Shown piece by piece: positions 1-36,559 of a DNA stretch of 36,559 nucleotides (position 1 is its first letter; each line of letters opens with the position of its first letter). The notes under the pieces were generated by a model that was given only the letters and a program-made list of their open reading frames with translations, was not told the origin of the DNA and did no database searches. Position numbers and translations under genes: made by a program. The stretch covers positions 1 through 36,559 of the forward strand of contig CANJNY010000037.1 in the NCBI GenBank assembly GCA_947475715.1, read 5' to 3'. The stretch is from Prolixibacteraceae bacterium (GTDB lineage: Bacteria > Bacteroidota > Bacteroidia > Bacteroidales > Prolixibacteraceae).

Positions 1-1423
1 CCACGGTGGTATGAGCCCCTGTCAGCGGGAATACGGTTGTGGTGTTGTGATCGAATGTGGAGTTCGTCCACAGTGTTTCGGTATGACAAACCTTACAGTC
101 GGTCGGGAACTTCGCAGCCACATGATTTGGGTTTGTAGTGGCATTGTATTTATCGAGGTGACAACTAACACAGGTTGTAGGTATTCCTGCATAATCTGCA
201 GCATGACAACTGATACAACTTACTCCAATATGACTTCCTGCCAGCGGGAATGTTGTTGCGGTATTGTGATTAAATGAGGACGGTGCCCATGCAACCGGTG
301 TGTGACAAGTCTTGCAATCGGTTGAGAATTTAGCCGTAATATGGTTCGGAGTGGTAACTGAATTGTATTGCGATAAGTGGCAACTCATACATTCGATTGA
401 AATTCCCGCATATCCGTTGGTGTGACATTGAGCACAATCAATATTGATATGGGCACCGGTAAGAGGAAAGGCTGTGGTGTTATGATTAAACGTTGATGAG
501 ACCCAATCTTTATCAGTATGACATAGTTTGCAGTCGGTTGGGAATTTTGCAATTAAATGTGATGGTGTTGTTGTCGAATTATAATTTGATAAGTGACAAC
601 TAACACATTCTGTCGATATTCCTACATAACCTTTCGTATGGCAGCTACTACAACTTACCCCAAGATGTCCTCCGGATAGAGGAAAGGTGGTGGCTGTATT
701 GTGGTTGAATGTGGTCGGAGTCCATGCTATAGAAGTATGACAAATTTTGCAGTCAGTGGAAAATTTGGCAGTTAAATGATTTGGATTTGTGGTGGAATTG
801 TAGTTTGTTAAATGACAACTGCCGCAATCAGTGGGTGTGCCGCCGCTATATCCTGAAGTATGACAACTTGCACAATCAACATTTAGATGAGCTCCGGTAA
901 GCGGGAATGCAGTTGTTACATTGTGATCAAATGAAGAAGTTGTCCATGAATTTGTGGTGTGACATAACTTGCAATCAGTAGGAAATTTTGATGCCAGGTG
1001 CGATGGATTTGTCGTGGTATTAAAATTAGATAAATGACAACTCTCGCAATCATTCGAAATGCCATAATACCCCTTTGTGTGGCAATTTAAGCATGAAACT
1101 CCAATATGTCCGCCGGTTAATGGAAATGTAGTGGCTGTATTATGATTGAAATCTGCAGGAGCCCAGGAGACAGCGGTATGACAATTTTTACAATCAGTTG
1201 AAAACTTGGCCTGTGCATGATTCGGATTTGTCGATATCTTATAATTGGTATTGTGACAGCTGATACATTCGGTTGATGTTCCTGAATATCCGGTTGTGTG
1301 GCAGGCAATGCACGAAACTTCTTTATGCGAACCCGTTAATGGAAAAGTGGTATTCGTATTATGATCAAATTTCGTTGGGGACCATCCGTTAAGCGTGTGA
1401 CAAATAAAACAATCTGTTGGGAA
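1..1423 (-). repeat. Coding tandem repeats, 219-bp tri-haem units
   Basis: About six and a half imperfect copies of a 73-codon unit are visible inside the left-edge cytochrome gene. Each unit encodes three CxxCH motifs and ends near NPxH. Copies differ at many third positions and at scattered residues, so they have diverged while keeping haem spacing. Confidence 0.8.
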
Positions 1424-1939
1424 ATGTGAGGCTGTATGTGAAGGCTCTGTTGTTGCTGAAAATTCTGCTGAATGACAGTCGATGCATAGAGTCCCCATCG
1501 GATTAAATAAAAGTAGTGTTGCTGATTTATGGCACTCATAGCAATCTGCCCTTCCATGTGCTCCGGTTAATGGAAATCTGCTTTGTTGATGGATTTCTTC
1601 GATATTCTCTACGTGCCATGATTGAGGGGTATGACACCTTTCACAATCCTGGCCAACAGTCAATTGGTGAATGTCATTGTGACATGAAATACAAGTGGCT
1701 TTCACATTGGAAAAAATCAGATCAATATGACATTTTCTGCAATCGGTTTTTTGATGTTGCCCTATTAACGGAAATGTTGTCTTTGAGTGCTGAAAAGTTA
1801 TATTTTCAAGCTTAACTGTCCAGTCTTTTGAATTATGACAAGCATTGCAATCTATCATCAATTTATCGCCATGCGGAGACTTGGCATGCACATTAATTGA
1901 GATGATTATCATAATAATCAACATTGAGATTCTGGACAT
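1..1939 (-). CDS. Giant repeat multihaem cytochrome c, 3' end cut by window edge
   Basis: An open frame runs from an ATG at 1939 to the left edge with no stop, about 646 codons, so the C-terminus is missing. The first 20 residues form a Sec signal peptide ending in HAK before SPHGDKL. I count 25 CxxCH c-type haem motifs (CNACH, CRKCH, CISCH, CERCH, CYECH and so on). After an N-terminal six-haem segment (residues 1-172), 73-residue tri-haem units begin at F173. Each unit also carries three extra histidines (in FNHN, GGH and NPxH contexts), which would suit bis-His ligation. The layout matches the 37-haem protein at 4165-6921 almost residue for residue at the N-terminus, so the two are paralogues. 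It lies 533 bases downstream of the beta-barrel gene and may be in the same transcription unit or have its own promoter. A periplasmic or cell-surface electron-transfer role is inferred. No lipobox is present. Confidence 0.9.
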   Translation of the reverse strand, partial: MSRISMLIIMIIISINVHAKSPHGDKLMIDCNACHNSKDWTVKLENITFQHSKTTFPLIGQHQKTDCRKCHIDLIFSNVKATCISCHNDIHQLTVGQDCERCHTPQSWHVENIEEIHQQSRFPLTGAHGRADCYECHKSATLLLFNPMGTLCIDCHSAEFSATTEPSHTASHFPTDCFICHTLNGWSPTKFDHNTNTTFPLTGSHKEVSCIACHTTGYSGTSTECISCHNTNYKISTNPNHAQAKFSTDCKNCHTAVSWAPADFNHNTATTFPLTGGHIGVSCLNCHTKGYYGISNDCESCHLSNFNTTTNPSHLASKFPTDCKLCHTTNSWTTSSFDHNVTTAFPLTGAHLNVDCASCHTSGYSGGTPTDCGSCHLTNYNSTTNPNHLTAKFSTDCKICHTSIAWTPTTFNHNTATTFPLSGGHLGVSCSSCHTKGYVGISTECVSCHLSNYNSTTTPSHLIAKFPTDCKLCHTDKDWVSSTFNHNTTAFPLTGAHINIDCAQCHTNGYAGISIECMSCHLSQYNSVTTPNHITAKFSTDCKTCHTPVAWAPSSFNHNTATTFPLAGSHIGVSCISCHAADYAGIPTTCVSCHLDKYNATTNPNHVAAKFPTDCKVCHTETLWTNSTFDHNTTTVFPLTGAHTTV

Positions 1940-2472
1940 ATACTATAATATTATTCTAATTTATAGTAACTAAATATGAATTAGCTCAAACTTTGATTCC
2001 TCTGGCAGGTATAGGTTTTATGATCTTTCATCGAAGATATATATAAATCTATCTCAATTTATTATTGTTACGTCACTGTAATCTATTTATACTTAGTCTT
2101 AATTTAATTTGTCTTGATTTATCTTATTGTTTCAATTTATGATATTGATAAAGAGATATTTAATTTCGATATTGGTGTATAATTCAGATTGGAAGATCCA
2201 TTTTATTACGAAAATATTTGGATGTTTTTTATTGAAGCGTGAACCGGTGCTAACATATTATTTATTAGTATTTGGTAAAAATAATCTCTTTTTATTGATA
2301 ATTTTTGCATTATACCATTTTGTACAGACCGATTAATGAGATCGTACTCTTTCAAATGATCAATATGGATTTTTTCGGGTTATCGATCTATCTGGAATAT
2401 GACTAAGGTCATAATCGAGTATAAATAATCTACTTCTCGAATTGGTTATCTTATTGCGTTTTTTATTAAGAA
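1940..2472. other. Intergenic region between beta-barrel gene and second giant cytochrome
   Basis: This stretch is strongly AT-rich. I see no convincing gene: the only plus-strand frame (2127-2336) is low complexity and hydrophobic, with no recognisable domain. I found no clear rho-independent hairpin after the beta-barrel stop, so readthrough is possible. A TTTG on the minus strand at 1987-1990 stands about 50 bases upstream of the cytochrome ATG, but no good -7 box follows it, so a promoter is only a weak possibility. Confidence 0.4.
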
Positions 2473-4161
2473 CTATAAGTGGAGCACCTTGGCGAATCGT
2501 TTGTTGTTAGCTTTTATCCCTCCGCCAATGCGATGAATCAGACTGAAATAGATCCGGCCATAATTATTCCCTGGTTCATGGGTCCCTTCAAAGTCTGCAG
2601 AGAGAATTAATTTTTTGGCAATTCTCCATGAAAGACTCAATTCTGCGATGTCCTGACGCAGGGAAGTGTGTGAATTTTTATAGGAATAATTCACAAGTCG
2701 GTATTGTAATTCAGCATAAACCTTACCGTTTATCAGGTCACGGGAGAAAGAAATGCCGTAAACAGTACCATCGATATAACTCGATTTTAAATAGGTCGCA
2801 TTTAGAGTCGCAGTAGTCAGAATAATTGGTACTTGGGTGTAACTTAAATAGGCATAAGCATTAAGGCTTGGTGTTGGATCCGATTTCTGGAACCGATATC
2901 CTCCGGATCCTCCCATATTGAGGAGTTTTGCCGGACGGTAGGTAAATTGAAATCTCAATCCCTGCCTGGACTCTTTGTCGATAATGCTATCTATTTGATT
3001 TTTAAATGTCTCATAATAATATACATTTTTTCTGGCGTCATACGATACAAATACGGCGAGTTTTTTCCAAGGTTTGTACCTTAATGAAATGTAGGTGCTT
3101 GTAAGATCAAGTGTGCTGGTAGCCCTTAGGTTTTTTAGCGTATAAAAATCAAATTCAAAAGAACAGAAAAGATCCAGCTTATTTAAAAGAGAATTGCTGT
3201 GTTGTAAATAGGCAAACTGGCGGTCGGTTTTGAATTTATTCATTTGGTCAAAAACCGCAAGTGAGGTTTGCATGCTTCCATTCTCCTTTTGAATATTATG
3301 TGCTCCAAATATACCAATCTGCATTAGTTTGGGGTTAAAACTGTAGTCATAAAAATCTGGGCGCGATCCAAGAACAGTACCATAGGTAAAGTTTCTTTGC
3401 ATCGTCTCAAAGTGAAATCCATCTACAGCTCCCACGTTGGCCATATTCAGATTTATTTTGCGCCCTAATGTGAGATTTGTATTTCTGCTAAAATCGTACT
3501 TCAGGGCAAGACTATATATCTTCAGGTATTTATTAGGATCATTTCCAATAAGCTTAAATTCATTCGACTTGTGTGTGAGCGAAATGTAACTTTCCAATGA
3601 AAGCCTTGAATTATCAATGTGTTGAACATTCATGGATAAATTATAGCGATACCTCTGATCTGTCTTTGCACCCGAAATCGTCGAATAGGTTGAAAGGGCA
3701 AGTCGACCGTCAATCTGAGACCTATCCCTTTTGGGAACTTTATCTTTGGGAATTGCACTTATCGCCTGATCATTGACAGAAAGTGGTTCATTCGACTCTT
3801 TTCGCACTGGTTCATCCGGCTTCTTCTCGATTTTGATCTTTCCGAATATGGGAGTCGAAATTGAAAGGGAGATTTGCCCAATCAGTGTTCCAACACATGA
3901 AACAGAGGAGAGATTAGTCACTTTTAAGGCAGGGATTAGGTTATTATTACGCGCAATATACAAGGTGTCACTGATATGAATTCCATCAGTATTCGTGAAT
4001 TTTACATAAGCATTTTGTGCGCTTATATACGAAATTGACCCCTTTACTATAATCTCCTCAGTTTGAGCATAGCCGTTATAAGTCAAACAAATAGCAACAA
4101 GAATGAAAAGGAACATCTTTTTGTCCCTGATCCGGCCTGCTATATTGGGAATATTATTCAT
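2473..4161 (-). CDS. Outer-membrane beta-barrel protein of the multihaem cytochrome operon
   Basis: A 562-residue protein. A signal peptide covers about residues 16-32 (hydrophobic FLFILVAICLTY, then GYAQ). Translation may start at M1, three bases after the upstream cytochrome stop, or at M16 (4116), which gives a cleaner signal; I kept M1 for its coupling position. Residues about 35-110 form a small beta-rich domain, and 110-150 are a charged linker rich in K, E and P. From about 150 to the end, alternating hydrophobic/polar strands rich in Y, F, S, T and N look like a 14-18 strand barrel. There is no CxxCH, TonB box or plug. Position directly after two multihaem cytochromes suggests a porin sheath that lets electrons cross the outer membrane, as MtrB does, although I see no sequence likeness to MtrB. 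Specific family unknown to me; the barrel call rests on composition and pattern. Confidence 0.75.
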   Translation of the reverse strand: MNNIPNIAGRIRDKKMFLFILVAICLTYNGYAQTEEIIVKGSISYISAQNAYVKFTNTDGIHISDTLYIARNNNLIPALKVTNLSSVSCVGTLIGQISLSISTPIFGKIKIEKKPDEPVRKESNEPLSVNDQAISAIPKDKVPKRDRSQIDGRLALSTYSTISGAKTDQRYRYNLSMNVQHIDNSRLSLESYISLTHKSNEFKLIGNDPNKYLKIYSLALKYDFSRNTNLTLGRKINLNMANVGAVDGFHFETMQRNFTYGTVLGSRPDFYDYSFNPKLMQIGIFGAHNIQKENGSMQTSLAVFDQMNKFKTDRQFAYLQHSNSLLNKLDLFCSFEFDFYTLKNLRATSTLDLTSTYISLRYKPWKKLAVFVSYDARKNVYYYETFKNQIDSIIDKESRQGLRFQFTYRPAKLLNMGGSGGYRFQKSDPTPSLNAYAYLSYTQVPIILTTATLNATYLKSSYIDGTVYGISFSRDLINGKVYAELQYRLVNYSYKNSHTSLRQDIAELSLSWRIAKKLILSADFEGTHEPGNNYGRIYFSLIHRIGGGIKANNKRFAKVLHL

Positions 4162-4164
4162 TCG

Positions 4165-6921
4165 TTAAACTTTAGGATGACATGAGAGGCAATTGGTACT
4201 ATTATAAACATATCCGGCTTTCCCTTTGTGCTCTGAATCCGTGGAAGCCTGATTATGTGTGTGACATTGAAGACAATTGAATACGGAATAATTTGATGCA
4301 TTGGTATGACATTCAGTACACAAGGTCCATTGTCCATTATGCTTTCCACTGTTGATTCTAAAATATTGGGTATCGTGATTGTATGTTGAATTTGTCCATA
4401 AAGTTATTGTATGGCATGCCTCACAATTAGTTGGAAATTTTGCCGCAGCATGAGCCGGATTGGTAGTGGAATTATATTTTGCCAGATGGCAACTTACACA
4501 AGTGGTCGCTATTCCTGCATATCCTTTGGTATGACAACTGATGCAAGCAACACTTGTATGAGCACCTGTAAGTGGATAGGTCGTGCCGGTAGTGTGATTA
4601 AATGTTCCCGGTTGCCAGGCTGTAACGGTATGACAGGTTTTGCACTCGGTCGAAAATTTTGCAGCAACATGACCTGGGTTTGTGGTCGTATTATAATTGG
4701 ATAAGTGACAGCTTACACAGGCTGTTGATATTCCTGCATATCCGGATGAATGACAACTAATGCAGTTAACCCCGATATGGGATCCCGCCAACGGAAAAGT
4801 TGTTGCTGTCGAATGGTTGAAAGTCGATGGAGCCCATGCCGCTGAGGTATGGCAGTTTTCACAGGTAGTCGGAAATTTTGCTGCCGCATGACCAGGATTC
4901 GTCGAGGCGTTATAGTTTGATAAATGGCAACTTAAACAAGCTGTTGAGATTCCTGAATACCCTTGTGAATGACAGCTGATGCATGATGTGTTTGCATGTG
5001 AGCCTGTTAATGGGAATGATGTGCCTGTGGAATGATTAAAGGTTGCGGGAGTCCACGCTATTGAGGTATGACAAGTGGCGCAATCAGTTGAAATCTTGGC
5101 CGCAACATGACCAGGATTAGTGGTTGCAGTGTATTTTGCAGAATGACAATTTACACATGCTGAGGGGGTTCCTGAGTATGTGGTTGAATGGCACCCGGTA
5201 CAGTTAACCCCTATATGTGCTCCGGTTAATGGAAATGTGGTTCCGGTATTGTGGTTAAACGTAGCGGGTTTCCATCCATTTTCCGTATGACAGCTCCTAC
5301 AGTCAGTCGGGAATTTGGCTGCTGTATGTGAGGGATTGGTCGTAGCATTGAAATTGGTCATGTGACAACTCACACATGCTGTCGGCGTTCCTGCGTATAG
5401 AGTTGTATGACAACCTGTACACGATACTCCAAAGTGAGCACCGGTTAATGGAAACATTGTTTTATTGTGATCAAATGTGGCTGGTTTCCATGCCGCTGTG
5501 GTATGGCACGTTTTACATTCGGTAGAGTATTTAGCTGTTAAATGGGAAGGATTTGTTGTGGCATTATAGTTGGCTAAATGACAACTTATACAATCGGTTG
5601 ATATTCCTGCATAACCTTTGGTATGACATTTTAAGCAGGTTATACCCGTATGACCCCCGGTTAACTGGAAAGATGTTGCGGTATTATGATTGAAATTGGA
5701 TGGCACCCATCGTGTTGTATTGTGACATGTTTTGCAGTCGGTTGAAAATTTCGCCGCAATATGTCCGGGATTGGTCGTGGCATTAAAACTGGTCAAATGG
5801 CAACTTACACAAGCAGTGGAAGTGCCTTTATAACCATTGGCGTGACATTGGATGCAATCTATACCGAAGTGCCCACCGGTCAGAGGAAATGAGGTGCCCG
5901 TATTGTGATCAAATGTGGCTGGCTTCCAGGATGCCTCGCTATGACATAACTTGCAGTCTTTAGCGTATTTAGACGTTATATGCGAAGGGTTTGTCGTAGC
6001 ATTGTAATTTGTTAAATGGCAACTCACGCATTCATCCGAAATGCCGGCATATCCTTTCGTATGACAACTTATACATGAAACTCCAATATGTCCCCCCTTT
6101 AAAGTAAAGAGCGTTGCAGTATTATGATTGAAAGAGGAAGGTTTCCAGCCATTGTCAGTGTGGCATGTTTTGCAGTCCGTCGAAAATTTGGATGCCAGAT
6201 GATCCGGATTTTTTGATGTGTTAAAATCTTTTAAATGGCAACTTACACAGGTGGTCGAAGTTATTTCATAACCTTTTACATGACAAAGTGCACAATCAAT
6301 ACCCTGGTGACCTCCATTTAATGGAAATGAGGTGTTGGTATTATGATTAAATTTTGCAGGTTGCCAACCCTTTTCGGTGTGACAAAGAAAACAATCAGTC
6401 GGAAACTTTGAATTGATATGCGATGGCTTATTCGCCCCATTATAATCTTTTATATGGCAGCCTGAACAACCTGTTCCCATAGGATCAAAACGGAGCAGTG
6501 AAGCCGATTTATGACACTGATAACAATCTGTTTGTGCATGTTGCCCTAATAATGGGAATCGTGTCAATTGATGCATTTGAGTAAAGTCCTTAATAATCCA
6601 TGAGCTGGGATTATGGCATCGTTCACAATCAAGCCCAACCGATTGCTGATGCATATCTTTATGGCACGAGAGACAGTTTGTCTTTGCATTCGTAAATACA
6701 AGATCAACGTGACATAGTTTGCAATCTACCGCCAAATGTGCCCCTTTTAAGGGATAATTGGTTTTGTTATGATCAAAATTGCTCTTTTCAATCATCATCG
6801 CCCAATTATTTGGATCATGGCACACCTCACACTTTATGTTCAATTTATCTCCATGGGGCGATTGTGCAATCGTATTTACTGATAGTAATAAACCTATAAT
6901 TACCGATGACAGTCTGAACAT
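4165..6921 (-). CDS. 37-haem repeat cytochrome c
   Basis: A 918-residue exported protein with a Sec signal peptide (residues 1-20, ending TIAQ before SPHGDKL). I count 37 CxxCH motifs. Six lie in the N-terminal segment (1-172), 27 in nine tandem 73-residue units (173-828), and four in a C-terminal cap that ends NCLSCHPKV. Every unit has three CxxCH plus three further His (FNHN, GGHxG, NPxH), so there is one candidate distal ligand per haem. W in GWKP and Y in GYxG are also conserved in the units. The ATG at 6921 lies inside the end of the upstream cytochrome gene (22-nt overlap), and the stop is 3 nt before the beta-barrel gene, so the three are probably co-translated. Likely role: a long periplasmic or surface haem wire. 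The exact haem order and partners are unknown. It is far larger than typical MtrA/PioA decahaem proteins. Confidence 0.93.
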   Translation of the reverse strand: MFRLSSVIIGLLLSVNTIAQSPHGDKLNIKCEVCHDPNNWAMMIEKSNFDHNKTNYPLKGAHLAVDCKLCHVDLVFTNAKTNCLSCHKDMHQQSVGLDCERCHNPSSWIIKDFTQMHQLTRFPLLGQHAQTDCYQCHKSASLLRFDPMGTGCSGCHIKDYNGANKPSHINSKFPTDCFLCHTEKGWQPAKFNHNTNTSFPLNGGHQGIDCALCHVKGYEITSTTCVSCHLKDFNTSKNPDHLASKFSTDCKTCHTDNGWKPSSFNHNTATLFTLKGGHIGVSCISCHTKGYAGISDECVSCHLTNYNATTNPSHITSKYAKDCKLCHSEASWKPATFDHNTGTSFPLTGGHFGIDCIQCHANGYKGTSTACVSCHLTSFNATTNPGHIAAKFSTDCKTCHNTTRWVPSNFNHNTATSFQLTGGHTGITCLKCHTKGYAGISTDCISCHLANYNATTNPSHLTAKYSTECKTCHTTAAWKPATFDHNKTMFPLTGAHFGVSCTGCHTTLYAGTPTACVSCHMTNFNATTNPSHTAAKFPTDCRSCHTENGWKPATFNHNTGTTFPLTGAHIGVNCTGCHSTTYSGTPSACVNCHSAKYTATTNPGHVAAKISTDCATCHTSIAWTPATFNHSTGTSFPLTGSHANTSCISCHSQGYSGISTACLSCHLSNYNASTNPGHAAAKFPTTCENCHTSAAWAPSTFNHSTATTFPLAGSHIGVNCISCHSSGYAGISTACVSCHLSNYNTTTNPGHVAAKFSTECKTCHTVTAWQPGTFNHTTGTTYPLTGAHTSVACISCHTKGYAGIATTCVSCHLAKYNSTTNPAHAAAKFPTNCEACHTITLWTNSTYNHDTQYFRINSGKHNGQWTLCTECHTNASNYSVFNCLQCHTHNQASTDSEHKGKAGYVYNSTNCLSCHPKV
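4438..6405 (-). repeat. Nine coding tandem repeats of about 219 bp
   Basis: Residues 173-828 of the 37-haem cytochrome consist of nine copies of a 73-residue tri-haem unit (one copy is 72, with one residue lost after FDHN). Unit starts fall at residues 173, 246, 319, 392, 465, 537 and onward. A tenth, degenerate copy merges into the C-terminal cap. Confidence 0.85.
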
Positions 6922-8507
6922 AATAGCTTGTTGTTTTTATATACAGTATACTTTATTGTCTCATTTGTTGCCTCTTTGTGGCACTTTTCACATTTTACCT
7001 TTATGTGAGCTCCTTCGAGTTTAAACCTTGCCAAATTATGATCGAAAATGATTTGTTTCCAATCATCTAATCCGTGGCAGCGTAAGCAATCTGTACGACC
7101 ATTTATGTCAAATTGCCCTTCATGGGTATTCCTGTGACAAGTCACACAATCCATTGAAAGCCCTTCGAATTTTTGTATCATACTCCCATTTTCACCTTTC
7201 CGGTAATGACATTCTTTGCACGTCACCCTTTTATGCGCTCCCTGGAGTTTGAAATTTGTTCGTGAATGTTCAAATTCAGGGGATTTCCAGCTGTTAACAG
7301 TATGACATTCAGTACATTTTTCATTTGCATAATATTTTTCCTGAATAAGCCCTTTGTGATTATTGGCATGACAATCGATACAGGAGCTTCCAGGTATTAT
7401 AAAGCACCACCGCTCTTGTTTCTTATGACATGCAATACATGGTGTAGCCAAATGTGCCCCCTCAAGCTGAAATTTTGATAAATTGTGTTTTTCAATTGAG
7501 TAAAGGGTCTCCGCAAAATCATTATTGTTATGACATTGATCACAATCCGGGGTCTGTCCATTTTTATTAAATTCATTTTGATGATAATCGACATGACAAT
7601 CAGAACAACGATCTGATTTAATCTTTGCAGTTAGATTTAATTTGTGGCATTTTTTGCAATCCAGCGTCTGATGCCTGCCAATTAATTTGAAGTTTGTGTT
7701 GTCATGGTTAAAATTGCCGGTCTCTTTAATGATATGAAATGACTCCTCAGTATGGCATTTTTTACAATCCTGCCCAAACTTATTTTCATGAACATCCTTA
7801 TGACAGTTAATACAGCTATTGAAAAGTAAACCGTCAAAACGCTTTTCGCTTTGACCATTGATCAGGATCGGTTTATGGCATTTTTCGCAACTTACTGTTT
7901 TGTGCTTGCCATTTAACGGGAATTTTGTACCATTATGGTCAAAACCTTCAGCTTTTTTAAAGGTTTCAAATCCATGGCAGTTAAGACAGTTTGGAGACAT
8001 TTTCCCCTGGTGAAAATCTGAATGACACAAGAGACATTCACGATTCAGTCCTAAATACGTTGAATTTTTTTTTCTCAGTTCAGGATCTTTTATATGGTCC
8101 GGCTTATGACACAGTACGCAATTACATCCTTTACAATCTGACTTCAAATGGGCCCCCTTTAACTCGTACCCGGTATTGGTATGATTAAATGTCTCCTTAT
8201 CGAATTTAAGCATTTTGAAATTCCGGCCGTGGTGATCATTATGGCAGGTAAAACAATCTTTACTCAGAAATTCACCTGTTGCATGTAGCCCTTTTTTCAA
8301 ATCAACTCCCGTTTTGATCTCCTTGTGACAATCAAGACATTTCTCTCTGGTCACCTTATTGCCTAAATCATGACATTTTGTACAATTTGAAACCCCCTCA
8401 AGGAAAGCGTGCGATTTGCTCAGATCCCCGGGTGAAATCTGCGCGCTAATACTCAAATTCCCTCCAAGAATCGTAATAAATAAAAATATAAATAGCCTGA
8501 ATTTCAT
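6900..8507 (-). CDS. 20-haem periplasmic cytochrome c (cytochrome c3-like)
   Basis: A 535-residue protein with a Sec signal peptide (1-23, ending SISAQ before ISPGDLSKSHAFLEG). I count 20 CxxCH motifs and many extra His in FNH, FDH, GAH and DHH contexts, so bis-His haems are likely. Unlike the downstream protein it has no exact tandem units; spacing is irregular, but segments of the form F-x-H-N-x-T-x-F-x-L-x-G-x-H-x-x-x-x-C-x-x-CH recur, showing common ancestry. One site is odd: residues 125-134 read CKGCNCVLCH, where a CxxC lacks its His and is followed at once by a complete CxxCH. The gene starts 57 nt after the FAD oxidoreductase gene and overlaps the 37-haem gene. Its place next to the inner-membrane genes suggests it takes electrons from the cytochrome b-like protein and passes them on. 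Confidence 0.92.
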   Translation of the reverse strand: MKFRLFIFLFITILGGNLSISAQISPGDLSKSHAFLEGVSNCTKCHDLGNKVTREKCLDCHKEIKTGVDLKKGLHATGEFLSKDCFTCHNDHHGRNFKMLKFDKETFNHTNTGYELKGAHLKSDCKGCNCVLCHKPDHIKDPELRKKNSTYLGLNRECLLCHSDFHQGKMSPNCLNCHGFETFKKAEGFDHNGTKFPLNGKHKTVSCEKCHKPILINGQSEKRFDGLLFNSCINCHKDVHENKFGQDCKKCHTEESFHIIKETGNFNHDNTNFKLIGRHQTLDCKKCHKLNLTAKIKSDRCSDCHVDYHQNEFNKNGQTPDCDQCHNNNDFAETLYSIEKHNLSKFQLEGAHLATPCIACHKKQERWCFIIPGSSCIDCHANNHKGLIQEKYYANEKCTECHTVNSWKSPEFEHSRTNFKLQGAHKRVTCKECHYRKGENGSMIQKFEGLSMDCVTCHRNTHEGQFDINGRTDCLRCHGLDDWKQIIFDHNLARFKLEGAHIKVKCEKCHKEATNETIKYTVYKNNKLLCSDCHR

Positions 8508-8564
8508 TAAAATCAGTTTTGAATCAATTATTAAAAGCTTATAATACAGATTCTTACTTTATAT

Positions 8565-9896
8565 CTAATGCTTTAATATAGCCTCTCCATACTTTGTTGT
8601 TATTTCAATTCCTATTTTTTTTAGAAATTGAGTTGGCAATTCGCCCCCTGCAAAAATATAAACCAAGTCATTTTCCAATTTCAACACCTCAGTGGACTCA
8701 CCCGTTGAATAAAATACACTTTGTGTTTCAATGGAGTTTACATTGGAGTTGAAAAGAACCTCGATCATATTACTCTTTATCGCCTTATTTATCGCAATTG
8801 CATTTTTGGGTTTTAACCGGCTGAAACTATTGCTTCGATACGAAAGGGTGACTTTATTGTTTTCGGTTAATAACAGTGCAGACTCAATAGCCGAATCACC
8901 ACCGCCAACCACAAGTACTTTTTTATTGCGGATTAATTCCGGCTCCAATAACCTATAGGCTACTTTCTCAGAGTTTTCTCCTGGCACATTTAATTTTCGT
9001 GGTGTTCCGCGTCTTCCTATGGCTAATAAAATGGTTTTAGTCGTATAAACTTCTCCATTATTTACTTCAACTGTAAAAATATCTCCTTGTGGAATTATGG
9101 CATCAACCTTCGAGTTCTCCTGAATCTGAATTTCATTCTTGGTTAAAATGGTATTCCAAAGTGCAAGCAACTGTTTTTTTGATGTTTCATGGAGTTTAAT
9201 TTTCCCGTATAATGGGATATCCATTTCGGAAGTCATTACAATCTTGGCCCTTGGAAAAGTGAAAACAGTACCTCCAAGAGTATCCTGCTCTAAAACAAGG
9301 GTTTTTAAATTGTATTTCTTGGCTGCCAGGGTGGCTGATATCCCTGCCGGACCCGCACCTACAACAATTAAATCATAGGTTGCGGAACCATCTTTTTTCA
9401 ATGTTTTAACAATATTTTCAACAGCTTCACTTCCCTGTTTCACAGCGTTTTTGATTAATCCCATTCCACCTAATTCACCTGCAATAAAGATTCCGGGTAC
9501 ATTAGTTTCAAAATTTGGATTGATATGTGGAAGATCAACCCCCCTTTTTTCAGTTCCAATAAAAAGAGAGATGGCTTCAACGGGACAAGCTCTAAAGCAT
9601 GCTCCATGCCCGATACAATGTGAGGCATTGATTATCGTGGCACGGCCATTCCTTATTCCTAAAATGTCGTGCTCCGGACACGCATCAATACATGCACCAC
9701 TCTTTATGCAGCGGTTTGGATCAACTACGGGATATAAGGATACAGGTTCATACAAACCCTCTTCCTTTGCAAGTATAATTTTACCTTCAACAACTTTTGA
9801 TTCGCGAATTTGCTTCCTGATGTAAATCATCAGGATAACTACAGTAAGTAGAATCGCAAATCCATAGATGATAATTTCCTCTATCAGTAAATTCAT
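8565..9896 (-). CDS. Membrane-anchored ferredoxin/FAD-dependent NAD(P)H oxidoreductase
   Basis: A 443-residue protein. One N-terminal transmembrane helix (residues 6-26) is followed by RKQIRES, which by the positive-inside rule puts the rest in the cytoplasm. Residues 60-110 are a two-cluster ferredoxin-like domain: C63-x5-C69-x3-C73-P and C94-x5-C100-x3-C104-P. In both, the usual second cysteine is replaced (S66, H97). Residues 175-440 are a thioredoxin-reductase-like flavoprotein with the FAD dinucleotide motif GAGPAG (180-185) and an NAD(P) motif VGGGDSAIES (330-339). No redox-active CxxC is present in the nucleotide domain, so it is not a thioredoxin reductase. It sits between the cytochrome b-like and multihaem genes. 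The likely role is moving electrons between NAD(P)H and the membrane cytochrome; direction is not known. Confidence 0.85.
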   Translation of the reverse strand: MNLLIEEIIIYGFAILLTVVILMIYIRKQIRESKVVEGKIILAKEEGLYEPVSLYPVVDPNRCIKSGACIDACPEHDILGIRNGRATIINASHCIGHGACFRACPVEAISLFIGTEKRGVDLPHINPNFETNVPGIFIAGELGGMGLIKNAVKQGSEAVENIVKTLKKDGSATYDLIVVGAGPAGISATLAAKKYNLKTLVLEQDTLGGTVFTFPRAKIVMTSEMDIPLYGKIKLHETSKKQLLALWNTILTKNEIQIQENSKVDAIIPQGDIFTVEVNNGEVYTTKTILLAIGRRGTPRKLNVPGENSEKVAYRLLEPELIRNKKVLVVGGGDSAIESALLLTENNKVTLSYRSNSFSRLKPKNAIAINKAIKSNMIEVLFNSNVNSIETQSVFYSTGESTEVLKLENDLVYIFAGGELPTQFLKKIGIEITTKYGEAILKH

Positions 9897-9914
9897 CTGT
9901 TTATAATTTGATTT

Positions 9915-9986
9915 TTATTTGCCAGATGGAACCTTCCATCCTACATGATTCTCACTTATGAGTTTTTTAATCATCGCTCGTTTCAT
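9915..9986 (-). CDS. Possible 23-residue small ORF
   Basis: An ATG three bases after the cytochrome b-like stop opens a 23-codon frame that ends 18 bases before the FAD oxidoreductase ATG. The peptide starts MKRAMIKKLIS and ends KVPSGK: basic, with one His and one Trp, no cysteine and no membrane segment. It fills an otherwise 93-base gap with tight spacing on both sides, which is what a real operon member or a translational coupler would look like. Length is too short to judge coding bias, so it may be chance. No function is proposed. Confidence 0.35.
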   Translation of the reverse strand: MKRAMIKKLISENHVGWKVPSGK

Positions 9987-9989
9987 AGA

Positions 9990-10775
9990 TTAAAATATCC
10001 ATTTATAACCCATTGTTAGCACAACTATAACATGTATAATCATAACAATTAGCATAATTAAGGCAAAGGGTAAATGTGCAACGTGCCAGTATTTGAATAT
10101 ATTTTGCATGAAATCAAGTCGTTCAATCCGCTTAACTAATTTTCGTTGACTTTTTATCAGCTGCTTAACCTTTTTGTATTCGTTGCGGGAGAGGTTCCTT
10201 GCCTTAATTTCCGACTCTATTGCAATCGTATTTTCCGAATTAAGATCTGAAATATCGATGTTGTATTTATCTTTAAAGGCGATAACCAGCTGGTCTTTTA
10301 TCTCTTCGACCTCATGCAAACTTAACTCCCTGCCTTCTATCGTGCGCGGAATTTGGAGATAAATAAACCTTCCGGCAACACCACTGGCTACAACTGCTAC
10401 CAGACTCCAGAAACTAACCGAAACTATTCCACCAAATTTAAAGGAGGTATGAAACAGAATCAATACCGGACCAAGGGCACACAAAAAGATGTGAAATTCA
10501 AGCCAGTATTTTAATACGCCCCATCTGGAGAAAAATTTAAGCCGTTTGCGGGCCATATAGCTAAACACCCCAATAACGATAAGTAAAGAGCCAATTATAC
10601 CCAATCCATGCCCCAATAAACCACTTGGCTTTAACAATGCATAATCGGGACTGAAGAACCGCTCTTCGATGGGTAGATTGTAAAATGAAAAACCATAATA
10701 ACCCAGTCCTAAAAATGCTGTTATAACTAACAATACATAAACCGATATATAAATACGGTGCACTGTCTGTGTCAT
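9990..10775 (-). CDS. Di-haem cytochrome b-like inner-membrane protein
   Basis: A 261-residue protein with five predicted transmembrane helices (about 8-30, 53-75, 92-112, 116-139, 232-256) and one charged cytoplasmic loop (141-228). Positive-inside signals (RKRLKFF after helix 2, KR-rich loop before helix 5) put the N-terminus inside and the C-terminus outside. Histidines lie where two stacked b haems would need them: H95 and H231/H234 near the inner face, H56, H109 and H248 near the outer face. The ligand pairing is my inference. It is the first gene of the operon. It could carry electrons between the cytoplasmic FAD/ferredoxin protein and the periplasmic multihaem proteins. It does not look like a NapC/CymA protein (no CxxCH), nor like a full-length respiratory cytochrome b. 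Confidence 0.75.
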   Translation of the reverse strand: MTQTVHRIYISVYVLLVITAFLGLGYYGFSFYNLPIEERFFSPDYALLKPSGLLGHGLGIIGSLLIVIGVFSYMARKRLKFFSRWGVLKYWLEFHIFLCALGPVLILFHTSFKFGGIVSVSFWSLVAVVASGVAGRFIYLQIPRTIEGRELSLHEVEEIKDQLVIAFKDKYNIDISDLNSENTIAIESEIKARNLSRNEYKKVKQLIKSQRKLVKRIERLDFMQNIFKYWHVAHLPFALIMLIVMIIHVIVVLTMGYKWIF

Positions 10776-11149
10776 CTGAGCTCTGTTTTATTGTTTAATT
10801 AGAATGCCGGTTGAATGGCTGATTCGAAGAATAAAAACTCTGTTTTTATAAAATTCAACCGGGCTAAACCTTTTAAATATTTCCTGTTCGAATGTATTAA
10901 TTTATATATGTACTTTTAGCCTGTTAATAGTTGAAACCAATAATTTATAATTATTCTTAATATAATTTAATATTTTTATACAAAATCAATAATTTAATAT
11001 GTTGAAATATAGGACATTGAAATTTATGTGTAAAATATTTCTTCGTTGGTAAAATATTTTTTGCTTTTTGTTTTAATCGATATTATTCAAAAATATTTAA
11101 TTTTAACCAGCTGTTTTTTTATATTTACCTGTATAGACACTACCTCTAA
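10776..11149. other. Divergent intergenic region between cytochrome operon and murein operon
   Basis: 374 AT-rich bases separate two divergent operons, so promoters for both should be here. A TAnnTTTG box on the minus strand (11088-11095) has no TTTG at the right distance and is about 310 bases from the cytochrome b-like start. On the plus strand, TATATTTA at about 11120 is a poor -7 match for the transglutaminase-like gene. The clearest structure is the nested inverted repeat at 10807-10862. No gene seen. Confidence 0.45.
10807..10862 (-). promoter_or_regulatory. Nested inverted repeats in the leader of the cytochrome operon
   Basis: Outer arms CCGGTTGAAT (10807-10816) and ATTCAACCGG (10853-10862) match perfectly over 10 bp. 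Within them, ATAAAAAC (10831-10838) and GTTTTTAT (10842-10849) form a perfect 8-bp stem with a 3-nt loop. The whole lies 32-87 bases upstream of the cytochrome b-like ATG. It could be an RNA leader structure or a protein operator. No T-tract follows on the minus strand, so it is not a plain terminator. Confidence 0.5.
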
Positions 11150-12580
11150 ATGCGATTTTTTATTAATTTGAACGTTTTCGTATTATTTATTATTCTAATT
11201 GCTTGTCATAATCCGGTTAAAACCTTCAGAACATTTTCAGCGATTAATGATGCTTTTAATAAGGGTGATCTTTCAATAGCCGTGGTTTGGGCTGATTCAC
11301 TTTTAGCCTTTGGTAATCCTGATTCTGTGACGGTTCAAAAATTAAATTCATTGGTCGATATGGCCGATAGAATCAAGGCCGATTTCTCATTAAGTGGACC
11401 TGAATTTGAAATTAAATTAAAAAAAGAAATAGGTGATTATTCAGTTTCTGACAGGGCTCAATGGGAGCATAAAAATTGGCTGGAATACAGGATAATAGAT
11501 GGGACAAACCATTATTTTAAGCGTGCCATTCCAAATCTAAAATTAATTTTAAATAGCAGCAGATCATTTTCGATGGCTGATCAGGGCTTAGACCCTCAGG
11601 CTGCTTTTTGCCTTGGGCATTCCGCAAAGGTAATTCGACTGAGCGTAAAGAATAACCATCCGATAATTCCCGTTAAAATGAAAGTTAGCTATCGATTGAC
11701 AGTTAATGCTGATGCTGTTCCGGATGGTGAAATGGTCAGGTGCTGGTTGCCGTGGCCGCACGAAAATCATGAGCGACAATCAGAAGTGAAATTATTAAAT
11801 TCTTCTCCGGTTAACTATTCTATTGCTTCCGATTCGGTTGAGCAACGTTCTGTTTATTTGGAAAAGATCGCTATAAAAGGTAAACCTGTAGTCTTTGACC
11901 TTCAGTTTGAATATGTTTCAAAAGCTCAGTATTTTAATCTGAAAAAGACACATGAAGTTTCAGGCAATCATCAGATTGTTAATGTTAAACGATATATGAG
12001 TGAACAACCTCCACAGATTGTTTTTACCGATGAGATTAAACATCTGTCTGATAGCATTGTGCAGGGTATTTCGGATCAACAGGAAAAAGTGAGAAGAATT
12101 TATTATTGGATTAATGATCATGTCATTTGGACCGGTGCATTGGAGTATTCTATTATCCCCTTTATTCCCGGTTACGTACTCTGCAACCAGAGAGGGGATT
12201 GTGGAATGCAGACTTTGTTGTTTATGGCTATGGCACGTTACCAGCAAATCCCCGTCAAATGGCAAAGTGGTTGGATGATGCATCCCGGTGCAGTTAATCT
12301 TCATGATTGGTGTGAGGTTTTTTACGATCGGATCGGCTGGGTTCCGCTGGATATGTCATTTAACCTTCAGAAATCATCAGATAAGGAGATTAAGGAGTTT
12401 TATATCAGCGGAATAGATTCCTATCGATTAATCGTAAATGATGGAATAGGGAGTAGACTTATGCCTGAAAAGAGATTTTCCAGAAGTGAACCTTATGATT
12501 TTCAACGGGGCGAAGTGGAGTGGAGGGGTGGAAATCTCTATTTTAACCAGTGGAATTATCACATGGATGTCCAATATTGA
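11150..12580 (+). CDS. Transglutaminase-like lipoprotein
   Basis: A 476-residue protein. The N-terminus is a lipoprotein signal with the lipidation site at C19 (LIAC). The C-terminal half holds a transglutaminase-like cysteine protease core with a Cys-His-Asp triad: C351 in GDCGMQ, H385 in NLHDW, and D401 in PLDMS. The middle region (about 150-300) is beta-rich and not assigned. It is the first of three plus-strand genes leading to an NlpC/P60 endopeptidase and a dipeptide epimerase, with a 101-nt gap to the next. Such neighbours suggest it cuts peptides or muropeptides at the outer membrane or in the periplasm; bond specificity cannot be read from sequence. Confidence 0.82.
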   Translation: MRFFINLNVFVLFIILIACHNPVKTFRTFSAINDAFNKGDLSIAVVWADSLLAFGNPDSVTVQKLNSLVDMADRIKADFSLSGPEFEIKLKKEIGDYSVSDRAQWEHKNWLEYRIIDGTNHYFKRAIPNLKLILNSSRSFSMADQGLDPQAAFCLGHSAKVIRLSVKNNHPIIPVKMKVSYRLTVNADAVPDGEMVRCWLPWPHENHERQSEVKLLNSSPVNYSIASDSVEQRSVYLEKIAIKGKPVVFDLQFEYVSKAQYFNLKKTHEVSGNHQIVNVKRYMSEQPPQIVFTDEIKHLSDSIVQGISDQQEKVRRIYYWINDHVIWTGALEYSIIPFIPGYVLCNQRGDCGMQTLLFMAMARYQQIPVKWQSGWMMHPGAVNLHDWCEVFYDRIGWVPLDMSFNLQKSSDKEIKEFYISGIDSYRLIVNDGIGSRLMPEKRFSRSEPYDFQRGEVEWRGGNLYFNQWNYHMDVQY

Positions 12581-12633
12581 CCAACAACCTGATAAAACTT
12601 GTCGGTTCATTCTGACCATGATCTAATTAATAC

Positions 12634-12641
12634 TAATTTTG
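12634..12641 (+). promoter_or_regulatory. Possible -7 box upstream of the NlpC/P60 gene
   Basis: TAATTTTG matches the Bacteroidota -7 consensus TAnnTTTG and lies 40 bases upstream of the ATG at 12682. No matching TTTG at the -33 position is seen, so an internal promoter is only possible. Confidence 0.25.
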
Positions 12642-12681
12642 TAAACAGAAAGATTAAATACGGCAATAATTAATTTCATTT

Positions 12682-13848
12682 ATGAAAAATATATTTTCCT
12701 TTTCCCTGGTTTTACTGACCGTTATTTTAAGTTGTCAGTCAAGGTCAGTGGCTCCGCTGCAAGTGGAGATTGACAGTATAACTAAACATTGGGTTCCCGA
12801 TAAGCGGATTGGTATATGCGACCTGAGCTTAGTTGACAGGGGAGGGGCGAAGTTGGTTTTGAAGGGTGAATCAATGTTTCCCGATGCTAAAACAGAGGTT
12901 CTGAAATTGCTAAGCACAAAAGGAGTTGATATTATTGACAGTGTAGCAATCCTTCCGGACAGTGTTCATTATGAAAAATGCTGGGGTCTGATCTCGTTAA
13001 GCATTGCAAATATGAGAAGTAAACCTGCCCATTCTTCAGAAATGGTTTCACAGACGATTATGGGTACCCCGGTTCGTGTTTTGAAGGAGGGTGTTGGATG
13101 GGTTTTAATTCAGACGCCCGACCGTTATATCGGATGGACCAATAAATCAGCTGTTCAGCAGATGAGTTATTCTGAAATCAGTAACTGGCGCAAAGCGAAT
13201 CGGATGATTTACACATTAAGTGGCGGTAATATCTACGCCGATATTGAGCAAAAGATTGTGATGAGTGATCTTGTGGCGGGCGCAATTGTGGTTAAGAATT
13301 CAGAGAATAAAATTATTACCCAGGTAACAATGCCCGATGGACGGATGGGATATGTTCCCACAGCAAACTGGATGAATTTTAATCAATGGAAAGATACTGT
13401 TTCGTTACGAAGTGAACGGATGATTGCCAATGGAAAACAGCTTTTGGGATTTCCTTATTTATGGGGCGGTACCTCTTCAAAGGGTATGGATTGCAGTGGA
13501 TTTGTAAAAACAGTCTGTTTCCTTAATGGTGTGATTCTCGAAAGGGATGCATCTCAACAAATTCGTCATGGAATTGAGGTTGATCTCTCCTCCGGATTGG
13601 GCAAACTAGAGAAAGGAGATTTGCTTTTTTTTGGTTCCAAACAACCATACCGTGTAAATCATGTGGGTATTTATATTGGTGATGGTGAGCTGATTCATGA
13701 ATCAGGAAGTGTTCATGTCAATAGTTTGGATAAAAGCCAACCTAATTTCAATGGTGAACTGTTCGCGAATTTAGTTGGTGCCAGAAGAATTATCGGGGTT
13801 GCACCTGAACAGGGATTTTGGTCTGTGAAAGTTCATCAATGGTATTAA
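12682..13848 (+). CDS. SH3-NlpC/P60 lipoprotein, likely gamma-D-glutamyl-L-diamino acid endopeptidase
   Basis: A 388-residue lipoprotein with the lipobox cysteine at C18 (VILSC). Residues about 100-160 and 175-235 look like two bacterial SH3 domains. Residues 245-372 are an NlpC/P60 peptidase with the catalytic Cys in DCSGF (C271), His in NHVGIY (H327) and a third polar residue H339 in IHESG. Domain order matches YkfC-type enzymes, which release L-Ala-D-Glu from murein peptides with a free N-terminal L-Ala. The dipeptide epimerase gene starts only 12 nt downstream, which supports this substrate. The lipid anchor places the enzyme outside the cytoplasm, unlike recycling enzymes that act after uptake. 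Confidence 0.88.
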   Translation: MKNIFSFSLVLLTVILSCQSRSVAPLQVEIDSITKHWVPDKRIGICDLSLVDRGGAKLVLKGESMFPDAKTEVLKLLSTKGVDIIDSVAILPDSVHYEKCWGLISLSIANMRSKPAHSSEMVSQTIMGTPVRVLKEGVGWVLIQTPDRYIGWTNKSAVQQMSYSEISNWRKANRMIYTLSGGNIYADIEQKIVMSDLVAGAIVVKNSENKIITQVTMPDGRMGYVPTANWMNFNQWKDTVSLRSERMIANGKQLLGFPYLWGGTSSKGMDCSGFVKTVCFLNGVILERDASQQIRHGIEVDLSSGLGKLEKGDLLFFGSKQPYRVNHVGIYIGDGELIHESGSVHVNSLDKSQPNFNGELFANLVGARRIIGVAPEQGFWSVKVHQWY

Positions 13849-13860
13849 ATACATAATTAA

Positions 13861-15003
13861 ATGAGTAGCAGACGTGATTTTTTAAAATATGGGAGTTTAG
13901 CTGCAGGTAGCTTGATTCTTCCGGCAAAACTTTTAGCAACAGAGAAAAAACATGTTTCCAATAAAAAATCGCCCTTTGGAACACCCTTGAATTTACGGTT
14001 TCGTCCTTACGATCTTCAATTAAAGCATGTGTTTACTATTGCGAATAATTCGCGAACCACCACTCCAATCATGCTAACCGAGATTGAATATGATGGTATC
14101 ATTGGATATGGGGAGGCCAGCATGCCTCCATATCTTGGAGAAAGTCATCAAACGGCATCCGAATTTCTCTCAAAGGTCGACCTTTCATCCTTTAGAGATC
14201 CATTCGAACTGGAGGATATTATTGAATATGTGGATAAACTGGCATCCGGAAATCATGCTGCAAAAGCCTCTGTAGATATTGCCCTTCATGATCTTGTTGG
14301 TAAGATATTGCAAAAACCGTGGCATAAACTATGGGGATTGAACCCGGATAAAACACCCAATACGAGTTTTACAATTGGGATGGACACACCTGAGGTGGTT
14401 AAACTAAAGGTCGGTGAGGCTGATATTTATAAAATATTAAAGGTTAAGTTAGGGCGCGAAAACGATAAGCAGATGATTCGCACAATCCGGTCTGTTACCA
14501 ATAAGCCAATTTGTGTTGATGTTAATCAGGGATGGAAAGATCGTCAGATGGCACTTGAAATGATTCAATGGTTAGCTACGCAAGGGGTAGTTTTTGTTGA
14601 ACAACCGATGAGTAAACTGGCAATTGATGATATGGCCTGGCTAACCGAACACAGTCCTCTTCCCATTATAGCGGATGAGGCAGTACAAACGGTTTCTGAT
14701 CTTATGGCTGTGAATAAAGTCTATTCCGGTATAAATATCAAATTGATGAAATGTGGCGGAATGCGCAATGCGCATAAAATGGCGGAATTAGCTAAGGTGC
14801 TGGGGATGAAGGTCATGATCGGTTGTATGACGGAAACTTCCTGCGCTGTATCTGCCGCTGCACAGTTGTCTCCAATGGCTGACTGGGCTGATCTGGATGG
14901 AAATCTGTTGATTAGCAATGATCTCTATGATGGTGTTACCGTAATTGATGGCAAAATAACACTCTCTGATTTGCCTGGAATCGGAGTTAAACCGAATTCG
15001 TAA
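13861..15003 (+). CDS. Tat-exported L-Ala-D/L-Glu (dipeptide) epimerase
   Basis: A 380-residue enolase-superfamily enzyme of the muconate-lactonizing subgroup. The N-terminus has a twin-arginine signal (SRRDFLK at 3-9, then a hydrophobic stretch to about residue 26), so it should be exported folded. Catalytic features: KVK at 194-196, metal ligands D220 (VDVN), E247 (VEQP) and D272 (ADEA), and the second-side lysine in IKLMK (294-297) before CGGM, the dipeptide-epimerase signature. It converts L-Ala-D-Glu to L-Ala-L-Glu, the product expected from the neighbouring NlpC/P60 enzyme. The gene ends the murein operon and faces a convergent unknown gene. Confidence 0.9.
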   Translation: MSSRRDFLKYGSLAAGSLILPAKLLATEKKHVSNKKSPFGTPLNLRFRPYDLQLKHVFTIANNSRTTTPIMLTEIEYDGIIGYGEASMPPYLGESHQTASEFLSKVDLSSFRDPFELEDIIEYVDKLASGNHAAKASVDIALHDLVGKILQKPWHKLWGLNPDKTPNTSFTIGMDTPEVVKLKVGEADIYKILKVKLGRENDKQMIRTIRSVTNKPICVDVNQGWKDRQMALEMIQWLATQGVVFVEQPMSKLAIDDMAWLTEHSPLPIIADEAVQTVSDLMAVNKVYSGINIKLMKCGGMRNAHKMAELAKVLGMKVMIGCMTETSCAVSAAAQLSPMADWADLDGNLLISNDLYDGVTVIDGKITLSDLPGIGVKPNS

Positions 15004-15064
15004 TTCCTAACAAAACCTTGATTCTTAACCATTATCAAAAACGGCATCTATCGTGCCATTGTTA

Positions 15065-15730
15065 TTAATGAATAAGCTCTTTGGGCGGAAAGGTTAAATT
15101 CCTCAGAGATTCCGGATCATCCTGGAAATTTTTAGATGCCGCTTCATGAACTATCTCCATTAATTTAAATAACTCCTTTAGATTATTCTGATAAGCTCTG
15201 TTTATACTCTCCTTCTTTTCAATGTATTCAAGCATCTGCTGATGTAATTCATTCATTTGGTTCGAAAAGTTGATAATCTCATCCAGTGTCGATTCCGGAC
15301 AATTGGCATTTCTTAAATATGCTTTTTTCTCATTGATTAGATTAACCGTTCTTTCCAGGAATATCCGTAATCCGGCATAATCCTTTGCTACTCTTTCGAG
15401 TTCGACAAATCCAAATGATTCGCATAACTCGGAATCATACGGAAATGCTTTTTGCAGGTAAAACCGGAAAATTAGCAAGAAATTTTTTGCCTGATTTTTA
15501 AGATTTTCAAGCTCAGATATATAGTTTGTGGTAACATGGTCGACTACCGGTTCCCAGGGATGAGCCTGAACTTCATAAAAAAGTGCTTTAAATTTATAAA
15601 TAAATCCCTGATCCAAGCCAAAACTGCCATTTTTCATGACCGGAAATTTATCTTTAAGATGCTTTTTGAATCCTGAAGCAATCTTTAGCAGTTCTCTTTC
15701 GGGGTAGGATGAAATATTCATAATATTCAA
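15065..15730 (-). CDS. Helical hypothetical protein, 221 residues
   Basis: I do not recognise this protein. It is almost wholly alpha-helical by pattern, charged, with no signal peptide and no membrane segment, so it should be cytosolic. Residues about 130-200 could form a coiled coil (FSNQMNELHQQMLEYIEKKE and on). Two cysteines (in ELCES and NANCP) are not in a metal motif. Start may be M1 or M4. It is convergent with the epimerase gene (61-nt gap) and 304 nt downstream of the TonB-family gene. Confidence 0.65.
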   Translation of the reverse strand: MNIMNISSYPERELLKIASGFKKHLKDKFPVMKNGSFGLDQGFIYKFKALFYEVQAHPWEPVVDHVTTNYISELENLKNQAKNFLLIFRFYLQKAFPYDSELCESFGFVELERVAKDYAGLRIFLERTVNLINEKKAYLRNANCPESTLDEIINFSNQMNELHQQMLEYIEKKESINRAYQNNLKELFKLMEIVHEAASKNFQDDPESLRNLTFPPKELIH

Positions 15731-16034
15731 GATTAGAATTTATGATTGAATACAACTTAATCTTATGGAAACAACTTCTAATTCTTTTAATCCTGGCAAA
15801 ATCATTTGTAATTAAAACTTACCAGTTCAAAACAGTAGCCTGCGACTCTTCCGGAATCACTTGCCGGATTGAATGCCCATAAAGATACATCGAAATTAAT
15901 CCTTTTAGATCGATTCGTGGAAATATTTTTAATTTATTTAACGCGTCTTAGCATTGTTTAAAGAATTTCCCAAAATAATCACCACCCACTGTTGATTGAA
16001 CTATATCAGGGTATTCCTTATTCCGATCTTTAGG
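15731..16034. other. Intergenic region with a startless open frame
   Basis: About 300 bases without a confident gene. On the minus strand an open stretch of about 41 codons reads protein-like (includes NFDVSLWAFNPASDSG and GYCFELVSFNYK) but has no start codon. It may be a remnant of a gene or part of a dispersed intergenic repeat. No clear terminator seen. Confidence 0.3.
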
Positions 16035-16958
16035 CTATTGAAGTATGAAATGGTACGTAATAGTCCCTTTTTGATAAGCCGGGGCGCTCTGATCCGTATT
16101 GAAACTGGCTGCTGATGCAGCTTTGCGGGCAGCCTCCAGCAAATCAGGATCAACGGTATTTGATCCTTTAACTCCCGGTAAAGCCTTGGTTACTTTACCG
16201 AATTTATCCACTGTGACTTCAACAACAACTATCCCTGATTCGTTACCAGGAAAAGCTGGCTTGGGGAGCGATCGGGCATTGCGACCTGAAAGATTATAGG
16301 AAATCCCCTTCCCTTCACCTCCACCAATACCATACTGATTGGCCCCCGGTGTGCCATTGGGACTCCCTTGATTGCCGCTGCCATAGCTATTGCCCTGGCT
16401 GGTACTTTGGGATCCGTTATCTGTTTTTCCTCCGCCAAAGGCATTTTTTGCTCTGGAATTGATTGCCCCTATTTTTTTCTCCTGATCTTGTCTGATCCGG
16501 TTCTCTTCTGCTTCCTGCCTCTGTTTCTCAAAGGCTTCATCTCTTCTTTGCTGTTCCTCTTTCTCCTTTATGTTTCGCTCCTGATCAAGCTTTAGTTTCT
16601 TCTCTTTAGCTATTTTTTTCCGTGCATTTGCTGCAAGTTGAACCGTTTTTTCATATTCCTGGGTTAGCAAATCTTCATCCCCCTTGTCCTGAACTTTCGT
16701 GGCTGGCTTTGGTTGGCTCACCGGATGGGCTGCAGGAGTGACTTTTTTGGTGGCTGCTAAAGCCTCGGAACCCTCTGCTGCCGATGGTTCTTCGAGTCCA
16801 AGTCCGGTAGGAGAATTTCCAAAATCAACCAGAAAACCCTCCTCCTGTGGAGGTGGTGCTGGAAGTGTTAATACCATCAGCAATAGTAATAGAAAGATCA
16901 AGGCATGTAAGAACACCGTTGCAATCACTCCCGTTTTCTGGCTATGGGTTAATGTCAT
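16035..16958 (-). CDS. TonB-family energy transducer
   Basis: A 307-residue protein with one N-terminal membrane helix (about 10-32), a proline start (PAPPPQ), a long K/E/Q/R-rich periplasmic stalk (about 95-170) that is probably coiled coil, a glycine/serine/asparagine-rich spacer (170-215), and a C-terminal TonB-like domain (220-307, with VVVEVTVDKFGKVTKA and a closing TYHFILQ). The architecture resembles TonB/TolA proteins that pass proton-motive force to outer-membrane partners. ExbB and ExbD, the usual partners, are not next to it in this window. It lies 166 nt downstream of tamB on the same strand. Confidence 0.85.
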   Translation of the reverse strand: MTLTHSQKTGVIATVFLHALIFLLLLLMVLTLPAPPPQEEGFLVDFGNSPTGLGLEEPSAAEGSEALAATKKVTPAAHPVSQPKPATKVQDKGDEDLLTQEYEKTVQLAANARKKIAKEKKLKLDQERNIKEKEEQQRRDEAFEKQRQEAEENRIRQDQEKKIGAINSRAKNAFGGGKTDNGSQSTSQGNSYGSGNQGSPNGTPGANQYGIGGGEGKGISYNLSGRNARSLPKPAFPGNESGIVVVEVTVDKFGKVTKALPGVKGSNTVDPDLLEAARKAASAASFNTDQSAPAYQKGTITYHFILQ

Positions 16959-17124
16959 TTTTATTTATAGTTTACACCCTTCCTGGTGTGGTAACATTTG
17001 TTTTCTCCTATTTTTTAAGATGCAAGAAATTCTATCCAATATTTTCTGCCTGCTTCAGGCAAAAATAACTAATTCAAATGAACCATGGCACTTTACTATT
17101 CCTTAAAAGATGTGAATAAATCAA

Positions 17125-20100
17125 TCATTGATTTGGCGTCTTATTCAGCGAATCTAATTTCATTGGGATTTTAATTTTGGTTTCTTTGGATCGGTAATGG
17201 TTAAATAAATCGCCCAGTGAATTAAATTCCTCACGAAAAGAGAGGCCAATACCTTGTTTATAGAGGGAGGTATCGTAAATTAGATCATCATTTGCTCTGT
17301 TATAAGCTTTCAGTTGTAATTTGCCAGACTGATTTAATTTCACAAATACTTCAACTTCCCCCACTACAGGGTTAGTGGCATTGGATTGCAGATTACTGTT
17401 ATTCCCGATATTTCCGTTTATGGTTACCCGATCATTTAGAATCTGTGTGCTGAGTGCAAACTCCATCTGATTTGTGTTTACCTGATCACCCGGGCGATAA
17501 TTGAATCCGATATCGAAATCATTGCTGATTTGTGATAGCCAATTGGAGAGTTGATTAGAGAGAATATCAGAGGTTGTTGAGCCAACTACACTTCCGGTAC
17601 TGGACTGGAAATCCTGTCTTCCGCGCAGGTATTCCGGTGTAAAAAATTGCCCCATAACCATTAATGAAACCATTTGACGGTTGATGTCGTCCTGGGTACT
17701 TATAAATTGCTGAAGTTCATCCTTGGTCCTTTCGTCAGCAGTTGGGAAATTAATATCAAATTTGACCGTTGGATTTAATAATTTTTTAGATAGATTAATT
17801 TTGCACTGAACAGGAATACGGCGGGAATTGTCATTCTGATTATAATTAATCAACAGATAGTTAATGGGTGCTTTAATCGTATAAAGGGCATTCAGATCAA
17901 CCATTGCTTCGTAAGGATCCCCATTCCATGATATGATTCCACCCTGTTCGATATGAAATCTTCGAACCAGAACATTTTGAAGGGTAAACATATATTCTCC
18001 TTTATCGATCCTGTAATCACCATACATTAAGAAATTTCCCTCCTTGTCATATTTAAAACGGAGGTCTCCCGATCCGGTGCCGCTAATGGCATCTCCAACG
18101 GTTGAACGGAAAATCATCTGAACCTTGGCGTCTGGGGTTGCTGTCACATCAATATTTACCTCCAGGCCACCCGTATTTATAATCCTTGGAACAGGTTTGT
18201 TTTCCTGCTCCGGGGTATCCGCCTTTACAAAACGGATAAAATCGTATTCATTGGCCGATTCCGGATTTTCAATAGGAACATTTACCTGGGTTCCTGGTTT
18301 TGTTTTCAGCTCCAGATCCAGCCTTAGATCAGCAGCTTTCCCCGATAACCTAAATAGGCCTGCTCCATGGATAAGACCATAGAAGTAATTATTGTCGCTG
18401 GTTAACGTATTTAAAACCATTATATTATCTGTAGCGGCAGATAAATTATAGGTCATGTGGTTAAATAGATTGTGAGTTATAGTCCCGTTAAATCGCGCTT
18501 TGTTCTTTTCAACATCGTTAACCACGATATTTTTAAAATTAATGGAGTCACCGGCAAATCTAACCGTATCGTTTAATGAATAGAGAACCTTGGTATAATC
18601 AATTCCAACTTTTGCATTAGTCACAGCAACGTTACCATAGAATTTAGGGAAAGAGAGTTTTCCTAAAACATTAACCTGTCCATTTCCTTTCCCTTCAATT
18701 CTGTTTGCAAAGCTGCTCAGGATCGGAAGTAACGACTCCAGTGGATAATCGGTAAAGGATGCATGATAATTGATACTATCTCCGTCAGGTTGAAAATACC
18801 CCATTAAATCAAAACAAGCTTTTGCATCTTTAACAAGTTTAAGGGATGAATTGAGTTTCTTTTTCTCCTGATCCCAACTGTTGTCTAGCATGATATCTCC
18901 AAAATTCTTTTCCAGATAGGTAAAGTCAGATACTTTCATTCTGCTTGTTAGAAAAAGGGAATTATAAGGATCTGCGATAGCCGTTGTTCCATTTAATTCG
19001 CCATAGATCCCTATCTCCTCGCCGAGCAATAAATCGAGGTTGCTAAGCCTTACCCTGGTAAACTCAATGTTGATCTTATCTGATGCATTGTCAACTACTT
19101 TGCCGAAGATTCTGAATTTTTCCTGTTTATGATGAATACTGAAATTGTCAATGGCAATGGAAGTAGAATCGAGATGAAGGTGACTCCTTTCAATCTGCCA
19201 TAATGAATCGGCCAGCCAGATCTTGGAGGGATTCAGATAAAAATCAACCAGGTTATTCCCCCTGGAATTCTTGGAAAAAACACCCAAAAGGTCTAGCTTT
19301 CCGGAGTAAGTAGGAACAGCCGTGTTATTCCAGTTTACCGTTGTTTTCAGACTGTCATGGTCCAGTGTATTGTTCACCGAGAAATTCTCGACAGCTACTG
19401 CGCCTCCAATTAAGGCATTTTTGCTCCCAATTCGTAACAACCAGTTGCTATCAATATTGCGGGAGTTAATTGTAATCCCATTTGCCTGATGTTTATTATA
19501 ATTAAGCTCGTTAATTGCACCATCCATTGTGAATATTTTCCGGTCCGAATCGATACCCCCTGCCAGAATTACCGGCGATTTTATCTTCAAGCCGGGAACC
19601 AGAAAGTCACCTAATTCTTCTGCTTTTTTTACCCGGATATCAAATTTAAAGGCATTTTTCCCGGTAGAGGTCCTGTCGGAAAAGGGGAGTTTGGCAGATG
19701 GGAGAAAATGGTGCAGATAATCTCTGAATGTAAGATCAAATTCTCCAAACAGATATTTGCCGTCGATGGTTACGTCTGCGACATCGGACCTTAATGTGAT
19801 ATTATTTTTCTCTGAACTATTTGATGTTTTAAGTGTAAAATCATGAACCTCAAAAGTTTTATGGTCTCTGATGAATTTAAATTTTTCAAGATTAATCTTC
19901 CCGTTAATGTTGTCAATATGATCTCCCGTAAAATTGGCACTAACTTTTAAGGCGAGTTCTGCAATGGTACGCTCATGCTCCAGACCAAGAATAACCAGAT
20001 TGGCCTTTTCGATTGTAGAGGCAAAATTAAACTCGGGTATAGCCCCTGCAAAATCTGCTTTTCCTGTGAAGTTCATTTTCAGATTGCTGTCCTGCACCTT

Positions 20101-21471
20101 TAATTCACCTTCGAAACTGCGATCCTTTGCCTCTCCATTCACATAAATCGAATCTATTCTATACTTATTAAAGTAAAGACTATCAATATTTCCTGAAATT
20201 AATGCATTGAATTTATTGAGCCCCGATCGTGATCCGTTTACCTTAATCTCTAACGAAACTGCACCAAGTGGCGAATAATCCAATAACTTTCCTGCCTGAA
20301 ATGAGGTAGCTTTTATACTTCCCTGAAAATCAATTAATCCGTTTTTCTTAGGTCGGATTGCCAGATCTGTTGTCAGTTTTCCCAGACTGCCATCCAGCGT
20401 CCCATAAGCTACAAAATCGGATGGAAAACCGCTGAAATTCCCCTGATAGGTAACCCTTACTTCATTAAGGAGCTCTGGTGGAATTTTAAGATATCTCAGA
20501 GGATACCGATCCGGCATCCGAATAGTTGCCAAATCATTAAAATTAAACGTATTGTCATAGAGTTTAAAAAAGATAAATGTGTTTTTCCAAACTGGTAATC
20601 CTCGTAATTCAAGATCCGCATTTACCTGTGTTTCCTGACCTATTCTAAAATTAATTTGTTTGAATTTCAAACTGTTTAATGTCCCTTTGATGCCACCTGA
20701 AAAATGGATGGGTTCGTTCATGCCCCAAAGTTCCGGAATTAAATATGATAAATCCGTTAGTGATACCACCGATTCCTTAAATTCACTGTCAATGATATAC
20801 CGGTTTGTTAGCGTTTGGCTTTTTTCTGAATAGAGCGAATCGATACCAAAGAGTTTATTTTCTGAGATCTTTATTTTACTCCCTTCAATATGTGAGTGAT
20901 TCGAAACCATCGTCATATTCGATAACTCAAATCCGGTTTTGTCAATTCTGCCCGCAAATCTTAAATCTCCGATGGTGAATCCTGATTTTTCAAAAACCGA
21001 AGCATTGTCAAGAAAAAAAGTGGATACTGAATCGGTCTGATGGATGTTTACTATCGACAGATTTAGTTTATTTATAGCTAAATCATTGAAATTTATCCCA
21101 TTGGTTAAAGTGTCCTTTGCATTTATATTTTTGTAGGTAATACTCGAATTTCGAAGGTGTATATTCGTAAACGAGATATGCCAGGGTTGCAATGTATCAG
21201 GTTCAGAAGATAAGGAACCTTTTAGGAAATCAAGATTTAAACCATTTGTATCTTTTCGGATATTAATCCTTACGTCCTCAAAATAGAGCTCCCCAAATTG
21301 CACTCTTTTTTCCAGCAGGGCCAAACTGTCGATTTGAAGTTTAACATTCCCAATGTAAAACATGGTATCCTGATTCTGGTCTTCAATCAGCACCTTTTCA
21401 AGTACAATTCGTTTAAATAAGGAAATATTTACCCCACCAACACTAATCCTGGCCTTGTACGTCTGAGACAA
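17125..21471 (-). CDS. tamB: TamB-like translocation/assembly module protein
   Basis: A protein of at least 1448 residues made of long beta-helical AsmA/TamB repeats with a C-terminal DUF490-type domain (about 1000-1430). Such proteins span the periplasm and help insert outer-membrane proteins or move phospholipids. The formal start used here is a TTG at 21471, but this is surely too late. The frame stays open upstream to a TAA at 21610-21612, and those 46 codons encode a basic stretch (KLKSIKKRFK), a membrane helix (ILLISAFTLFALYFGAYLFF) and RSEKIQTIVAQWFTEQ, which is the expected TamB anchor. No in-frame ATG, GTG or TTG occurs there. The gene is divergent from tsaD, and a TonB-family gene follows. 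Confidence 0.88.
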   Translation of the reverse strand: MSQTYKARISVGGVNISLFKRIVLEKVLIEDQNQDTMFYIGNVKLQIDSLALLEKRVQFGELYFEDVRINIRKDTNGLNLDFLKGSLSSEPDTLQPWHISFTNIHLRNSSITYKNINAKDTLTNGINFNDLAINKLNLSIVNIHQTDSVSTFFLDNASVFEKSGFTIGDLRFAGRIDKTGFELSNMTMVSNHSHIEGSKIKISENKLFGIDSLYSEKSQTLTNRYIIDSEFKESVVSLTDLSYLIPELWGMNEPIHFSGGIKGTLNSLKFKQINFRIGQETQVNADLELRGLPVWKNTFIFFKLYDNTFNFNDLATIRMPDRYPLRYLKIPPELLNEVRVTYQGNFSGFPSDFVAYGTLDGSLGKLTTDLAIRPKKNGLIDFQGSIKATSFQAGKLLDYSPLGAVSLEIKVNGSRSGLNKFNALISGNIDSLYFNKYRIDSIYVNGEAKDRSFEGELKVQDSNLKMNFTGKADFAGAIPEFNFASTIEKANLVILGLEHERTIAELALKVSANFTGDHIDNINGKINLEKFKFIRDHKTFEVHDFTLKTSNSSEKNNITLRSDVADVTIDGKYLFGEFDLTFRDYLHHFLPSAKLPFSDRTSTGKNAFKFDIRVKKAEELGDFLVPGLKIKSPVILAGGIDSDRKIFTMDGAINELNYNKHQANGITINSRNIDSNWLLRIGSKNALIGGAVAVENFSVNNTLDHDSLKTTVNWNNTAVPTYSGKLDLLGVFSKNSRGNNLVDFYLNPSKIWLADSLWQIERSHLHLDSTSIAIDNFSIHHKQEKFRIFGKVVDNASDKINIEFTRVRLSNLDLLLGEEIGIYGELNGTTAIADPYNSLFLTSRMKVSDFTYLEKNFGDIMLDNSWDQEKKKLNSSLKLVKDAKACFDLMGYFQPDGDSINYHASFTDYPLESLLPILSSFANRIEGKGNGQVNVLGKLSFPKFYGNVAVTNAKVGIDYTKVLYSLNDTVRFAGDSINFKNIVVNDVEKNKARFNGTITHNLFNHMTYNLSAATDNIMVLNTLTSDNNYFYGLIHGAGLFRLSGKAADLRLDLELKTKPGTQVNVPIENPESANEYDFIRFVKADTPEQENKPVPRIINTGGLEVNIDVTATPDAKVQMIFRSTVGDAISGTGSGDLRFKYDKEGNFLMYGDYRIDKGEYMFTLQNVLVRRFHIEQGGIISWNGDPYEAMVDLNALYTIKAPINYLLINYNQNDNSRRIPVQCKINLSKKLLNPTVKFDINFPTADERTKDELQQFISTQDDINRQMVSLMVMGQFFTPEYLRGRQDFQSSTGSVVGSTTSDILSNQLSNWLSQISNDFDIGFNYRPGDQVNTNQMEFALSTQILNDRVTINGNIGNNSNLQSNATNPVVGEVEVFVKLNQSGKLQLKAYNRANDDLIYDTSLYKQGIGLSFREEFNSLGDLFNHYRSKETKIKIPMKLDSLNKTPNQ

Positions 21472-21729
21472 TTGCTCGGTAAACCATTGTGCAACAATTG
21501 TCTGTATCTTTTCGGAACGAAAAAACAGATAAGCTCCAAAATAAAGAGCGAATAGCGTAAATGCTGATATGAGTAATATTTTAAACCTTTTTTTGATACT
21601 TTTGAGTTTTTAAAATCCCGTGCCCTAAAATCGGAACGAAAATTTATTTTTTTTCTAAAAATAGCACTTTTTGAGGTCAGGGAAAAGATTTAGTCAGACA
21701 AAATGATCAAAATTGAATAAATAGTAATC

Positions 21730-22764
21730 ATGGGATTAACTAAAGACATTATAATTCTTGGAATTGAATCATCCTGCGATGATACAGCTGCTGCAATAAT
21801 CCGTAATGATTTGATTATTAGCAACGAGGTTTCGGGACAGACAATACATATGGCTTATGGGGGTGTAGTACCGGAATTGGCCTCACGTGCCCATCAGCAA
21901 AACATTATACCTGTTGTAGACCTTGCTATTAAAAAAGCAGGCATTTCGGTTGAGGATATTTCGGCCGTGGCCTTTACCAGAGGTCCGGGATTGCTGGGAT
22001 CGCTACTTGTGGGTACCTCTTTTGCCAAAGGTTTTGCATTAGCCCGACAAATCCCGCTGATCGAGGTGAATCACCTTCAGGGGCATGTGCTGGCCCATTT
22101 TATTCAACAGCCTTCCATTGAAAAAAAGAATCCCGCCTTCCCATTTCTTTGTTTACTTGTTTCGGGTGGCAATTCTCAGCTAATTGTTGTGCGCGATTAT
22201 CTCGATATGGAAGTGATCGGACAAACAATTGATGATGCCGCAGGGGAGGCATTTGATAAATGTGCCAAGGTTATGGGTTTACCCTATCCCGGAGGCCCAC
22301 TGATTGATAAAGCTGCAAAGCTAGGGGATCCAAAGGCTTTTACATTTGCAAAACCACGTATTGCGGGATTGGACTATAGCTTTAGTGGTTTGAAAACTTC
22401 ATTTCTGTATTTCATTCGTGATCGGATTGCTGAAAATCCAGATTTTATTACCCAAAATCATGCTGATATTTGCGCCTCTATTCAGGAGACTATCATTCAG
22501 GTACTGATGACGAAGTTGATTCTTGCAGCGAAACAGACTGGTATCAAGACTATTGCCGTAGCGGGTGGGGTTTCTGCAAATTCCGGATTAAGGGACGCAT
22601 TGATTCAGGCGGCTGTAAAATATGACTGGGAAATGCATATCCCTCCATTTAAATTTACTACCGATAATGCAGCGATGATTGCGATTACCGGTTACTACAA
22701 ATATCTTAACGGGGAATTTGCATCACACGATGTGGTTCCATATTCAAGGGTAACCTTAAAATAA
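21730..22764 (+). CDS. tsaD: tRNA N6-adenosine threonylcarbamoyltransferase TsaD
   Basis: A 344-residue Kae1/TsaD protein, near the usual length. The N-terminal motif GIESSCDDTAAAI, the metal-binding histidines in NHLQGH (H115, H119), VSGGNSQL, and the C-terminal VAGGVSANSGLR all fit the family. With TsaB, TsaE and TsaC products it makes t6A at position 37 of ANN-decoding tRNAs. Its partners are not in the window. ATG follows the divergent tamB start region by about 120 nt. The stop codon lies inside a strong palindromic terminator shared with glyA. Confidence 0.97.
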   Translation: MGLTKDIIILGIESSCDDTAAAIIRNDLIISNEVSGQTIHMAYGGVVPELASRAHQQNIIPVVDLAIKKAGISVEDISAVAFTRGPGLLGSLLVGTSFAKGFALARQIPLIEVNHLQGHVLAHFIQQPSIEKKNPAFPFLCLLVSGGNSQLIVVRDYLDMEVIGQTIDDAAGEAFDKCAKVMGLPYPGGPLIDKAAKLGDPKAFTFAKPRIAGLDYSFSGLKTSFLYFIRDRIAENPDFITQNHADICASIQETIIQVLMTKLILAAKQTGIKTIAVAGGVSANSGLRDALIQAAVKYDWEMHIPPFKFTTDNAAMIAITGYYKYLNGEFASHDVVPYSRVTLK

Positions 22765-22809
22765 AATTAAAAGGGATCGTTTTAGCGATCCCTTTTAATT
22801 TTATTTTAA
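22756..22809. terminator. Bidirectional terminator between tsaD and glyA
   Basis: A 24-bp perfect inverted repeat with a 6-nt loop (TTTTAG). Core AAAAGGGATCG / CGATCCCTTTT is flanked by A- and T-runs on both sides, so it would terminate both convergent genes. The left arm includes the tsaD stop codon (22762-22764). Confidence 0.9.
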
Positions 22810-22820
22810 ATGGTTTTAAT

Positions 22821-24101
22821 TTACCAGGCAAACATTGGAAAATTCTCCATCATTTTGTTGACCTTGCCACGAACTTCAGCAATGACATTCTCACTGTCCG
22901 GATTCTGAAGCACTTCATCAATTAAATCAACAATCATGGCCATATCCTCCTCTTTCATGCCACGGGTGGTAATGGCAGGGGTTCCCACACGTAAACCGGA
23001 AGTTTGAAAGGGGGAGCGTGAATCAAATGGAACCATGTTCTTATTAATCGTAATATCGGCTAAAACCAATGCATTTTCTGCTTTTTTACCCGTAAGTTCC
23101 GGGAATTTGGTTCGCAGGTCAATAAGCATCGAGTGATTATCTGTTCCGCCTGAAATGACCTTGTATCCTTTGTCCATAAAGGCTTTAGCCATAACCCGGG
23201 CATTCTTCTGAACCAGAATCTGGTAATCTTTATATTCCGGTTCAAGTGCTTCCCCAAACGCAATAGCCTTGGAAGCAATTACATGCTCCAGGGGTCCACC
23301 TTGTATTCCGGGGAATATGGCCGAGTCGAGAAGCGATGACATCATCTTAAGCTCCCCTTTTTTGGTGGTAAGCCCCCATGGATTTTCAAAGTCTTTTCCT
23401 AAAAGGATAATTCCACCACGCGGACCACGCAAGGTCTTGTGGGTTGTGGAAGTTACAATATGGGCATATTTAACAGGATTTTCCAATAATCCGGCGGCTA
23501 TCAATCCGGCAGGATGTGCCATGTCGACCAGAAGAAGGGCGCCGATTTTATCTGCAAGATTACGCATCCGCTGGTAATCCCATTCCCTGGAATAGGCTGA
23601 AGCACCCGCAATGATCAGTTTGGGAAGTTCCTTTAAGGCAACTTCTTCCATCATATCGTAATCAACAAGACCTGTATCCTCCTTTACACCATAGGCTACC
23701 GGACGGTAAAACAAACCGGAGGAATTTACCGGAGAACCGTGCGAAAGGTGACCACCATGCGATAAATCAAGCCCCATAAAGGTGTCGCCAGGTTTGAGGA
23801 CAGTCATCAGCACAGCCATATTCGCCTGTGCTCCGGAGTGAGGCTGAACATTTGCATATTCAGCACCAAAGAGCTGCTTAAGCCTGTCGATTGCCAATTG
23901 CTCTGCCTCATCAATAAATTGACAACCACCGTAATACCGGTGGCCAGGATACCCTTCGGCATATTTATTAGTCAGGCATGAACCCATTGCTGCCATTACC
24001 TGGTCCGAAACAAAATTTTCAGATGCAATTAGCTCAATGCCATGTAATTGTCTGAGTCTCTCCTTTTCTATTATTTCAAAAATCTGTGTATCCTTCTTCA
24101 T
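22821..24101 (-). CDS. glyA: Serine hydroxymethyltransferase
   Basis: A 426-residue fold-type I PLP enzyme of usual length. It interconverts serine and glycine with tetrahydrofolate, feeding one-carbon metabolism. Visible marks: [10 protein letters not shown] near the N-terminus, [13 protein letters not shown] (48-59), the HSGAQAN PLP region (88-94), DMAHPAG (193-199), and the PLP lysine K222 in [12 protein letters not shown]. It is convergent with tsaD, and the ClC gene lies 105 nt upstream on the same strand. Confidence 0.98.
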
Positions 24102-24130
24102 TATTTCTTGTTATGGATAAATTTTTGTTG

Positions 24131-24138
24131 CAAATTTA
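24131..24138 (-). promoter_or_regulatory. Candidate -7 box of glyA
   Basis: On the minus strand TAAATTTG matches TAnnTTTG and lies 30 bases upstream of the glyA ATG. The nearest TTTG is only 12 bases further upstream, too close for a standard -33 element, so the promoter is incomplete. Confidence 0.3.
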
Positions 24139-24206
24139 CAGTTAATAAACCAAATCTCATAAGTACTTTATATCACTTTTGTTGTTAAGATTTCAACGAT
24201 TGTTAA

Positions 24207-25982
24207 TTATTCTTCAGAGAAACGAACCAGTTCTGCCCGGTAAGCGTTAAAGATGGTCGATTTGGAAATAAAACCGATGTATTTTCGGTTTTTAATTACC
24301 GGAAGATTCCAAACGCCGCTATCATTAAATTTCTTCATTATATTTTCCATCTTCTCATCGGGTGCTATAACTTCGGGAGGCATAATCATTATTTCTTTAA
24401 CCAGTGTTGAGGAATAACGCTCTTTGTCAAACATAAATTCACGGATGTCGTCCAGCAGTACCACTCCGCAGAAGTTTTGTTCCTTGTCGATTACCGGAAA
24501 AATATTTCGCTTTGATTTGGAGACAATCCGAACCAGCTCCCCCAACGAACTCTCGACATCTACCGTAAGAAGATCTGTTTCGATAAAATTCTTTAATTTT
24601 AACAGCGTAAGGACAGCCTTGTCCTTATTGTGGGTGATTAATTCGCCTCGGTGGGCCAGCCTCATATGGTAAAGTGAATGAGGCAAGAGCGGTTTTACGG
24701 TTAGATAGGCAGTGGCAGAAGTGATCATAAGTGGAATCAACAGACCAAAACCTCCCGTTATCTCCGCAATTAAAAAAATGGCGGTCATGGGTGATTGCAT
24801 CACTCCGGCCATCATTCCTGCCATACCAACAAGGGCAAAATTACGTGACGGAACCATATTCCCTTCCAGGTTTAGAATCGATGAGACGAAAAACCCTGCC
24901 ATCCCGCCCAAAAAGAGGGAAGGGGCAAAAATACCACCGCTTCCTCCGGCCCCTGTCGTTGCTGCTGTCGCTATAATTTTTACAAGCATAATCACCAGGA
25001 TCATCCCAATTAAAATATATTTATCAGCTTTAAATCCTACAAAAAGGGAATTATTGAGAATATTTGACCCTGCATCTGTCAGTATCTGATCTATTGTGAA
25101 ATACCCTTCTCCCCAGAGTGAAGGGAATAGGAAAATTAAAATTCCAAGCATTATACCTCCAACGATTACTTTTAAGTAAGGGTTCTTCATTTTTTGAAAA
25201 CGCCCCTCTACATATAAATTTCCTTTTGTAAACAGGTAAGAAAAAAGTCCACAGAATATTCCTAAAACAATATACCATGGAATGTTGGCCACATTAAATG
25301 CCTTGTCAATCTGAAAATCAAAGTGGTGTGCACTTCCCATCAGAAAATAAGCAAGTGAGGCAGAGGTAGAAGCCGATATTAGCAGGGGTAGGAGGGAGGT
25401 CATCGACATATCAAGCATCAATACCTCAATAGCAAATAATATTCCGGCAAGCGGAGCCTTGAAAATACCTGCAATAGCCCCTGCTGCTCCACACCCGATT
25501 AATACGGTCATGGTGTGATAACTGAGGTTAAATGACCTTGCAATATTTGATCCAATGGATGATCCGGTCAGGACCACCGGCGCTTCAGCACCTACAGATC
25601 CGCCAAATCCAATGGTAATCGTGCTTGATATTATGGAGGTAAACATATTGTGCGCCCGCATCCTCCCTTTTTTGTTAGCAATTGACTCCAGGACTTTGGT
25701 TACACCGTGACCAATACTCTCCTTCACGAAATACCTCACATAAAGTACCGTGATCAGTATCCCAATTCCTGGGTATGCCAAATATTGATAACTCTCAGAA
25801 TAAGAGGTAAAATTAGAGGTTAATAATTTTCCGAGATGATAAATAAGATTTTTTAAAATAATTGCTGCAAATCCACTAAGCAGTCCGACCGCAAAACTTA
25901 AAATCAGCAGCATCTCGCGTTCATTGAGGTGCTTTAATCGCCAGGTACTAATAAAGGATATGCCAGCTGTAATCTTTTTCAT
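24207..25982 (-). CDS. ClC-family chloride transporter/channel with CBS pair
   Basis: A 591-residue membrane protein. The ClC motifs are present: GSVGAEAP (129-135) where GREGP is usual, keeping the gating glutamate (E133); GIFKAPLAGILFAIE (172-186); and GGSGGIFAPSLFLGG further on. Residues about 455-585 form two CBS domains, which often bind adenine nucleotides and tune transport. The conserved gating glutamate suggests a H+/Cl- exchanger rather than a passive channel, but that is inference. The start is fixed by the promoter just upstream and by the WRLKHLNERE sequence typical before helix B. Confidence 0.93.
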   Translation of the reverse strand: MKKITAGISFISTWRLKHLNEREMLLILSFAVGLLSGFAAIILKNLIYHLGKLLTSNFTSYSESYQYLAYPGIGILITVLYVRYFVKESIGHGVTKVLESIANKKGRMRAHNMFTSIISSTITIGFGGSVGAEAPVVLTGSSIGSNIARSFNLSYHTMTVLIGCGAAGAIAGIFKAPLAGILFAIEVLMLDMSMTSLLPLLISASTSASLAYFLMGSAHHFDFQIDKAFNVANIPWYIVLGIFCGLFSYLFTKGNLYVEGRFQKMKNPYLKVIVGGIMLGILIFLFPSLWGEGYFTIDQILTDAGSNILNNSLFVGFKADKYILIGMILVIMLVKIIATAATTGAGGSGGIFAPSLFLGGMAGFFVSSILNLEGNMVPSRNFALVGMAGMMAGVMQSPMTAIFLIAEITGGFGLLIPLMITSATAYLTVKPLLPHSLYHMRLAHRGELITHNKDKAVLTLLKLKNFIETDLLTVDVESSLGELVRIVSKSKRNIFPVIDKEQNFCGVVLLDDIREFMFDKERYSSTLVKEIMIMPPEVIAPDEKMENIMKKFNDSGVWNLPVIKNRKYIGFISKSTIFNAYRAELVRFSEE

Positions 25983-25989
25983 TCCGGTG

Positions 25990-26022
25990 CAAATTTAGCT
26001 TTATTTTATCGCTATTATCAAA
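25990..26022 (-). promoter_or_regulatory. Promoter of the ClC gene
   Basis: On the minus strand, TTTG (26019-26022), 21 bases, then TAAATTTG (25990-25997): a good Bacteroidota -33/-7 pair. The -7 box ends 7 bases before the ATG, so the transcript would have almost no leader. Confidence 0.5.
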
Positions 26023-26207
26023 GTAATTATAATTTCAAAGGTTACACTCTTTCAGATATCGTGGCTAAAAGGGTTTATTGCATTTAGAAACTAAGGTCAA
26101 TTATATATTTGATTTATAGGGATATATTATGAGTTTTTCCGTTTTTATAGTTCCGGGAAATACCAAAAGGCCGGCAGATAAACTCAGGGACAAGAGGTTC
26201 TTAAAGT

Positions 26208-27701
26208 CTATTCCGGAAAGGAGAGTCGGATTAGTCCTGCTTTTGCCTTATTCTGGTATAGATCACTGTAAGGATTACTATTAGATTTAAAATGGAGTGA
26301 CAAATGGTAGTATTTCTTCGCTTCACTGGGGGAGCCATTAGTTTCCATTAATAAGCCTGCCTGCACCAGTGCTTTTTGGGCAATATAATCTCCAGTGTTT
26401 TTTCCAATTTCAAAAGCTTTTAAGTAGTTGTTCTCTGAATCTTTCACAAGTTTTCTCAACCGCTGACATTCCCCTGCCAGGTAGAAATATCGAACCTTCT
26501 CCCCATCATTCAGTAAGTTCACAGTTGGCATATTGTTAAGTTCTTTCTCCGCGTTTATGAAATATCCACCTTTTACCAGAAATTCCGCGCGCATCAGATT
26601 AAGGTTAGGAAGTTCTGTTTTATCTGCCTCAAAGGCAGCTTCAATATCACGGTTATGAACCTCCCGCCCTTGCTCTTTAACTTGTTCCAGGTATTTTCTG
26701 TATAGAGTGGTATTTCCGGAAATATAGTAAAAACAGGCCAATTCATACAAGTCTGCTTTCAGATAATCTGCTCCTGTTGACTCCTGCAAATATTTCATAA
26801 GCTGCTGATTGGCATCGGGATCAAGTCGCATCATTTTGGCTTTTCCGGTAAGGTAATGAAGCGGTGAAAATGGGATCTCCAGTTTCTCCTCTGCAATATT
26901 GCTCAACAGGTCCAAGGCAGTTTCAGCCTGATTCGCTTCAGCACAAACCGTTGCTGCGATATAATTCATGAGGGTAGCCTCCTTAATAAAATCTTTTTTG
27001 GCCTGAATCATTTTAATGAGTGCCTCTTCCTGATTCATTAGTTTATAGGCGGCCATTGTAAATATAAATGCTTCCTCTTCGTACCCTGATTTTCCTTTGG
27101 CAAATTCAGAATAATCGGAGAGTTTTTTTAATCCGGCTTGCGGATCTCCTTTTATTCCTAATAGTTTTATTCCCCATTGTAATATTTTGGGCATAAAGGA
27201 AACACCAATTTGAATCATGCCGGGGATTTTAATACTCTGTATAAACTCAGGATAGTTTTCAATATTGGTCTCTAGCAGGTTATACCCGCTCAGACACTCA
27301 ATAAGACCTGAAAATTTGCTGTCATATTTCACATGAAGTAAACCGGTGAAAACCTTCGACTCACCGATCAGTAACCGGTATTCAGGATTATTGTCCGGCA
27401 ATTTTTTAAGTTTATCAATGTATTCATTCAAAACCGGCGCCCTTAGTTTGTATTCTGATGTCGAATTGGCGATCATCAGTCTAATCACCTCACTGTATAA
27501 TCTGTAGTAGGTGATATAACCATTCTGAGGATTTTTAACCTCTTCGGCTTTTAGCAGGTTTTCAGCTGAATGGATTCGAAGCTCAAACAGATATTTGTGA
27601 ACCTGTCTGATATTTTGATTGTTATCGTAGGCTGGGTGGCTATTCACTGAGGTGGAAAATATGATCAGGAATAAAAATACTAGAATGGTATACGTTTTCA
27701 T
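26208..27701 (-). CDS. Exported TPR-like helical repeat protein
   Basis: I chose the ATG at 27701, not the more distant one at 27857, because MKTYTILVFLFLIIFSTSVNS is a clean signal peptide and the 52 residues before it are an unlikely extension. The mature protein (about 475 residues) is helical throughout. Paired-helix segments with A/L/Y/G patterns (such as AEFLVKGGYFINAEKELNNM and YLAGECQRL) look like tetratricopeptide or SEL1-type repeats. Probably periplasmic, serving protein-protein contact. No enzyme motif is visible and the specific family is not recognised. It is divergent from the serine hydrolase gene. Confidence 0.75.
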   Translation of the reverse strand: MKTYTILVFLFLIIFSTSVNSHPAYDNNQNIRQVHKYLFELRIHSAENLLKAEEVKNPQNGYITYYRLYSEVIRLMIANSTSEYKLRAPVLNEYIDKLKKLPDNNPEYRLLIGESKVFTGLLHVKYDSKFSGLIECLSGYNLLETNIENYPEFIQSIKIPGMIQIGVSFMPKILQWGIKLLGIKGDPQAGLKKLSDYSEFAKGKSGYEEEAFIFTMAAYKLMNQEEALIKMIQAKKDFIKEATLMNYIAATVCAEANQAETALDLLSNIAEEKLEIPFSPLHYLTGKAKMMRLDPDANQQLMKYLQESTGADYLKADLYELACFYYISGNTTLYRKYLEQVKEQGREVHNRDIEAAFEADKTELPNLNLMRAEFLVKGGYFINAEKELNNMPTVNLLNDGEKVRYFYLAGECQRLRKLVKDSENNYLKAFEIGKNTGDYIAQKALVQAGLLMETNGSPSEAKKYYHLSLHFKSNSNPYSDLYQNKAKAGLIRLSFPE

Positions 27702-27901
27702 CTTTTGAAAATTAGAATGTTTGGCAACTATTCTATTAAACAATGATAATGCTGCCTTTAATATCTTTGTTAAAGTAAAGTTAAATATATTCGAGGATAT
27801 TTTACTGCAAATCTGTTTAGGAGTGGTAAAGGAAAATAAAATAATTAAATTTTCCATTTAGCAATCCTGTGGTTTTCTTAATTCCGGTTTTTATATTTTA
27901 C

Positions 27902-27909
27902 TAAATTTG
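27902..27909 (+). promoter_or_regulatory. Candidate -7 box of the serine hydrolase gene
   Basis: TAAATTTG matches TAnnTTTG and sits 44 bases upstream of the ATG at 27954. A proper -33 TTTG is not seen. Confidence 0.3.
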
Positions 27910-27953
27910 TCTTATTAAATAACACAACAAAATATCACTGCAATTATAATTCC

Positions 27954-29246
27954 ATGAAAAAACTTCTTTTCCTCTTTTTGTCCGGATTAGTCTTGTCACT
28001 TGGTGCCCAGACCAAATCAAATAACTTTTCGCCACCTTTGTCGGAAGCAATTCCGGAAAGTGTCGGATTCTCAGTTGAGCGGTTGGCCCGCGTGGAAACG
28101 ATGTGTTCAGAGGCGGTGGCGTCTGGTGAAGTTCCGGGAATTGTGGCTCTGGTGGCACGAAAAGGGAAAATTGTCTTTTGTAAAGCTTTTGGAAAAGCTG
28201 ACAATCAGAGTAATCGTATTTTAAAGCAGGATGATATTTTCCGTATCGCTTCCCAAAGTAAGGCAATTACTTCGACTGCAGTGCTAATGTTATTGGAGGA
28301 AGGGAAATTTAAACTCGACGATCCGATTTCGAAGTATATTCCTGAATTCAAAAATCCACAGGTTTTAGAAAGCTTTCAAGTCAGTGATACATCTTATGTA
28401 ACCACTGCGGCAAAAGGAGAAATTACGATCCGTCAGCTTTTAAGTCACCTATCGGGTATCGGTTATGGTTTCATCGATAGCGATGAACGTTTTAAGATGA
28501 TTTATAAGAAAGCAGGAGTGACAGATGCCTGGACCACAGAGAAAATAACCATTGGTGAAAGCGTCAAAAAGCTTGCAAAGTTACCCTTGCATAATAATCC
28601 CGGCGAGAAATGGACTTATAGTGAAGGACTTGATGTTTTAGGTTATTTGATTGAGGTGGTTTCAGGAATGTCATTTGACCGGTATCTGAGAACACATCTT
28701 TTTGATCCCCTTGGGATGAATGATACGTGGTTTTATCTCCCGGCAGAAAAGGCTGGAAGGCTTGTATCGGTTCAGCAAAAAGATAAAAATGGTCAATGGG
28801 TTCCTTTCCCGGCTACTTTCTATGATCCCGATTACCCCATTAAGGGAGCTCAAAGCTTCTTCTCCGGCGGTGCAGGATTGTCAAGTACAGCTAAGGACTA
28901 TGCCACATTTTTGCAAATGTATTTGAATGGCGGAGAACTTAATGGGATAAGGATTTTAAGCAGAACAACAGTCCAGATGATTTTAAGCAACCAAACGGGA
29001 ACTCTTTTTGGAGGGACGGACAAATTCTTTGGTCTGGCTTTTTCGGTCGTTACTTCGAAAGGAGAGGAGAAGGGTGATCTTGGCAGTGCCGGCACCTTTG
29101 AATGGGGGGGATATTTTAATACTCAATATTTTGCTGATCCCAAAGAAAAAATCATCGGAATCCTTTTAAAACAGACACAAGGGCCGGTAAACGATAATAC
29201 CGGCTGGAAATTCCGCCAGCTTATAAGCTCTGCTTTAGATGACTGA
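27954..29246 (+). CDS. Beta-lactamase-family (class C/S12) serine hydrolase
   Basis: A 430-residue exported protein with a signal peptide (1-19, ending LGAQ). The penicillin-binding/class C fold is shown by SxxK at S100-QS-K103 (IASQSKAI), a YS-x motif in WTYSEGLDVLG as the second catalytic Tyr, and the WGG in GTFEWGGYFNT in place of KTG. The family includes esterases, D-aminopeptidases and carboxypeptidases; true beta-lactamase activity is not implied. It stands 48 nt before the YbjQ gene on the same strand, with no link in function apparent. Confidence 0.9.
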   Translation: MKKLLFLFLSGLVLSLGAQTKSNNFSPPLSEAIPESVGFSVERLARVETMCSEAVASGEVPGIVALVARKGKIVFCKAFGKADNQSNRILKQDDIFRIASQSKAITSTAVLMLLEEGKFKLDDPISKYIPEFKNPQVLESFQVSDTSYVTTAAKGEITIRQLLSHLSGIGYGFIDSDERFKMIYKKAGVTDAWTTEKITIGESVKKLAKLPLHNNPGEKWTYSEGLDVLGYLIEVVSGMSFDRYLRTHLFDPLGMNDTWFYLPAEKAGRLVSVQQKDKNGQWVPFPATFYDPDYPIKGAQSFFSGGAGLSSTAKDYATFLQMYLNGGELNGIRILSRTTVQMILSNQTGTLFGGTDKFFGLAFSVVTSKGEEKGDLGSAGTFEWGGYFNTQYFADPKEKIIGILLKQTQGPVNDNTGWKFRQLISSALDD

Positions 29247-29294
29247 TCAATAGACGTATATTTTTTAATTGTAATAAACACAGTATTCAATATC

Positions 29295-29633
29295 ATGAGA
29301 AACAACACATTAATTACTACCAGCACCAGTCTTGAAGGTTACCGAATTATTCAACAATTGGGTCTTGTCCGTGGGATAACCGTTCGATCCCGAAGTATTT
29401 TAGGAAATATTGCAGGAGGATTTATGACAATTTTTGGGGGCAGAAGTGCAATTTATACCGAATTATGTGAAAACGCCCGTGAAGAGGCGTTTCAGCTAAT
29501 GATTCAACACGCTACGGAATTAGGTGGCAATGCCATAATCAGCATGAGATATGATGCCAATGAGGTTATGAATGGACTCACAGAAGTCCTTGCGTATGGC
29601 ACCGCGGTGGTGGTCGAGAAAATAAAGAGTTAA
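29295..29633 (+). CDS. YbjQ/UPF0145 family protein
   Basis: A 112-residue cytosolic protein matching the YbjQ family in length and pattern: an N-terminal TTSTSLEGYRI, GLVRGITVRSRS, GGRSAIYTEL, the AREEAF helix, ATELGGNAIISMRYD and a closing AYGTAVVVEK. The family forms pentameric beta-alpha assemblies and is called heavy-metal-binding only by weak annotation. No metal-binding residues stand out here (one Cys only), so function is open. Confidence 0.88.
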   Translation: MRNNTLITTSTSLEGYRIIQQLGLVRGITVRSRSILGNIAGGFMTIFGGRSAIYTELCENAREEAFQLMIQHATELGGNAIISMRYDANEVMNGLTEVLAYGTAVVVEKIKS

Positions 29634-29709
29634 TCAGATTTAAAATAATACTTGTTTTTCAACCAAATTAAAATGGGTTTGTTTAATCTTATCAGGTAGG
29701 GCATTCGCT

Positions 29710-29752
29710 AAATAATAAATATTTGTTTTTATTCGATAAATATTTATTATTT
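29710..29752 (+). promoter_or_regulatory. 15-bp inverted repeat overlapping a promoter
   Basis: Perfect arms AAATAATAAATATTT (29710-29724) and AAATATTTATTATTT (29738-29752) with a 13-nt spacer. They overlap the -33 and -7 elements of the DUF2975 gene promoter, so binding by a dimeric repressor here would block transcription. Confidence 0.5.
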
Positions 29753-29755
29753 TTG
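29722..29755 (+). promoter_or_regulatory. Promoter of the DUF2975-XRE pair
   Basis: TTTG at 29722-29725 and TATTTTTG at 29748-29755 (an exact TAnnTTTG) with a 22-nt gap, slightly long for the Bacteroidota consensus. The ATG follows 27 nt later. Confidence 0.5.
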
Positions 29756-29781
29756 TATCTTAATTTTAAAATTACTTAGTT

Positions 29782-30336
29782 ATGAAAATCAAGATCAGTA
29801 CTGAGCAAATACTTAAAATATTATATATCCTTTCATGGATAATTTTTGTGGGTGTATGCATCGAGGCCGGAGGTTTTATATTTAATGGTTTTTTCACGTT
29901 GTTAATCGACCCAAACGGTGCCAGTAAGTTTTGGACGGAGGTTGATTTGTCGGCTCTTTATAAATTCGATCGTGGCTATTTCTTTGTCGAAATATTACTC
30001 ATGAGTATTGTTGGAGTTTTAAGAGCTTGTCTGTTTTACATAATTCTAAAAATCTTACACGATAAGAAACTGAATATGGCTAGTCCCTTCAGTAGGGAGG
30101 TTGGGAAATTCATATTTAAATTAGCTTATTTGTCGTTAGGAATAGGTCTGTTCTCGTGGTGGGGTGTCCGATATGCTGAGTGGTTTGTCAGCCAAGGGGT
30201 GATCATGCCGGAAATTCACTACCTTCGTCTGGGCGGAGCCGACGTATGGTTGTTTATGAGTGTAATACTTTTTGTTATTGCGTTGATTTTTAAGAGAGGA
30301 ATTGAAATTCAAACTGAAAACGAATTAACCATCTAA
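29782..30336 (+). CDS. DUF2975-type four-helix membrane protein
   Basis: A 184-residue protein with four predicted membrane helices (about 11-35, 66-90, 110-130, 155-172). Length, topology and the gene directly following (an XRE-type regulator, 3-nt gap) match the DUF2975/XRE pairs common in Bacteroidota and Firmicutes. Function of the family is not known; a sensor or modulator partner of the regulator is a guess. Confidence 0.8.
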   Translation: MKIKISTEQILKILYILSWIIFVGVCIEAGGFIFNGFFTLLIDPNGASKFWTEVDLSALYKFDRGYFFVEILLMSIVGVLRACLFYIILKILHDKKLNMASPFSREVGKFIFKLAYLSLGIGLFSWWGVRYAEWFVSQGVIMPEIHYLRLGGADVWLFMSVILFVIALIFKRGIEIQTENELTI

Positions 30337-30339
30337 CCC

Positions 30340-30606
30340 ATGCCAATTATTGTAAACCTTGATGTGATGATGGCAAAACGGAAGATGTCATTGAACGAAC
30401 TTTCTCAAAGAGTTGACTTAACCTTATCCAATCTTTCCATACTAAAGACTGGAAAGGCAAAAGCCATCCGCTTTAGCACACTGAACGCCATCTGTAAAGC
30501 CCTGGTATGCCAACCCGGAGATATTCTCGAGTACGTAAATGATGATAAAAATAGTCGGCCTGCTGCAGAGGTAGGGTTTAACGCAGAGTTAATGATTTCG
30601 GATTAA
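30340..30606 (+). CDS. XRE-family helix-turn-helix regulator (Cro/C1, HTH_26 type)
   Basis: An 88-residue DNA-binding protein. Residues 3-67 form the Cro/C1 helix-turn-helix: VNLDVMMAKRKMSLNELSQRV, then LTLSNLSILKTGKAKAIRFSTLNAI as recognition region, then CKALVCQPGDILEYV. It is short, with a small variable tail and no ligand domain. The start is 3 nt after the DUF2975 stop, indicating coupling. The palindrome over the promoter at 29710-29752 is a natural candidate for self-regulation. Confidence 0.9.
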   Translation: MPIIVNLDVMMAKRKMSLNELSQRVDLTLSNLSILKTGKAKAIRFSTLNAICKALVCQPGDILEYVNDDKNSRPAAEVGFNAELMISD

Positions 30607-30637
30607 ACTTACCGGCAATTTTGGAACCGGTGAGTTT
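30605..30637 (+). terminator. Hairpin terminator after the XRE gene
   Basis: AAACTTACCGG and CCGGTGAGTTT pair over 11 positions (one U-G wobble) around an 11-nt loop, starting at the XRE stop codon. The T-tract is short (TTTG), so strength is uncertain. Confidence 0.5.
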
Positions 30638-30694
30638 GTATGACCTAAATCGTAGTCTTTTTGAAATTGGCATTTTATGGATTACTTTAAATCT

Positions 30695-30702
30695 TAAATT
30701 TG
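30695..30702 (+). promoter_or_regulatory. Candidate -7 box of the broken reductase gene
   Basis: TAAATTTG matches TAnnTTTG and lies 26 bases before the ATG at 30729. This supports 30729 as the original start. No -33 TTTG at normal spacing. Confidence 0.3.
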
Positions 30703-30728
30703 TATTTTATTACTAAGAATAGATTTTT

Positions 30729-31784
30729 ATGATAGATATTGATAAAAATATGCCGGTACTTGTTACAGGCGCTACAGGCTATGTTGCCGGTTGGATTGTG
30801 AAAAAGTTATTGGAAGCGGGGTGAACGGTACATGCTCCGGTCAGAAATCCTGAGAATCTGGAATCTTTAAAGTATTTGAATTCCATTGCCAGCCAAAGCG
30901 CCGGGAAGATCCGTTTCTTCAAGGCCGACCTCCTGATTGATGGGTCTTATGATCAGGCAATGGAAGGTTGTGAGTTGGTCTTTCATACCGCCTCCCCATT
31001 CAAGATAAAAGTAAAAAACCCGCAACGCGATTTGGTCGATCCTGCATTAAATGGTACCCGAAATGTACTCGCGTCGGTTAACCGGACCTCTTCGGTAAAG
31101 CGGGTTGTTTTAACCAGTAGTAGTGTTGCCATTGTAGGTGATTCAGTAGATATTTTGGATTATCCCGGAGGCATTGCCACCGAAGATATCTGGAATCACT
31201 CTTCTTCCTTACACCATCAGTCGTATGCCTACTCCAAAACTTTAGCTGAACGAGCTGCCTGGGAGATAAATAAAGAGCAACAGCGCTGGGACTTAGTGGT
31301 GATCAATCCTTCACTGGTTATTGGTCCGGGGATTAATCCTCATTCGACCTCCGAAAGTTTTAATATTATCCGTCAACTTGGGGATGGGACGGGCAAGATG
31401 GGGACTCCCGAATTTTTTGTGGGAGCTGTTGATGTACGCGATCTTGCAGAGGCCCATTTTAATGCCGGATTTTTCCCTGGTGCGCAAGGAAGGCATATCA
31501 TCTCAGCCAGAGAGGTTTCACTGCTTGAATTGTCTGAGATTCTTCAAAAAAAATATGGAAATCAGTTTCCTTTTCCGAAAAAAAACCTTCCCAAATTTAT
31601 GATTTGGTTATTGGCTCCAATGGCAGGGGTGAAACGTAAAATGGTCCGAAAAAATGTGGGTTACCATTGGTTGGTCGATAATTCCAAAAGTATTCGGGAA
31701 CTTGGGATAAACTATCGTCCGGTTGAAGAGTCAATTACTGACTATTTTCAACAGATGATTGATTTGGGTGTTTTTAAAAAATAA
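30729..31784 (+). pseudogene. NAD-dependent epimerase/reductase (extended SDR) with in-frame TGA
   Basis: From the ATG at 30729 the frame gives [19 protein letters not shown], the Rossmann NAD(P) motif GxxGxxG, then a TGA at 30822-30824 (codon 32, right after LLEAG). The same frame continues with TVHAPVRNPENL and stays open to 31784. The rest (YxxxK in YAYSKTLAE, SLVIGPG, DVRDLAEAHF) is intact and resembles dihydroflavonol-4-reductase-like aldehyde/ketone reductases. A protein started later (TTG at 30876, 302 residues) would lack the cofactor motif. Either a recent nonsense mutation or a sequence error; full length would be 351 residues, normal for the family. Confidence 0.85.
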
Positions 31785-31809
31785 AATTAAATCATTGTAA
31801 TTTTCAGTA

Positions 31810-32889
31810 TTATTTTGTAAGACTTTTTATCAGATCAACTTCTTCCTGTTTATAAGCTCTTCCATCGGTGTGAAATATTTCGTGAAACCATAACTTAGGT
31901 TCCGATCCGTCAGCAATAGGCTCATCCCATGCATATTTGGTATTACTCTTGCCATCAACCAGCCCCCAATTGATTGCTGCAATCTTATTCTTTTTAAGAA
32001 GCGGCATGATTGTACTAAAAAGACTGTTATTGCGGCGGGCCATATATTCAGAACATAAAAGGGGACGATTATATTTTTTCAAGGTGTCAATCGCGGATTG
32101 ATGTTCCTGAATGTCGTCATAGTTGTGGTAGGTAATAACGTCCGAATTTTCAACCTGGAATTTGTTCATTTCCTTGGAACGCATGCTGAAAACTGCTGAA
32201 GTGAGAGGTTGTGAAGGATTTACATCTCTGGCCCAGGTGAAGACTTCCTTCAATAGTTTAAGTGACTGATCTTTATATTCTCCGGGTTCATTATATAAAT
32301 CCCAGAGTAAAATACGCTTGTCATTTTTAAAGGTGGTCATTACATCTTTTACATAGGCCTCTAAAAGAGCTTTTATTTTTGGATCTTTGGCCAACAGATC
32401 TCCCGGATCCTTTACCCAGCCTGAATTGTGCACTCCCGGTTTTGGATCAGGTTGTTTTCCCGGTTTATAGGTTGGATTCCAGCAGTCGTCGAGGAAAACA
32501 AAAATCGTTTTTATCCCATTTTTATCGGCAATAGTCAGATATTCTCTCATCCGGTTTTTAAAACCATCGTGATCTAATTCCCATGCAACATGGTGCAGGT
32601 AAACACGCATGCAATTCATCCCGATCTCTTTTGCCCAGCCAAGTTCCCGTGCAATTGTTTTAGGATCAAAAGTTTCTGCCTGCCACATTTCAAGTTGATT
32701 GATTGCTGTACTTGGGTTGAAATTACACCCCCGTAACCAGGGTTGTTTTTCGTACCAGGATTTCGCTTTTTCAGTACTCCATCGAGGTGCCGGCTTCTCT
32801 TTCTTATTTTGAACTTCACTTTGTGGATTACCATTGGCCATTGCGCAAAAGATCAAAATGATCAATGTGATAAGAGTATTTCTTTTCAT
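31810..32889 (-). CDS. GH5-like (cellulase-family) glycoside hydrolase
   Basis: A 359-residue exported protein with a signal peptide (1-20). A TIM-barrel glycosidase of clan A: RVYLHH (95-100) as the beta-strand 3 region, the acid/base E201 in LYNEPG, and the nucleophile E281 in LLCSEYMAR. A catalytic domain only, with no carbohydrate-binding module. The substrate is a beta-linked glycan (mannan, glucan or xylan are possible); I cannot tell which. No SusC/SusD or other glycan genes lie beside it, so it is not an obvious polysaccharide-utilisation locus. Confidence 0.85.
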   Translation of the reverse strand: MKRNTLITLIILIFCAMANGNPQSEVQNKKEKPAPRWSTEKAKSWYEKQPWLRGCNFNPSTAINQLEMWQAETFDPKTIARELGWAKEIGMNCMRVYLHHVAWELDHDGFKNRMREYLTIADKNGIKTIFVFLDDCWNPTYKPGKQPDPKPGVHNSGWVKDPGDLLAKDPKIKALLEAYVKDVMTTFKNDKRILLWDLYNEPGEYKDQSLKLLKEVFTWARDVNPSQPLTSAVFSMRSKEMNKFQVENSDVITYHNYDDIQEHQSAIDTLKKYNRPLLCSEYMARRNNSLFSTIMPLLKKNKIAAINWGLVDGKSNTKYAWDEPIADGSEPKLWFHEIFHTDGRAYKQEEVDLIKSLTK

Positions 32890-33050
32890 AAATCTGGTTC
32901 GTTTTTAAATTTTCAGTATGTGAATTTAATTAAAATATTCAAACAAGAAGGATTTATGTATTGAGAATTTCGAACATAGCGTAATTCAGCGATTAAACTT
33001 TAATTCTAAAAAAGAAAAATTTTGCCACCAAAGCACAAAAACACAAAAAA

Positions 33051-33083
33051 GGCTCCAAAGATTAGGCTTGTCTTTTTGGAGTC
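33051..33083 (-). terminator. Second hairpin downstream of gnd
   Basis: GGCTCCAAA and TTTGGAGTC pair with one mismatch on the minus strand around a 15-nt loop. On the minus strand the hairpin is followed by TTTTTTGTGTTTTTGTG, a fair U-tract, so it may back up the gnd terminator. Confidence 0.4.
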
Positions 33084-33172
33084 CGTCAGATGAAGAGAGA
33101 TTTATTGGTGATTTAGAGGCATAGTGTTATAATTTTTGATTTGTTGTTCGGCAGTATGATTTAACATTAATA

Positions 33173-33203
33173 AAGGCGCTACAACCAGAGGTTGCAGCGC
33201 CTT
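33173..33203 (-). terminator. Terminator of gnd
   Basis: AAGGCGCT-G-CAACC, loop TCT, GGTTG-T-AGCGCCTT on the minus strand: a 14-bp stem whose only non-Watson-Crick pair is G-U, 20 bases after the gnd stop. The following TATTAATG is T-poor. Confidence 0.7.
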
Positions 33204-33223
33204 GACTTGTATTTCTTGTTATT

Positions 33224-34672
33224 TTAAACAGTATAAGTACTCGATGCGGTATCCCCGCCACGTCCGGTCCAGTTCGTGTGGAAAAACTCTCCGCGTGGTT
33301 TGTCAACCCGTTCGTAGGTATGAGCACCGAAATAATCACGCTGAGCCTGAAGCAGATTGGCTGGTAACCGTTCGCTGCGAAAACCATCAAAGTAGGTTAA
33401 TGCTGTTGCAAGACATGGTGCCGGAACGCCATTGGTTATCGCTGCAGAAACTACCCGTCTCCATCCGGCCTGAGCCTTTTCAATGGTATCTTTAAAATAT
33501 TCATCAAGTAGCAAGTGTTCGAGTTTGGGATTATTATCAAAGGCTTCCTTGATTTTTCCTAAAAAGACCGAACGAATAATACATCCACCTCGCCACATCA
33601 GGGCAATACCACCGTTATTAAGATTCCATTTGTACTCTTTGGCAGCTTCACCCATTAAGTCGTAACCTTGAGCATACGAAATGATTTTGGCGCCAAGTAA
33701 GGCATCTTTCAGGTCGCTGAGGAATTGAACTTGGTCTCCTTTAAAAAGCTTTTCCGGACCGTTGAGGAATTTGGAGGCTTTTACACGAAGATCTTTTTGT
33801 GCAGAGAGGCAACGGGCAAAAACCGATTCTCCAATCAATGTCAGTGGAATTCCCAGATCGAGTGCCGAAACCCCCGTCCATTTACCTGTCCCTTTTTGAC
33901 CGGCAGTATCAAGAATTTTTTCAACGAGCGCTTCACCATTTTCATCGCGGAATCCCAGGATATCACGTGTGATTTCAACTAAATAGCTATCGAGTTCCCC
34001 TTTATTCCATTCAGCAAAAGTATCATGCATTTCGTCTGCACTCATTCCAAGAAGCTCTTTCATCAACTGATAGGCTTCGCAAATAATCTGCATATCGCCA
34101 TATTCGATGCCGTTATGAACCATTTTAACAAAATGGCCGGCACCGTTTTCACCCACCCAATCGCAACAAGGTTCGGTATCTACTTTGGCGGCTACTGCCT
34201 GAAAGATTGTTTTTACGGCAGGCCATGCAGCAGGAGACCCACCCGGCATCATCGACGGACCCAATAGTGCTCCCTCTTCACCACCAGAAACACCCGTTCC
34301 GATATACAAAAGACCTTTGCTTTCAACATAGTTTGTGCGTCGAATGGTATCAGGGAAATGGGAATTCCCTCCATCAATAATAATATCTCCCGGTTCCAGA
34401 TGAGGAATAATCTGCTCGATAAAATCATCAACAGGTGACCCCGCCTTTACAAGCATCATCACTTTACGCGGACGCTCAAGATTAGCACACAGCTCCGCGA
34501 TTGAATGACATCCAATGAAATTTTTACCCGCACCACGTCCGGAAACAAATTTGTCAACCTTGTCGACTGTCCGGTTATAGACTGCAACTGTAAATCCCTT
34601 GCTCTCCATATTAAGAACAAGATTTTCGCCCATTACTGCAAGGCCTATCAGGCCAATGTCTGCTTTTTTCAT
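33224..34672 (-). CDS. gnd: 6-phosphogluconate dehydrogenase, decarboxylating
   Basis: A 482-residue enzyme of the long dimeric class. It converts 6-phosphogluconate to ribulose 5-phosphate with NADP+ in the oxidative pentose phosphate pathway. N-terminal Rossmann motif GLAVMGENLVLNM (10-22), VYNRT (31-35) for NADP, and catalytic residues K183 and E190 in KMVHNGIEYGDMQ at standard numbering. zwf and pgl, often next to gnd in Bacteroidota, do not follow here; a terminator does. pdxB lies 89 nt upstream on the same strand. Confidence 0.97.
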   Translation of the reverse strand: MKKADIGLIGLAVMGENLVLNMESKGFTVAVYNRTVDKVDKFVSGRGAGKNFIGCHSIAELCANLERPRKVMMLVKAGSPVDDFIEQIIPHLEPGDIIIDGGNSHFPDTIRRTNYVESKGLLYIGTGVSGGEEGALLGPSMMPGGSPAAWPAVKTIFQAVAAKVDTEPCCDWVGENGAGHFVKMVHNGIEYGDMQIICEAYQLMKELLGMSADEMHDTFAEWNKGELDSYLVEITRDILGFRDENGEALVEKILDTAGQKGTGKWTGVSALDLGIPLTLIGESVFARCLSAQKDLRVKASKFLNGPEKLFKGDQVQFLSDLKDALLGAKIISYAQGYDLMGEAAKEYKWNLNNGGIALMWRGGCIIRSVFLGKIKEAFDNNPKLEHLLLDEYFKDTIEKAQAGWRRVVSAAITNGVPAPCLATALTYFDGFRSERLPANLLQAQRDYFGAHTYERVDKPRGEFFHTNWTGRGGDTASSTYTV

Positions 34673-34710
34673 TTGTGATATTGTTGTTTATAATGTTTTT
34701 ATCGTTGAAA

Positions 34711-34740
34711 TTTCTATTTATTTCTATTTATTTCTATTTA
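34711..34740 (-). repeat. Three perfect tandem 10-mers upstream of gnd
   Basis: TTTCTATTTA occurs three times in a row, then a degenerate TTTCAAACTA and TTTCTATTCG. The block lies 38-68 bases upstream of the gnd ATG. Period equals about one DNA turn, so it may be an A-tract UP-type element or a slippage-prone site. Confidence 0.7.
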
Positions 34741-34761
34741 TTTCAAACTATTTCTATTCGC

Positions 34762-35883
34762 TTAAAGTTTAAATCCCAGTTGATTGAGCTTGTGAATGGC
34801 TTTTAAATTATTGATTTTACAAAAGATTTTAAAGGCCTTAAATTCACGCCTTACAGGATAGTCGCCGCGTTGTTTTTCAAACGTTTCTACCGATTCCCGA
34901 AGTCGATGATCATCTTCACGTATATCGTATGTGAATATAATTGCTTCATAAATAATTTGTTGTGTTGACTTACCTGTGCCATCAATAAAGATGTCTAACG
35001 AGGGTGGAAGTTCTACTCCTGAACATTTCCAGTTATTAATTCCCAGATTGAAAAATTTGCTTAAGGCTCTGATGCTCATGTTTGTGCCGTTGGCTTTCCC
35101 ATCTCTGGAATAACCTGCAATATGAGGTGTTGCAAGATCGACAAGGTCAAGAAGTTCACGATCCAATACCGGCTCATTCTCCCAGCAATCAATTACTGCG
35201 CCTGATATCATACCCGATTTTAAAGCTTCTTTCAGAGCTTTTGTTTGGGTGACCTCTCCCCGGCACGAGTTTATTATAATTGGATTTTTTTTGGTTGTAG
35301 AATAAAATTCAGCATTAGCCATGTGGAATGTCTTATCTATTCCATCCATTGTTAATGGGACGTGCAAGGTAATAATATCTGACTTTTCAAGAAGTTCTGT
35401 TAAATCCACAAATCCTTTGTGACCTTCAACCCTTGAACGCGGTGGGTCATTAAGCAAAACCTTCATCCCCAGAGTTTCGCATAAACGGGCCACTTTTGAA
35501 CCTACATTGCCAACTCCGATGATTCCGATTGTTTTTTCCTTGAGAAGAAGCTGTTTTTTTTCAGCTAAAATCATCAATGCCGAAGCAATGTATTGCTCTA
35601 CTGATTTCGAATTACATCCGGGAGCATTGGTCCAGCTTACTCCCGCCTGATCGCAGTAATCCGTGTCGATATGGTCATAACCTATTGTAGCTGTCGCGAT
35701 AAACTTTACCATAGAGCCTGCAAGTAACTCTGCGTTGCATTTGGTTCTGGTTCGTGTGATCAGGGCATCCGCATTTTTAACGATTTCAGGAGTGGTATGA
35801 TCTCCCGAAAGGTAAATTACTTCTGCAAAAGGCTCAAGGGCCCCTTTTATATATGGGATTTTATCATCAATAATGATCTTCAT
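34762..35883 (-). CDS. pdxB: Erythronate-4-phosphate dehydrogenase
   Basis: A 373-residue D-2-hydroxyacid dehydrogenase-family enzyme. The NAD motif GIIGVGNVGSKVA (120-132), NSCRGEV with the substrate Arg, and the catalytic His in TPHIAGYSRDGKANGT are present. The long C-terminal tail beyond the dehydrogenase core (about 290-373) is the PdxB dimerisation domain and separates it from SerA. It oxidises 4-phosphoerythronate in DXP-dependent pyridoxal phosphate synthesis. The Gfo/Idh/MocA gene ends 21 nt before it, so they are likely co-transcribed. Confidence 0.93.
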   Translation of the reverse strand: MKIIIDDKIPYIKGALEPFAEVIYLSGDHTTPEIVKNADALITRTRTKCNAELLAGSMVKFIATATIGYDHIDTDYCDQAGVSWTNAPGCNSKSVEQYIASALMILAEKKQLLLKEKTIGIIGVGNVGSKVARLCETLGMKVLLNDPPRSRVEGHKGFVDLTELLEKSDIITLHVPLTMDGIDKTFHMANAEFYSTTKKNPIIINSCRGEVTQTKALKEALKSGMISGAVIDCWENEPVLDRELLDLVDLATPHIAGYSRDGKANGTNMSIRALSKFFNLGINNWKCSGVELPPSLDIFIDGTGKSTQQIIYEAIIFTYDIREDDHRLRESVETFEKQRGDYPVRREFKAFKIFCKINNLKAIHKLNQLGFKL

Positions 35884-35904
35884 TCCTGTTTTTTACTTCG
35901 TTTC

Positions 35905-36559
35905 TTATTCTTTATGATAATAGTTTTTAACCATTTCATCCATTACCCGGTTCGTCCGTCCCCCTGATATTCCGGTTGAGGGAGATTCACCTTCCCCGCG
36001 TAAGGCGGAAACTATTTTTTCCATAAGATAGCTTTGAACATGTTTTGGTCTCTCAAAGGGAAATTCATGACGTCCTGTATGGTTTTCGAGAATAACCGGA
36101 ACTGATTTAAACGTGGAAAATAGTATCCGTCCCTGGTTACCAATGATCTCAACTTCATCCAGGTTGTTTTTATCGGAAGTTGCAAAACACCATGATCCGG
36201 TGCCCGCTACTCCTGATTCATGGATCCAGTTTGCCAATACAAGATCTTCGGCAGGGTAGAGGTTGGCCTGATTTAATGCATTGGCCTTTATTTGCCCGAT
36301 AGGACCGAAGATGAAATCCAAAAAATCCAGGGTATGCGAAGCCAGGTCAAAAAGTAAACCTCCTCCGGATATCTCCGGACGATATCTCCACGGTGCAATC
36401 AGGCTGTCAGAATCGTTTTCAGGGGGGCAATAAAACCGTACATTCACCAACCTGATTGATCCGACAGCTTCAGAATCAACTAATTCTTTTACTTTAAGGA
36501 ATGCTGGAAGTGTTCTTCTGTAATATGCTGAATACAAAGGAATACCCGTTTCTTTGGAA
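35905..36559 (-). CDS. Gfo/Idh/MocA-family oxidoreductase, 5' end cut by window edge
   Basis: The C-terminal part (about 217 codons) of an NAD(P)-dependent sugar or inositol-type dehydrogenase. The frame is open to the right edge (residues SKETGIP before LYSAYYRR), so the N-terminal Rossmann domain is outside the window. AYYRRTLPAFLKVKELV and the GGGLLFDLASHTLDFLDFIFG stretch with its catalytic-region His are typical of the family. The substrate is unknown. It shares its strand with pdxB at a 21-nt gap. Confidence 0.9.
   Translation of the reverse strand, partial: SKETGIPLYSAYYRRTLPAFLKVKELVDSEAVGSIRLVNVRFYCPPENDSDSLIAPWRYRPEISGGGLLFDLASHTLDFLDFIFGPIGQIKANALNQANLYPAEDLVLANWIHESGVAGTGSWCFATSDKNNLDEVEIIGNQGRILFSTFKSVPVILENHTGRHEFPFERPKHVQSYLMEKIVSALRGEGESPSTGISGGRTNRVMDEMVKNYYHKE

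Follow-up and report, generated by a model that had tools for sequence, protein, structure and literature searches.

Of the described systems, the one closest to the locus reported here is PCC3, which in Proteobacteria consists of a porin, an extracellular and a periplasmic giant cytochrome, and a five-helix inner-membrane protein (He et al., 2017, PMC5566968, partial text). Several bacteria that oxidise Fe(II) carry PCC3 (PMC5566968, partial text; PMC10734462). Since 2017 the cluster has figured as a candidate for iron oxidation, its function still being called unverified in 2025 (PMC12442390, partial text); no biochemistry of any PCC3 protein was found in the papers searched, and published authors prefer a protein linked to quinones, with electrons flowing inward from Fe(II). 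PCC4 resembles the present module in its porin, its periplasmic cytochromes, the same inner-membrane His pattern and additional redox proteins in the cluster, but has three small cytochromes (4, 5 and 10 haems) and no giant ones, and its inner-membrane protein is assigned to another family (all from the partial text of PMC5566968). MtrCAB, MtoAB and PioAB likewise join a barrel to multihaem cytochromes across the outer membrane, yet with decahaem cytochromes and a CymA-type quinol entry, while Geobacter OmbB-OmaB-OmcB, compared by haem number alone, has 8 + 12 haems against 20 + 37 here. A first-pass annotation of this DNA had likened it to MtrCAB and OmbB, PCC3 being closer than either; it had also presented the locus as a Bacteroidota analogue without precedent, a view not supported in the light of PCC3 in Proteobacteria (PMC5566968, partial text) and of the putative porin-cytochrome clusters, left unnamed, that He et al. 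(2019, PMC6344600, partial text) reported from lake MAGs of Bacteroidetes.

The window, a stretch of 36,559 nucleotides from a Prolixibacteraceae bacterium (Bacteroidota), starts at base 1 of contig C37 and holds at 2-10775 six minus-strand genes, read as open reading frames, that form the conduit block. The features are as follows:

9990..10775, minus strand: cytb, five-helix inner-membrane protein of 261 aa, homologue of the PCC3 'IMP' (ORF, alignment, hhalign)
8565..9896, minus strand: Fe-S/FAD/NAD(P)H flavoprotein of 443 aa with an N-terminal helix (Pfam, TIGR, YpdA-type structures)
6900..8507, minus strand: MHC-A, c-type cytochrome with 20 haems, exported and probably spanning the periplasm (CXXCH count, homologues)
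4165..6921, minus strand: MHC-B, exported 37-haem cytochrome with 73-residue trihaem repeats (CXXCH count, repeat spacing)
2473..4161, minus strand: outer-membrane barrel of 562 aa with a signal peptide (AlphaFold2, Foldseek, GR-x12-DG motif)
1940..2472, no strand: gap of 533 bp separating the third cytochrome from the barrel gene (coordinates)
2..1939, minus strand: third cytochrome, MHC-B paralogue running off the contig (25 CXXCH in the window)
10776..11149, no strand: AT-rich divergent intergenic region upstream of the operon (sequence scans)

The three cytochromes contain 82 CXXCH motifs (20+37+25), as against means of 0.27, 0.47 and 0.31 and a maximum of 4 when their own residues were shuffled 2000 times. 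The gene set and haem count first annotated are confirmed. Spare His residues exceed haems in each (23/20, 38/37 and 30/25 for MHC-A, MHC-B and the third cytochrome), which fits bis-His haems, as these need them. The close spacing noted for the first five genes does not extend to the sixth, 533 bp from the barrel gene, and given this gap the third cytochrome may be a transcription unit of its own. Scans gave 50 promoter-like sites (shuffled mean 40.9, sd 5.9), 8 terminator-like sites (8.2 in shuffled sequence) and 3 occurrences in the window of a Bacteroidetes-type promoter pattern (2.7 expected), and region 10776-11149 held no promoter signal clearly above chance. C-type haem maturation, which the annotation had proposed to seek in the same genome, is present, with one Cytochrom_C_asm match, CcsBA-like and in a frame of ~1040 residues.

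Like the PCC3 inner-membrane protein, the window cytb has five hydrophobic helices, SGXXG on TM4 and WX3HX13H on both TM3 and TM5, and its family aligns with Burkholderiales IMPs at an hhalign E of 1e-41. Nine residues (W91, H95 and H109; S131, G132 and G135; W230, H234 and H248) are invariant in 17 aligned sequences, and the two His pairs sit one helix-width apart; from this spacing two b-haems are predicted, at H95/H234 and H109/H248. Both WX3HX13H motifs occur in 41/49 Bacteroidota copies and in all 19 Burkholderiales copies above 100 bits, and among the eight Bacteroidota exceptions seven retain both HX13H and lack only the first Trp, the other (L101) being truncated. Lys and Arg lie mostly in loops 72-89 and 136-234, a bias that would put the large loop (~136-234) on the cytoplasmic side. 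The AlphaFold2 model was poor (pLDDT 59.5), PDB profiles gave no significant match, and a Pfam search with 17 members (E<=1) returned scattered weak matches, Ferric_reduct not among them.

MHC-A, whose signal peptide makes it probably periplasmic, has 20 haems, close to the ~21 of the PCC3 periplasmic cytochrome, and matches the Burkholderiales 24-haem set with an hhalign probability of 100% and an E of 1e-99 that is inflated by repeats; a search of the PDB with it led nowhere. Membership of MtrA/DmsE was rejected, TIGR03508 yielding 35-45 bits where its cut-off is 192. The barrel, modelled by AlphaFold2 from 9 sequences (mean pLDDT 71.7), has a small N-terminal beta domain at 36-110 and 22 strands at 149-548. 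Its GR-x12-DG motif is present in 45/45 Bacteroidota barrels and 9/9 Burkholderiales porins of PCC3 type, and hhalign relates the two groups with probability 95.9 and E 6e-9 (45 + 9 sequences; reversed controls 0.5 and 1.5), falling to probability 68 with smaller sets (9 + 8 sequences); the homology appears remote, the Burkholderiales loci are labelled PCC3 by composition, and the window barrel, with 562 residues, is shorter than these porins (715-1002). The PDB search led nowhere, no Pfam family or transporter was matched, and the best 50 of 1113 Foldseek matches were ushers, porins and barrels of generic type, none of them reaching TM 0.5; on these Pfam and Foldseek results and the shared motif, an unrelated transporter was rejected. 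With membrane protein, periplasmic cytochrome and, remotely, porin homologous to those of Burkholderiales clusters of PCC3 composition, the window system is best described as a Bacteroidota branch or variant of PCC3, which extends the family to this phylum.

What sets the window module apart from PCC3 as described, besides its occurrence in Bacteroidota, is a flavoprotein inside the operon, of which no mention was found in the PCC3 literature searched. It has one N-terminal hydrophobic helix, two ferredoxin-type Fe-S sites, and flavin and pyridine-nucleotide domains resembling those of YpdA and thioredoxin reductases (Pfam Pyr_redox_3, 2.6e-43, and Fer4_10, 3.4e-10; YpdA-type structures 7a76/7a7b). 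The nucleotide-fold glycines, R354, K362 and the six Fe-S Cys are kept in 76/76 sequences. As the window protein has six Cys in all, every one at an Fe-S site, it is without the redox dithiol of thioredoxin reductases, and its scores fall below the cut-offs for TIGR04018 (7.4e-47; 160 bits against 340) and TIGR01292 (103 bits against 343), so that membership of the YpdA/thioredoxin-reductase disulfide reductases was rejected and the relation is one of fold only.

The module is widely conserved, in keeping with the trans-envelope conduit first proposed: all five genes are present at 36 of the 44 loci read, in the window order at 21 and with the flavoprotein last at 15. Of the other eight, four run into a contig end, L157 supplies the rest of L102, and L085, L101 and L109 are not intact as read. 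In L019 and L020 only cytb, flavoprotein and MHC-A stand together, the barrel lying elsewhere in these genomes next to a cytochrome of 11 or 12 haems. Some operons also encode a TPR protein that may be a maturation factor.

Flavoprotein and cytb occur together, usually within one cluster. All 39 full-length flavoprotein matches in 395 Bacteroidota genomes occur in genomes with cytb, as do those of 20/20 flavoprotein genomes among 399 Burkholderiales and 15/15 among 61 genomes of relatives (Fisher p, relatedness ignored, 3e-53 in Bacteroidota and 3e-28 in Burkholderiales). For Bacteroidota and Burkholderiales the best four candidates per genome were scored; ten Bacteroidota genomes with partial flavoprotein matches only (~positions 118-433, in longer frames) were left out of the full-length count, and in the Fisher test four weak Bacteroidota cytb matches were entered as absent and seven weak Burkholderiales ones as present. 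The former (G143, G157, G217 and G406; E 3e-6 to 6e-9) and the latter (E 6.5e-14 or worse) come without a flavoprotein, and L139, the one of the seven inspected, has both motifs and no PCC3-like neighbourhood. The flavoprotein is also absent from G200, where a cytb lacking its end lies next to a 94-residue barrel fragment, and from the relatives G002, G015 and G021, where cytb is at or near a contig end. Among Burkholderiales neighbourhoods, read in 20/27 matching genomes, the flavoprotein gene is adjacent and divergent in 17/20 loci. The flavoprotein is thus tied to PCC3-type clusters in Burkholderiales as well, which makes the system broader than first proposed. Divergence of the two proteins is correlated across 68 loci (Mantel rho 0.63; the highest value among 500 permutations was 0.18), part of which shared ancestry accounts for. 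Judged from these genome sequences, the confinement of the flavoprotein to genomes with this cytb, in both Bacteroidota and Burkholderiales, appears to be new, and it agrees with the NAD(P)H entry point that the first-pass annotation had ascribed to the conduit.

On balance we favour the reading that this Bacteroidota PCC3 branch acts as a trans-envelope NAD(P)H oxidase. The FAD of the membrane-anchored cytoplasmic flavoprotein would accept electrons from NAD(P)H, and these would pass through the two ferredoxin-type Fe-S clusters to the cytoplasm-side b-haem of cytb, then to the periplasm-side b-haem and on to MHC-A; the 20 haems of MHC-A would bridge the periplasm to the barrel, and MHC-B, a trihaem chain with a species-dependent number of units, would deliver electrons to an outside acceptor, for example Fe(III), humics or a partner cell. 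The flow would thus be out of the cell, and an anaerobe could reoxidise NAD(P)H without quinones. Gene content and order, homology, invariant His and Cys, flavoprotein-cytb co-occurrence and the haem ladder described below are read from sequence; cofactors, topology, docking, direction, NADPH over NADH, and the acceptor are what we infer. The inner-membrane part would work like NOX/FRD, in that electrons would leave the cytoplasm from NAD(P)H by way of FAD and a helix bundle with two b-haems and HX13H pairs, but cytb does not match Ferric_reduct, the flavoprotein is separate, of another fold and equipped with Fe-S clusters, and the electron would pass to c-haems rather than O2. Outward flow is proposed because the route runs downhill from NAD(P)H; it fits the fall of both PCC3 clusters of Sideroxydans ES-1 on Fe(II) (PMC8788666, partial text), whereas in Sideroxydans CL21 one PCC3 copy has an inner-membrane gene whose rise in the iron-oxidising phase counts against it. 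If true, the proposal describes an extracellular electron route bypassing the quinone pool: the published PCC3 model ends at that pool, and the flavoprotein offers direct NAD(P)H-linked export as an alternative.

The quinone-linked conduit of He et al. (2017), in which electron exchange would link cytb to the quinone pool, with the flavoprotein as an accessory or second input, draws on the likening of the PCC3/PCC4 protein to cytochrome b of bc1 and [NiFe]-hydrogenase (PMC5566968, partial text). We consider it unlikely, since a flavoprotein without cytb was not found in the three samples and full-length cytb is rarely alone, which exceeds what an optional accessory would lead one to expect. 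Distinctly less probable is electron uptake, in which electrons from minerals, from a partner cell or from Fe(II) would flow inward and serve to make NAD(P)H. By textbook energetics Fe(II) can reduce NAD(P)+ only uphill, and electrons moving inward do so against the membrane potential; both points count against uptake, as does the response of ES-1 to Fe(II); on its side are the Fe(II) oxidisers with PCC3 and the reversibility of multihaem conduits discussed in PMC10734462.

Another reading, in which the cytochromes would store electrons (as a capacitor) or act as a redox buffer instead of forming an outward wire, seems very improbable: their many haems and the storage suggested for PCC3 in PMC10734462 would suit it, but if the store were purely periplasmic, it is hard to see what the conserved barrel and its fixed motif would do. 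We give hardly any credence to the flavoprotein as a thiol reductase that matures CXXCH sites. For haem to be attached, the Cys of giant cytochromes must be reduced, which is counted in its favour alongside the flavoprotein's best matches in the YpdA/thioredoxin-reductase family and the TPR protein of some operons, yet the window flavoprotein spends all six Cys on two Fe-S sites and has no dithiol, and it is cytoplasmic by its inferred topology, haem attachment being periplasmic.

Returning to the favoured outward NAD(P)H oxidase, its two cytochromes differ in how their size varies. As in PCC3, a periplasmic cytochrome of ~20-27 haems accompanies a second giant one of variable haem number; unlike in PCC3, MHC-A has 20 haems, not 21, 24 or 27 (20 in 47/51 complete homologues), and the number in MHC-B is mostly quantised in threes. 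The window MHC-B, an exported protein that may correspond to the extracellular giant cytochrome of PCC3, has 10 trihaem units of 73 residues with a spacing of 33/15/25. Second cytochromes of Bacteroidota range from 10 to 64 haems and follow steps of three in 42/46 loci, the exceptions having 15, 24, 38 and 38. The count covers 46/55 loci, L018, L019, L020, L024, L080, L082, L085, L086 and L101 having been dropped for a truncated or absent second cytochrome, and L076 and L026, where MHC-A is split or cut, added by hand. The 10-haem proteins of L090, L092, L093 and L099 may be of a small ~10-haem type, which stands beside a larger cytochrome in L091 and L026, and not true MHC-B; without them the ladder is 38/42. 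Burkholderiales second cytochromes form no ladder, with haem numbers such as 62, 54, 34, 26, 19 and 11 spanning all three classes. The pairing of a near-fixed MHC-A with a second cytochrome apparently laddered in trihaem units seems to be new here, and the ladder would offer biophysics a natural series of wires of differing lengths. A broader view, for which we would give slightly less than even chances, is that PCC3 comprises trans-envelope NAD(P)H oxidases of two phyla, with an obligate Fe-S flavoprotein, a NOX-like cytb, a fixed ~20-haem periplasmic rod and an outer wire resized in trihaem units per habitat.

Concerted evolution of the trihaem repeat gives a mixed picture in the ten proteins compared: for 8/10 units of the window MHC-B the best match is the unit at the corresponding position in the L016 orthologue, whereas 6/11 units of the L017 second cytochrome match best another unit of their own protein. 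The third cytochrome is 58% identical to MHC-B, and its end probably lies on contig C237, which starts within the third-cytochrome repeat (62% identical) and carries 16 CXXCH and a C-terminus; given no overlap or gap between the contigs, the intact protein may have ~41 haems.

The six genes under study run along the minus strand from 10775 down to the end of contig C37 (the window is its bases 1-36559), in a genome of 5.77 Mb (315 contigs, 98.9% complete). Among named records, the MAGs nearest to this genome carry the labels Bacteroidia, Bacteroidales, Bacteroidetes or Paludibacter sp. In order of transcription, the six are:

Minus strand, first operon gene: cytb, a five-helix inner-membrane protein, 261 aa
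Minus strand, second operon gene: membrane-anchored Fe-S/FAD flavoprotein, 443 aa
Minus strand: MHC-A, multihaem cytochrome, 535 aa, 20 CXXCH
Minus strand: MHC-B, multihaem cytochrome, 918 aa, 37 CXXCH
Minus strand: outer-membrane beta-barrel, 562 aa
Minus strand: third cytochrome, an MHC-B paralogue, 25 CXXCH, truncated at the contig end

The first-pass annotation had read these six genes as a candidate NAD(P)H-linked electron conduit; all six are found, with CXXCH haem motifs far above chance expectation, and the first five are tightly packed (by ORF coordinates, 93 bp between the cytb and flavoprotein genes, 57 bp between the flavoprotein and MHC-A genes, a 22-bp MHC-A/MHC-B overlap, and 3 bp between the MHC-B and barrel genes), but the third cytochrome stands 533 bp off. 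Elsewhere in the window are ordinary neighbour genes (transglutaminase-like, NlpC/P60 and enolase-superfamily at 11150-15003; TamB, serine hydroxymethyltransferase and a CLC channel at 17125-25982).

A scan of genome contigs gave 15 loci, ten of which (L016-L025) carry both cytb and flavoprotein; in an eleventh, from an Ignavibacteriae MAG, the flavoprotein follows the barrel and adjoins cytochromes, and the remaining four match in the ferredoxin part only. All five genes occur in window order in six of the ten (the L021 barrel is cut by a contig end), while L018 has MHC-A and then the barrel with no MHC-B between, L019 and L020 have three genes each, and L024 is cut. The cytb model matches 44 genomes in a sample of 395 from the phylum Bacteroidota, 40 of them with E <1e-60. 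Among 44 loci read (39 from this sample and five from relatives, one repeating L016), 21 keep the full window order, 15 place the flavoprotein last, and four are cut before the barrel. The rest of the L102 module is found in L157. Three modules are not intact: in L085 about 15 kb of other genes separate cytb from the remainder (L156, genome G354, 9616-18048), L109 is cut, and L101 (G200, contig C56, 9017-10136) is decaying: its cytb has lost the final helix and adjoins a barrel fragment of 94 residues, the stretch read contains no cytochromes, and that genome gives no full-length flavoprotein match. In the genomes of L019 and L020 the operon comprises only cytb, flavoprotein and MHC-A, and a barrel lies away from it with a 12-haem (L152 7337-9951) or 11-haem (L153 361-2972) cytochrome. 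Five loci (L072 8790-9377, L073, L083, L089, L094) encode, between cytb and flavoprotein, a membrane-anchored TPR-like protein of ~200 aa resembling, by eye, CcmH/NrfG-type cytochrome assembly factors, and a gap of ~615 bp fitting this gene occurs in ten loci.

Sequence-profile searches gave no confident known-family match for cytb. It has five hydrophobic segments, and the residues invariant in an alignment of 17 relatives (W91, H95, H109, S131, G132, G135, W230, H234, H248) are the signature published for the inner-membrane proteins of the porin-cytochrome clusters PCC3 and PCC4, for which the authors proposed two b-haems and drew a comparison with bc1 cytochrome b and with ferric reductases (He et al. 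2017, PMC5566968). By the positive-inside rule, the K/R-rich loops 72-89 and 136-234 would make H95/H234 the cytoplasmic pair and H109/H248 the periplasmic one. The same model matched 27 of 399 Burkholderiales genomes; in 19 of the 20 neighbourhoods read, a cytb that scores over 100 bits and bears both motifs is accompanied by one cytochrome of 24 haems (17 loci) or 27 haems (2 loci) and by another of 10-62 haems, which may be cut in some loci. These 19 are identified as PCC3 by composition, because their haem counts agree with the 21, 24 or 27 published for Gallionellaceae PCC3 periplasmic cytochromes (PMC10734462). Between Bacteroidota and Burkholderiales, hhalign gives E 1e-41 for cytb, E 1e-99 (inflated by repeats) for MHC-A, and a probability of 95.9 for barrel against porin (reversed controls 0.5 and 1.5), the porins being nine porin-like frames (715-1002 residues) among the long haem-less frames listed in 13 of the 19 loci. 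The conduit has precedents: PCC3 was described in 2017 (PMC5566968), and unnamed putative porin-cytochrome clusters, one of them unbinned with a 51-haem cytochrome, were reported in humic-lake Bacteroidetes (PMC6344600). The homology between the Bacteroidota module and PCC3-type clusters was not found in the literature passages covered and appears to be new here.

The flavoprotein accompanies this module across both groups. It is present at 18 of the 20 Burkholderiales loci, adjacent and divergently transcribed at 17 and 8 kb from cytb at L125; at L126 it lies elsewhere in the genome on a separate contig, and L139 is not PCC3-like. Every flavoprotein-bearing genome also has cytb in three samples that overlap in G000 (20/20 among 399 Burkholderiales; 39/39, counting full-length flavoproteins, among 395 Bacteroidota; 15/15 among 61 relatives), with no case of flavoprotein without cytb; the Fisher values for this co-occurrence ignore relatedness, though presence is patchy even inside the window's genus (10/18). 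Cytb-like matches without flavoprotein comprise the decayed G200 locus, three relatives with cytb at or close to a contig end, and weak matches, four of them in Bacteroidota genomes (E 3e-6 to 6e-9) and seven in Burkholderiales ones (E 6.5e-14 or worse). In the main text of PMC5566968, "FAD", "pyridine" and "ferredoxin" do not occur, and the "NAD" and Fe-S passages are unrelated to such a PCC3 gene; "flavoprotein" and "NADPH" are absent from the main texts of PMC10734462 and PMC12016527 (the latter also lacking "FAD"), as is "flavoprotein" from that of PMC13386937, although the gene may be drawn in figures or supplements yet undiscussed. Searches on PCC3, porin-cytochrome and Bacteroidota conduits likewise gave no paper on a PCC3 flavoprotein among the matches listed; within the passages covered, its association with PCC3-type clusters seems to be new here.

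The flavoprotein has a helix at its N-terminus, a pair of ferredoxin-like motifs, and a flavin and pyridine-nucleotide domain resembling YpdA and thioredoxin reductase. All 76 distinct sequences keep Cys 63, 69, 73, 94, 100 and 104 and His 97, while position 66 varies (55 Ser, 14 Cys, 5 Thr, 2 Ala). Canonical ferredoxin motifs have Cys at the equivalents of both 66 and 97, so that His probably ligates one cluster, possibly a [4Fe-4S], and the other lacks a fourth Cys in most members; such ligation could result in a 3Fe cluster or in potentials outside the usual range. Outside the Fe-S motifs the window protein contains no Cys, which excludes a thioredoxin-reductase-type dithiol. A related domain, matching outside the Fe-S part only, occurs in 783-910-aa frames of Bacteroidota genomes such as G122, G079 and G239, perhaps a sister family.

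Electrons would follow a single route, from NAD(P)H through FAD, Fe-S and two successive b-haems to MHC-A, the barrel, MHC-B and the outside. By textbook energetics, outward flow from NAD(P)H is favoured, and inward flow from Fe(II) to NAD(P)+ would need energy. Published PCC3 expression data are mixed as to direction: in ES-1 both PCC3 clusters decrease on Fe(II) (PMC8788666), which speaks against inward flow, and PCC3 ranks low to middling in a proteome table (PMC12016527), while in CL21 one PCC3 inner-membrane gene increases in the iron-oxidising phase (PMC12442390). Given these energetics and mixed data, we judge outward NAD(P)H oxidation by the module somewhat probable, and keep as rivals both the inward version and one in which the conduit is quinone-linked.

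The two cytochromes differ in how their haem number varies. Of 51 complete MHC-A copies, 47 carry 20 haems, two carry 19 and two 23; 42 of 46 second cytochromes fall on a ladder of 10, 13, 16, 19, 22, 25, 28, 31, 34, 37, 40, 43, 46, 49, 58, 61 or 64 haems, the exceptions having 15, 24, 38 and 38; the four 10-haem proteins may be a different small cytochrome, and without them the count is 38 of 42. Motifs in the window MHC-B are spaced 33-15-25 residues, a 73-residue trihaem unit present ten times. Geobacter is known to have polymers built from trihaem c7 domains, and a weak match to the TIGR04257 "nanowire" model (25-27 bits, cut-off 40) points in the same direction. From these patterns, MHC-A would be a fixed-length rod spanning the periplasm and MHC-B a wire lengthened by whole units to suit the habitat. 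No such ladder was seen in the Burkholderiales second cytochromes, and none was found in the literature passages covered, so that it may be counted as new here.

The third cytochrome resembles MHC-B at its N-terminus (58%), and the contig probably breaks here because of its repeats. In the same genome, contig C237 begins within this repeat and carries 16 CXXCH and a C-terminus, with genes on the opposite strand beyond, and we infer that it and the window hold one gene; at the equivalent position in a relative (L016, genome G010), the cytochrome has 54 or more CXXCH and is likewise cut by a contig end. The ccm/ccs maturation system that the first-pass annotation proposed to look for in this genome is represented on contig C7 (L052 4172-7273) by one fused CcsBA-like cytochrome c maturation protein of ~1034 aa. 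A second multihaem cluster, on contig C155 (L050), has frames with 19, 7, 6 and 4 CXXCH and encodes a 205-aa protein that is, by eye, cytochrome b-like.
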